Source of the DNA: Polytrichum commune
Taxonomy: Eukaryota; Streptophyta; Polytrichopsida; Polytrichales; Polytrichaceae
DNA: 64,000 bases
Assembly: GCA_950295325.1 (NCBI GenBank)
Contig: OX485807.1
Coordinates: 24,399,666-24,463,665, forward strand
Direction of reading: 5' to 3'
This document shows positions 1 to 64,000 of the stretch, one piece after another. How positions within the stretch are numbered: the first letter of the stretch is position 1; the number at the start of each line of letters is the position of its first letter. The notes beneath the pieces were generated by a model, which made no database searches, was not told the DNA's origin, and saw only the letters and a list, made by a program, of their open reading frames with translations. The translations under genes and the position numbers were made by a program.

Positions 1-687
1 TCAAGTTGCTTTGATATTCAAATGCATTATACTTGTTGTTGTTAGCTTTCTAGAAAATATAAGTTTGTCACAATCAAATTTAAGAATTGAATTATCAATA
101 TTTGAATGAAGGTATCCCAGCTGCCTTTAAAAATATAAGAGCTGATTTTGTAAGCTTATACCCGCAAGAGCAAACATGTAGTTGTTTTGATATTTGGGGT
201 AGTTGTAGATCTGATTTTAAGGTTTCTAGAAATGCTAAGCTTGGTAGAATCTAAGTTAATAAGCAAAAGTCATGGATGTTTGAATGAAGGTATCCCAGCT
301 GCCTCTTAAAATATGAGAGCTGACTTTGTAAGTTTATACTCGCAAGAGAAAGCATGCAGTTGTTTTGATATTTGAGGTAGTTGTAGATATGATTTTAAGG
401 TTTCTAGAATGTCTAAGTTTGCTGTAATATAAGTTACTAAGCAAAAATTATAGATGTTTGAATGAAGATATTCCAATTGCCTCTTGAATTCTAAGAGCTG
501 ACTTTGTAAGCTCATATCTTTAAGAAGATCCATGCAGTTTCTTTGATAAGTGAATGATTTATAGTTCTTGTTGTTAGCTTTCCAGATTACTAACAATTAT
601 TCCAATTGAAGCTTGTGAACAAAAGTTGTGGCCGTTTAAGCGAAGGGGTGTCTGCTGCCTTACGAGAAGAGGTTCGTCCATCCAAGG
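1..687. repeat. 178-bp tandem satellite, about 3.8 units
   Basis: A landmark (tttgaatgaaggtatcccag and diverged versions) recurs at 101, 279, 457 and 635, an exact 178-bp spacing. The first unit is cut by the window edge and the last is the most diverged. The units share AT-rich blocks such as gatatttgaggtagttgtag. A 178-bp period is close to a nucleosome repeat and to many plant satellites. Only one edge of the array is visible, so its size is unknown. No coding capacity is credible here. Confidence 0.85.
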
Positions 688-1276
688 TTGGCGGGTATGA
701 ATTGGTGTTATGGGCGTCCTAGTGTTGGAGTAGGGGTTCCGCACCAACCCTCGTCAAGTCAAGATGGGAGTCAATCGGTAAGCGTTTTAATCCTATACCC
801 TTCAATTTTGGAATGGAGGGAACGCGGCAAAGGTAAATTCTCATGCCAACCCAACTATTCATGTAAGGCTAGGGGGGGCATCACCCACCTAGCCGTCGAG
901 GGGGATTCCAACCTCCATGTGTACGGAGCCTCTCGGTTAAATGTTGTGGTAGTAGCTTTCCATTCATAGCTCGTTCGTGTGTGGTGAAGCCGGGTTGATC
1001 ACCGACATGACCACTCTGTATATTTGTAGGTGGTAAGGTGGAAGTAATGACCCACAAAACTACCATCATGTTGTTGGCCCGAACTTTTGAAGATTGTATA
1101 ACAGGTTGAACACACATGTTGTCTTATTCCCCGGTCCCATCAAGTTGAATTTTTGTGGTCAAACCGTGTTAAACCAATTAATTACCAACAAAATTCGTAC
1201 GACCCCCCGTGAGCAAAAACCAACCAGAAACTTAACTCGGAGGATTGAGACTACCCCTCCAATGGCAAAGATCAGA
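688..1276. other. unassigned intergenic sequence
   Basis: About 590 bases between the satellite and the first LTR. Short open frames exist on both strands but none has a recognisable motif. I see no terminal repeats. Confidence 0.4.
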
Positions 1277-1436
1277 GGGTGTGTGAGGCCAAACCACCCA
1301 CCCTTATGCGTCGTAGTCCAAGTGAGGGCATGGGTATTACATTCATGCTAACCTAGTTAGATCTTCCCACATCATCAACCTTCATTGCATCTTACATCAA
1401 TTTTGGCACTCCAATTTATTCCATGGCGAGGATACA

Positions 1437-1452
1437 AGCGTTGAAGAACGCT
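1437..1452 (-). terminator. A1 poly(A)-region hairpin
   Basis: AGCGTT and AACGCT arms around a 4-base loop, followed on the minus strand by GAATAAAT. The position equals that of the hairpins in the six sister LTRs. Confidence 0.7.
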
Positions 1453-1679
1453 ATTCTCTAATCTCATCACCATAATACATTCCATTGCAAGGCCCACACA
1501 TCTAATGAATACTTAATGTCACCACCTAGCATGTTGTGGTTTTCCTACTTATTGATTAACTAATTACTTAGACTAAACCTGTATGTTAATCCTAATTAAC
1601 TAGATTATGTTGGGTCACAAAGTGGGCACCACTACCACCCTACCTTAATTCAACCTGGGTAATTATTATGGAACCCTTG

Positions 1680-2045
1680 TGCCTTCGAACTCAAACTTTG
1701 GCTGCTGGCCGAATCACAGTTCGAACTGAAACTCTGGCTGCTGCCGAATCCCACTTCGAACTCAACCTCTGGCTACTGCTGAATCCCAGCTTCGAACTCA
1801 ACCTCTGGCTACTGCCGAATCCCAGCTTCGAACTCAAACTTCTAGCTGTTGCCGAATCCTAGCTTCGAACTCAAATTTCTAGCTGTTGCCGAATTCCACT
1901 TCGAACTCAAACTCTGGCTGCTGGCCGAATCCCAGCTTCGAATTCAAACTTCTAGCTGCTGCCGAATCCCACTTCAAACTCAAACTCTCGCTGCTGCCGA
2001 TTCCCAGCTTCGAACTCAAACTTCTAGCTGCTGGCCTAATTCCAC
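1680..2045. repeat. about 36-bp tandem repeat inside A1
   Basis: About ten units of roughly 36 bp, each with TTCGAACTCAAAC followed by a CTAGCTGCTGCCGAATCCCA-like half. Units start near 1684, 1720, 1757, 1793, 1829, 1866, 1902, 1938, 1973 and 2008. Because the period is a multiple of three, a spurious reading frame stays open through it. Confidence 0.9.
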
Positions 2046-2960
2046 TCTACCTACTAACTTAACACCAAGCTCCTCCTCCTTCCTAGAGAGCTGGGCATTT
2101 CTTGGTAAGAACTAAGCTTATATTCAAGCATAGTCATATTCAGAAAAACATCCTCCATACAGAGGCCATTCCATTCATATACATATCTTTGTACTTTTAA
2201 CAAAAAACCGGGTGGGTGGGTGTGAGCCCAAAATGGTGCCCGCATATGGTGATTAACTCTTCGAAACCAATTTTAGTTTGACTTTGATGTGTTATGATTA
2301 TTCACAAAACATAAAAAGAGTGAAGTGTGGTGTGGATTTAACTTTAGGCATTAGGTGGTGTTGTGTGATTATTTCAAGGTTTGATTTCAATAAGAGTATG
2401 CCTTGATAATGTGAGTAGGGGGTAAGGTGAAGCAAGGTGAGCTCCGCGGGTTAAATGCCCACTTTTGGATCCACCTTGTTAGTTTAGGAAGGAGGAAGCT
2501 TGGTGGATGGGGATTAGTCCCTACTTTGGAGGAGAAGGTTAAGGGATTGTGATTGGAGGTGCTAATCCTCTCACCCTATCCTCACCTCTCTCTCCCTCTC
2601 TCCCTCTTTGCTACTTAAGGTGTTTTTTCTCTCATTTACCTCTCTCTCCATCAAGCGCTCTCAAGGGAGCAAGCTCTTAAGAGCTTGAGCCACGTGGGTG
2701 GGTTATTAGTTTTTAGTGAAGGTAGTTAGTTAAGCTCTCTCTTTCAATGCCTCCCAAGTGAGTGAGCTCTTAGAGTTTAAGATTGCACGTGGTGATTAGT
2801 TAGTGAAATTAGTGTGTTAGATTAGTTCATTACTTAGGAGCAAGGAAAAGGAAAGAAAAAGAAAAACTTAGAAAACATTTGATTAGTGAATGGGAGGGTT
2901 TGTGTTAAGGTGCAACTAGTAGTTGGGTTACCCATTCGGGAATTGGAACTCCGTGGGCTA

Positions 2961-3275
2961 GACTGCAGCTGGCTGCTGGGTGGCTAACAGCACCGAGACC
3001 GTGGACTTAGACTGCAGCTAGCTGCTGGGTGGCTAGACAGCACCGAGACCGTGGGCTAGACTGCAGCTGGGCTGCTGGGTGGCTAAACAACACCGAGACC
3101 GTGGACTTAGACTGCAGCTGGCTGCTGGGTGGCTAAACAACACCGAGACCGTGGGCTAGACTGCAGTTGGGCTGCTGGGCGGCTAAACAACATCGAGACC
3201 GTGGCTAGACTGTAGCTGGGCTGATGGGTGGCTAAACAGCACCGAGACCGTGGGCTAGATTGCAGCCGCGAGGCT
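2961..3275. repeat. 49-bp tandem repeat inside A2
   Basis: Seven units start at 2961, 3010, 3059, 3110, 3159, 3208 and about 3257. The core is GACTGCAGCTGG-CTGCTGGGTGGCTA followed by CACCGAGACCGTGG. The sequence is unrelated to the tandem repeats of the sister LTRs except for CAGC/GCTG richness. Confidence 0.9.
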
Positions 3276-3453
3276 TAGTAACAAATCATAATTAGGCCAT
3301 CTAGGGGTTAGCAAGGCTAGCTCAATTAGTGGGTGTTAGCACATTAAAAACTAAATCACATTAGGCCATTTTAGTGGTGGCTAAATAGTTAGATTCATTG
3401 GGCTAGTTGGTACCACGTGTGGGTTTGTATGAGTGTGTTTAACCATTGATAAA

Positions 3454-3469
3454 AGTGTTTTTCAACACT
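3454..3469 (+). terminator. A2 poly(A)-region hairpin
   Basis: AGTGTT / AACACT arms with a TTTC loop, about 330 bases before the LTR end. This is the same location as in the sister copies. Confidence 0.65.
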
Positions 3470-4132
3470 TGCACCTATCGGTCAAAATAACTCACTTGCA
3501 TTATTAATGGAGAATGTGGAGGACTCTTGCAATGGCAAGAGAAAGGAGGTGAAGATCAAAAGAGTGAGGGGAATGTCCGTAAGGGCATGTGCGGCTAAAG
3601 CCGCGGGTTGGACTCTTGAGAAAGCCAACTCTAGCACAAGCCAAGAGGCCAACATTAATAAAGCACAATGAGTGAGACAATATGTGTTCATTTGAACATG
3701 AAAATTACCTTGCACATGGTTCAATGTTGTAATAGATACATGTGATTCTCAAAGTCATCACCCGGACTAGGACGCTAAAAGGTGGTGGATTTGGCCTCAC
3801 AGTGGGTGGGATCCCTCCTCATTCCAATACCATGCATGTCTTAGTAACTCTACTATATGGTGTAGTCATGTGTTAGCACCATCTATTGTATGCATTCCAT
3901 ACTCCCCTAACTCTTTACCCTTTTCATTGTTTGAAATAACCTTGTATGTACTAAACAAGTTATAGTCAAAAACTTGAAAGAACCTTTGTCACCAAGTGCA
4001 CTTCAAAATATAACCCAATAATCAATATATGTGTAAGTATTCACTTTCTTCATCATGGAATACATACAATATACAAGCACTAAGTGTATGAACCCAAAAA
4101 GATAAGCAAAACCTAGGGATGTCGTTCAAAAT

Positions 4133-5227
4133 TGTGAAGGGTCTGCCTCACTTGTGCCCATGCAACCAACCAACAAAAAATGAGGATTAGTCACGTACAC
4201 GAGGTGAATAACAGCAGAACCCAATTGTTATCTATGTCACACAATCATACAACAATACTTCTATTGATTTTGCATTACCACATACTCCAAAAAAGAGTAT
4301 TTTACCTATTCCTTTGCCATTGAGGTTTCTTGTGGGGCCGGATAGAAGCACTTAGCTTGAACCACCCACTAGTTAACTTCCTCTAACCTAATCACAGAGT
4401 GTACCAAAGATAAACGCCTAGTGCGGTTTAACCTTTGAGTGAAAGGGTATTTTCTCAAGCCCTTGCTCTTATTATACGATTAGGTTTCAACCTTGTCTGT
4501 AGATGCAATGATCAAAATCTATGGTGGACAGTAGTTAGGTAGAGCTCATTTAACTTTAGGGTACTTACCCTTTAAAGATTATATTTACTGAGCTCGGTAA
4601 TTTATGTATGACAAAGTAAAGAGAGAGAGAGAGCTGACTTTTCAAAACTTTCACAAAGTTTGAACTTCCTCTTTTCAGAGGCCAAATCCTTCAAGTTCTT
4701 CTTCATTGTAATGCAAGGGTGGGTGGGTGGGAATGTTTGCAAGACTCTTTCTAAGTCACTTACCTTGCCCTATTTCACCATTACATAATGCTTTGCATAA
4801 GAGAGTCCTTTGCAGTCATATATTGATGGGTGTATTGTATTACCTAAGTATTCTATGCCATATCCTAACTTGCCTTGCAATGATGAGTGCCTCATTTACA
4901 TGCTTTGTGAACAAATGGTTTTCATTACCCATTTGTATGGTTTCACTTATCCCATGCTTTGGAGTCTGATCCCCAACCTTCATGTTCTAATGCAAAAATG
5001 TATCTTTCTAGTCCACTACATGTATGAGGTACTTACAAAGAGGAAATAATCCTATTAGCCTCAACCAATGGAAATGCATAAAATGTCATAATCACAAAGC
5101 ATTACTGCATTGAATGTGTGAAGGGCCTGCCTCACCTGTGCCCATGCAACCAACCAACAAAAAATGAGGATTAGTTACGTACACGAGGTAAATAACAGCA
5201 GGACCCAGTTGTTATCCATGTCGCACA
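4133..5227. mobile_element. candidate TRIM-like element with 111-bp terminal direct repeats
   Basis: Two direct repeats of 111 bp (4133-4243 and 5117-5227), about 90% alike, begin TGTGAAGGG and end with CACACA or CGCACA. They enclose 873 bp. TG...CA ends and short direct repeats fit a miniature LTR retrotransposon. However, the flanks (AAAAT and CTTAG) do not match, and I see no convincing primer-binding site or polypurine tract. The interior has two overlapping short open frames (4727-4969, 4810-5049) with no recognised domain. It lies inside A1. Confidence 0.5.
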
Positions 5228-5760
5228 CTTAGACTCCATTTCAAAAACATCAAAGTATTTCAAGAAAGTTACACTCATTGTCAAGCCACATATGAGTGTT
5301 CAAACCTGTTCTTTTGCCATGATGGGGTAACTCCAAGTAGAATACTCTTCTTGGTGGTGACTCCTACTCCTTCACGCTTAGCACTTAACTAATACCCTAA
5401 TTCACACTAAGTTGGCCGCACCTTCCACTACCGTGAATAGTAGAAAAGAAGCTCCGTTTTAGGGTTAAGGGTTTATATTGGAGTTCTTACCTATGGTAAG
5501 TTCTCTCAACCCTAATTTTGGCTTTAGGTTTGAGACGTGGGCCCGTTTGTCACTAAGCTCGTGTCATATTTTTCATCCATTCCTCCATAGTGTTTGCTTC
5601 ATGGTAAGTACAAATTCTTGCCATGTGCTTGGGTCTTAGTATTTTTTGGCTTATTGGTCATTTATGATATTAGTAAATACCTTTGCCACGTGCTCATTTA
5701 TAAAGGTAGTTTATGAATTTCAGAAAATTGCATGGTAAGGCATTAAACAAGAGCTAGAAA

Positions 5761-5762
<2 letters not shown>

Positions 5763-5796
<34 letters not shown>

Positions 5797-5797
5797 A
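5763..5797. repeat. (GA)n microsatellite
   Basis: An uninterrupted GA run at the position matching the CT-rich tract of the other family-A LTRs, as expected for A1 read on the minus strand. Confidence 0.9.
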
Positions 5798-6142
5798 CCC
5801 CTCAAAATTCAAGGTCATAAACCCGTTGTAGAGAGGAGCACTCAAGCTTATCCACTAAACCCCCAACCTTAAACCAACATGGACATGTCCTATTTCAAAC
5901 ACTTAAACCCAAGGACCTTTCCCTTGCTTCATCAAACACCACTCATTTAACCAAAACAACTCCTAATGCCACTAAGCATCTAATTAACCACACTAAATAA
6001 GCCTAAGGCCTAAAACATAACTCCACACCAAGCCTCACTATTTTTAATGTTTTTTGTTGTTTCAATAACGACGTCAATTACAACTTCAAGTAAATTTTAA
6101 ACATAAAACAAATATGAGCAACCATTTTGGGCTCATAGGGTG

Positions 6143-6740
6143 TAAGTATCAATCAACCTTCAAGAGACCAGCACAGGGCCTTGAGGGGTTCGGGTTAGGG
6201 CGTGCACCAAACAGGTAGATGGTGATGTCATATATTATGAACTTAGTAACATAGACTTTGTTTAATCAACCATAAACTAAGAATGAAAGTTGAGAGGGTG
6301 GGACTTAATTAAGGTCCCTCTGTTTAGAGAATTCAATATATAAGAAGTAAAGAATCAAAGGTGGCCCAAGGTAAAAGATAAGGTTATTTCATTTATTAGG
6401 GTTAGGTTGCTTTGATCCCAAGGCTGGTGCGTCTGCGCGTAAATTATAATATATTAGGCATTAAATTAGGGAACTTGATAATTACCTTAGGCATTTAAAA
6501 GCTATGCACAACCTATTGGAAGAATACAACACGATTATCAAATCCCTTCACAAACACAAAACACCCATTAAATATCATAACACCCGGGTTCGGCTTGGGC
6601 ACCTGCCAAGGCAGGCCACCCTCACCGAAGGGCTTGTGCGGTACTTTTAGGCTCCCTCAAAGGGGGGTGCCCAAGAGCACCACATCATGGGGTTTTGGGA
6701 CCTCATTTTGGGATGCCCCTCAATCCTTCGTCATTTTTAT
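6143..6740. other. unassigned sequence
   Basis: No recognised gene. A GC-rich patch at 6588-6720 has a short open frame (6595-6783) without known motifs. Confidence 0.4.
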
Positions 6741-8040
6741 TATATTTAGTCATATCTATATAATTATATTTAATCATGTATAGTTCTGTCTTTTTACTAG
6801 AATTAATCATGTTTTGTATTTATATGACAACATAATCTTCACTATGTGTAATCATATGACAAGTACATTTGTTCATTAACAACTACTATTAGTCATATTA
6901 TGACTAAAAATAATCATATGATACATGAATGTTTGTTAAAATTAGTCATCTTTGGCGCTTTGCATTCTAAGGGGCTAGTCATTATTTTTGGTCTAGTAAT
7001 AAGCATTTCAATTTTAATGACTAAATGTAGTCATTTTATATGACTATAAATAATATATTTAAAAAATTAAAAAATTATATTCATGACAATTATGCTATTC
7101 GTATGAACAAGATAACTAAGCATAGTCATCATATTCAGATAATGAACTACCAAAAATGAATCCTTATAGTCAATATATTAAAATATTTACTACAATAGAT
7201 GACAAAACATAGTCAATGTCTACATATACTTTACTATGAGACATCTCACGTACATATGTCATATACTAAACATATTTAAACTATTCATTACATATGCTAT
7301 ACACTACTACCCATCCTCTGCCCAAAACATGTTTATTACATTCACCTACGACTCTATACATGCATGACGTAGAAATTTGGTAGACTACATTATAAAGTTC
7401 CTTACAACTTCTCTAATTTTCTTAATATGAGGGTTATCCAATTCTACAATCCTAAAGATGTTATATTCATCGTCGTTGCTTCTCTGCACCTCTAGAGACA
7501 CAAAACCTTCGTATATTATAAGTTCATGCAATGTATCCCCTTCTACATTTGTTGTTCTTCAGTGTGCAAACATCTTTTCATCGTCTCCATTTTCATAACC
7601 CATCATTTGCATAACATTCCATGTTGAAAATGTGGAGAATGGTGGAGATTCTTCATCCACTCCGACTACTTGTAGTTCCAATGATTACGTACATCAAAAC
7701 CTCATGAAAAAATCATGTAAATAAACATACGATCACCGACATCATCTAGGGTCATCTTCTTATTGCTTAAATTGAAGGCTCCATATTTAGCGTTTTTATT
7801 ATACACATAGATGATTCATAAGTGAGTACACAATTACTAATGATGACAAAATACATAACTAGCCGTATTAATATTTTCTAGACTAATGACTATAATTAAT
7901 CATAGCTATGACTTAGATGACTATTCTTAGTCACATTTTCTATAGAAATTACTAGTCTTAGTTATGTTTTCTAAAGTAATAATTAGTCTTAGTCATATTA
8001 TTTAAACCAATGACTAATCTTAGTCATTTTTTCTTAAAAA

Positions 8041-9394
8041 ATTGGGTTTAGGGTTACGCACCTTTGTTGCATGTCGTTGATTCGGCGGAGATGTGCGCTC
8101 TTCGTCCCATTTTGTCATCTCGTTGTTGTGGTTGTCCCCACTCCCTCTGATGCAAAGGTCTTTTTTCCTTGGTCTAGTACTAGATCAAACATGGAATATC
8201 AAGTAAAAGTAGGTCCACAACTTGGTTTGGAACGGCCACTATGAAGAGTTCACCTTCTCTTACCTAGAATAGGGACGTTTTTGGAATCCTCAAACATGTC
8301 AAACAACAACATTGGCATTTAATCCAAAACAACACTCAATATCTATGGCATTCTAGCAATTCATTGGAATACCTCTTCTACATGCTCACCCAATATATTG
8401 GCTACGGACCTCAGTATCACATGTACAAAGGAAGACGGCGAGAGTGGAGGTATTTGAGCCATTTTCCTTGCAATGGAAGGCCGATGTTGAGACAATAATT
8501 GATTCAAAGGTTAGAGACACCTTGAAGTAAGCTTCACACCTCAATGTAGCAACAAAACTTCAACTAAGGAGATGAAGGAGATGACCAAGCATGCTAAACC
8601 AAAAGAAAGAACGCCGAAGAACAAATGAAGGTCAAAGAACAACACACTAGAGCAAAGAGGGAAGCGGACACAAAAATAGGTACTCGGCCACGGAATTACA
8701 ATGAAATCACGCGGTAATAGGGTAGGTAACCCACGGGGATAGGGTAGGCAGTGGTTTTAATGAAAAAAATCTCCAATGTGCAAGGAAGATTATAAATATT
8801 ATTGTCAACAATTAAAGGGACAATTTGTAAGGACATTATAGGAGAATATAGGACTAGTAATTAGCATCCAATGTGAAATTTTCTTTGCCAACTAAATCAT
8901 TTTGATTTTGTCATGTGTGCCCAATCTTCACAAGTCACTATATTCGTTAATTTGAGACTTTCTCTTGTCTCAAATTAATATATGGACCACAACAACATGG
9001 TCTAATGTTTGGGTCGTCCTACCTAAACCATCTTGATATGAGTTCTTAATTGGGTTCTTGATATGAACACCCGCTTCAAAGTATTTGCATCTTACAACAT
9101 TCTCCGATATCTGTGTGATTTTATCCATGTTCTTATATTTGTAACTGTCTCAAAATGCCGAAAAATTCCCAAATTAACGAATATAGTGATAAGAGTAGAT
9201 TAGATACAACCCTCCAATTGTAAGCAATTAAGATATGAACTTGCGGACAAGCCAATGTTGTAATGACTGGCAATGACAACTATAATGGCGGTTTTGGATT
9301 TACAGTTTAGGTGTTCAATAAGTGGCATATGTATTAGGGTTTAGGGTTTCTCTTGCATGTCATCCACGTTGCATGTAGGTTTTAAGTTGTTTAT
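8041..9394. other. interior of the CACTA-like element, no gene recognised
   Basis: Sequence without the AGTCAT motifs and without a convincing frame. It includes a short lysine/glutamate-rich stretch near 8570-8690 that could be a decayed exon. Confidence 0.3.
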
Positions 9395-9598
9395 TCTTGA
9401 TGACTACATGTAGTCATCGGTTTATAAAGAGAATGACTACATTTAGACATGATTGTCCTACATGTATGACTATTATTAGTCACAAATCCTCGGTTAGGTT
9501 TAGGTGTTTCTCTATTGCTTATTACATTGATTATTATTGATAGTCATCTATTTGCTTACTAAACACTATAACTAGTTATAAGCTAACTAGGCATAGAC

Positions 9599-11000
9599 GT
9601 GATCAAATTCATTTATAGTAAAATTCTAAATAATCCAACCGTCATCGCTAGACTTGTATATGTCCTTTGCAAGACTGTCGTGTACAAAAAAGAAATTGGA
9701 CCCTTTTCAATTACATGGAAACATTTGGAAATGGATCTGAGATCACAAGAAGATCTTCTGCAGTTTAATTGTGGGACATAGATGAGAGGAAAGCAACTAG
9801 AGAACAACTCACAAGTTACGCATGCCCATATAAAAAATGCATAGGTGCAAAAATGTTGTCAAAGAAAACCATCCGCAAGCATCTTCGAGAGTACAAACAA
9901 GATCTTGAATTCAAGAAATCAGCCATAAAATGTTTGCTAGACATTGTTGATGTTTTTCTTCTAAGGAGTATCTACGTGGGATGGTGCGTAGTTTGTTATG
10001 CTGCATTCAAACATGTATGAAATGCAAAGACCTTATGTGCATGCTGCAACAATTGTTGCTTTACATTTTATAGTTTCAGCTGCTCTACTACTTCAAAGAA
10101 ATGAAGAGCCTAATTCATTTAGCAACCAAAAAACTTGAAAAAAGGTTGGCGCATAATTTTGGGATGGATATTTTTCATACGCAATGGGGCTCAGGAGCAA
10201 TTTTGAAGCTCACTCTCTTTACACATTGGAATAAGAAGTAGGAGGTTAGAGTGTCAGCGCATTCATACATGAAATGGGTGTATTTGTATTGCAAGCAGCA
10301 ATGGTCAAGGATGAATTATTGTCATTTGAAGGGTAATTATTTTTCTAAACGGAATGCAAAAGTATGTAAAAAAAACCCATGGTTTATAAAATATATGCTA
10401 CAATTAAAGAAAATTGTCTACCAAAATGAGGATGTTTTGAATGTAAACATCACATGTTTGATTTATAACTCTATTGGGAGGGAGGAGATTGGCAATGTGC
10501 AATGGAACTGTATGTCATTGCCTACACCATGGAACCCAAAGCCTGGGAATATGCTATGATGTAACAACAAGAGAGCTAAAAATGATATGAACTATTCATA
10601 TATTACCCAATAAATTAAACCACTATAATGGCATTGAGTTAGTAATTCCAGATTTTAGATATCCTCTTTAAAACGAACTGTTATAGCCGACTTCCATACA
10701 GATTACAAAATGTAGTCATTATTTTGGACTCTAGGACTAAAAACTTTGAAACCATGTATTAAATGTAGACCTTGTATTTGAGTCTATGACTACAAAATTT
10801 GAACATAGTTACTGGAATCTCCAAATACTGAAAGCAAACATGAAGAATTCAAAATTGTACAAACGATAATGTAGTGCCTAGGCAGGTACAACAACAACCC
10901 TACCGCAATTAATGATGGACTCGAGGATGACGAAGATGCCACTGCCATGGAAGAAGAAGAGTTCGAGGAGGTAGAGTTATTGAAGGTCCTTGAGGAATAA
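9599..11000 (+). pseudogene. decayed transposase-like gene of the CACTA-like element
   Basis: Short plus-strand frames in series suggest one broken gene. 9769-10020 holds a CPYKKC...KTIRKHL pattern, a Cys2/His-type cluster resembling the N-terminal zinc-binding region of CACTA transposases. 10251-10559 is basic. The frame ending at 11000 finishes in a strongly acidic tail (DDEDATAMEEEEFEEVELL). Stops and frame changes separate the parts. The family assignment rests on weak motif similarity and on the surrounding element, and no catalytic triad can be placed. It could instead be a captured host gene fragment. Confidence 0.35.
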
Positions 11001-11890
11001 ATTAATCCATTATACGAGGGTTATCGAACAACACATTTAATTGCAGTGCTTCTTCTCTTAAATTTCTTTACGATTTGTTGAATATCAACTGCATGTGCAT
11101 ATGATTCACACTCTTCAAATTTGATCGATTGATCCCTTATTCAGCACATTCATTTGCATTTCCCCTTCATATGCAACAATTGTTTTTTTATAGATGACAA
11201 AAAAAGGTGGAAGATTATTTAACACAGAGATCCACGAAGCTCAAGAATATCATCAAAGGTAGATAGAACACCTGAAATGCATAGTCTGTATTAAGGCAAA
11301 TTGAAAGAACATCATTGCCTAAGGCCCATATCTACTTTCATTGACACGGCACATGGTACCCATGTATTGAGGGGATGTAGGGTTCTAACTATGGAAGATG
11401 TTAAACCAAGCGTTGGACGTTGTGGAAAAACATCCAGATTTGGAAGATGATGTTCTGTGACATTAGGAATAAAACTCAAAAGCATTGCAAATAAGTAAAA
11501 AATGATTGTATTGTCAAAATACAGTATACAACCCACAAAAATGCCATTGTCATAAAACGTTTGCTGAAATGATCAAAGACCCCAAACTCACAACATGAAT
11601 AAGTACAAAGGAAGTCCAAATGCAATATAAAAACCATTCACTATTAGGACCTGAAAATTGTAGTTAACCAAGTACTAATCTTAGTGATGTGGTCCGTTAT
11701 GACTATCATGAAAATAAACAAATTCTGAGAGAACATGTTCCCAACACGTTCTCTACACGGTTCACATCTTGGTCATGTCCAATATGACTAAAAACCTAGT
11801 CACATGATGACTACAGTCACTTCTAGTCATCACTTTGGTTCAACATGACTGCCCTAAAACCGATAGTCATATCCGGCCATATGGTCATAG

Positions 11891-14565
11891 TCATTTTTTC
11901 ATGTTTTCCTTGTAGTGTATCTTCACATGCCATGTGTTGGGTACTACAAGCTTGTCTAGTACGCACTTCTTTTTGTTGTCACTTACACAACGTTTGATGT
12001 CATCTAGGTAAAACCAAAACTTGTACTCCACATTGTTCGTGGAGCGGTACTCCTTCTTCAATCCCTTGTACGTAGAAGCAGGGATGCCATGTTTGCCAAT
12101 TCCGACTTTGGCATTGCACAAAAACCATGTATTGGCTTGCATCGCACAACGTCTTTTGGCAGAGTTGGGTGGCAATCTTGCAATATGCCAATGGGAAGAA
12201 GGGCAATTAGTCTCTAATACTGATGTGTTATGTGCCACACCTTGTTCTACAAAATTCAAGGATTCCTTATGCATGCCGTTTTAACCCTAGTGTTAGGGTG
12301 AGGAATCAAATAATTCACTTTATCAAGCCGATGTGAGTCGCAATCCGCACATGATGGCACATCAAGATTTCGTTTGGTGGATCCAAACATCTCAGACCCC
12401 TCCAAAGCACAATCCCTAGTATTGAAATCTTCCGGCCCTAAATATGGCTTCATGGCATTTGCTAGTAGCTTCAGATCTCCACACCTGGTAGCAACCTTCA
12501 ATTTCAAAGACGTGGAATCAAGACCTTTACCAGTAAAACCACCTCTCAACCACGATCTATAATTTGCAATCTGCATGAATGTGCAAATCAAATCATCCAC
12601 TATCGCTTCATATAGACAAGTCATCTTGTTTCCAGAGTGTTGGAGTCATTTGTTGTGCATTGTTTTTGCAAGGTTACACGTTGGCATTTCTACGTGTTCA
12701 TCCATAGTCATATCCTACAAACATTACACAAATTATAATAGATTATGTATATATATATATCATGAATACTCAAAATTTAAGAACATTGAAAAATACATAG
12801 TGGCAATGCACTGACAAGAATTATATGACCACCCCATTGCTTATAATGGAAATGCCAGGATCCCAACCACTCAGAGAGTCTGAGAATGCCTTATTCTGTG
12901 GCAACTCCGGATGACAACAACCGTGAACGAATGACATGATATTTAGTTTCAGCTTCATCCATTGTCTCCGCGTCTTTGTAATCTTTGCATAGTTGCTTAT
13001 GCTAAAACTACAAAGATGCCTTGATATACTTCTGCATCACCTTATCCAAGTTTTGCGACCAATGAAAAAGACAAGGGTGCTCACAACCCACCATTGGTAG
13101 ACTTGGGTCACCTCCACCATATATCTTCCCAACCGCATTCAAATTTGTCTAAGCATTGTCCGCCATAAACCCTTGAAATTCATGATTGACATTCAATTCT
13201 CCACCATGATGAAATTCAAGTATTCCTAAAAGAGACTTTAAGTTGGGCCATCTTCAGATTGCATGTCACAACAATGATCAACACCTTATAGTACTTGCTA
13301 TCGTACACATGACACGCAAGGGTGGTCCAGTCTTTCAGGCGTTTGACATGGTCAAAAATTATTCATGAATTCTCCATATCTCCTCCCACATGCATATACT
13401 TAATAAGATTCACACCACTCCCCGAAAGATCTACTAACATTTTGAAGACAAATACTTTGTCCTTGGACTGCCCCGGGAATCTACTTGCATGGACGTACTT
13501 AAAACCCGAATGGTCTTTGAGTGCCATGATACTATCCATCGTATCCATTCCGCTACGAACAAAATGCTTTGAGCCCAATACAAAGTTACGACAATTTGGA
13601 GATACAAGAGTATTGAATTTATCCATAACGATCTTCAGGGACAAACTTGCCAAGTGATGTTCTTCACCGTTTGATGGAGATTTTAGGAGGTAATCTACTA
13701 GGAATTGTTTGTTCGTTGTCATTATTATAGCAGAGTTTTGGCAATGGGTGTATTAATGACCTCATTGGCAACGCATTGGTGTGCAATGTCCAAATATTCA
13801 TGGCATGTCCCATTGGATAGAAAGTGGTCATGCATGTCTAGATAAATACAAGTCCTAGACATTTCAAAAGATGTGGAGTGCACATATATTATGCGAACAT
13901 GGCACAAAGCTATGCATACAGGTGTTAAACAACAAACCTTACATTCCAATCTGGACTTCTCAAGGGCAACAACATCCACAAAGAATGGGATACGAGTTGA
14001 AATGGCACATTCAGTGTTGTTACGTTTGCTTGCATTGCGATGCATGTAATCATAAAATTCATTAGAGCTTTGGAGATGACCTGCACAAGTAGAACGCCTA
14101 AAGGAAAATCCAAAATCGTTTTGAATATATATGGTTTGGTGGTGCACCAAGAGTGTCCATCGCACATCTTGTCCATACCATTCATCGAACAACCATAGGC
14201 ACTTGGACCTCCAAGTGCCTATGGTCAATCCAAACAAAACGTCACCATCAAAAAAGAATGACAAGTATTTGACATCTTGCACCTCTATGTTGTCAAAATC
14301 GAAGGACATAAGAACTAATTTGGATTTTTTTCCTAAACTTTGTTTGTTTCAATGCGTTGACAATATTCATACCCACTAATGAAGAAAAATGGTGTAGCGG
14401 AGGACTTTGTGATGGTGAATCATGGTGTGCCACACTCATGTACAAAAGACTGCAAGAGGATTTTAGGAAATCCATAAGGGGTTTTGAAGGGGTGGAATCT
14501 CTACTTCCAAATGGAAATGGTGATGTATCAAAAGAGGTCAACAACAACACAAATGTCATCTTCAA
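11891..14565 (-). pseudogene. decayed MULE-like transposase gene
   Basis: A chain of minus-strand frames (14565-14293, 14309-13725, 13722-13363, about 13350-12830, 12624-12256, 12274-11891) reads as one broken protein. The most telling part is at about 13170-13020: an F-M-A-D-N-A stretch followed by a CEH-CLFHWSQ stretch. This resembles the second catalytic Asp and the C/H block of MULE-type DDE transposases. Stops (for example just after MADNA) and frameshifts break it. The 3' end is truncated by the CACTA-like terminus: the last frame runs through the inverse of CACTACAAGG into a stop. The clan (MULE) is inferred from motif spacing, not from an alignment. Confidence 0.5.
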
Positions 14566-14654
14566 AATCCGAGAAATCTAATACAATACATCAATGGGTT
14601 TCAATTTAACAGTGGCGACACTTCGAATTTGAACAGTGGATGTGTCAGATTTAT

Positions 14655-15840
14655 TTGTCAAAATTAGTTGTAGTTGGAATGTTCACTTCATGATTGTTGT
14701 GTGCTTCAAAATGTGAATCAATAAGTTTCAAGGTTGAGGCTTAAAGCTTGGAGCTTCAAGCTTCAAAAATTTCTTGAAGGTTGAGGGGATGGATTTCATC
14801 ACCTCCCCCTTCCCTTTAGTCTTATAGGGTGAGGCAAAAAGGAGTATAATTCCCACAAAAATTATGAAAGAAAAAGCAAGAAAAAATCCCAAATTTTCAA
14901 AAAAAAAAGTTTCGGTTCCAAAACAAGTTTTTTTAAAATTCAAGATTTTTTCTTGCTTCTTTTTACGCTCATTTGCTTTACCTCTTCTTGCATTTTTTGT
15001 GTATCTTGCTTGTCTTTTGGCTTGTTATGTGTGATTAGAAGTAATTGGTATGTTCACTTGATGGTTGTTGTGAGCTCCAAATTTTGAATCATGAAGCGTT
15101 AAATGTTTCTTGAAGATGGAGGGAATATATTTCATCACCTCTCCCCTCCCCTTAGTCTTATAGGATAAGACAAGACGGACAATAATGTCTACAAAAACTA
15201 CAAAGGAAAAAACAAGAAAAATTTCAAAAAATTTCAAAAAAAAAGAGTCTTGGTTTCAAAACAAGTTTTTTGAAATTTTAGGGTTTTTTCTTGCTTCTTT
15301 TTAAGCTCAATCTTTTATCTCTTCTTGCACTCGTTTGTGTACCTTGCTTGTTTCTTGTCTTGTTATGTGTGATTAGAAGTAATTGGCATGTTCACTTGAC
15401 GGTTGTTGTATGCTCCATAATTTGAATCAAGAAGCTTCAAAAGTTTTTTGAAGGTCAAGGGGATAAATTTCATGACCTCCCCCCTCCCCTTAGTCTTATA
15501 GGATGAAGCAAGACAAACAATATTTCCCACAAAAACTACAACAAAAAACAAAAAACAAAAAAATCCAAAATTTCCAAAAAGTGAGTCTTGGTTTCGAGAC
15601 AATTTTTTTTGAAATTTGTCTTGCTTATTTTTATTTTTATTTTTATTTTTACCTCTTCTTACATTTATTTGTGTGCCTTACTTAACTTTTGTCTTGTTAT
15701 GTGTGATTAAAAATAGTTGGCATGTTCACTTGATGGTTGTTATGTGCTTCAAAATTTGAATAAAAAAGCTACAAGGTTGAGATAATGAATTTGATAGTTG
15801 AGAAAATGAGCTTGAAGATTGTAGAGGATGGATTTGATGA
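14655..15840. repeat. about 336-bp tandem repeat, 3.5 units, each with a minus-strand frame
   Basis: GTGATTAGAAGTAATTGG or close variants recur at 15031, 15369 and 15703, with a more diverged copy near 14660. Each unit has the same order: TTCTTGCTTCTTTTTA, the landmark, GTTCACTTGATGGTTGTTG, CTCCCC-TCCCCTTAGTCTTATAGG. Three units keep a minus-strand frame of 70-79 codons (14943-14728, 15237-15025, 15602-15363). These share a hydrophobic segment, then YKTKGRGEVMK, then a C-terminal PITSNHT in the last two. Confidence 0.8.
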
Positions 15841-17170
15841 CCGCCATCTTGTACGAGAGGGGGTTTATTGCTAGATTGTTCAAGTTGCTTTTAAAAAAAA
15901 AAATCTTGAATGGTTGTTTGTTTAGGAATAATGGTTATTTAATTGGATTCAATTATGTTTGTGGTTTTAATAGTCATAAGTTGATTATTTTTCTTTGTGA
16001 TTTATATCTTAGGATAGTGGAAATGACTATAGCGGTCATCCACTACCCAATGGTTTGTTAAATGCGGAAGAAATTATGTCTCACATCCGAGATTTGTAAA
16101 ATACAAATGTCAATTTTATGATTGGAAGACTTTGTATGAAGCTGTTTTCAAAGTCAAGATTTTCAATCCCTCTTTGTCAGTTGATATTGTTGCTTGGTGT
16201 GACCAAATTTTGGAAATCAATGTCCAACTTTTGAAAAATAAATTTGTCAATGATTATAGGGAGGATTAAAGGGTGTTGTATGTGTCTTCATTTGACAAAT
16301 ATGGAAAAACTATAGATATTCAAGATGCAGACATTTAAGGAGAGCAGTGACAATCTTTCAATAAATCATTTGAAGAAATTCTTAAAAATGACAAAGATTA
16401 TGAAAGGTTTGTGGTAAAATGTTCTTTGTTTGGAAGAGTATCCATCGGGTCACAACTTGGCAACCCCATATTGATAGGCTCCATGAGAAAGATGCAGAGT
16501 GATATTACTCTGTTGATTGTATAGTGTTTGAATCAACTGGTTGAGGGACCCTTCTTCTAAATGTAATGCATGATGTAAATAAATATACTTCATGGTCCAT
16601 ACTTTTTTAATTCTTTTTTTTGTTTGTAATAATCAAATTGTAAATTCTTTTGATTTTTTTGTAATCTCTCTTAGGTGTACGAAATCAAATCATGTCAAGA
16701 CAAATTTGCTTCGTAAATTCCATCATATCCAGAGTTTTGGGATCAAGACATTGGAGGAATTTAAGGATCTTCATACCTTTGATCAATACTTCAAGTGTTT
16801 GAAAAAAGGTGGAAAGGGGATTTGGTATACCCTTACTTTGGAAATCTTCATTCAATTCCTATACAAGGTGGGTGTGGTACCATTTTTTGGACAGAATGTC
16901 TAAGTTTTAGTCTTGAAAAGTAAATGAATGATAAATTTCACTCAAGACTAGTAAAATAGTGAAGCATTAGGCACTTAGTTGCTTTGAAATGAAAACAGGC
17001 AAGTAAGTCAAAAATTTCCTTGCTACCCGTAGTACATAGGATATCATGAGACATTCAATTAACATGTGACAATTAGAAGAAGCCCTTGATATCCTAGCTA
17101 GGGTCAGTCACCACCTTTCGGAACAGGAAGATAAGAAGGAGGAGGAAGAGGACAGAAGGGGGAGAATCTG
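15841..17170. other. unassigned, possible decayed coding DNA
   Basis: Plus-strand frames at 15828-16061 and 16592-16903 have no recognised motifs. The text between 16060 and 16520 has codon-like character but many stops, suggesting an old retroelement or gene remnant. I cannot name it. Confidence 0.3.
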
Positions 17171-17179
17171 AGTTGGGAC

Positions 17180-18625
17180 TTGCCTCTTGTGAAGAGAGTG
17201 ATTTTGTAGTCTCTCCCAATTACTGGGTGTGAAACCCTTAAGTTGCATTGTAAATCATACTTTTGAAATATATCAAATTGTAAATTCAGTTATATCATTT
17301 GTACCAGTTGTTGATGAAAGTGAAAATTGAACATCTTGTTGTTCGGGTGGAATTTGATTAAGGAGTGTGAAACTCTTGAACAAAGGAATGTGGATTTAGC
17401 TTATGAGTTGGAGACAGATTAGTCCATAATTTCTTGGACAGTCTCTTAAGATTCTGAATTCTAAAAATAAAGTTGATGTGTGGATAGTGAATGTCCCTAG
17501 TTCGGATAAGTCCAGAGAGAATCTATAATACCCTACTCTTGTGAAGGGAGTAAGGCTTAGTTGTGGGATTTTAAACTTTTGTGAAGAAACCCGTGACAGA
17601 TATTGAAATGGGAAACTGTCAATCGAGTGGGGAGCCTTTAAGAAATTATGACCCGTATCAATCAGTGTAATTTCAATTCCTTGGTGGTGTCTTACCGATG
17701 TAGGTGTGTGACAGAAGTGAAACTTTATGAAACAATTAAAAGGTCTCATATCCAATGTTAGTATTCATGACCATACCTCACAAGTGGAATGTGAAATTCC
17801 ACTGTGGGTAATTACATAATTCATTCTTGAGAATTTTGTAAGAGAAGTCTTAATGATCCTCTCGGGAAGAGAGAAAGAATCACTTACATGTTGGATAGGT
17901 CTCATAGCATTTCTCTGAGGGAACTTAAGGTGCAGGATGCGAACATTTGAGTGAAATTGAATGTGAGTGTAGAATTTAGGATTGAACTACTGTGAAAGGT
18001 TATGGCGATTTTACTTGTTAACATGAGATGTTCATGACTCATAGTGTTATTTCTCCTTGAGACAAAATGAGAATGTGTCAAGTTAGTGATGGGAATGAAT
18101 TTATGAAGTGAAATTTGAATTATGAAACAGACAAAAGAATAGAGATCTCCTTAAGGCCATGAGCAACTTAATTATTAGTATGTCTCTCAAGGTATTGTTT
18201 GATGGAATGATAAGAGGCCTATATACTGGATTTCTCCCGAGAGGGGAGTGAAATTGTTCTCATTAGTGCCTAAAAGTCCCGCGGGAAGCCGGCGAGAGAT
18301 TGGTGCGATCTTGTTGTGAACGGAAACTAGATAATCAACCCTATAGCAGATTCTGAAGTCGTCTTCTTTGCCTGACAGAGGTTACCTCAACCGAGTGAGA
18401 GAGAATAACTTTAGGATTTCATTTGAGGGTGAATCTCCTGAGAAAGGAGTGACCTCCATTAAATTAGATTTCATGTAAATCATGCTAAGTAAGTGCAAGA
18501 ACGGTGTATCCCTGCGAAAGGAATTCAGATACTTTATGAGCGTCGGGTTATCAGAGCATAGCTTTGCGCAATCTTAGGGAGAAAAGTTTCCTTTGTGTAC
18601 CCCATTCCTGTACAGAGAGTGGAGT
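17180..18625. repeat. series of short hairpin modules
   Basis: A motif that folds on itself recurs irregularly. Examples are CTCTTGTGAAGAG (17185), CTCTTGTGAAGGGAG (17538), CTCTCGGGAAGAGAG (17857), CTCCCGAGAGGGGAG (18233) and CTCCTGAGAAAGGAG (18427). Weaker ones lie near 17905, 18056, 18146, 18508 and 18604. The arms change together, so pairing is kept while sequence is not. Most copies sit next to a GTGA-type trailer. No gene is recognised here; the minus frame 17755-17396 is probably incidental. Confidence 0.45.
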
Positions 18626-19730
18626 CCTTTCTTCGGAATTGGGAAGAGATGTTTAATGCGGACATTTCTGTTTTGTGACCCTTGTTTTACCTTATTGAAA
18701 GGAAGTGATTTTGAGTTCTCGATTGCCTATGAGATCTCATGGAAGGTGTAGCATGTGGGGATAGAGTCTGCGGGATTGTGTCACAGATTGTGAAGGTGAT
18801 CAAAGGAATTCGCTCCACAAGGCATCAGTGAGAAAGAGACGCACAACATCGGAGACGAAGCAGTCGCAAGGAAGGAGCTGCGAGCGGAAGCTAAGTCCAC
18901 TTATCCCATATCGATGGGGAGCTCCACCTAGTGCAGGTATAAAACCTATCCCTCCACAGTGGCTAATGTGTCCAGACGCTTCCCATGACACAACAAGACT
19001 CGCTACTGGTTACTGGTGACTAGACTTGTTACTTGGAACTAAGACTGTCTACTGGTGACTCGGACTCTAGACTCTTGACGCGATACTTGCTACTAGACTC
19101 GAGTTACTGTTCTGGTCCGATTCGCTTAGGACGCTTCTCGCTTAGTTCTCGGTTCGTGGTTCTGTCACTTGTAACTAGACTTTTATCAAAATTTACTAAG
19201 TTCTAATTTTTGCAAGTATGGAAATATGCTAAGTAATATCACCATGTGTGTAATGACTAAATCTAGTTATGCTGAGGAAGTGAAAAGTTAATTCACATGA
19301 GAATAGAATTCTTATGATAATGAAGTGTTAAACCCATTTCATTACCCCTTTGAACTATCAATCGACCCTATCGTGACAAACTAAAGATACATCTGACACT
19401 CATTTAGTCTTCCCTGGGTGTTTTTCGAGTTGGAACCCTAGATGAAAAACCTGACTACAGTGGGTATTCTAATTCATGCTATGCCTTAGTATTTAAGATA
19501 TTTTTGCTAAAGATTTTTAGCTAATTTTTGTTTTTTTGTTAATGTAATGTGAGATGCCTTCTATAAACAAAAAGGTATCTCGTAAATATACTGAGAAAAA
19601 ACCTCTTCAATTAAGAACAATAAAAGGTGTTTAGGACATTATGCAGAATGCAACAAGAAAAACAGTATAATCAATTCATGAAAAAAAATTAAAAAATTCA
19701 TTGATGTTGCAAATCCATTCAATGGCCTCA
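18626..19730. other. unassigned sequence
   Basis: 18950-19180 is rich in repeated ACTGGTGACT / GACTTGTTACT / CTAGACT words, a degenerate simple-repeat texture. No gene or element end is recognised. Confidence 0.35.
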
Positions 19731-20290
19731 TGTGAGCCCAATATGGTGCCCACGAGTGTTCTTAGACCAAAGATACTACTAGGACTTAGACTTTGACGTT
19801 TGCTTTGTATTCAAAAACATAAAAAGAGTGAAGCTTGGTTTTTGGAGTGACAATTGAGTTTAAAGCTAGATAGGAATTAAGGTTACTGGTAATTCTTTGA
19901 GGTTGAATTAAGAGTTGGATAGCTAGTGGGGAAGATTAGAGTTAAGGGTGGGGTGATGATTAGTTGGTTAGTTGAGTAGTGTAGTTTAAATTAGTCCTTG
20001 GCTATTATGTAAGGCTCGTACTTGTTGGATTGGACCGGGTTAATCAAGTTTGGACCAGAGTATTGTCCATTGTGGGCACGGTGGTTAGTCGTTTTAGGGA
20101 AGAGGTCACTGTGACCTAATGAAATTCGGATCCAGGGAAACCGAAGTTCGGTGGCTGGTCCAGAAGTTCTTCTTCTTCAGGTTTTCGGGAATGCGAGAGG
20201 AGAAACTTGGTGTGTGTGTATGCTGGAGGGGAGGCATAAGGTGATGGAAGAAGAAGAGTATTTCGGCAGGTTAGGGGTTGACAGGGTTGG

Positions 20291-20368
20291 CTATTGTGTC
20301 GTGACGGAGGGTAATCCCGGCATAATGTCGTGCCGTCACGACACGTATCCGTCACGACATTATGCCGG
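20291..20368. repeat. left subterminal palindromes of the hAT element
   Basis: A perfect 16-bp inverted repeat (CCGGCATAATGTCGTG at 20317-20332, its complement at 20353-20368) surrounds a 20-base loop. TGTCGTGACGG and its inverse CCGTCACGACA occur several times. Such short motifs near hAT ends are usual transposase-binding sites, which is inferred here. Confidence 0.8.
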
Positions 20369-20516
20369 ATGCTGTCTTTATCCTGACGGACTTGAATTTT
20401 TCCGATTTTTTTGTGTAATTACATTAACCCAATTCGGACACGTAGGATTTACAATGTCCACGTGTGATGACATGTCAGCAAAGTAAAGGTAAAGTGGGGA
20501 AAAATTTACTAGAGCC

Positions 20517-20702
20517 CGTCCGCCTCCCCGTCTGCCCCCGTTCCCAACCCACGTTCCCCCATCCGCTCCCGTTCCCCGCCCCGTCCCCGCCCCGTCCGCT
20601 CCCCCCCCCCTCCGTCCGCTTCCCCGTCCGCCCCCCCGTCCGTCCGTCCGTCCGCTCTCCCCCCCCCCCCCCCCCTCCCCCGTCCGCTCCCCCGTCCGAT
20701 TC
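20517..20702. repeat. C-rich CCGTCCGC array 1 (upstream of transposase)
   Basis: Pyrimidine-rich degenerate repeats of the type CCGTCCGCTCCC / CCCGTTCCC on the plus strand, with homopolymeric C runs (20652-20668). It ends just before a TATA box. The open frames it creates on both strands are low-complexity artefacts. Confidence 0.85.
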
Positions 20703-20707
20703 GAATA

Positions 20708-20715
20708 CTATAAAT
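20708..20715 (+). promoter_or_regulatory. TATA box of the hAT transposase gene
   Basis: CTATAAAT directly after C-rich array 1 and about 235 bases before the ATG at 20945. A TTTGTATTTGCAG 3' splice-site-like sequence at about 20919-20931 suggests a 5'-UTR intron between the promoter and the start codon. Confidence 0.5.
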
Positions 20716-20944
20716 TGAGGGTTCAAGTGCCATTTTTGCCTCCACTGACATAGTGTGTCTCAAGTCTTTTGATTCTCCTTTGAGGAGTGAGGATTGAATG
20801 CGTGAGACCCGAATGCAGAGGATACTTTGTCCAATCTAGTGACTGTGAATTAGGGTTGCCCTTGTGGCACTCTTGAATAGGACCTAGTATGCGATCAAAG
20901 TTACTTGCTCTAACCTGTTTGTATTTGCAGGTTTTGTTGAAGTC

Positions 20945-23900
20945 ATGCCACGCCGAAATGATGCATGGGATCATTGGTACGAGGATAAGGGGATGGTTCC
21001 CGGTAAATCACAAAGGCAGGTTAAATGTAGGTTTTGCCCGTTCGTCATATCTTACCGAGGAAATAGAATGTTGGCCCACCTTGGTTATAGACCTCCTGTA
21101 GGGGGTGCTTGTGATGTTTCCACATGTAGGATGGTTCCCCCGCATATTAGGGTCTTGTTTGAACATTGCGGAGGCATTGTGCCCTTACATGTAGGCATTG
21201 TAAATGAGGACTCTCCAGTGCCAGATATTGTACCTCTGGAGCCTATTATAGCGGACTCCATAATTAGTGAAACAGAGCCTTTGCTTATGTCCCAATCCAC
21301 TCAACATTCTGATGTTGTGATATATGGCACACCTCCTCGTGAACTACGTCAACTCAACATAACGGAGGGATTCAATGTGTCAACAAAACAACTCCTTGAT
21401 AAAGCATGGGCAACGGCTTTTTATGAAGCTAACATTCCTTTCAACATTGTGAGACATCCTGCATTTGTTCATGCTGTGCGTGAAACTGCCCGTCATCGAA
21501 TGCCAGCCTACACACCACCATCGTACAATGCCATCCGTACGAAGTTGTTAACTAATAAAAAAGTTGACCTAGATAGGCAAGTGAAGGAGAAGCTGGGGAA
21601 TTCCGTTGACAAATATGGCGTTACACTATGTTGCGATGGATGGGACAACGTGCAAAACTGACCTCTCCTAAACGTTCTTCAATGTGGCACAAAGGGAGAC
21701 GTTTTCTTGGGTACCATTGACACCACGGGAAATCACAAGGATCATGTCTACGTTGTTGCTCAAATTCAACCATTTGTGGAAAAGGTTGGTCGACATAATG
21801 TGGTCCAAGTTTGCACCGACAATGCCCCAGTTATGGCCTCCGCTGCTCGCGACTTGATTCGAGCAAATCCCGATCTATATTTTCAAGGATGTGCTGCACA
21901 TTGCCTAGATCTCCTCTTAGAAGATTGGGGGAAGGAGGAATGGGTGAAAAAGTTGGTAAAAAAAGCGCGCCATATTTGTGTATTTGTTAAAAACCATCAT
22001 GCTTCTCAAGCTATATTCCGGAGGTTGTCACCAAATCTCTCACTCCGCCTACCTGTAGAGACCCGTTTTGCAACGAACTTCATCATGATAGAACGTCTTC
22101 TCCAAGTACGCAATGCTTTGGAAAGAATGGTGGTTGACGAGGATTGGCCTACTCTAATGCGTGATATGAGGAGGACATCTCGCACCTCTTACATGAAGGG
22201 CTCTGCTGTGCGAAGCTTTATACGTTCTGATGGATTCTGGAACACGTGCAAAAATTTCTTGTATATGGTGATCCCGGTTGTTAAAGCTCTTCGTGTATTT
22301 GATGGCAAGGCGCCTGCAATGGGAATGGCTTGGAGGGTCATGCATGATTTACAAACCCATATTCGTGGATTCAGTAAACCTCCATTTCGCTTAAGCCCTG
22401 AGCTTGCTGCAAATGCTATGCTAACGTTTCAAAATAGATGGAGGTTGATGTTGAATGATCTACATTGGGCTGGAGCGATGTTAAATCTGCTTCTACGTGG
22501 TTGGGCCCCACTCCATAAGGATGACAATTCGAGGACAATCCTAAATCGAGTTCTTCGCAGGCTTGCTCAAGATGAGGACACTTATGTCCAAATCCTCCAC
22601 CAGTACCAAGATTTCCTTGAAAATCGAGGGCCTTTTGCTGATTCTACTGACCCAAGCGTGCATGCCGCACCTCTCCATGAATGGTGGGATGCAATGGGAG
22701 GTGGAGCTAAAGCCCTCCAAACAATAGCAAGACGTATCCTTGCACAAGTATGTTCCGCATCCGCATGTGAACGCAATTGGAGCATGTACTCATATGTTCA
22801 CAACAAGAATCGCAATCGCTTGAAGCATAGTCGTGCCGAGGACCTCGTCTACATATATACCAATAGTAGGCTCATTTGCCATCGGAGGGGCCCAAGACCT
22901 GCGCAATGGTACAAATTGAATGAGGTCCATTCTGACGATGACCTTGACGAAGAAGATGACAACGAAGATGACGTGGATCCAAATGATAGGGCCGGAAATG
23001 ATGATGACAACAATGTTGATGACATCGACTTTGATTTGGATGACCTCGATTCCGAGAATCATGATTTAGAAGATGAGGATGGCCATGGTGGTGATGGAAA
23101 CCTTGGGGTGTTTGATTTTGATGAACCGGATGTCCCCCAACATAACGACGGAATGCATGACGATCATGAGGGGTCTATTGGAGGACCGCCTTTTGAAACT
23201 CTCCACACTGGACAAGGGTTTCGCCCTGACCATAATGTTGCTATGGGGGCAAGTGAGAATGTAGGAATTGAAGTAGATTCCTTGCAACCTCGGAGCGATT
23301 CTCTTTCTTTTGGTGAAGGTGACAATGTACTACCCGCAAATGAGCCAACGCACGTTCAACATGATCCACTTCCAGCCCGAGTACATTCTGAATCCATGGA
23401 CGCCTCCCTCATATCCAACCATCGTATAGAAGATCAAACGCCCAATGTTCTTGAAATACCTACAACTCGATTCCGTGTTCTTCAAAGAACTGCATCCACC
23501 TCTACGGTGCAAGTGCATGCACAAGGTCAACGTCGTCATCTCACTCGAAGTATTGCCAATACTTCTAGATTGGGTGTTTCACGTGCAACTGCGGTGGGTG
23601 CTACTTTGGTTGCTATACACAATGTTTTAAGAAATGTTACTACAGAGGTGTCACGTCGTCAATCTGTTCGTCGACATGTTGTTGAGAACATACCAATTGC
23701 AATTCCATCCGCATCAGTTTTACTTCCACACAGTCAATCCAATGGAACATGTGGACTTGGAGTTGGAGGCGGAAGTATAACGGGGGATGTTTTTATAGAT
23801 GGAAGTAGAGATGAAGTGCACTCAAGTCGTGGTACGGGTGGAGGGCGTCTGAGAACTACGAGAGGTGTCAAACGTACTAGGAAGAGGTATCAGGGAAGAT

Positions 23901-24142
23901 CGCTTCCGTTTACTGCTGAAGACTACAATGAAAATGAGGGTAGACCACATCTAGATGAAAATGGCATACAAGATGCAGAGGGCTCCCGGCCGACCAAGAA
24001 GATAATTTTCTCACAACGTGACCGAGAGTTGCATCTTCGGAGCGCGACTCCCCAAACGGATGATGATTGCAACACAGACGAGTCTGAAGAGGACCCAAGA
24101 TGTGTCGAAGCAAATGATCCCACAGTATGGATTCGAACGTAA
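20945..24142 (+). pseudogene. hAT transposase with BED finger, one in-frame stop
   Basis: A single frame of 1,065 codons is interrupted only by TGA at codon 239 (21659-21661). The N-terminus is a BED-type zinc finger (Trp8, Cys28, Cys31, His45, Cys56). A DUF659/RNase-H-like core follows, with CCDGWDN (Asp231, just before the stop), CTDNA (Asp292) and CAAHCLD (codons 316-322). The hAT dimerisation motif CERNWS is at about codons 608-613, followed by NRNRL and NSRL. A 370-residue tail is unusual: acidic from about codon 664 and basic later. The stop is a CGA-to-TGA type change in CG context. Everything downstream is intact, so the loss is recent, or the stop is read through. A poly(A) signal AATAAA lies near 24299. 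Confidence 0.88.
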
Positions 24143-24890
24143 TGATTTTGCACAAATGCGGTATTTTGGTGCTCCCACGTACTCCCATAATTTATTACTT
24201 ACGTCAAAATTGATACAAGTTACAACCTTAGGGCCTTCGGTTTACATTTAGACCACAAAGCGAACGTTACCTTCAAAGTTGTATCATTTTATTATAGTAA
24301 TAAAATTATTTATTGCATGTCTTTCAAAATTTTAAAAATACAATATGATTGTCAACTTGGCATTGCAATTACTCTCCAACAACATGTTATGCCTTTATTA
24401 ATTATTATTTTGTATTATTCTTACTGTGAATGGAGTTTTATGTTTATTTATTGTGTTTCTTAAAGAAAATGATTTTATAAATATTGCAATCCCCTATTGC
24501 TCGATTGTACATGCTTCGTTAGTGACATCCTCTTTTTGAGGACCTTTCTATCCGTTTTATATAATTATATCTTTATGTGGTATTCAATATTGCTATGTAG
24601 TCAATAGTACTTTTGGTTAGACTATCATATGAATTACTAATATTCAAGTAAGTTTTTAAAAGTTTTGAATAACATTAAAACATGTGGCATCCATATGCTA
24701 TCTTTTACACGATCTTATAAATGACAACTTGTCGGTAAATCCTTTTTATATTACATATTATTTGAACATGAAATATGTTCATTATGTCCAAAGTCTTCCT
24801 CCGTTCCTATACAATTTTCTAAATATGGTACAAAAATGCCTAATCCGAATCTGAATCGAGGTCTATTCTAGCTGAAGTAGATCCTCATCG
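24143..24890. other. AT-rich 3' flank between convergent hAT genes
   Basis: Contains the probable AATAAA of the transposase gene near 24299. No coding region is seen. The minus-strand gene ends close to the right border, so the two genes are transcribed toward each other. Confidence 0.5.
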
Positions 24891-25231
24891 TGCTCGTGAT
24901 GATTCCCCCGCTTCCATGCTTCGCGTTGTTCTACGGGTGAGGTATGGACGACTACCAGGACACAATGGAACGGCATTACGTGGTCTAGGCCCACCATTTA
25001 GCCATCTCAATACCGCATCATCCGCAACTCTATGCAAGAGTGCATCAATTGCAGCCTGTTCTTGTGGTACCCCACCTCTAACTGCAATTCAAATCTCGGA
25101 TCCCGTTCCGTAGGCATGTCATCTGCATCTTCTTCCAAATTATGCTCCGATACTGATTCGAGACCTGCGCATTGTACCAAGGAGGATGAATGCCTCTCTT
25201 TAATTGTCTGCTGGTTGTATCCCAATGTCAT
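24890..25231 (-). pseudogene. possible C-terminal continuation of the coiled-coil gene
   Basis: Two overlapping minus-strand frames look coding. The first (25231-25007) has an acidic EEDADDMPTERDP stretch. The second (about 25075-24893) runs EQAAIDALLHRVADDAVLRWL and ends in an arginine-rich tail. They would need at least two frame changes to join to the upstream gene, by mutation or by splicing. No family is recognised. Confidence 0.35.
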
Positions 25232-26700
25232 TTAAGAGTTTGGTACAAAAATATTTTCAAATCATGATCGGGGGGCTTGTTGGGATACCTGCGGAATGGA
25301 TATTCAAGAACTTGGGTCACATCCCAATGGTGATCTGGGTCGGTCATTTGACGCCCATCGATGCTCCCGTTTGGCAATGTCCACTCATTAGTTATATCCC
25401 ACTTACTAGGGTACATATACTCATCTTTTGGCCATGACGTGAGCATCACGTTCCGCATTCTCTGATTGCGGTTCCATTCTTTCTAGATGCTCTCAAACTC
25501 AGCTTCAAATTGACGAGCCTTGACCATAGCAAGCAATGTGCTTGTCCTCATATTCTTGCGCTCCACAATCGCATCCAATAGGAATTTCTTCAACCTTGCA
25601 TTCTGCTCCTCCAGTCCGCCAATCTTGGCTTCGTGATCAACAACCACTTCATTGACCACTTGAAGTTGTTGTTGCATGTCCACCACCTCCTTTTGCAAAG
25701 CCTCTATCTTTCCTCGCATTACTTCATTCCTCATACATACTTCCAGAGCTTGTGACTTTGCAAGCTTGGCTTCCTGTACAGCTGTGTCCCTCTCTGCTTT
25801 CAAAGACTAAAGGTTAATTGGTGTACTATTTGAACTGCCAGCCTCCCCCATCGTAAGTGTTGCAACTTTATTTTCCAACTCGAAAACCCTTCCTTTATAT
25901 TCACGAATTTCCGCGGCATGTTGCTTACGCAATTCTTCCATTGTGTTCTCCATCGGGTCCGCTCCAAGTTCACCAAGGTTTACCTCGTCTAGGACCTCGT
26001 TAAGCACATCGTTGATCAGGTTGTTGACCTCGACATTTGCCTCCATGCCCTCATCCATATGCTCAAACGCCTTCTCGATGGCCATCTCCATGTCATTGGC
26101 TGGTCGTTTACGATTACGTGGCTTTTTTGGTTCCCGACCCTCTGGAATTGGGGCCCCAGGCTCATCCACTAGTCTAGGATTCCTTCTAAACCACTCCGGA
26201 ACTGGAGTGTATGGAATATCTGGTACTGTGTATTTAGTGAATGCAATTCCAATACCCCCAAATTTCTGACCATGCAGAGCAGCCAAACTTGACCAATCCA
26301 CCCTAACTCGCAACACGTGCTCCGCATACATCATACACGCCACCGACTTTGGAATTGCACTTTTGGGCCATCTATCCAAATTGGAGATACTTCTAAGTAT
26401 CGTTAGGAATCTCCATTTTGCATCCACGTCATCAAACTGCATATAACTTGCACTAATGGCCTTGCAATGTCGCTCGTGACAAGGTCTTGGCCACAACTGA
26501 TCAAAGTGAGGGAAACCCACGTACTGCATTGCAGTCTTCGCTGACCACGGTTGTGGTACATTCTCCCAACCTGCCCTAGCTTTTCGGGTGTTGTCATCAT
26601 AAACATCCCACTCCAACCCAGCGGCCTTGCGTACATGTGATCTGTGACAACCTGATCCTCCACTTGCCATGTCTGGAAATCCTTCACTTGCCGTATCCAC
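25228..26700 (-). pseudogene. hAT cargo gene 1: coiled-coil protein of unknown family, two amber stops
   Basis: One minus-strand frame of 491 codons starts at ATG 26700 and is interrupted only by TAG at 25807-25809 and 25483-25485. Both look like CAG (Gln) changed to TAG. The first 160 residues are globular and tryptophan-rich (GWENVPQPW, VGFPHFDQLWPRP). A basic KKPRNRKR cluster near residue 200 could be a nuclear signal. Residues about 205-290 and the segment between the two stops are predicted heptad-rich coiled coil. The segment after the second stop is again Trp/Pro-rich. I do not recognise the family. It lies convergent to the transposase inside the same hAT element, with a C-rich array upstream. 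A role as an accessory or DNA-binding partner of the transposase is only a guess. Confidence 0.6.
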
Positions 26701-27064
26701 CCAAATTGTAGTTTCTAATTCTAATCTAGAACTCTAATTTTTAAATTACTAATTGCACTTCATAATAGTGGTACAAAACATCCAAGCATACACTTCAAAA
26801 TAGTGTTGCTGTGGAATTAGTTCAAAAATGTCGTTAAAAATTAAACTACAAAAATTCAGCACACCCTTCGAGCACCCCGCTACTAGCGCTCACGCAGAGG
26901 CCAGTTGACTAGGCGCGTCACAAGGAATATGCCAAAAAGGCAATATGCCACGTCACAAGGGAACGGGTCCACGTGGATCACACCCACAAACAGGTTAGTA
27001 AAAAAAGTATAAAAGGATCCCAGAAAATGGATCCTTAACTCCTCCGAGCACCTCGCTACCCCGC
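26701..27064. other. upstream region of hAT cargo gene 1
   Basis: Presumed 5' UTR and promoter of the minus-strand gene. A TATAAAAG at 27008-27015 is on the plus strand and points away from that gene. Confidence 0.35.
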
Positions 27065-27440
27065 ACTCTGTAGTAGAGGAGGGTCGTCTGGTCGTCCGCA
27101 CCCGTTCCCTCCCGTCCGCGCCCGGTCCCCCCCCAGTCCGCACCTGTTCCCGACCCCGTCCGCACCCGTTCCCGCCCCCGTCCGCACCCGTTCCCTTATG
27201 TCCGCCGCCACGTTTCCTACGTCCTCACCCGTTCCCTTACGTCCGCCCCCTCGTTCCCTACGTCCGCCCCATGTTCCACTCCATCCGCTCCCGCGTTCCC
27301 CCGTCCGCTCCCCTCCGTACGCTCCCATGTTCCCCTCCGTCCGCCCTATTTCCCTTACGTCCGCTCCAATATTCCCATAAGTCCGCTCCATGTTCCCCTA
27401 CGTCCGCTTTAGAGTTCCCATCCGTCCGCTCCCGCGTTCC
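27065..27440. repeat. C-rich CCGTCCGC array 2
   Basis: Degenerate repeats of GTCCGC-CCC-GTTCCC, about 375 bp, lying upstream (on the minus strand) of cargo gene 1. Same family as arrays 1, 3 and 4. Confidence 0.88.
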
Positions 27441-27450
27441 CCTTGAATCT

Positions 27451-27598
27451 GCACTTTTTATTTTTTTTTGGAAGTTTGGACATAGTCTCGGTTTTTTGGC
27501 TCTCAAAACTTCATATGAAGTCCAAAAAATGAGTTCTTGGTATCCATGGATAGGTAATGAAGTCCTCTACATGAATATGCAATAATATTTCTACTGCA
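27451..27598 (+). repeat. internal 150-165-bp repeat, copy 1
   Basis: Starts with a T-run and GGAAGTTTGGACATAG and contains TTGGTATCCATGGATAGG and ATGAATATGCAATA. It is more than 90% like the copies at 31753 and 36249, and all are in direct orientation. Confidence 0.9.
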
Positions 27599-28001
27599 GA
27601 TTCCCGCGTCCCCCCATCTAACTTAGGCCCTTTGCAAATAATATATGTGACATTAAATATCATAACCAGTGTACTTATCCACACAAAACTAATGAAGGAT
27701 CCCTCAAGCAACAAAGTAACCAATGTAGTATGATGACCAACAAATTATCACCCCTATGGAGATTTTTTATCTATACAACAATTTGTCGTAAGGACAAATA
27801 CACTAAAATACACATATTTTCTATTCTATATATAATATTAAAATTTCAAAATTTGTAAGACAACGATGAACATGCATAGAAGTATGCAATAATAAGCGGT
27901 TGCAATATCATAGAAGTGGTACAACATATTGTACAAGTAATAACTTTATTATTGTGACGACGGTACAAACCATGCACGATTTAATATTCCACTTCATTCC
28001 G
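27599..28001. other. AT-rich spacer inside the hAT element
   Basis: Probable 3' region of the next minus-strand gene. No gene or motif is recognised. Confidence 0.4.
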
Positions 28002-28556
28002 TCATGGCAACCTCGTAGATGCTTGTGGCTTCCGTCGAGGGTCCATTTTTGGAAGAGGATTCCGTCGAAGTAAATCAACATAGCTAATCGTTCGGTCTTT
28101 CATCCGTTCCTTCAATGGTAGCCGATGAGGCGATAATCCTCTCCTCTTCCTACGAAAAGACAAAGTCCTTGAAGATTCTTTCACTACCTTGACATCTTCA
28201 ATGTCGATTGAATTGTCATCCACATGCCCGGGCTTCACCCAAATATCCACGCTCAAATCAACCACATCATTTGGATCTCCTCCCACGCTTTTTGTTAGGT
28301 CCTTCTCCACTGCATTGATCTCGAATTTCGCCGCATATCGTCGTTGGTCCTCCTCCACCCTCAACTTCCATGCTTGTGTAGATTGTGAGAAGGGGGTCAT
28401 AACATAGTCATCACGAAATCGATCTCTACCACTTCTCTCATCTCTTTCACGCTCGGATGATGGATTGAATGGAATATCGGGTTCACCTAAATTTACTATC
28501 TCCTCATCACATCCTAGACCCTCAAACATGTCTCTCTTCTTTCCCATCCTATCCAT
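28002..28556 (-). CDS. hAT cargo gene 2: intact 184-residue charged protein
   Basis: An uninterrupted minus-strand frame starting at ATG 28556, the only cargo gene without a break. The protein is hydrophilic. There is an acidic N-terminal part (EEIVNLGEPDIPFNP), an Arg/Asp/Glu-rich stretch at about residues 34-50, a Val/Asp-rich middle (NDVVDLSVDIWVKPG), and a very basic C-terminal third (SFRRKRRGLSPHR, KERMKDR, DPRRKP) that could bind nucleic acid or act as a nuclear signal. No membrane segment or known domain is recognised. Because it is intact next to decayed neighbours it may be younger, under selection, or simply short enough to have escaped damage. Confidence 0.6.
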   Translation of the reverse strand: MDRMGKKRDMFEGLGCDEEIVNLGEPDIPFNPSSERERDERSGRDRFRDDYVMTPFSQSTQAWKLRVEEDQRRYAAKFEINAVEKDLTKSVGGDPNDVVDLSVDIWVKPGHVDDNSIDIEDVKVVKESSRTLSFRRKRRGLSPHRLPLKERMKDRTISYVDLLRRNPLPKMDPRRKPQASTRLP

Positions 28557-28597
28557 GATACTCTATTCTCGTTATATGTATGAGTCTAAATGCTCTA

Positions 28598-28605
28598 CTT
28601 ATATA
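28598..28605 (-). promoter_or_regulatory. TATA box of cargo gene 2
   Basis: TATATAAG on the minus strand, 42-49 bases before the ATG, which leaves a very short leader. It supports the chosen start codon. Confidence 0.55.
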
Positions 28606-28756
28606 CTGAGCTCAAAGGACTTTATGAAATTTAAAATATTTGATGTAATCCAAGATGTAGAGGATCCAATTCTCGTTGGTAAGATAAAGACAACACAATA
28701 GGAATAAAAAGAAAGTTGGTAAAGTCAAAAAGTTAGTTGCATTTTTTGAAAAAATC

Positions 28757-29351
28757 CCCCGACACCCGCATTGGAGACCTCTTTGATACCTCTTTGAAGC
28801 TTCTATATTTGATGGGTTTTCTTTTCATTCAACAAATCACATGTTTATGCTTCAACCTTAGTGGTTCGTATGGTTTCACAACCCACACGCATTCGAATAT
28901 CATTTTAATTCAACAAAGTACATATTTGTGCTTCAACCTTTCTGGTTCAAATGGTTTCACAACGCATTTCAGGCATCCGAATGCCATTTTCATTCAACAA
29001 ATCACATATTTGTACTTCAACCTTAGTGGTTCGTATGGTTTCACAACCCACATGCATTCGAATGTCATTTTAATTCAACAAATTACATATTTGTGCTTCA
29101 ACCTTTCTTGTTCATATGGTTTCACAACGCATTTCAGGCATCCGAATGTCATTTTCATTCAACAAATCATATATTTGTGCTTCAATCTTAGTGGTTCGTA
29201 TGGTTTCACAACCCACACGCATTCGAATGTCATTTTAATTCAACATAGTACATATTTGTGCTTCAACCTTTCTGGTTCATATGGTTTCACAACGCATATC
29301 AGGCATCCGAATGCCATCTTCATTCAACAATTCACATATTTGAGCTTCAAC
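28757..29351. repeat. dimeric 78-bp satellite in the hAT element
   Basis: Alternating A and B units of about 78 bp form a dimer of about 157 bp. Both contain CATTCAACAAATCACATATTTG-like and CTTCAACCTT-GTGGTTC-TATGGTTTCACAAC words; B units add TTCAGGCATCC. Some 3.5 dimers are visible. Unit lengths are multiples of three, so a 214-codon plus-strand frame (28737-29381) passes through. Its repeat, FNLSGSYGFTTH, is probably a by-product. The array resumes at 30083-30165 beyond an insertion. Confidence 0.85.
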
Positions 29352-30082
29352 CTTAGTGGCTCGGGGGGTGCACTGTACTAAACATGTACGAGTATACGTG
29401 AATGCACAGGAGGGGTATTGATTTGGACCTTGCCGTATTACGTATACATATGGCATACATGTTATAATTTATAGTTACGTACATATATGGAAGGCCTTTA
29501 AAAATTATACAATAATTGTACTTGTATGGTATTGTTACTATACTACATATCATAAGTTTTCATATTGGATGCGGAGGAAGTTTTGTAATCGTTGGGTGGA
29601 GTATAGGGATCCAATTGACTTGATGGACCGTCCATCAAACGTGGACATTGGTTTATATTGGTATCAAAAAGGGGCTAACAACAAGTGGACATGTGATCTT
29701 ACTGATCATTTGATGGTAGACTTAGAGACAATAATTGCATTGGCTATAATGACATATATTGGTGAATCAAATGTTTATGAGTTACATCCGGGAGATGAAA
29801 AAGTTTTCAACGACTTTGCTGATGAAAGCTAGGATATTTTGTTATACATATTATAGGGGTTGATTATTGTTCAAAATTATATTTGTATACTTATGTTGAT
29901 GACTATATATGAATGGATGTTTTTTGTGTATACATATTGTCACTTGTATATTTATTATTGCAATTGTATGTGTATTACTTCATTTCACAAAAAATAACTT
30001 GTATATAGGGGGTTTTTAGAATATGCAGTGAACGCACGTGATTCTAGGTTTTAATGAAAGGTGCACCCCCCGAGCTTAGTGG
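29352..30082 (+). mobile_element. 715-bp insertion with 14-bp TIRs and 8-bp TSD
   Basis: The element (29360-30074) begins CTCGGGGGGTGCAC and ends with its exact inverse, and is flanked by CTTAGTGG at 29352-29359 and 30075-30082. It interrupts the 78-bp satellite. An 8-bp duplication fits hAT-type insertion, though the termini differ from those of the large hAT element. Diverged relatives stand just downstream (right end 30410-30483, left part from 30631). Confidence 0.88.
29569..29832 (+). CDS. small frame inside the 715-bp element
   Basis: 87 codons, starting MRRKFCNRWVEYRDP and containing LMVDLETIIALAIMTYIG, probably a short helix. No known domain is recognised and no transposase motif is present. 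A diverged, broken copy of the same stretch occurs at about 30880-30980, so the sequence belongs to the element family. It may be a remnant of the parent element or a captured fragment. Confidence 0.35.
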   Translation: MRRKFCNRWVEYRDPIDLMDRPSNVDIGLYWYQKGANNKWTCDLTDHLMVDLETIIALAIMTYIGESNVYELHPGDEKVFNDFADES

Positions 30083-30169
30083 TTCGTATGGTTTCACAAC
30101 CCACACGCATCCCCTTGCCCTTTCATTCAACAATTCACATATTTGTGCTTCAACCTTCGTGGTTCATAA

Positions 30170-30200
30170 ACCCTAAATCCTAAACCCTAAACCCTACGTC
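30170..30200. repeat. short telomere-like CCCTAAA stretch
   Basis: Three to four CCTAAA/CCCTAAA units, the plant telomere type, directly after the satellite remnant. Confidence 0.7.
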
Positions 30201-30409
30201 ATTCCAAATTGCTATCACATACGTGCTATTATTTTGTTCTCACACTCATGTAGAAGTGTTTCCATACATGGTTTGAAGGTTTAGGTTTCCAGCTTTCCAA
30301 CGAACCCACCCGCTTTTTTTTACGATGCCTACAGCGAAAGTTAAACATTCGCAAATCGCGAGGACTACTTCAAGTTGGCACAATCTCTACTTAGACATAT
30401 AACTTATGG

Positions 30410-31000
30410 TATACATTGGGGTTTTTAGAAGGGGTCATGAACGCACGTGATTCTCAAACATAATGTAGAGTGCATCCCCCGAGTTCCCATAGGCTTTATA
30501 AAGATATCTTACCAACACCTTACACAAATTATAACATTCTAGAAAAGCACATTAATCTGGTCCACATTGATATTAAACTAGGGAATTGGTGTGGGCTTAA
30601 ATTTAATGTGGCCCACATTAGTGATCATTTAGGAGGGGTGCACTATACTAATTCCGTATGAATATATGTGAGTGCACAAAAGAGGTATTGATTTGAACTT
30701 TGTTGTATTATGTATACATATTCTTTACAAAATTATAAGTTGTAGTTATGTAAATATATAGAATAATTTAAAAAAATATACAGCATCTCTACTAACTTGT
30801 ATGGTAGTGTCACTAGATTTTATAGAATAAGGTTTATTTTATTTTAGTATTGGCTTAAACTGGTACATAAAAAGAACCAACCACAAGTGAACATACGATC
30901 TTACATATCATTTGATGGTAGACTTCAAAACAATAATTGCATTAGCTTTTATGACATGTATTACAAATCAGATTATGGGAGGATTGAATGGAAACATATG
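30410..31000 (+). mobile_element. diverged relatives of the 715-bp element
   Basis: 30410-30483 matches the right end (GAACGCACGTGATTCT ... CCCCCGAG). From 30631 the sequence matches the left half of the complete copy (GGGGTGCAC, then GAGGTATTGATTTG), up to about 30970. Neither has both ends or a duplication. Confidence 0.65.
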
Positions 31001-31229
31001 CTTAGGGACTTGGAAAAAGGGTCGGACGTGGCCTACCATGACATTCTTAACAAATTTGATTTTATTTGGGGGGTCAAAGGTCTTATTGTGACCCGTAGCA
31101 ACTTAGTCCCTACTTGGAAGGATAGGCCTCAAATGAGCATTATTTATAGATTTCCACTTAGGCTACGCTGTTTCGGCTGGGTTGGTTGTATTTTCAATTT
31201 GTGCCAAAAAAAAGAATAAGACATGTATT

Positions 31230-31743
31230 GCAAATCTAAGGGCCGGTTCACAATATGGCCAAACTTTGAGAGGTTCAACATTTGGACCAATGAAAATGTT
31301 GAAATGCCCAAAGTCCGTCCTCTCGGCCTTCACACTAGAGGCCGAAGTCCAAAGGACGTCGTCTCCAAAAGAGCCTAGGTGGCAACACTTTTAGGAAGTT
31401 ATGGCGCCAAGAGTTCGGCCTCTCGAGCAAAGTTTGGGTATAGCAAAATGCTCAACCCAAACTTCCGTCGAGAGGCCGAACTTTTTTTTCATCAAAATAA
31501 TCAATCATTGACAAGATCTTGGCCGTTAGATTGGAGGGGTTATTTTGAGCAAGGAATAAAGTGGCATGCTCCTTTGAGTTTGGACTTTGCGCTTGGCCTT
31601 TGGAGGCTTCACACTATGCCCAACTAAGGCTACCCTTACTATATTTTATTGGTTATTTTCAGTTCATTTCTTTGGACTCTCAACAAAGTTGGGCCACTCA
31701 ATCGCACGGCCTCTCAACTTGGACGGCCATAGTGTGAACTCGG
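31230..31743. mobile_element. putative MITE with GGCC-GGTTCACA termini
   Basis: The left GGCCGGTTCACAATATGGCC and the right GGCCATAGTGTGAACTCGGTC are imperfect inverted repeats. Inside, GGCCTCTCGGCC-like words recur in both orientations. No clean duplication was identified, so the exact ends are uncertain. Confidence 0.5.
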
Positions 31744-31752
31744 TCATTTACA

Positions 31753-31914
31753 CTTTTTTTTTTAAAGTTTAGACATAGTATCCGTTTTTTGGCTCTAAAA
31801 AATTCATATGAAGTCCAAAAAATGAGTTCTTGGTATCCATGGATAGGTAATGAAGTCCTCTACATGAATATGCAATAATATTTCTACTGCCAGAAAATAT
31901 ATGGCCGCAATTCC
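31753..31914 (+). repeat. internal 165-bp repeat, copy 2
   Basis: Direct repeat of 27451-27598 and 36249-36413. Together with copy 3 it extends further, through CCAGAAAATATATGGCCGCAATT, and is then followed by a C-rich array. Confidence 0.9.
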
Positions 31915-32345
31915 ACGTTGTTCCCCTGCCCCCTTCAACCCCGTTCCCTCCCGTCCGCCTCACGTTCCCCACCCATCCGCCCCACGTTCCCCTCCGTGCG
32001 TTCACGTTCCCTCTCGTCCGCTCACCGTTCCCTTCCGTCCGCCCGCGTTCCCTCTCGTCTGCTCCCCGTTCCCTTCCGTCCGCCCTCGTTCCCTACCGCG
32101 TTCTCCTCCCGTCCGCCCCACGTTCCCTACCGTCCGCCCCATGTTCCCTCCCGTTCCCTCCCGTCCGCGCTCCGTTCCCTTCCGTCCGCGCTCCGTTCCC
32201 TTCCGTCCGCCCGCGTTCCCTCCCGAGTTCCCCTACGTCCGCCCACTCGTTCCCTCAGTCCGCCCCCTCGTTCCCTCCGTCCGCCCACTCGTTCCCTCAG
32301 TCCGCCCCCTCGTTCCCTCCGTCCGCCCCCGCGTTCCCACGTTCC
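31915..32345. repeat. C-rich CCGTCCGC array 3 (upstream of kinase)
   Basis: About 430 bp of degenerate CGTTCCCTCCCGTCCGCC repeats ending 70 bases before a TATA box. At 32220-32330 a longer unit (CCACTCGTTCCCTCAGTCCG) is duplicated. Confidence 0.9.
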
Positions 32346-32414
32346 CCACATGTCCTTTTTGTGCCCCATGTCAAATCCGACCGGGATCCCATAATGATTG
32401 TGCACCCCTTTGCC

Positions 32415-32422
32415 TATATAAA
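32415..32422 (+). promoter_or_regulatory. TATA box of the kinase gene
   Basis: TATATAAA between the C-rich array and the ATG at 32628, predicting a start of transcription around 32447. Confidence 0.65.
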
Positions 32423-34205
32423 GCCGTGGGGCTTTAGTTCCCCTCATTTTCCTCTCCTCCCACCACAAAGGGACCCGAGACCTTATTGCCGTCCCAAGGA
32501 CAGCGGCACCGCGCGGGTCTCAGGGGGTTTGGGAGGGCAGGGCAAATTGTGGGGGAACCCTCGCAATTTTTTTTCCAGATTCACTTGCTGATTTCTACAT
32601 TCACTCACTCACGCGGTTTTTTTCACGATGGAGGGGGAGGACATTGCTCCTTACCAACACGAGGATACGAGGGTGCACCGTGCTTGGCTCCAAAGCACTC
32701 CATCTGCACATACTGGAGAGGGTACGGGAAGCGATGCCGAAAGTGGAAGTACTGCAGCACGTCCCCCACGTCCAGATCCTTTTCGGTTTGGCGAAGAGTT
32801 CTTTGTTGTTGGTCATTCAGGAGGCAACCAAACACGTGGAAGCCGTGGAACACGTGGGAGTCGGGGAAACAGTGGCCATAGAGGGAGAACAGGAAGGGGA
32901 CCAAGCTCAGGCAGTTCCACAGATATAAATGCAGCCACTCGTGGTGAGTCCGTGCCACCACGATCTCCGACACGGCAGACATCAAGACCGGAGAGCCCTG
33001 CACGTGATGTACCTCAGGGTTCGGAGCATGGTGAAAGATGGGGACAGAAACGCCCAGCAGTTTCGGAAGGGACGGAGGAGGGGTCCGCGGTATCAGGTTC
33101 GCAATCGAGGAAAAAGAAAAATAGAGGCAAACGCGACCCGCGGATCGATGAGGCTCGAAACCATTGTAGGGTCGTGCTGTTGGAGTGGTTTAGAAATAAC
33201 AGCATGGTTTATTTGGAAAAAAATACCTCAATGATGGTACAAAGGGTTTAGAGTTGGTGAGGAACGGTTTGATGCTTATTCTCACGGAAGCCACGGCTAG
33301 AGCGGAGTTTGAAGAAGCTAGGGGCATGAGCGATTGGGACACTTGGATTGAACAACAAGCCAGGGAAGCAATCTACAATCCAACAATGGCATATGATGCT
33401 CTGCATCCTGGCGAGGGAAATAGTAGTGGCAGGAAGTCCGAGCTGTACATGAAGCTAGAGAATTGGAAAAGAGGCGTAATAGCAGCAAAAGGAACATCCG
33501 CCCGCAACCTTCCCATTTTTATTGACAGGCAGATGGCAGACAACATTGCCACTCAGGGCCGGCAGGGTGTCATATGGTTGCCTAGGAATGCAGAGATCAA
33601 AGCCTTGGATAAGGAATTCTTCCAAGGGACCTTCGGAGTGGTGAGGAGAGTCACAATTCATGGAGCATCATTCATCCCTAGCTGGATAGAGTGGGCTGGG
33701 AAGACCATGAAGGCCACGAATAGTTTGGAGAACCGAAAGGAGCGTTCAGTTGAAGCATTGGCGTGTCCAGTAGATCATCCTGGGGTAATCAAGCTACAAT
33801 ACCTCAATATGAAAACATACGAATCCTATTCGATGTGGTGGAATAGAGGCTCCTTGAAGAACATGAGGATCTATGACTTCAGCGTTCCGGAAACCCACGA
33901 GCATACAATCCTTCAAATGCCTAGGCCAGACTTTGAAGCACGGAAACGGTTGGTAGTATATCGAAGGCATCGAGCTTATTTGGCATGGGCTCTAATGTGC
34001 ATTGTGGATGTAGTGCACAAGCATGACGTGTTGCACAATGACCTTAATCCCAACAATGTCATGCTGCATTTCCCACAAGATCGTGATAACACGGTTTACA
34101 TTGGTGTGTGTGATTGGGGCATGGCATCCTGGGGAGATGAAGACGCACCCTCCAACTATGGAAGAGATTCAGTGGATGAGATGAACAAGCACAAAGCAAA
34201 ATACA

Positions 34206-35188
34206 ACTGTTGTCGCGCACCTCTCCATGAGGAATGCCCGAAACACCATGGGCACAAGGGGGACCCCGGAGTGACACCCGGGACTTGTGGCGCCGTTGGT
34301 GAGAGGGCCCAAGTGATCCTAGTGTGGGTGAGGGCCCCGGGCGTTGGGAACGCCTCCCACCCACGAAGACTAGGAGGCACAAGGGTAAGGCCATGAGTTA
34401 TGCGTAGCTCATGGCGTGGTGATTCTAGAAAGCTCAAGAACACCTCAATCGGAGGTGTGAGCTAGGAGTTATGGCCATTTGAGTGGGGCGCTGTCCCGGG
34501 ACAGCGCCCTGGTACAGCAGTGCATGGGAGTGATTCCAGGGACTGCCAAGGTTCAAACAGGCATAACTTCCTCAATACTTGCCCGAATGGGGCAAGTGAG
34601 GAGTCCATCGGCATCTACGTGAAGCGTAGATGAAGATGGAGTGGTTGGTTGTTATGATCAGACATCATACAAGGAAGTTATGATGGTCTGAAGCTGCTGG
34701 GGGGTTCTAGGCCCAGCAGCTAAAGGAAAATGTCCACTTGGCCCCAACTCTTGGTAGAGAGACAAGAGGTTGGTTGACGGTGGGGTAGGGGCCCCGCGTG
34801 AAGTCCTAGAGGCTTATATGGGTGAGGTGGTGTGGCCTCACCCACCCGAGGCCGAACGGCACGGCCTCCATGGGCATTGGCCCAATGTGAGGCCATAGTT
34901 GCCTAGTATGCTTCGGGTTGTTGTAGTGTTGCTCTGGCAACGCGATGATCAACATGGGATTGGACTTCCATGGAGGGAAGTCCGCATCTAGGAATGGGTT
35001 ACCGATTAAGGGGTGAGTCCCGATAGTAAAGTAGGAGGGTTGGTTCCCTCTTATGAACTAAAAGGTCCGGGGTAGGAGGAGCTAACCATTAGCATGGCGG
35101 AATGCGAATGGTTAGCGCTCGTAACCTTTGCTAGAAATGAAAATTGGCAAGATTGTCAAGGGGGGCTAGCAAGGGTTGCGACAACTGT
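34206..35188 (+). mobile_element. family-B solo LTR (B1) in the kinase gene
   Basis: A 973-bp sequence, TGTCGCGCACC...GGGTTGCGACA (34211-35183), flanked by ACTGT at 34206-34210 and 35184-35188. It is nearly identical to 37322-38300 in opposite orientation. It has no internal region, so it is a solo LTR. Frames crossing it (such as the Gly/Pro-rich stretch around 34260-34320) are LTR artefacts, not kinase sequence. Confidence 0.95.
34486..34509. repeat. 24-bp perfect palindrome in B1
   Basis: GGGCGCTGTCCC followed by its exact complement. The same palindrome is kept in B2 at about 37998-38021. Confidence 0.9.
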
Positions 35189-35521
35189 GCTAGTCCAGAA
35201 TTATTCCATGTACGAGGACAACGTGGAACATCCACCTCTCCGGTGAGGATGGCTCGGAAACATAGGCACACATTTCTCTCGGAGTCCTTCTCAGTGGGTG
35301 CTTTGGCAAGGAAGATTTATGCCAAGGATTCGACTTCCCCCTTGTTTCAGCTAAATAGTGATCCAAATGGCTTGAAGATGCGGTTTGAGTTAGCATTGGA
35401 TTCATTGACGAAGACCAATCCAGCGGAAAGGTCAACCATCACACACGTAGTGAACATGTTGAAGTCCCCTCCATACAACATGGTTAACCCGACAATGTGC
35501 TTCCGTGACACTGCAAAATAG

Positions 35522-36248
35522 ATTTTTTTTGTTTTTTTTGCAGCAATTTTGAATCATACCAATTTTGTAACCGTTGGAGATGTAAATAAAGCCATCATTT
35601 TTTCATACAAAACTTGTATATTGTATGAGGTTTATGGATCTTAGTGCAATGTTCATACTTCATGAGGCTTTTGCTCCATAATCGAGAAGAAGTCTATAGG
35701 AGGCTAACCAAGGTTCTCGCCTCTCGTGAGGCCACATCGTTCTTTCACATCGTTGTTATCACATCCATGTGCTAAGTTCAAGTTAACTATAGTTTTTTGT
35801 GATATGTCTTGCCAAAATGCAGTTACCTATATTTATTCTAATTTTGGTATGCCACAAAATGTAGTCAACTATAGTTATATCTAGTTAACTAAAGTTGAGC
35901 ACAATATTGCAATAGTTATATCAGTTGTACACGTGATCCTAAACATCTCTAAATGTTAACTTTCTTCTACTCCCCACATATTGCACACTATAAATGTTAA
36001 ACGTGTTAACTGTTAACAAAATGGTACTCCCTTCTTTGTAAATCTGACTCTATAAACGTTAACGGATGAAATACAACCATAATATGGATGATAAAAACTA
36101 CACATCCAGTTACATTGATTCATATTCACTCGTGATTTGTAAACTTGATATTGAATAAAGTTTTGATTGGGTGTGCAATTTTATGAATGGTATTCTCTCA
36201 CAAGGACTCTTCACAATTGCTTATATTTATATTTATATAATTCAGAAA
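35522..36248. other. kinase 3' flank, AT-rich
   Basis: Contains the probable AATAAA of the kinase gene near 35586. TAGTTAACTA-like words recur at 35780-35900. No gene is seen. Confidence 0.5.
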
Positions 36249-36413
36249 CATTTTTTTTTGGAAGTTTGGACATAATCTCGGTTTTTTGGCTCTCAAAAAT
36301 TCATATGAAGTTCAAAAAATGAACTTCTTGGTATCCATGGATAGGTAATGAAGTCCTCTACATGAATATGCAATATTATTTCTACTGCCAGAAAATATAT
36401 GGCCGCAATTGCA
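36249..36413 (+). repeat. internal 165-bp repeat, copy 3
   Basis: Direct copy of 31753-31914, and like it followed immediately by a C-rich array. Confidence 0.9.
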
Positions 36414-36417
36414 CGCT

Positions 36418-36615
36418 ATTCCCCTCCCCCCCGCTCCCCTCCGCGTTCCCCCGTCCGCTCCAGCGTTCCCCCCCATTCCCAACCCCCGTCCGCTCCAACC
36501 CCCTCCGTCCGCCCCACGCCCCACCTCCGTCCGCTCCACCCCCTCCCCCGTCCGCTCCACACCCCCCCCCCCCCCCGTCCGTCCGCTCCACCCCCCTCCC
36601 CCGTCCGCCCCACAC
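36418..36615. repeat. C-rich CCGTCCGC array 4 (right end of hAT)
   Basis: CCCGTCCGCTCCACCCC-type repeats with long C runs, about 275 bases from the right terminus. It mirrors array 1, which lies about 235 bases from the left terminus. Confidence 0.88.
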
Positions 36616-36808
36616 CCTCCTTAGTCATATTTTTCTACTTTGATTTTAACAGAATGATAAACACAATGGCAAAATGGTTTACTTGGCAAGGGAAATATGC
36701 ACACCCACGTCGGCGTTTTCTGCCACATAGGACGCCACCTTGGCAAGAAGGTAAGTATTTTACCCACCCTAGTCCATTCACCCTATGTTGACCCTATATG
36801 GACCCTAT

Positions 36809-36890
36809 TGTGTCGTGACGGAGGGGTCCGTCACGACACGACACGACATGACGGCACGACACCGTCATGACGTCGCGATAGACAACCCTG
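36809..36890. repeat. right subterminal palindromes and TIR of the hAT element
   Basis: GTGTCGTGACGGA and its inverse TCCGTCACGACAC form a tight palindrome (36809-36838). More CACGACA words follow before the terminus AGACAACCCTG. These are the same motifs as at the left end. Confidence 0.82.
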
Positions 36891-37316
36891 GGGGTTGAGG
36901 AGCGATGGCCACTCCACTAAATTAGACTACAGCTTGGAAGGATGTCCACTGGGTCTCACAAGCTACAGAGTGCGGTGAAGTTGGGCAGCAGCTCACGAAT
37001 AATCCACGTGAGCAATGCAGAAGTGGTAGCTGGGAAATTGAGCGCAAAAGAAGACAATGAGCTGAAATCAGAAAGGAGTAAGGGGCAATGATGGAATGCC
37101 CTACCTCTGCCGCAACACATCATTTTTGAGCGTTGGTTCAACTGCGGAATTCCTACTTCATTCTGAATTAATCTCTTGGCTACTGCCGCGGCATTCGCTC
37201 CTAGAGGCAAGCTGAGATGCATGCGCCTTGGACTGAATCTTGGGAAAGCTCATCACCTCAACTGGAAGGGACTGGTGGATAGCAGGAAAGGGGATCAGAA
37301 CCCATTTCACCACAGG

Positions 37317-38305
37317 CTGAGTGTCGCAACCCTTGCTAGGTCCCTTAACAATCTTGCCAATTTTCGTTTCTAGCAAAGGTTACGAGCGCTAACCCTTCGC
37401 ATTCCGCCATGCTAATGGATAGCTCCTCTTACCCCGGACCAATAGTTCATAAGAGGGAACCAACCCTCCTACTTTGCTTTCGGGACTCAACCCTTAATCG
37501 GTAACCCATTTCCCCAATGTGGACTTCCATCCATGGAAGTCCAATCCTATGTTGATCATTGCATTGCCGGAGCAACACTACAACAACCCGAAGCATACTA
37601 GGCAACTATGGCCTCACAATAGGCCAAAGCCCATGGAGGCCTTGCCGTTCGGCCTCGGGTGGGTGAGGCCACACCACCTCACCCACATAAGCCTCTAGGA
37701 CTTCACGCGGGGCCCCTACCCCACCGTCAACCAACCTCTTGTCTCTCTACCAAGAGTTGGGGCCAAGTGGACATTTTCCTTTAGCTGCTGGGCCTAGAAC
37801 CCCCCAGCAGCTTCAGACCATCATAACTTCCTTGTATGATGTCTGATCATAACAAACTACCACTCCATCCTCATCTACGCTTCACGTAGATGCTGATGGA
37901 CTCCTCACTTGCCCCATTTGAGCAAGTCTTGAGGAAGTTATGCCTGTTTGAACCTTGGCAGTCCCGGGAATCACTCCTAGGCACTGCTGTACCAGGGCGC
38001 TGTCCCGGGACAGCGCCCCACTCAAATGGCCATAACTCCTAGCTCACACCTCCAATAGAGGTGTTCTTGAGCTTTCTAGAATCACCACGCCATGACTCAT
38101 GAGCTACGCATAACTCATGGCCTTACCCTTGTGCCTCCTAGTCTCCGTGGGTGGGAGGCGTTCCCAACGCCCGGGGCCCTCACCCACACTAGGATCACTT
38201 GGGCCCTCTCACCAACGGCGCCACAAGTCCCGGGTGTCACTCCGGGGTCCCCCTTGTGCCCATGGTGTTTCGGGCACTCCTCATGGAGAGGTGCGCGACA
38301 CTGAG
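37317..38305 (-). mobile_element. family-B solo LTR (B2), inverse orientation
   Basis: The LTR is 37322-38300 (979 bp), flanked by CTGAG at 37317-37321 and 38301-38305. It is nearly identical to B1 but inverted and lies in the right part of A3, outside the hAT element. The separate duplications show two independent insertions rather than one long inverted repeat. Confidence 0.95.
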
Positions 38306-38686
38306 TGTTAGGGTGCCGCAACCTACCGACCTGCTGAGTGAGTGACAATTGCCACCGATGAAGCACGGTCTGCAGTCGGGAAGGAGGTCCCGAAGCCCCC
38401 ATGACGGGCAATGACGGGTGGGCGTCAGAGGTGAACAACGTAGAATTTCGGGAAGCCGGTTGGCTTTTGGATCGACTATGGGGGGTTGTCACGGATTGAT
38501 TACCAGTGGGCATAGGCTGGACTAATTAGTGTAGTAATGGGGATAGTATGGGATGAGTAAGGGGAGAAAGGGGGTGGTACTTGATCCACAACTTGCCTTG
38601 CTCATGGCATTAGGATTTGGGAAGTTAAGGGTGGGTTGAAAAAGCAATGATCTTGGGTGTTAGGAATAAAGAGAATGATGAGAAAG

Positions 38687-38702
38687 AGCATTCATCAATG
38701 CT
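38687..38702 (+). terminator. A3 poly(A)-region hairpin
   Basis: AGCATT / AATGCT arms with a CATC loop, followed by GAAATAAAATA. Confidence 0.65.
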
Positions 38703-38864
38703 TGTACCTCATATCTTGAAATAAAATATCACTTGTTGATGTTGCAATTGGAAGTGGAATTATTACGGTGCTACAATGCTCACGACACTAAATAGGTTAT
38801 GTAAGCCAACGGCTCTCACCCGGACTACGACGCACAAGGGTGGGGGTTTATGGCTGACACCTTG

Positions 38865-39630
38865 ACTTCTTGGATGAGGTAAGTTGTTATGTTTCTCTAT
38901 CTAATATTTATTTGAGCATCATATATGGAAGTCATTCATTATTTTCACCTTCATTTTATAGATCAATAAACATTTTGCAAATCACTCCGAGCCTGCCATG
39001 ACCCTAGAAAAACTACAAATCAGTGGAATCAATCTTCAAAATTAAATGATCGAGGTGGTGAAATTCTAGTGACATGTCCCGCGAAACTCTACGTGAATCG
39101 TATTGGGAGGTATCAAGGAAAAATGAACTTGAAAAATGGTTGATCAAAGCGTCCTTTTAGGCACATGTTTTCCCTTGTCCTTAAATGTCTACGAGTTTTT
39201 ATTTTAAAGTTTGAATGTTTTATGATTTATTTAATGGTCGTGATGTGCATATGTCATTTTGTTGTTAAAAGATGGTTTTATGAAACAATTTGAGGATATG
39301 GAAGAAGAAATGAAGATCAAGATTCTTTGGAATGTACATGTACTTAGGTCTGCTGAGTACATTGAAAAATGACACATTATGTTTTGGACAAAAGCATTTC
39401 GGCATTTTTTTGTGGCATAAATGCATTTACAAAATCTAGTCTACTCGATAAAGTTTTTGGAGGAGGCATTGCTATCAAACGGGTGGTATTCACGTAATCT
39501 ATTTCTTTTCTTTTTCATGGCTTCAATTCTTTCATCACATGCTTGAAATTTGTCCTTAAGTGATCAATTCACTAACTTCAAACACCATCTCCCTTGGCTC
39601 CATTTTGAATTGATTTTCTTCATGAGTTGA
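38865..39630. other. unassigned sequence
   Basis: No recognised gene or element between two family-A LTRs. Confidence 0.4.
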
Positions 39631-40330
39631 CAAATTGTGAGCCCAAAATGGTGCCCACATGTGGTCATTAACTCTTTGAAACCAATTTTAGTTTGACTTT
39701 GATGTGTTATGATTATTCACAAAACATAAAAAGAGTGAAGTGTGGTGTGGATTTAACTTTAGGCATTAGGTGGTGTTGTGTGATTATTTCAAGGTTTGAT
39801 TTCAATAAGAATATGCCTTGATAATGTGAGTAGGGGGTAAGGTGAAGCAGGGTGAGCTCCGCGGGTTAAATGCCCACTTTTGGATCCACCTTGTTAGTTT
39901 AGGAAGAAGGAAGCTTGGTGGATGGGGATTAGTCCCTACTTTAGAGGTGAAGGTTAAGGGATTGTGATTGGAGGTGCTAATCCTCTCACCCTATCCTCAC
40001 CTCTCTCTCCCTCTCTCCCTCTCTCCCTCTTTGCTACTTAAGGTGTTTTCTCTCTCATTTACCACTCTCTCCATCAAGCGCTCTCAAGGGAGCAAGTCCT
40101 TAAGAGCTTGAGCCACGTGTGTAGGTTATTAGTTTTAGTGAAGTTAATTAGTTAAGCTCTCTCTCTCACTCTCACACTTGGGGTAAGCTCTTAGGATTAG
40201 ACATAATGTTAGGGATTAGGTAGTTAAACATTTAGAATTAGGAGGTTGGGATTGGTTGGTTAGTTGAAAGATTATCTTGAGTTTAGTGGAAGTCTTAATT
40301 AGTGGTGTGGGGTGGCTAGTTTAATAGTTA

Positions 40331-40512
40331 GACAAGCAGTTGAGAGCTGGTTTACCCAGATTGGGCTACATTCGGCAGCAGAGCTGCAAGCAGCTGGGAG
40401 TTGGTTTACCCCATACTGGGCTACATTCGGCAGCAGAGCTGCAAGCAGCTGGGAGCTGGTTACCTAGACTGGTTACTTTCGGCAGCAGAGCTGCAAGCAG
40501 CCGGGAGGGCTT
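40331..40512. repeat. about 53-bp tandem repeat inside A4
   Basis: Three units with TTCGGCAGCAGAGCTGCAAG at 40371, 40426 and 40478, followed by CAGCTGGGAG and GGTTTACC-like words. Confidence 0.88.
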
Positions 40513-40731
40513 GGTTATTAACACATACACATGAAGCTACAGTGGGTAGCTAATTAGTGGAAGTAAGCAAGGTGGCATTTACTCATTAACTAATGGGTAC
40601 CAGTTGTAAGTAAGATAGCCTAGTAGGTAGACAACTTAATTAGCTCATAGATAAGTAGCTAGTCACATTAGGCTTGCTTGGCATGTGTGGCCTTCACTAG
40701 CAAAGTGTACTTACTATTGGTTATAGAGAAT

Positions 40732-40747
40732 AGCGTTTTTCAATGCT
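40732..40747 (+). terminator. A4 poly(A)-region hairpin
   Basis: AGCGTT / AATGCT arms (one G-T pair) with a TTTC loop. AATAAA follows about 20 bases later. Confidence 0.68.
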
Positions 40748-41076
40748 TGCATCCTCTATATTAAATAAATCAAGTGCACAAGTGATGGAGAATGTTAACA
40801 ACTCTAGCGATGGCCAGACAAAGGAAGTCAAGACTAAGGGTGCAAGGGGAATTTCCTTGAGGGCATGTGTGGCCAAAGCCGCGGGTTGGACTCTTGAGAA
40901 ATCAAACTCTACCATAAGCCAAGAGGCTAACATTAATAAAGCACGGTGAATTAAGATGACATGAATGCCTTGGGATGTGAAGGGAGCATTTTCAATACAC
41001 AAACAATACATGTGATTCTCAAAACCATCACCCGGACTAGGACGCTTAAGGGTGGTGGGTTTGACCTCACACAAAT

Positions 41077-42359
41077 CTAGTGACCTTTGCATTTTTACCG
41101 CAACCCAAATAAGAATATGGAATTATGCCATATTGAAGTCTTGTCCATGGTTTATTGAGTGTCCTCTTATATTTTGTTCAAGTGAGGAGGAGGAGCTCAC
41201 TACCAACTCCTAGTGTAGGTGGATCTATGCCACATAATGCCTCCATCAATTCTGATGAAGGGCATGTTAAGAAGGTTGCGAGAAAAAATTGATTGAGTAC
41301 GTAGGTTTTCAATTTCTTCATATTCTTTGCCAACTTGGCCTCCAATGTCTAGTATGTGCATACTAGAAGTCTAATACTTATGATTTTATTTTGCAGAAAA
41401 AAATGAAACAAGATTTCTCTTCCGAATATGAGTTTGCCAATATATGCAAAAATAAGCTGCTCATATCATGGCAGGGTCAACGATGCACGAATTGCTCGTA
41501 ACCTGTATGTAGATGATGAGGCGGTTCAATGTGATGATCTGAATGATTTAGCTAAATTAGTTTAGGAACATTTAGATAGTTGTCAATACCATCCACTATA
41601 TGTTTGATTGGATTGGATATGATTAGATTGGATATTATTTGGTTGGATGTGTGACAAAGTTTGGATTCTTCCTTTTAAATTACCACAATTAGTGGACATT
41701 GAATTGTGTGAGCAACTTTCTTCTATATCTAAACCCTATACCCTAAAACTTAATTACCTCCATCAATTCATTTCTCAAACTTACATGAATTTTAGAAATA
41801 CAATCTAGAGCAATACGTGGAAGGTGTTTGCATTGTTATTAAAATTGGATGTTGAATCCAACAACAATATTAAAATTATCTTCCAAATCCTCATGCCAAC
41901 CTTGTGGTTGTTGAATTTAAAAATAGAGTTAGGCATTCATTAGGATAATTGCATTTTTAAACTTTTTATTAATTTTATTATAGAACAAAAATGTTATTAT
42001 TTATGCCAAAATACCACGGATATAGGGTACTAGTGCGCGTATTTCCAAATATGTTTCCTCACTCATCGCTCACAAGTTATTGCTCATCGCTCACATGATA
42101 GCACTCCCCGCCAACGAGCATAGGAATAACTTGATAAAATCACAACAAGGTTTTAAAGTTAGGTACATGTGATGCACCATCCTTAGTCGCCTTCGACAAT
42201 TTTTGTTGTCAAATCTTCTCGCGATCCACCTATCAAATTATACCTTATCGTGTATCTGATGCATAGTTACCAGAAATGGCAATGTTGTTGTCATAACAAT
42301 AGTGAATTTCCTCCTAGAAACAATCAACGTTTGTTCAAAGATGTAGTGTGTCCCAAGGA
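41077..42359. other. unassigned, partly distal gypsy remnant
   Basis: 41735-41755 has CCCTA-type telomere-like words. The part nearest 42360 is probably the continuing 3' part of the minus-strand gypsy element. No gene can be assigned. Confidence 0.35.
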
Positions 42360-42793
42360 TCTCTGACATGGAGGGCAAATCCAATCAATTGAAGGTAGTG
42401 AAGTCAAAGGCATAATCAAGGATGCCATATGCTAGCCTCATTGGCATGTGTCACACAACAACATGGTTTCCGTACATTTATTTCCAACACAACTAAATCT
42501 TGAAAGACCTTCAGGCATCACCGCCAATTCGGGATGCAAGGTCCCTTCAATGGAAAGGTGGCAAGGAGCGCAATTCTTAGAATGCTCTTGACATTCATAT
42601 TAATCCTTCCCCTCAAGTAATAGAATGCCACTTGGAAGGAGATCCTTCACAGGAAGGATTATACGCCCTGCTTCAACGTCCAAAGTTGTGGGCGCCTCAC
42701 ATTGCAGGTAGACATAATTTCCTTTGAAGATTCTTCGCATTTGAGGTCAATAAGCACCGCTACAAATATGAACATATCGCAAAGTATTGCGGT
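42360..42793 (-). pseudogene. gypsy polyprotein tail with PHD finger
   Basis: Reading the minus strand beyond the A5 insertion, the integrase continues into a region ending in a PHD-type zinc finger at about 42470-42365. Visible are LLCDTC, then G and HM at the right spacing, then PLTSLPS-DWICPPC. Two stop codons fall inside the finger and one Cys position is changed to Ser. PHD fingers read histone H3 tails. At the end of a retroelement polyprotein one would plausibly act in target-site choice, as chromodomains do in other gypsy clades (inference). Confidence 0.65.
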
Positions 42794-43346
42794 GTTGGTA
42801 TGAGCCCAAAATGAGTGCTCATATTTGTTTTATGTTTAGGATCTACTTAGAATTGCATTTGGAGTGTTATTGATACAATTAAAAGTATAAAAAGAGTGAG
42901 GCTTGGTGTGGATTTACGTTTAGGCCTTAAGCCATTTTGTGTGGTTAAGTAGAGGATTAGTGGCATTAGGGAGTGTTTTGATTAAAGTAGTAGTGTTTGA
43001 TGAGGCAAGGGGAAGGGCCTTGGGTTTAAATGTTTGAATTAGAACGTGTTCTTGTTGGTTTAGGGGGTAAGGAGTTAGTGGATAGGATAAGGTCCTACTA
43101 AGTAGGAAAAGGTTAGAGAGGTCGTGGTTGTGGGATGCCCTCTATCATTCCTCCCTCCTCTCTCTCATTCTCTCTCTCTCTCTCGTGTGGTGTGGGGGTG
43201 CACGTGTGTGTGTTTTTTTTGGTAGCGTGATAGAAAATGTAGTTGATTAGAGGGGACTTATATAATATAGTTAATTAGAGGGAACTTATCGAATGTAGTT
43301 GATTAGAGGGACCTATAGAATATAGTTAATTAGAGGTGTTTTTAGA

Positions 43347-43790
43347 GAATTAGTTGATTGAGACCAGCTACTAGGACTGGGGCAGCAACTGATTAGTGGC
43401 CGAGACTAGCTACGGGGGACTGAGGCAGCAGTTGATTAGTGGCCGAGACCAGCTGATTAGCGACTGGGGCAGTAGCTGATTAGTGGCCGAGACCAGCTAA
43501 TTAACAACTAAGGCAGCAGCTGATTAGTGGCCGAGACCAGCTACTAGGACTGGGGCAGCAGCTGATTAGCGACTGGGGCGGCGGCTGATTAATGGTCGAG
43601 ACCAGCTACTAGGACTGAGGCAACAATTGATTAGCGACTGGGCAGCAACTGATTAGTGGCTGAGACCAGCTGATTAGCGACTGGGGAGGCAACTGATTAG
43701 TGGTCGAGACCAACTACTAGGACTGGAGCAACAACTGATTAGCGACTGGGGCAGTAGCTGATTAGTGGCCGAGACCAAGCTTTACTAAGG
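43347..43790. repeat. irregular 40-70-bp tandem repeats inside A5
   Basis: Around nine units built from GCCGAGACCAGCTACTAGGA, CTGGGGCAGCAGCTGATTAG and GCGACTGGGG in varying combinations. Confidence 0.88.
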
Positions 43791-43970
43791 AGCAGTTGGT
43801 GGCATTCGTGGGAGCAATTAGTTAAACTAAACTAAATTGTAGCTTAGTCAATTAGGATTAGTACATAGTGTTGGTTTCCAACAAAAAGGGAGAAGAATTA
43901 GTTCATTAGAGTTGTGATTGAGTTGTGTGGGATTGTACTTGAGCACGCGACTAGTGCCATGATAGAGAAG

Positions 43971-43986
43971 AGTGTTTCTTAACACT
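43971..43986 (+). terminator. A5 poly(A)-region hairpin
   Basis: AGTGTT / AACACT arms with a TCTT loop, then GGAATAAATTGG. Confidence 0.68.
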
Positions 43987-44146
43987 TGTAATCTTGTTAT
44001 GGAATAAATTGGTATGTGCGGATTAATGAGAAATGTAATGACTTCTAATGAAGTTGGTAAGGGGGAGCTATGCGAAACGAATGTGATATCCATTCCCTCA
44101 CCCGGACTAGGACGCTTAAGGGTGGGTGGTTTGGCCTCACAGTTGG

Positions 44147-44664
44147 GTGATAGACATATTTTCCATGGCCATAGGCATGGCGCGTTTGAAGAATTTAGCC
44201 CATTCATGTAGACATTGAGCCCAAACCTTTGGGTCATCTAAGTCCACAACTAGATTCAATTTTTCTTGAATAGAATTTGGCAACACAAGTTCCCTCCTAT
44301 ACAACAATTGGTAAGGACTATACGAAGCCAATGATGTTTGCATACTGAATTGGTAACCCATGGCTATCTATGAGAGCATAAGGTTCCAATCACGATGGTT
44401 GCCTCGCAGCAAACCACATTTACGTAAACCTTGTTTCACCGTCTGAACAATATGTTCGGCCAAACCATTTGCCTCTAGATGATCTCGTGATGTAGAGCGA
44501 TGATCTACAAGGGCGTTGGTACACAACTCCTCATAGGAACGAGGAAACTCCCTTCCTTGATCAATTAACACCTCAACAAATTTTCCAGAACGTACTAAAA
44601 CATGATCCAGAAATGCAGCGGCTACCAACTCGGATGAATTTTTAAGGGAAAGCAACAAGCTCAA
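44147..44664 (-). pseudogene. gypsy integrase fragment
   Basis: Two minus-strand frames (44664-44368 and 44361-44137) are in register, separated by one amber stop. The first has the DQGREF motif with the second catalytic Asp, then SRDHLEANGLAE with the catalytic Glu, as in Ty3/gypsy integrases. The second holds YSPYQLLYRRE and VLPNSI, the standard C-terminal segment. The N-terminal zinc (HHCC) part is gone. The last codons are cut by A5. Confidence 0.88.
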
Positions 44665-44724
44665 TCCACTTGCTAAAATGCTCTACCATCACCAAAACAT
44701 ATTTTGGGCCATGGTTTAGGGTAA

Positions 44725-44751
44725 CCCTAAACCTAAACCCTAAACCCTAAA
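44725..44751. repeat. telomere-like CCCTAAA stretch at a gypsy deletion
   Basis: Four degenerate CCCTAAA units between the integrase and the methyltransferase remnant, exactly where the reverse transcriptase should be. Confidence 0.75.
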
Positions 44752-45118
44752 TTGAGCCATCAACTGGTTGATGTGATGTTTTGCCGATCTACAAGGCACC
44801 TATGCATTGTCCACATGGATGTACCTTCACAGTGTAAGCCCCACCTCTATGATTGTTGCTAATCATGTTCCTATACCGGCAAATAACTCCACGAGGGTGA
44901 TCCCCGTGTTAGGAGGTTGCCACCAAATCAATCAAAAAATGGTCCCCAAATCCCAATAAGGATCCACGGAGGTGGAAGTTTGGCCACTCACAATTTCTAG
45001 ACATTGTCAAAATAACAACTTAGGGAAACTACAAGGTGGAACCGGCTCTTTTGGGTGTCGAATCGGTAAATGTAGAGGAGTTGGATTTGTTTAACTTTGT
45101 TGCCAATTTTCCAACCAA
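44752..45118 (-). pseudogene. cytosine C5-methyltransferase remnant in the gypsy polyprotein
   Basis: One minus-strand frame from 44910 to 44752 (53 codons) reads VELFAGIGT, then after a stop LATIIEVGL, then RYIHVDNA, then H-H-x-NQLMA. ELFAGIG is the S-adenosylmethionine-binding motif I (FxGxG) of C5-cytosine methyltransferases. The following hydrophobic helix and the acidic VDN (motif II) are at the expected spacing. Three stops interrupt it. The upstream part to 45118 carries VDPYWDLG and WWQPPN with further stops. Motif IV (PCQ) and the rest are deleted at the telomere-like stretch. It is a fragment without activity. Confidence 0.7.
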
Positions 45119-45143
45119 TGCAAACCCTAAACCCTAAACAAAG
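45119..45143. repeat. second telomere-like stretch
   Basis: Two to three CCCTAAA units at the junction between the methyltransferase segment and the protease segment. Confidence 0.7.
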
Positions 45144-45443
45144 TTACACCGTAAGGTAGATAAATGGGCATGGTTCCAAGTTTGAAGCCGTCAATCCCAA
45201 CACATTGGCAAATAGATTGCTAATTATGATAGGTTGAGCCCCTATGTCCATCAAAACTCGTCTTGGTGCAACACGAATAGCAAAACTACATGTCCACAAA
45301 ACGACAAACACCTCAAAATTGTTGGTGAGTTGCACAACCCTTAGAGTGAGGTTTTTTCGTTCACACGCTAGCATGGCGGCAACTTTGAAAAGCATAGCTA
45401 CTCCCGACCTAAAGTGTACCCTTAGAGTAAGAAATGTATGCAT
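45144..45443 (-). pseudogene. gypsy aspartic protease region
   Basis: A 99-codon frame with RVLMDIGAQPIIISNLFANVLGL near its C-terminal part, the pattern of a retropepsin active site (Asp-x-Gly-Ala) followed by the usual hydrophobic strand. The position after the gag zinc knuckles agrees. The upstream part to about 46000 is decayed. Frames here have no other known motif. Confidence 0.65.
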
Positions 45444-46013
45444 CTCATCAAATTCTCATTCTGCAAAGATTTTAATAGCCTTGTTGGCTAGCTTGGATCG
45501 CAATGCTATCAATTCAAGAGAATCTTTATAAACGGCCACCTCTGCCACATTTGAGCCATGCGGAGCAAAGGCAACGACTCTATGCCTTCTAAAATTCCCC
45601 TAGTAATACGGAAAATTCTAGCAAGTTGGAAACATGGGGCCATTAGGTCAAGGCCTGAAAAGATAGGCACTTGGAATACCTTCTAGGCTAAGGTTTGAAC
45701 CTTTCAAGTTGGAATTCCCAATGTGTGAGGAAAAATGAAGAATCCTCCCTAATGAGGATGAAGCCTCAATCATACCAATTGACATAGAAAATCACACTTG
45801 GCCTATAGAGTCAGCTAGCCCCATGTAACGTAGTTGAGGGAGTCGAACCATAACCTTAATTGGGGAAACACCAACATTCCCCGCAATTTATGAACATGTG
45901 GCTACTGCTCCCACCAATTATCTCGAGGCTCCATAGAGGAATGGGTCATAAATGGGTATTGTGAAACAATAACTACTTGCCCCTTCACCTGAAGAAGCAC
46001 GGTGTCCAACAAC
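45444..46013 (-). pseudogene. decayed gag-protease linker of the gypsy element
   Basis: No open frame of note. It lies between the zinc-knuckle part and the protease and is presumably their eroded connection. Confidence 0.4.
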
Positions 46014-46298
46014 TTAGGCTAAAAAAACTACGAGTTTCTTCATTTGCTTATGAACCTTAGCCATTTGAGCTTGGAGCAAGTTATTTTTCCTTGAAGAATC
46101 ACTCGAAGATGACGACGCCTTCAACTTTAGGTAAAACTCAAAGCAATGATCAACATCATGGTTGATTCGATTGCAGTGGGTGCACCCCAATCTTTTCGCT
46201 TTCATTTCTCTTGGGAATTTTTTTTATTATGAGAAGGGTTTTTTGCCTTCTCTTTGCCGTTCTTTGGTTTGGAATTATGACAATTTTTCTTATCGTGG
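46014..46298 (-). pseudogene. gypsy gag zinc knuckle
   Basis: A minus-strand frame with CTHCNRINHDVDHC, a CCHC-type knuckle (Cys-x2-Cys-x4-His-x4-Cys) that binds RNA in gag proteins, followed by a Ser-rich and Gln/Lys helical stretch. Just upstream (46298-46215) is a Lys-rich segment in another frame that continues the gag from beyond A6. Confidence 0.8.
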
Positions 46299-46861
46299 TA
46301 TGAGCCCAAAATGAGTGCTCATATTTGTTTTATGTTTAGAATTTATTTAGAATTGCAATTGGAGTGTTATTAAAACAATCAAAAGTATGAAAAGAGTGAG
46401 GCTTGGTGTGGTTTATGTTTTAGGCCTTAAGCCTATTTTGTGTGGTTAATTAGAAGCTTAGTGATATTAGGGAGTGTTTTGGTTAAGTGAGTAGTGTTTG
46501 ATGAAGCAAGAGGAGGGGTCTTGGATTTAAATGTTTGAATTAGAACATGTCCTTGTTGGTTTAGGGGGTGAAGATTTAGTGGATAGGATAAGGTCCTACT
46601 AAGTAGGAGAAGGTTAAGGGGTTGTGGTCTTGGGTGCCCTCTCCTCCTCTTCCTCTCCTCTCATCATTTCTTCTTCCTCTTCTCTCTCTCTCTTCTCAAG
46701 GAGTTGAGCTCTTAGAGCTTGGAAGAAGCGGAAATTAGGGGAAGACTTATTAGGATTAGTGGAATTAGGTAGGTGCATTAGGGGAAGACTTATTAGGATT
46801 AGTGGAATTAGGAAGATGCATTAGGGGAAGACTTATTAGACTTAGCGGAATTAGGTAGGGG

Positions 46862-47247
46862 ACTGAATTGTTGCTAGTAAGGCTAACTGGCTGGACTGAA
46901 TTGTTGGTGGTGAGGCTAACCTCGGTTGGACTGAATTGTTGCTGGTAAGGCTAACCGATTGGACTGAACTACTGTTGGAGTAAGGCTAACCAGCTGGACT
47001 GAACTACTGCTGGAGTAAGGCTAACCGGCTGGACTAAATTGTTGCTGGTGAGGCTAACCTCGGTTGGACTGAACTACTGCTGGAGTAAGGCTAACCAGCT
47101 GGACTGAATTGTTGCTGGTGAGGCTAACCTCGGCTGGACCGAATTGTTGTGGATGAGGCTAACCTCGACTGGACTGAACTACTGCTGGAGTAAGGCCAAC
47201 CTCGGCTGGACTGAATTGTTGTTGGTTGAGGCTAACATCGGAGGGAC
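46862..47247. repeat. about 37-bp tandem repeat inside A6
   Basis: Ten or so units of CTGGACTGAACTACTGCTGG and AGTAAGGCTAACC, with a variant GAATTGTTGCTGGTGAGG. Confidence 0.9.
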
Positions 47248-47479
47248 TGGTCGAAGGTTACGGGACCGGTTATGAGTTATCCCCGGTTAGGGGAAGAGGC
47301 CATGGATAATAAGGCCACTTATTATGGTGGGTTTAGTTAAGTAGGGAGGAGGGGAAGAAATTAGACTAGGAGTGCAACTCATTAGTAAATTAGCGGGCGA
47401 CATAGGGGGATGAGCTTTTAGTAGGGAGTTGAGAGTTGGTGTGTAGATTAGGGTAGGAAGAAGGGAATAAATGGAGAAT

Positions 47480-47495
47480 AGCATTTTTCAATGCT
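47480..47495 (+). terminator. A6 poly(A)-region hairpin
   Basis: AGCATT / AATGCT arms with a TTTC loop, then GGAATAAATTGG. Confidence 0.68.
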
Positions 47496-47651
47496 TGTAC
47501 TCGTATTATGGAATAAATTGGTGTGCAAGAGTTGATGGGAAATGTGATGGAATTTAGCGACGTGGGGAAGAAGGAGTTAATTGAACATGAATGTGATCCC
47601 CATTCCCTCACCCGGACTAGGACGCTTAAGGGTGGGTGGTTTGGCCTCACA

Positions 47652-47973
47652 CGTGGCCATCCTTCCAATATTTCCAACAATGAATAGTAAAACCAACCTC
47701 TGGCTCAACCAAACTTCCTTGCACATGTGTATATTTTGGCTCGCGTTTTAATTTTGGCTTGGAGTAATATACATCCATTGTTATAACAAGTTTGTTTGTT
47801 TTTTTAACGCAAACAACAATATCAATATGTTCCACAAGTGTAAATGTTTGTAGTATCGTGGGTCTTCGTCCATACTTTGTCAAAATTTTGAGATTGACCA
47901 AATTGTATACTCTCTTCTCATGTTTTGATACAAAGAGGTGGATGAGTTGTTGTTGCATGAATGTGTTTTCCAT
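47652..47973 (-). pseudogene. gypsy gag N-terminal part
   Basis: A 108-codon frame. Its end reads CWKYWKDGH and continues across the A6 insertion into DKKNC, which together have the spacing of a second zinc knuckle with one Cys replaced by Tyr. The upstream part (MENTFMQQQLIHLF) is consistent with a gag capsid region but is not diagnostic. The A6 insertion splits the knuckle itself. Confidence 0.6.
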
Positions 47974-48877
47974 CTCTCGTGCAAACCATGCAAGCGTTGT
48001 ACATATGGTTCCAGGGGTATTATCATTTTCTTTTCAAAAAATTTGGATTTTCTACATCATGTTCCGACAAATGCCTTGTATTCCAATTCGAGATACTAGA
48101 AGAACTCATGTGAAGAATCAAAAGGAAGAGAGGACCCAAGAGCGTCTATTGCAGCTTGTGTGGCTTGGGCCAACTTTGATAAATATACCAATAATATATT
48201 AGGCGATGATGGAATACCATCCAATTTTCTATCAGTTGAACATTAGTCCAATTTTATATCGGGTTTAGTATCCAAGCTATCATCAGCTTGGATAAAAGAT
48301 ATATACTTGATGATACATTCCTTCAATATTTTGACCAATTTGATTCTATGAACCCAATAATCTTCTACTCCAAAAAACTCAATCATATGACGCGCAATCC
48401 ATTCCCCATAATTTTAAAGCATTATATACTCCAAATATTTAGGGAGAAGTTCGCAAGCATACGAATTGTTGAAATTTGGAACCTTTTATTTTCTCTTACG
48501 AGTCCACATCTTAAAGCAAAGTTTTCACTCATTGAATAAAATGTTCATCACCCATATAAAGAACCGATCCCAAACTCCATTCCAGTGATCGTCATTCATA
48601 TCCTCCTAGTTCTAGGCAGTTGAGAAATAGGTCACTTGAGTTGCCCCCAACGATAAGATAAACTAAAAAACCTCATTGGAATCCGCCAAAGGCTCCTCGT
48701 TCTCAACTTCATTGTTGTCGGATTCAACAGGTGAGGGGGAGCGATAATATCACCTTCTTATCATTACCATGTATTAATTTTATCATCTACGCATGTATTT
48801 GCAGATCTCTATCCAAGGTAAAAAGACAACATGTACGAAAACAAGCTCTTGTGGTCTATTGGTGATCAACTCAATTT
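47974..48877. other. upstream part of the gypsy element, eroded
   Basis: Several short frames on both strands and no recognised motif. Possibly the gag start and the leader of the gypsy element. Confidence 0.35.
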
Positions 48878-50852
48878 CACCATGTGAGCCCAAATTGGTG
48901 CCCACATTCTTATTTCAAGTAAAATGACATTCAAACTTTTGAAATTACAAGTAGTCGTATTAACATAGAAGTTGGATAGTACTTAAGTTGTTTGATGTGG
49001 TTATTGTGTTGCTCAAGTTATGGGTTTGCTCTTGAAGAAGAAAAAAAATGGGAAAAAGACCAAAAAGAAGTAGGCATTTTGATTAGATTAGGGATGATGG
49101 TAGGAGAAAGTGAGTTGAGTGAGAGTTAAGTGTTTGATTTAAGTATGAGGGTGTTCGTTTTGGGTAGTCATTAGGTCCTTATAAGGGGGGATACCGTTGT
49201 TCTGAACGGTGGGTAAGGTCCCAGAATTCCGGATCCAGGAAGCAAGGATCCTCGTATGCTCGGGTGATGCTCTCGGGTTCTCTCTCTTCCTTGCTTCTCT
49301 CTGCTAAAGGAGGCCCTGGCCGCATGAAGTGCCGAAACATGCCTCTACACACCAGCAGATGCTGGCCAAATTTCCATGTTTCGGCCGACTGAATTGTTGG
49401 TACACGCCCTCAACCAAGAACAACAGGGTGTAGTTATGAAGAGAATCAGTGCTCGGGAAGCATAGATTCAGTGGAATTGCCGCGGGGTAAGAAGGGGTAA
49501 GCAATGCGAGACTCCCTGGACAGGGGCATATCTTTGTAATGTTGGCCGCAAGGGAATTTTGAATCTTGTGGGTGCGTCTCCCATTGACAGGCGAGTTGAA
49601 CGTGGCACGAAGGGCCTTGGCCACACATTCCTCACACTGAGAGGAAGAGTTGATGTACAGCGGCAACCCTGCTGGGAAGGTGAAAACAAATTTCTGATGT
49701 TGCATTGAGGCCGGGAAGCTGGCGGCTTCCCTCTCATATGCCAAGGTGATTTTGCATCTTGAATGCCGACTGTCTCTCACATTCGGCTTGTTTTAAGCCT
49801 CGTCAATCGTGTGCATTCCATCGCTTCCAGGGTCAGCAGCCCACTCGAAGAAACCTTGAAGCAAAGTGAGAAGGTTGGGATTCAGCAAGCTCCTTGGGCA
49901 CCGAGGTAATGCTCGGGAGCTGAATCACCAGCTCATTGCGTGAATACGGGGGAATGCGGAGAATGCCACAAGTTGTGGCACTCTGTGATTGAGGCAACAT
50001 TGGAGGAAGGGGGCACGAGTGTGGCCAACGGTTGGGGAATCGGTGAGTGAATTCACCAATCTTGGGGTAGGCTCAAGACCGCAATTTGACTGACTGTGAG
50101 ATTGTTCTGTTCAGCAGCATTGACAAAGGACTGTTGGGACTTTGTAGTCGGAGGCCCTGGGCTCCTTGGCCGACTGATCTTGCACACATATGGTGAAAGG
50201 GCAAGGTTAAGCAGGGGATGGCATTCAGTTATGGATGGGACTTGAACACAAAAACTCAACAACAGTCTCAACTGGTCTTCAAACAAACTGGTGATGGGTA
50301 ACTGTGGCCTCGGTTCTGGGCATTGAGCTTGGTTAGGAACCATACCTAGGTCCTAGGTGATCACCTTGGAAACTAAATTAGGAGTGGATTGATGGGGGTT
50401 ACTTAGGGTAGAGTCTACTAGGGACTGATACGGGGAAGGTGTTGGGAGCGTGAACGGAGCATTAATTAGGGATTTGGTGTGTGATTTAGCAAGTAAATGT
50501 TTGAGAGGATTAGGAGCATGGCAAGCCAAATGTATAATTGGTGTTGCCTTAATGCCATTAGGGAATGGTTTGGGTTAGTTAAGCAGCTCATTGTTGTAGT
50601 ATGGAGAATTGCAAGTGGATGTGAGTTCTCAATGGGTGATTGTGCGTGATGATGAATACTAGGAGATAGAGTATTTTTAAATACTCGTCACCTTGTGTTG
50701 TTGGAATAAATGTTAGGTGTTTGAGATTTATATTATTGGGGTGGTGGGTGCCGCGTGCGAATGATTAAGTGAGGTTACTTGAGTATATGTGAGCCATGGG
50801 TTTTCACCCGGACTACGACGCATAAGGGTGGGGGTTTATGGCTGACACACCA
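48878..50852 (+). mobile_element. family-A solo LTR (A7)
   Basis: The LTR is 48883-50847 (1,965 bp, longest of the group), TGTGAGCCCAAATTGG...GGCTGACA, with CACCA at 48878-48882 and 50848-50852. It shares the CGGACTACGACGC...GGCTGACA end with A3 and has no clear tandem array. Minus-strand frames at 49304-49780 and 50053-50343 have no recognised domain. Confidence 0.94.
50670..50685 (+). terminator. A7 poly(A)-region hairpin
   Basis: AGTATT / AATACT arms with a TTTA loop, then GGAATAAATG. Confidence 0.68.
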
Positions 50853-52480
50853 TAATATTTTACAAACATCATACACGGTACAAATGGTTATCGCCTTAAA
50901 TATATGTCAATGGATGAACAAAATGATTTTGCATGTGATTAATCCGAACTCACCGTCACAAAATGTCTAAGTAAATAAATGAGCCTATAATAGACACAAA
51001 TATGAGCAAAATGCCCAAACAGGAGTGTGAGAGGATACCTCACAAAAAACAATTTCAAATCGGATCCCTCTCCCACAAACAAACTTTGTTTATTTTGAAC
51101 AATACACAATAAAGCGGCAATGCCACTAGTTATGTGAAAACGGCAAGTACATATTACATATGTTGCTTAAACAAACATTTCTCCCCACTCACATCTTTCA
51201 ATGAATACCCAAAACTAATCAAACATGTTTTTATAACTCCTAGGACTCCCATGTGAAGCTAAAACACCTCAACCGGATACTTTAGAAGACATTCATTTTA
51301 AACTAGGTCTATATAGAAGAAATACACATAACTCAACAAATTCAGGACCTAACTCTATTCAAATGAAAAATCTAACATCCTCATTACGTTTTTTTCATTA
51401 TTTTACTCCAAAAAACACGTAAAGACCACCTAAATCGGAGACCAGAATCTCCAAAATTTTAAAATATTCCATATGTGCAAAGAATATTCTCTGTATTCTG
51501 CAATTCCACGGAATTTTCCAAAGTTTTTATTTTTGAGGATTATCGTAATAAAATCATAACTAATTGTCACAAGCTCGGAATTGAGCATGATAAGCGGTAA
51601 TATTAGATCTTGAAGTCTTTTGCATTAATAAGAAAATAATTTTAAAAAGGAAAAAAAAGTTGAATCAACTAGATTCAACATATATTTTGAAATGACTAGT
51701 TTTGTATTCAAAATCATGATTTTTGCTCAAGATTTGTAAGGCTTGCAAAACCCAATATACTGCAAATGGAACTCTCCTACATACTAATATGTAGAAGTAT
51801 ACCACAAAATATGAAATCAAATAGGGAAAAAACAAAAAACCCGGAAAACAAAAATATGTTTCTTTTAGAAGTCACTCAATTCTGCTTCAAGGTTGAAACC
51901 TATTCCAAAACAAATCACGTACAATTCTCACTTGCCATACACCTCAAAATTCCTTCAAAATATCTCCCATTATGAAATGATAAGATTCTTATCAAATGAA
52001 TGTGTAATGAGTCTAAGATAAGGTAATGAAGGAGGCATGCCCTCTCTTAATATTCATACACAACTCTATATTCATTCTTATTAGGCGAGCTATTTCTTAC
52101 CCCACACAAGGAGAATTCAAGAGTGTAGCAGTAAATGAAATATGACTTATAAACTTACTCAATGCCAATCCATCATATTTCAAGCAACATTACAACACAA
52201 GTTCTCTTTCTCACACATATAACTACAATATTCGACTTGGCAAGAATGCTAAGTTGAGAGAGCCATTGTGCTTTGAACCCTCCAAGCCCAACCTTAAATG
52301 AGTCCCACGGCAAGGGGGTGGAAACCTTCCAAAAGGTGGCAAGGTCCCAAAAGGAAAAAGTGACTCCGAAACAACCATCTTAACCCACATAACTACCATG
52401 AGGGTTAAACTAACATAAAATTAAACTTAGCCTATAAACTAAGCAACATAACTAATTAGCCTAAAGACGTGGCTCAATAC
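50853..52480. other. unassigned AT-rich sequence
   Basis: No gene recognised. The part after about 52250 is probably the 3' untranslated region of the minus-strand LINE. Confidence 0.4.
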
Positions 52481-52489
52481 TCAACACCA

Positions 52490-53880
52490 CGCCACACGAC
52501 ACCCTGGAACTACATTCTCGAATAGTGATGGAAATCTATTTTAATAAAGTTATATAAAGAACATTCCAACACGAAATGAGCCTCAATTTCAACTACATTA
52601 TATGAGCAAAAATGACATAGTTTAGTATCTCTAAAGTTGGGGATGGTCGTTCATTGTCCAATTTCAATAGCAAGTTTATAATTCAAGGAGCGGTAAGCAA
52701 CAATAATCTTGCATTGTGGTGGAGTCAATTGTTGCTTCAATTACAATTTACATTCATATTTGAGAAAATCCTTAAGCTGAAGGTAATCTACTTTCTTCCT
52801 TAAGAAATGGAAAGAGTTCCACTCTTCAGCAGGATAAATCTCCTTGATATCATCATATGATATTTTTGAAGTGGTTGGGTTGTCATGGGTTTCCCAACGA
52901 GATAGATCCCATGACGTCTTCCAAATGGTTATCAATTTATTCTAGGTGTTAGAACCTTGTTTGGCCAAGTGACAAGAGAGTGAGATTGCTTAATTGACTA
53001 ACCGAGGGGGGATAGGCAGGCAAACCTTTGTTGAAAGCGTATAATTCTACAGAAAGCTCTTCAAATTCGGCCACAAAATATGATGGGTAGTTGAAAAACG
53101 CACTTTGACATGAGACATTATATGCATCTTCATGCCTTTCTCAAAAACCTTCCAATGAGATTTTTCCAAATCGCCTTCCCAAATTTTAGTGTCATGTGTG
53201 AATGTAGGAAGCACTAAAGTCTTGAATAGATGGGATATGAGTTCCTAACATGTGACTCCAACTACTTGTTTTTTTCCCTAAAATGGCCATCAAGGCTTTC
53301 ATAGCTACAATTATTCACCTTTTACTAGATGGCTCAAAATAACCATGTAACTAAAATTCAATCCCAAGGTACGTGTATGCATGGGTGATCTCAATTTGGT
53401 CTTTGTCTAGGTAAAATGCCTCTTGGTTTAATTTCCTTTTGTTGCAGCCAAACATCATGATTTCAGTCTTAGATAAATGACTTAAAGGCTAGAAAAAGTG
53501 CAAAACTCAAATACCTTGTTCAAAAATCTACATAGGCATGCTCATGATTTAGAGAGTAATACATCATCGTCAATAGAAAGAAGAATGGCAACCACTATGT
53601 TAAATAAACATAGAGAAACCCTTTGATTTTGTCCAAATATTTTCGAGTTCATCAATGTACAAGAAAAATAGTGTGGGGTAGAGGTGGCATCCTTGTTTAA
53701 CACCAATGTCAAACATTCTTCAACATGTGTGTCATCATTTATGCAAACTTTTGTAAAGACTATGATGTAAATGGCTTTTACAACATGTTTTACATCACCT
53801 CATTTACCCCTAATCGTTGGAGGCGTTCCCAAAGCTTGTCATGCATGACTTTGTTTTGATATCAACAATTAGAACAAAAA
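52490..53880 (-). pseudogene. 5'-truncated LINE (non-LTR retrotransposon) ORF2
   Basis: Minus-strand pieces run in the right order. DKLWERLQRLG lies near 53830. GVKQGC followed by PTLFFLYIDELE (a reverse-transcriptase block of LINEs) is near 53690. A decayed catalytic box IDDDVLL is near 53560, then KTEIMMFG and YLGIEF near 53360. A zinc-binding LCHFCS...EAHFVLEC end is at about 52615-52560. Many frameshifts and stops interrupt it. The endonuclease part upstream is missing. The right border is close to the TIR element at 53971. Confidence 0.8.
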
Positions 53881-53968
53881 TAGAGACATTGACCTGTAAA
53901 CGTTTCTTGTTGAATTAAAGTACGTATTGTCCTCTCACTCTCACTCTCACTCACTTCCGCCCATCAAC

Positions 53969-54915
53969 TACCGTACATTAAGGGCAGCTTCGGCACATGT
54001 TAGCCGAATAATTAATTAAAGTTCAAAAAGTAGGTTCGGCACCTAAAAGTAGTATATTCATATTTTCAGCAATTTTCTCTTATAATTTTTAAAATTCAGC
54101 CTAAATTCATTTTTAATTTTCCATTTAAGCTTATATCTTGTACATCTCTCTTGCATTGAATGACAAGTAAGATGTGAGTGAAGAGTTGAGAATGCTCTGT
54201 GCTTTATGCAAGTAGAGTGGAGTTGTGTTTAACAATGCATATGGGATATGTAAACTTTGAGGTGAAGCACCAAGTTAGACTTCATTTTTATAACACGCAT
54301 AACTTTTGCATAGAGTCTTCAAATGACATAAAATTTCTTGGAGGTGAAAGATTACTTGATTTCTAAACTTTTCTTAGACCAACAAAATTCCAAAAAAGTT
54401 GATCTTCTATGCACAAATGAGCTCCGAAAAACTGTTATGAACGCATTTTAATTTTTTGATCTTTACACGGCTGCAATGTTTTGTCCATATCTTTTGCATA
54501 AAGACTTATTTTGACACAAAACTTGTTGGAGGTGGAAGAAGGATTGATTTCTCAACTTTTGTTAGTTGGACAAAATTCTATAAAACTTCATCTTCTATGC
54601 TCAATTGGACTCCAAAAATTTGTGTACAACACATTTGAAAAGCCTCACCTAGAGTCTTGCTACTTCTTAACCCATATTCTTTGTGGACTAATGTAAGTGA
54701 GCTTGATTACAAAAGGAGCACCTTCTCTCTTTCAAAATTCACATATGCTTCCACTGTAAGTAAAACTCTAGTGAGAAGTAAAAATTTCTTACTTTTCGGC
54801 AATTTTGAAAATTAATTAATTTTCTATTCGGCAAAAAAATGCCAATAAATTTCCAAAATTTTCGGCATCTATTTTTAGAATTATTTTGTGCCGAACCTGC
54901 CCTTAACGTACGGTA
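53969..54915. mobile_element. TIR element of about 943 bp
   Basis: Inverted ends CCGTACATTAAGGGCAG (53971) and, inverted, CCGTACGTTAAGGGCAG (ending 54913) continue into TTCGGCAC. TA flanks both sides, which would fit Tc1/mariner. Alternatively the element starts at GGGCAG (53982-54902) and is flanked by TTAA as in piggyBac, with the outer symmetry fortuitous. Two copies of a roughly 175-bp repeat (54290-54450, 54465-54635) lie inside. No transposase is present. Confidence 0.65.
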
Positions 54916-55633
54916 AATTATCTTTTCCAAAACAGACCATAAAGCTTGCCAAAGGATTTTTCTAGCTTTATGGTCTTGTAGTTCCCCAGGGAGTGTCTTT
55001 CACCAGATTCGAAGATCATTTGAACGATGTTGATAGTCCTTGAAACCGGGAAACCTTTGTAGCCACCAAATCAAACAACGATGTGATTGGTTTGGAGCAA
55101 AATGATCATTGAGGCTTTGTTGTGAGATTACGCAATAATCTAGTGTTTCTTGTGGCATAAATGGGAGGCTTGAATCGTCGTTTTCTTCAAAAGGGCTTCC
55201 AATATAACATTGGGTCACTTTTGAGTAGAAGATGTGGATCCATTCATTTGCGCTCCATATAAGAGCACTTCCTATGTTGGATCATAATATGGTACTTTTT
55301 GAAAGCCATTATGGAAGTATTGTCCAAGTGACTAGAGTTTAACACCGTATGTAAGTTTCGCCGGGCCTCTCGACAATCGCTATCCGACCATGTGTTGGAC
55401 GACCCACTGTGTTTTTTGCCACCTAGTTTTTTTTTAAGAGAAGACGGGTTGAGCTACGCATAGTATCAAGTGTAACTACGCTTCAATGTGGTCGTCTCAT
55501 GAGGTGTAGGTTGCGCCTTGCACATAGGTGAGCTCATGTTTGATATTTAGAACATATTGGTTTGCACTCTTAAACTCGGGACGGGAAACTTGACCTTGAC
55601 TACACAGGGCTGGAAGCCTCAATCCTACACTAT
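54916..55633. other. unassigned, with one minus-strand frame
   Basis: The frame 55218-55000 (72 codons) contains HRCLIWWLQRFPGFKDYQ and seems to continue on either side with stops. It may be decayed coding DNA but no family is recognised. Confidence 0.35.
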
Positions 55634-55879
55634 TACTCCCTCCATTTTAGAATAAAACCGCGTTGATGTGCGTCGACGCCGTCAAGTCCAAATATCAATT
55701 GTTAAACATGTGTTAACTGTTATTTGACTTAGTAGTTCATCAAAAACAACTTTTACATTGTTTCTAGCAACATTCCAGTTCGTTTGGCCAAGTTTGAGAG
55801 AAACTTCACCAAATGTAACTTTTATTTCATAACGCAATATATATCCAAATGTAACTTTTATTCTGAAACGGAGGGAGTA
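55634..55879. mobile_element. Stowaway-type MITE
   Basis: Ends CTCCCTCCATTTTAGAATAAAA and, inverted, CTCCCTCCGTTTCAGAATAAAA (55636-55877), flanked by TA. CTCCCTCCGTTTC-like ends with TA duplication are the hallmark of plant Stowaway/mariner MITEs. Confidence 0.92.
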
Positions 55880-56061
55880 CTTGTCTTGAAGAAGAGAAGG
55901 CATCGATCAATCTAGATTGGAAATTGAAATGAAGACCCATAGAGGACCCATCTCTACCTTCCAATGCGACAACCAGTTGTTGGCCACACATCATCGATAA
56001 CTTAAAAGCAATTCCATGACGCCCACATCGTCCATTTGTTGGAACGAAGACCCGGGTAGAG

Positions 56062-56961
56062 TCTAAGGGCAAGGCCAGTGGCCCTGCATCTGCATCCGCA
56101 TCCCCGCTTTATCATCCGGGATGCGGATGCAGATGCAGGGCCACTGCCCAGTCTTCCCTGTAAACACTATTCTTGGATGAATTTTTTTGCAGCATCTAGA
56201 GCAGACCCTGCATAACGGCAAGTTATGCAGGGACTCTGCTATAGTTATATAAAGCATGCAGACCCTGTCTTTATCCTACAAGACAATAAGTACCTGCCGG
56301 TACATGGGTAAAATATGACGCACCTGCTGGCACATGGGTAACCGCATGAGAAATAACCACATGAGAGTTGGGGTAAATCTGGGGGAATTGTTGAGCTGGG
56401 TTACTTACTTGAAAATTAGTTTGAGAAATAACCGCATGAGAAATAACCACATGAGAGTTGGGGTAAATCTGGGGGAATTGTTGAGCTGGGTTACTTACTT
56501 GAAAATTAGTTCAAGAAATAACCACATGAGAAATAACCACATGAGAGTTGGGGTAAATTTGGGGGAATTGTTGAGCTGGGCTACTTACTTGAAAATTAGT
56601 TCGAGCAATAACCACATGAGAGTTAGGGTAAATCTGGGGGAATTCTTGAGCTGGGTTACTTACTTGAGAATGAGTTTGAGAAATAACCACATGAGAAATA
56701 ACCACATGACAATTAGGGTAAATCTGGGGAAATTCGTCAGCTCACTTACTTACTTGCAAATGAGTTCGAGAAATAACGGGTTGGAGTTCATGACTTCAGA
56801 AACCTACCGATCATTATAGAGGAACTTCTGAAGTTAGTGAAAAAAAAGCGATGCAGGATGAGTGGCACGTATGCCTGGGTCTGCATCTGCATTCTGGACG
56901 GAGGCCACTTTTCATTGCCGGATGCAGGTGCAGATCCAGGAACGAGTGGGCTTGCTCTAAG
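56062..56961. mobile_element. 888-bp TIR element with internal tandem repeat
   Basis: Imperfect inverted ends start GGCAAGGCCAGTGG (56068) and GCAAGCCCACTCG (inverse, ending 56955) and continue into CTGCATC-rich arms. TCTAAG flanks both sides. At 56071-56150 one arm folds on itself (CAGTGGCCCTGCATCTGCAT against its exact complement). The class is not clear. Confidence 0.65.
56334..56785. repeat. 75-95-bp tandem repeat
   Basis: Five units with AAATAACCACATGAGAGTT, GGGGTAAATCTGGGGGAATT and GAGCTGGGTTACTTACTTGA, ending in a GTTCGAGAAATAACG word. A repetitive frame (56334-56819) results from the unit structure. Confidence 0.9.
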
Positions 56962-57925
56962 TCCATAACGGTTAAACGGGACCAACAGCGGAAGTATTTT
57001 GTAAAATGTATAGAAAGCGAAGTGTGTCCACGAGAGCTTGACCCGGCCGGAAAACCGACGAGATGGGAGGGTGGTAATTAAGTGACAGCGGATCCTGTAG
57101 GGCCGACACGGGCTTTGTCCGCTTTCTCCACAATAGATGAGATATTTTGTAAACAGACAAGGGAAGTGGGCACTTGGCCAACAAAACAGACCGAATTCTT
57201 TTTCATCAAAGCCGACGGGAATGATTTTATGGCAATCATTACATAAATCACCAAAGTTATTATCAGCTCTACCCGACGTCTTTTAATAACCAACACAAGA
57301 TTCGTGGGTCCTAGCTCCCTTGCCTCGCCTCCTCTCCTCTCCTGCTCGTTAGTAAACATTCGGTTCCTGTTGGATGCCATTTTCAAGCAAGTTCAGATGC
57401 TTCCAATGTCCGCATTTCCTTCCGTACTCGGGAGGCGCGTATTAACTGAACATGTTACACATGCACACTATAAATATCAGCCTAGTCTTGGATGGAGGAT
57501 AGGGAGGGAGGGAGGGAGGGAGGGAGGGAACACGCGAGCCTTCTATGCAAGCAGCAGTTCTGCAGTACTTGTACCAGCTCCCTCCTTTTCCTCCCTAGCT
57601 CGTTGTGCTTCAAAATACATACAGTCGTGTCACTTTTTATGCCAACACCGTGGCCATGTGTCGGGAGAGCGAGGCAACTATCGCATGCGAGCATATTATC
57701 TCTTGTTCTGTCCAATATAAAACAAACCCATCACAGCAGTATGCACTCCCGAGCTCATTATTCATGTTTTATTTGGCATTGACATTCGTTTTGAAGACCT
57801 GGAAGTAGTCTAGTTCACTGTCCACGTCATTTAAGCATATAGTATAGTCAGTGTCTAGTATAGGTTAACAGCTTATAGGGACTCGGGTTGGATGGATGAG
57901 AACGTTAAAATTCTTACATAATTAA
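56962..57925. other. unassigned region with (GGGA)n microsatellite
   Basis: A GGGA run at 57503-57530. A CTATAAATA TATA-like sequence at about 57468 and a CCTCTCCTCTCC-rich leader-like stretch near 57330 give a promoter-like texture. No protein with a known domain follows on either strand. The frames 57078-57386 (minus) and 57304-57720 (plus) overlap and cannot both be real. Confidence 0.35.
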
Positions 57926-57928
57926 AAA

Positions 57929-58105
57929 ATCAAGGGCCTAAATGACACGGTCGAAAATAACCAAAAGGAGTTGGAGTCATTTGGATTGGTTCGCAAGGGA
58001 CACATTGGTGTCAAAATAACCCTAATTTGTCCCTTGTGAGCCGGTCCAAATGACTTCAACTCGTTTTGGCCATTTTTTTACTATATCATTTACACCCATG
58101 TTTCT
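57929..58105. mobile_element. foldback MITE
   Basis: An imperfect inverted repeat of about 75 bp per arm. CCTAAATGACACGGT and AGTCATTTGGATTGGTTCGC on the left pair with GACTTCAACTCG and GTAAATGATATAGT (inverted) on the right, around a short AT-rich loop. No duplication was identified. Confidence 0.65.
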
Positions 58106-60250
58106 TGTGATGGAGGTACGTTGTAGTTAGTTTTTTGCTATGGCTGAACAATAAAACCCAGGGTATAGACTCTCAGGGAAGGCTTTACTAGTGTCTATTA
58201 CATGCATTTGTCACATTATAGTTCATTAATCAGACAATAGGGATGCTATCTTCACTCTAAAACATGATTGGTATGTCTTTTACTCTCCTTTTCTCTCTTG
58301 GTTTCCCTCTCAATCTTTCTCAGTCAGTAGGGTATGTGTGTCAGTAAGTTGTAGTTTCCATCTCGCCATGAGATTGTATAACAATAGTCTTTCGAGAACA
58401 ATAGTCTTTGAGTATCACAATTGTCTTTGGTAACCATTGGCCAATGCATCTTCAATTCAAAACAACTCCTTCATTATTTGGTCAATGTTAATTCCAATAC
58501 AAGACAATTGTTTATTTACTAATTCCAGATTTAATCATTACTCACAACTTATGCAACTAACAAGGTCAACAATCAACTATAGTTTCGGTCGCCCTGCACA
58601 ACCTGCAACAACAACAACCAAGGTAACACACAAGACAATAGTTGATCGGGTTAGCTTGTCCTTTTATACTCAAAGATCGGGTCTCTAGACTAAATTCCAA
58701 TTCACCACTTAATTAAGATTAGAATAACTTATGCCTAGGTATCATTTATAATCCAAAGTCATTCTATCTTATGTTCGTTTAATCCCTCTCACAATCCTCA
58801 CTTCTTACTCTAATCAACTGATCAAAAGCGATTTCTCATCACTTCAGTTGGTTGAGATCATCTCTTAAATTCCATTCTTCCTAATTACAAACCTATCAGC
58901 CTAAATTCAAGATTCAACTATGAACTCGGTTGGCTGGACTATCAGCTCCTCTATGCTCTGCCTCTCACAGGCTTCAACAATAATCATGCCAATTAATGGT
59001 CTGGCCTCTGGCTTTACAATTCCCTCTCAGTGCCCGTCTCAGGCCTTAACAATTGTCCATAGTTTAACTCTCGGGCTGACAATTGGCCTTCTGCCTTACT
59101 CTCTCAGCCTATAGTAGGTAGCACTATAGCCCATGGTTTCACTCTCACCTAACTCTCGGCCTTACTGATTCCCCCCTCTCTTAGGGTTGGTTATGTTGTC
59201 GCTCAACAATGTTCTTCATTCAATAATTATCTCACCAGACAATGGTTCTATTCTCTCCCTCTCTGTTGCTCATGATAACTCCCCTTAAGGCGCTGACATG
59301 AGAGAATTCCACTACAATCCTTTCCTACGTGGAGGTTGTTATATTACTTGTTGCGTCAATGACTTTTATCTCTCTGTATGTACTTCTCTCAGACTCGGAA
59401 CTTGGAGAGGTTCCTATTCCATAGACGATAGTTTCACCAAACTCAATCTCCTTCTGACTATAGTCTATGTCCTTCCAATTAACTCTCAGATTCTTTATAC
59501 ATTCTTGATCGCTCGACTCTCATACATTTCCACATCTCTTACTCCTCTTTTGGGCTCACAACTCTCTCAATTTGAGGTAAATCGACTCACTCTCTCTCTG
59601 AGTATCACATTACTCTCCGCACGTAGAACTTACTTGATTCCATTCACAGTTTAGGTCTCAACCAGTTGCAATTACAATACTAACAATAGTCTTTCACTTC
59701 TCATTCAATCGACCTCTTCAGATACACACTCTGACTCGCTCGACTACACTCCCGATCTCTCGCACAATCAATAACGACTTCAACAATAGTCAATAGTTCA
59801 CAATCCACATCAATTCTTTGAAACCAAACAATAGTTCGACCCACTCCGGTCATACGATAACTCAAAATCCAAATAACAATAAGCTTCAATAGAAAGCAGT
59901 GTCCCGCAATCACTGCGGCGATCACTAAGTTTACTTAGAAGATAGTTTAACAATTTCCTCTCACAATCTTTGTGATGAGGGAGACAAGCCTATGGTTTAA
60001 CGTTTCGCTCAACTATAATCAGAGAATGCTTGGCTTCCTCCTCCTTGCCAGCCCTCTTAGCTCGGCAGTGAAGAAGACGATAGTTACAATAACTACCTAA
60101 GGGCACCTAAGCCCGTGCCTATGGTTATAACTAACTTCCTAGCCTATGGTTCAACTACTTTCATCCATTTGGATGCTCTTTCATCCTTATATTAACTATT
60201 TGTCCATAGTTTCACTAATTGACCAAAAATTTGGCTCACATACGCTCATA
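58106..60250. repeat. block with dispersed ACAATAGTC / CTATAGTTTCA words
   Basis: From about 58330 to 60230 the words ACAATAGT, AACTATAG, CTATGGTT and CTCTCA recur dozens of times in both orientations without a fixed period. No coding region is credible. Confidence 0.4.
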
Positions 60251-63200
60251 TGCAAAATTGTTTACTCTCTTCATGTGGAGTTGGGGTGGGGGGGGGGCAA
60301 AAACAAACCAATTTGTTATAAATAATTATAGTTATCTAGATACTATTGTTAACTTTTTTATCTTTCAACATTAGATATCATTGTAAGTTTGATGAAAAGT
60401 AACACATCTTGAATATTAAATGTGCTAGTTCAACATGTCCAATCTACTGAACCTCATATATATTATAAAAAAATTACATGTAACATCTTGACCAAGAGAG
60501 ATACAATAAAAGCACGCCCCTCCCGATTCCTTTCAATTGGGTTTCACTACATTGATTATCCCGATTAGTGCGTGTTAGTATTTGAAGCTATGTAATGCTA
60601 TAACTAGTTAACAAGAATGTAATATTTTATCAAGCTCAAAGTCAATCATGTTCTATAATGTGCGAACAACCTATTGAACTTTCATTAGTAAAAATTAAAC
60701 TCGAGAGTAAGACATCATTGCACTGCATAACTCTGAATAGTAGCACGTACTAATTGGGATGATCAATGTAGACGAATTGAAGTAAACTAACCCGGACTTC
60801 AGGTCGATGTGTCTTACAATATGAATATCCGATCTATACAACAGTTCTATGCGTTTTCACCCTCCCACACGAAAGAGGACAAGCCGGACTTTCGACACAT
60901 GCTCGCAAGTAAGTAGGTTTAAACGAATGTATGGCAAGTATTGAAATTGGCACCAAATCCTTGTCGGTTATTGTTCTGGTTCTTTAAATTTGTAAATGTG
61001 GTTTTCAAAATGCAGTCAAATAACCTTTTTTTAAACCATTGGTTCTTTCATGGAAACCACCGGATCTTTGAATTTTTTTAAAAATAACCATGACAATAGG
61101 TTCTTTGTAAGAACTCTCATACCTTGAAACTATAGATTCTTTGCTTCTAATTTGTCTTTGAAAACCGGGACTGGAGGTTACTAACAAAATCAATTACTTG
61201 CCTAACAATGGTTTGAAGTTGGGAGATCATGAAAGTGGACATTGAACTGCACCATCAGACCATCCCCTTTGGACATTGATAACAAGTTATTTCAACCCCC
61301 TTAATTACCTTGTATTCTCTGATTATAATTAGTATTACTTAATATGGTCATTACATCATAGTATACTGACTTACCTAAGTTGTTGTGTACACTAAAAGGA
61401 TTAATTTATGTAGGTTGAAAATTAGTGTTAGACATCTATTTTAGATAAAAGTAAAGAAGAAATATTATTTGACTACATTGTTTATGGTATCTAGTGTCAC
61501 ATGCGTAATAGTGTTACTCAACCTATTTCTAGGCATATGCTAAGCTACAATACTGATCAACAACTTCATCATTAGTGTCACTGCTTGACACTTGGCGTTC
61601 AAGTGCACTTGTTGATATCTTCGCATGTATTCAAGAGTGTATCCCCATGTTACACAATTGGCTACAAGTTGACTAAAAGCATACACAAAAATAACACTTG
61701 GCATTAGTAAGGTCAAGAATATCTTCCTCTTACATATTAAAATGTAAATACACAACACTTGCCATTGGTATGCTCAAGAATATCTTCTTCTTGCATACTA
61801 AAATGCAAAACTATCACATCAAGTATCCCAGTGTACCAAGCTAAATGTCATGATGTAAATAATAATTTCAAATAAAAAATTCACTTATGTGATTGAATAG
61901 TATCAGGTTGGCCTTTAGTGCATGTGATACTTTGAAACCTTAGGCATCTAATTTAGGCCTTCAAAAGGTCATACTGTGAGAAATAACAATCCTATTTTAC
62001 AATATGTGGGCCCTCAAGTCTAGTGTAAAGTGAAAACAAACCATGTTGAGGGACCGCAACGTAGTTTATGAAGTCATCGACACCCCATTACGTTAGTCCT
62101 AATATTTATGTAACTTCTTGTCGTGTTGTACTTGTAATCTAGGGCTTTTCAAATATCTTTCCTTTCAGCTTCTATCTTCCTCTTCGTAGTGAGCAATGAA
62201 GACCACCATGGATCAATATAAGAGCAGAGGAAGGATTCTTATTTTGGTTATTGTGAGTTTAGTTCGTAGAATAAATTTGTTTTGCAAAGTTCAAATACAC
62301 ATACAATTTTTAAAACCTCCTATAGTTTACCACCAAAAGGGCATGCGTTTGAAAAGGATCAGAATATATGCTCATAATTTGTTAATTAATCTAAGTGCAA
62401 TAATCAACACAAGTGAGGGGTAGCTACATGATCATTTCACAAGAACGTAATCTTCACTTTGAAAATGTATGAGATATGCACAAGAGCTTCAAAAAATCAT
62501 GAGGGAAATTCTGATGGCTTTGATTGGGGGTTTGCAAATCATCTTACAATAAGTATGTATGTTATAGCCTAAGACAAGTGAGTGCAAAGAAGATAGTTGA
62601 AGTGTTTATCCATTGTAGGCCCATTTACCTCATAAGGAGTGGTAATAGAAGTCGGTTGAAAGAATATAAAGTGACACTAAACACCATGAACAGTGTAGTG
62701 GTGTGGGCAATACTCCAAAGTAAACATCTTTTCAAAATGGCATTGAAGCTCGTTGTGACTCGTCGTAACACACTCATCATCCAATCCATGAAATTTGACC
62801 ACCTCTAAAATAGGCATATAAACTCCAACTCCGGTGATTCAACTTGACCTCAACCTGACCTATCATACTCAACTTGACCCACTCTTTAAAAAAGTGGAGG
62901 ATGGGCGACCATGCACCCTCATATGTGAACACCTACTTTCCTAGCCTAGCAAGTCAAATGTTTTTAACTCTAAAAAAATCATAATTTGGATAATGCTCAA
63001 AAATGACAAAGTGATTAGTGGAAATGATTACATAATAAGTGGCCACATTCAATTTGAATGTGGAAGATACTTGGGCTGGCATGGTCACATGGCAAGCCAT
63101 CTACATAATGTTATGAAAACCTTTGAACAAAGTAAAAGAATTGAAGTGTGCATATATTGTCTTGATTGAATTCTTAATCATTCAAACTCACTTTAGACTC

Positions 63201-63300
63201 TCCCACATTGGTGGTGAGAGTGTGTGAAGCACAAGACCACTTAATGAGGGCGGCTATTATAAAAGAGAGTTGGTAACCGGGCCACTCTTAGTTCAAGGTC
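60251..63300. other. unassigned, AT-rich
   Basis: A G10 run lies near 60289. Short frames (61193-61005 minus, 61758-61540 minus, 62196-62423 plus, 62524-62808 plus) show no known domain. 61690-61800 contains a local direct repeat around CAAGAATATCTTCYTCTTRCATA. Confidence 0.4.
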
Positions 63301-63330
63301 ATGGGAATATTATGGTAACCCTCACTTAGA

Positions 63331-63480
63331 ATGAGGGGCGGTTTACACCATAGACCATGAACTCGTCCCACGGAAGATGCCTTATTCCGCGGTACGAGTT
63401 CATGGTCTACATTTCATGGTCCGAGTTCTTAAAAAATTGATTTACAAAGCCGTTGGGCCCCTCACTAGGTGTAAACCGAA
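63331..63480. mobile_element. foldback element
   Basis: TAGACCATGAACTCGT...CCACGGAA at 63350-63376 pairs with TTCCGCGG-TACGAGTTCATGGTCTA at 63385-63410. Outside it, CGGTTTACACC pairs with GGTGTAAACCG (63467-63478). The shape is that of a small MITE. No target duplication is clear. Confidence 0.55.
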
Positions 63481-64000
63481 TGTGGACCAAGAGGAATGAC
63501 CATGCGGCAAGAAGTGGATGCGCTGATTTTTTTAATATAAGCCCAAAAAGGGCAGTTTTGGGAAAAAATGAAGTTTGACCATTTTGTTGACTTCAATTTG
63601 CCTTCATTTGCCTACACATGCCTTCACTTATCTTGTCACTTAGTTTTTTCTTCTTTTCGCCTTAAAATTTGATCATTCTCTTGTCATCTCTTGGGCTTCA
63701 ACTGTCTTCACTTCTTGTTAAATGTGTTGAAGATGTGGCTTGCAAATCTTCTCACAACAATTTTTACAAAAAAAAAATGAGCAATTCAATTTGTACATGT
63801 TCAATGTAATGTACATGTGACATGTACCTTGTGTTGTCACTACACTAAATAGGATATTTAGTGTTTGATTATATCTAATGTTGTTACCACCCAACCTTGC
63901 TCAACACTAAATTTCAATTCTTTGATAATTAATGTTAGAAGATTTCCCATTGTGCTTATTTTGACCACCCTGATCTACAGTCACTAAACAACTACGTATT
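63481..64000. other. unassigned end of window
   Basis: No gene recognised. TGTACATGT-like words repeat near 63795-63825. Confidence 0.4.

Follow-up and report, generated by a model that had tools for sequence, protein, structure and literature searches.

A multi-gene hAT transposon family of about 16 kb in the moss Polytrichum commune

The window examined in this study, a stretch of 64,000 nucleotides from the Polytrichum commune genome, contains a hAT element of 16,609 bp whose limits were read in the sequence from its CAGGGTTG ends and a flanking duplication. The element holds four genes, several kinds of repeats and two insertions, which are given below by window position.

20274..20281: target site duplication (TSD), left, GGGGTTGA, identical to 36891-36898
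20282-36890: hAT element, 16,609 bp
20282..20289, plus strand: left TIR CAGGGTTG, the same terminus being found where expected in 17 of 20 other copies
20291..20376, plus strand: left subterminal repeats, motifs GTCGTGACGG and CCGTCACGAC
20515..20698, plus strand: C-rich minisatellite (CCGTCCGCTCCC-like units) upstream of the transposase gene
20945..24142, plus strand: hAT transposase gene (DUF659, Dimer_Tnp_hAT, long acidic C-terminal tail)
24830..26670 (low end approximate), minus strand: coiled-coil protein gene, frame open over 25810-26670
27093..27443, plus strand: C-rich minisatellite between the coiled-coil and 184-residue genes
27460..27597, plus strand: 137-139-bp module, copy 1, with about 95% identity to the other two copies
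28002..28556, minus strand: intact 184-residue gene, with 113 protein-database relatives
29360..30074: nested 715-bp element, a later insertion (TIR CTCGGGGGGTGCAC, 8-bp TSD CTTAGTGG)
31754..31890, plus strand: 137-139-bp module, copy 2, at one edge of an invertible kinase segment
31939..32346, plus strand: C-rich minisatellite upstream of the kinase gene
32628..35521, plus strand: protein kinase-like gene (Pkinase 3.8e-6)
34211..35183: 973-bp solo-LTR-like insertion (TGTCGC...GCGACA; 5-bp TSD ACTGT) within the kinase gene
36250..36388, plus strand: 137-139-bp module, copy 3, at the opposite edge of the kinase segment
36421..36620, plus strand: C-rich minisatellite close to the right end
36805..36882, plus strand: right subterminal repeats
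36883..36890, minus strand: right TIR, an inverted CAGGGTTG (CAACCCTG on the plus strand)
36891..36898: target site duplication, right, GGGGTTGA, identical to the left copy

The preliminary description had claimed matching termini, an exact 8-bp duplication and an internal hAT transposase, and had placed a coiled-coil gene, an intact 184-residue gene and a protein kinase gene between the ends; all of these features are present, and the 184-residue gene is intact. The picture of a hAT with three further genes at 20274..36898 nevertheless requires correction, as the transposase, coiled-coil and kinase genes are broken in this copy. The transposase contains one in-frame stop (21659-21661), the coiled-coil frame meets a stop at 25807 and more further on, and the reading frame of the kinase gene is broken at 33200-33251. 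The LTR was absent at its window position from all 29 other kinase loci fetched, while the nested 715-bp element was absent from 26 of 29 other loci of the 184-residue gene (six matches per locus). A junction probe for the nested element also matched the repeat array in the window copy. The window copy is thus a decayed member of a family.

Beyond the terminal 8 bp the match between the TIRs is imperfect (13 of the first 16 positions), and CAGGGTTG alone occurs at roughly chance frequency (3 occurrences observed in the window versus 2.39 expected). Since the terminal motif is no commoner than chance, weight is placed on the identity of the flanking 8 bp, which has a chance probability of about 2e-5 at 40% G+C, on a 21-bp subterminal repeat, CTATTGTGTCGTGACGGAGGG, common to both ends (20291-20311 and 36805-36825), and above all on other copies of the element. 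The assignment to the hAT superfamily follows from three features: the window TIRs fit at both ends the plant hAT pattern [T/C]AGNGNNG, as given in passages of PMC6027215; the transposase carries the C-terminal dimerisation domain PF05699 (2.2e-10, above the curated cut-off); and 8-bp duplications flank the window element as well as 10 of the 11 other copies for which both ends are available.

The transposase matched the profiles DUF659 (1.3e-23) and Dimer_Tnp_hAT (2.2e-10), and its core has 168 protein-database relatives, the 120 listed spanning 29-93% identity with clusters of up to 408 members. Among the relatives listed, the closest carrying a plant name is Ceratodon purpureus P0182 (63%), whose tag, M758_UG198100, presumably denotes the U chromosome; a more distant transposase, P0193, is 49% identical. 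The acidic tail and parts of its end are common to distant full-length transposases (15 aligned), and invariant D and E positions, candidates for the catalytic DDE residues, are present in the transposase alignment (A4). The coiled-coil gene has 56 protein-database relatives (37-89% identity, in clusters of up to 19 members), while the relatives of the 184-residue protein span 41-89% identity and include one 51%-identical cluster with 128 members. An alignment of 23 sequences of the latter protein has four invariant columns, and a distant lineage of it accounts for about 30 own-genome rows at about 49-54% identity. Neither the 184-residue nor the coiled-coil protein matched a Pfam or NCBIfam family above cut-off. 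Because relatives of the 184-residue, coiled-coil and transposase proteins reach down to the low ends of these ranges (41%, 37% and 29%, respectively), the family appears to be old. Putative TATA boxes were seen in the element as sequence motifs.

The kinase piece in the window exceeds the curated cut-off of the APH model, while an uninterrupted 638-residue kinase from the family scored under the curated cut-offs of both Pkinase (3e-6) and APH (9.2e-5). Candidate motifs are GTFGVV, AGKTMK, HNDLNPNN and DWG in two kinases (L030 and L025) and the same first three motifs with DWGMAS in a third (L039); HNDLNPNN and DWG were found in 12 of the 13 kinase frames of at least 600 residues. These motifs are predicted to represent the glycine loop, lysine, catalytic loop and DFG-like motif of the protein kinase superfamily.

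All four genes are abundant in the genome of P. commune. Searches of the 407.8-Mb assembly (64 contigs), in which all match counts are lower bounds, returned at least 123 matches to the kinase (best 120 of 205 candidates scored), at least 151 to the 184-residue gene (150 of 498 scored), at least 70 to the transposase (69 of 256 scored) and at least 139 to the coiled-coil gene (136 of 155 scored), the last with open frames of up to 788 residues. The 70 transposase rows represent 69 copies, the window's included, as two rows belong to one split copy; copy counts are anchored on the transposase and cover copies that contain it. Among the 69 scored copies, 60 others are 94-97% identical to the window transposase core and 8 others are 87-91% identical. 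The coiled-coil, 184-residue and kinase genes all lie within 22 kb of the transposase in 49 of the 69 copies, the coiled-coil gene does so in 65, and at least one of the three accessory genes does so in every copy (69/69); at least one accessory gene is missing from 20 copies. When transposase positions were placed at random 1,000 times, clusters of all four genes numbered 0.6 on average and 5 at most, compared to the 49 observed. A test for copies consisting of the transposase alone found none among the 69 scored, and copies are present on all seven large contigs.

The ends recur along with the genes. The left terminus CAGGGTTG was found at the expected place in 17 of the 20 transposase copies fetched, followed in those 17 by a common subterminal sequence and preceded by differing flanks; in one of the three failures (L079), the end lies outside the fetched stretch. 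Right ends were captured in 10 of the 17 copies in which they were sought, and all ten copies have exact 8-bp duplications, each different from the others, and lengths of 15,609-17,103 bp. The right TIR is exact in nine of the ten and has one mismatch in C7:26611537-26627187, while C1:21867927-21883535, which lies in a triple segmental duplication, is counted once among them. In two copies (L095 and L102) the right end is truncated or rearranged, and five other stretches have no recognisable right end, perhaps because the stretches were misplaced. An additional copy, C6:36698239-36714258 (16,020 bp), which was read from end to end, has both TIRs, the right one exact, but no duplication. In total, 11 further copies (15.6-17.1 kb) have both ends captured, and 10 of these have exact 8-bp duplications. 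The check for other copies with both ends and 8-bp duplications, suggested in the preliminary description, therefore yielded ten further full copies whose duplications all differ. Given the 49 complete gene sets among 69 copies, the 11 two-ended copies and the 10 exact, different duplications, the four-gene unit of about 16 kb transposes whole. A one-off capture is refuted by the recurring gene set together with the ten further bounded copies, and a chance origin of the termini is ruled out by bounded copies that share the same ends and differ in their duplications.

Only three gene orders were observed among the 49 complete copies. With the transposase (T), coiled-coil (C), 184-residue (G) and kinase (K) genes written in order with their strands, 29 copies have T+ C- G- K- (type B), 16 have the window's order, T+ C- G- K+ (type A), and 4 have K+ G- T+ C-, their transposases sharing 87-89% identity with that of the window. 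Relative to type A, type B has its kinase segment in the opposite orientation, and the breakpoints, located with one type B copy (C2:2227840-2243579), lie close to window positions 31729-31754 and 36281-36421, where the 139-bp modules are. Over its whole length, a second type A copy is colinear with the window element, except for the two later insertions. Of the stable gene set considered in the preliminary description, the content therefore holds, as 49 of 69 copies have all three accessory genes, but the order does not, as three arrangements exist.

Many copies appear to be young. No stop interrupts the match in 50 of the 70 transposase rows, and 26 of the 70 combine a stop-free match with a stop-to-stop frame that is 1,084 residues long. 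Among 30 kinase loci fetched, the window's included, 9 have a frame of exactly 638 residues and 11 one of 630-720 residues, while 13 of 30 loci of the 184-residue gene have a frame of 184 or 186 residues. Median values for 11 kinases were dN 0.028 and dS 0.047 between types A and B (dN/dS about 0.6) and dN 0.0037 and dS 0.0094 within type B (n=8; dN/dS about 0.4). For 13 copies of the 184-residue gene, the medians were dN 0.083 and dS 0.097 between types (dN/dS near 0.85), dN 0.038 and dS 0.052 within type A (n=6, the window's included), and dN 0.014 and dS 0.034 within type B (n=7). Judged from these ratios, which come from intact frames only, a restriction that favours constraint, the kinase appears moderately constrained and the 184-residue gene weakly constrained between types. 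The median dS of 0.009 among type B kinases, the 60 transposase cores at 94-97% identity and the 50 of 70 stop-free rows together argue for recent activity.

Taken as a whole, it is probable that the window contains one decayed copy of a high-copy, four-gene hAT family that inserts as whole units of about 16 kb and whose three accessory genes likely serve its own propagation. By what is known of the hAT family, the transposase, with its DUF659 and dimerisation domains, would bind the TIRs and the subterminal GTCGTGACGG repeats and would cut and paste the element. The accessory genes would encode regulators or helpers and would not be passengers from the host, since their frames persist in part of the young copies and survive rearrangement and since they belong to families with transposon-like copy numbers. 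In the proposal favoured here, the coiled-coil and 184-residue proteins may join the transposase in an assembly on the C-rich arrays and subterminal repeats, while the kinase may phosphorylate either the long acidic tail of the transposase or a host silencing factor; such putative kinase action could set the timing or dose of transposition. The most far-reaching form of this proposal can be entertained only tentatively: a new class of self-regulating DNA transposon, namely a hAT with four genes that encodes its own kinase, the targets of which would be the tail of the transposase or the silencing machinery of the host. The kinase would work with two proteins matching no described family, and the set would have been kept together through several rearrangements in moss evolution.

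There are several potential alternatives. The VANDAL MULEs of Arabidopsis carry a non-transposase gene of their own, VANC, whose product helps the element, according to passages of PMC13317346 (see also PMC5735166 and PMC10398659). By analogy, an accessory protein of the moss element, most likely the coiled-coil protein, might act like VANC, binding element repeats (the C-rich arrays and subterminal motifs) and removing repressive marks, with the kinase secondary. The C-rich arrays adjoin the genes and are candidate binding sites, and VANC, again according to passages of PMC13317346, recognises short motifs that lie in the non-coding parts of related TEs; this division of roles is conceivable, if short of an even chance. 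It is unlikely, on the other hand, that three host genes were captured once by a hAT ancestor and have been carried without use ever since, in the manner of a Pack-hAT that has become fixed. The dN/dS near 0.85 of the 184-residue gene between types and the 20 of 69 copies missing at least one gene are consistent with such passengers; however, open frames persist in part of the copies across three rearranged architectures, the kinase has a dN/dS of 0.4-0.6, and the relatives of the 184-residue and coiled-coil proteins (37-89% identity; largest clusters 128 and 19 members, respectively) agree better with genes long resident in the element than with a single recent capture. Pack-type hATs would contain pieces of recognisable host genes that mostly vary from copy to copy; the same three genes in 49 of 69 copies speak against the latter trait. 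Derivation of the copies from one duplicated genomic block rather than from independent insertions is very improbable: three copies on C1, in which each of the four genes is shifted by about 51.5 and 33.7 kb, do represent a segmental duplication, but copies occur on all seven large contigs, and flanks and 8-bp duplications differ wherever inspected. Finally, nested or adjacent insertions might have joined a transposase and unrelated repeats between fortuitous ends, as the two later insertions in the window copy (29360-30074 and 34211-35183) and the threefold 139-bp module could suggest, but this composite is refuted by ten loci of 15.6-17.1 kb with different flanks, the same ends and exact, different target duplications, and by the second type A copy that is colinear throughout apart from those two insertions.

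hAT elements are textbook one-gene transposons, and those of plants are as a rule 2.5-5 kb long with one gene. The present element resembles plant hATs of the Ac/Tam3-type superfamily in its TIR pattern, its 8-bp duplications and its DUF659 and Dimer_Tnp_hAT domains, but differs from the usual ones in its length of about 16 kb and its four genes. According to passages of a 2018 survey (PMC6027215), no hAT was found in the moss Physcomitrella. VANDAL shares with the present element the combination of a plant DNA transposon and its own non-transposase gene, the helper effect being reported for VANC and proposed for the present genes; however, the VANDAL transposase is Mutator-like, while the present one matches hAT models, and the passages of PMC13317346 contain no mention of a kinase in VANDAL.

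Parallels are also known from fungi. Passages of PMC12730594 describe TET+ hAT7, with a non-transposase gene in twenty families, and IS3EU, with a recurring alpha-kinase gene beside the transposase. As described there, TET+ hAT7 is likewise a hAT bearing a non-transposase gene but differs in its 7-bp duplications, its extra gene (a TET/JBP dioxygenase) and its occurrence in Puccinia rust fungi, while IS3EU is likewise a DNA transposon with a recurring kinase gene but belongs to another superfamily, makes 6-bp duplications and encodes an alpha-kinase, whereas the present kinase matches Pkinase and APH models. In place of the 6-bp duplications and TIRs ending in TAYGG of IS3EU, the present element has 8-bp duplications and CAGGGTTG ends. 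ToxhAT and the Starships of fungi are, like the present element, large cargo-bearing DNA transposons, and Starships use a tyrosine recombinase. ToxhAT is likely of Tc1/mariner type, with TA duplications, according to passages of PMC12506042. A search of the open-licence literature by titles and the starts of abstracts found no multi-gene hAT in plants or mosses, which is no proof of novelty. The preliminary description had weighed a new class of cargo-carrying DNA transposon against a one-off capture; the unit does recur, but since fungi and VANDAL already provide examples of DNA transposons with several genes, "new class" is too strong, and the element is more aptly described as a new multi-gene variant within the hAT superfamily.

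These findings indicate how an element of 16 kb can be mobile by cut and paste and keep its mobility when an internal module is inverted. If the extra genes help the element, it is likely to be unusually complex for a transposon family that is otherwise common. The proposed roles, if true, would mean that hATs, like VANDAL and some fungal transposons, are able to evolve self-regulation through several genes. Signalling encoded by a DNA transposon could be tested directly in this family, which also adds two uncharacterised protein families.

Three copies of the element lie together at G000:C1:21867927-21967104 (contig C1 of the Polytrichum commune assembly that contains the window), and each of the four genes shows the offsets between them, approximately 51.5 and 33.7 kb. 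This triple copy is a segmental duplication that includes the element. The 184-aa gene also has a distant lineage in the same assembly, represented by approximately 30 rows at ~49-54% identity, the majority of them on contig C4. Relatives of the transposase were additionally found at three loci (L001, L002 and L003) on contigs filed as cyanobacterium, Halorubrum and Lachnospiraceae, which probably reflects contamination of genome bins.

Repeats and insertions occur both within the element and in its flanks, at the following window positions:

1683-2046, 2951-3266, 43360-43777, 46860-47249 and 56339-56777: unrelated minisatellites flanking the element
20515-20698, 27093-27443, 31939-32346 and 36421-36620: C-rich minisatellites with CCGTCCGCTCCC-like units
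27460-27597, 31754-31890 and 36250-36388: 137-139-bp module, present three times in direct orientation
28822-29363: 165-bp tandem repeat array within the element, adjoining the nested insertion
29360-30074: nested 715-bp element with a perfect 14-bp TIR, CTCGGGGGGTGCAC, and an 8-bp duplication, CTTAGTGG
34211-35183: solo-LTR-like copy within the kinase gene, 973 bp, TGTCGC...GCGACA, 5-bp duplication ACTGT
37322-38300: solo-LTR-like copy just beyond the element, 979 bp, TGTCGC...GCGACA, 5-bp duplication CTGAG

The two solo-LTR-like copies share ~95% identity, and a relative of this sequence adjoins the kinase gene in another copy of the element (L017, G000:C1:16609473-16613468), at a different site from that in the window. 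Further along from the nested 715-bp element, a diverged sequence related to it was observed at window ~30418-30962.

Matches to the 165-bp array are present in other copies of the element. The three module copies are ~95% identical to one another, and two of them border the kinase segment, which is inverted between type A copies (such as that in the window) and type B copies. The C-rich minisatellites are located close to the genes and the right end of the element, and it is possible that they serve as binding arrays or promoters.
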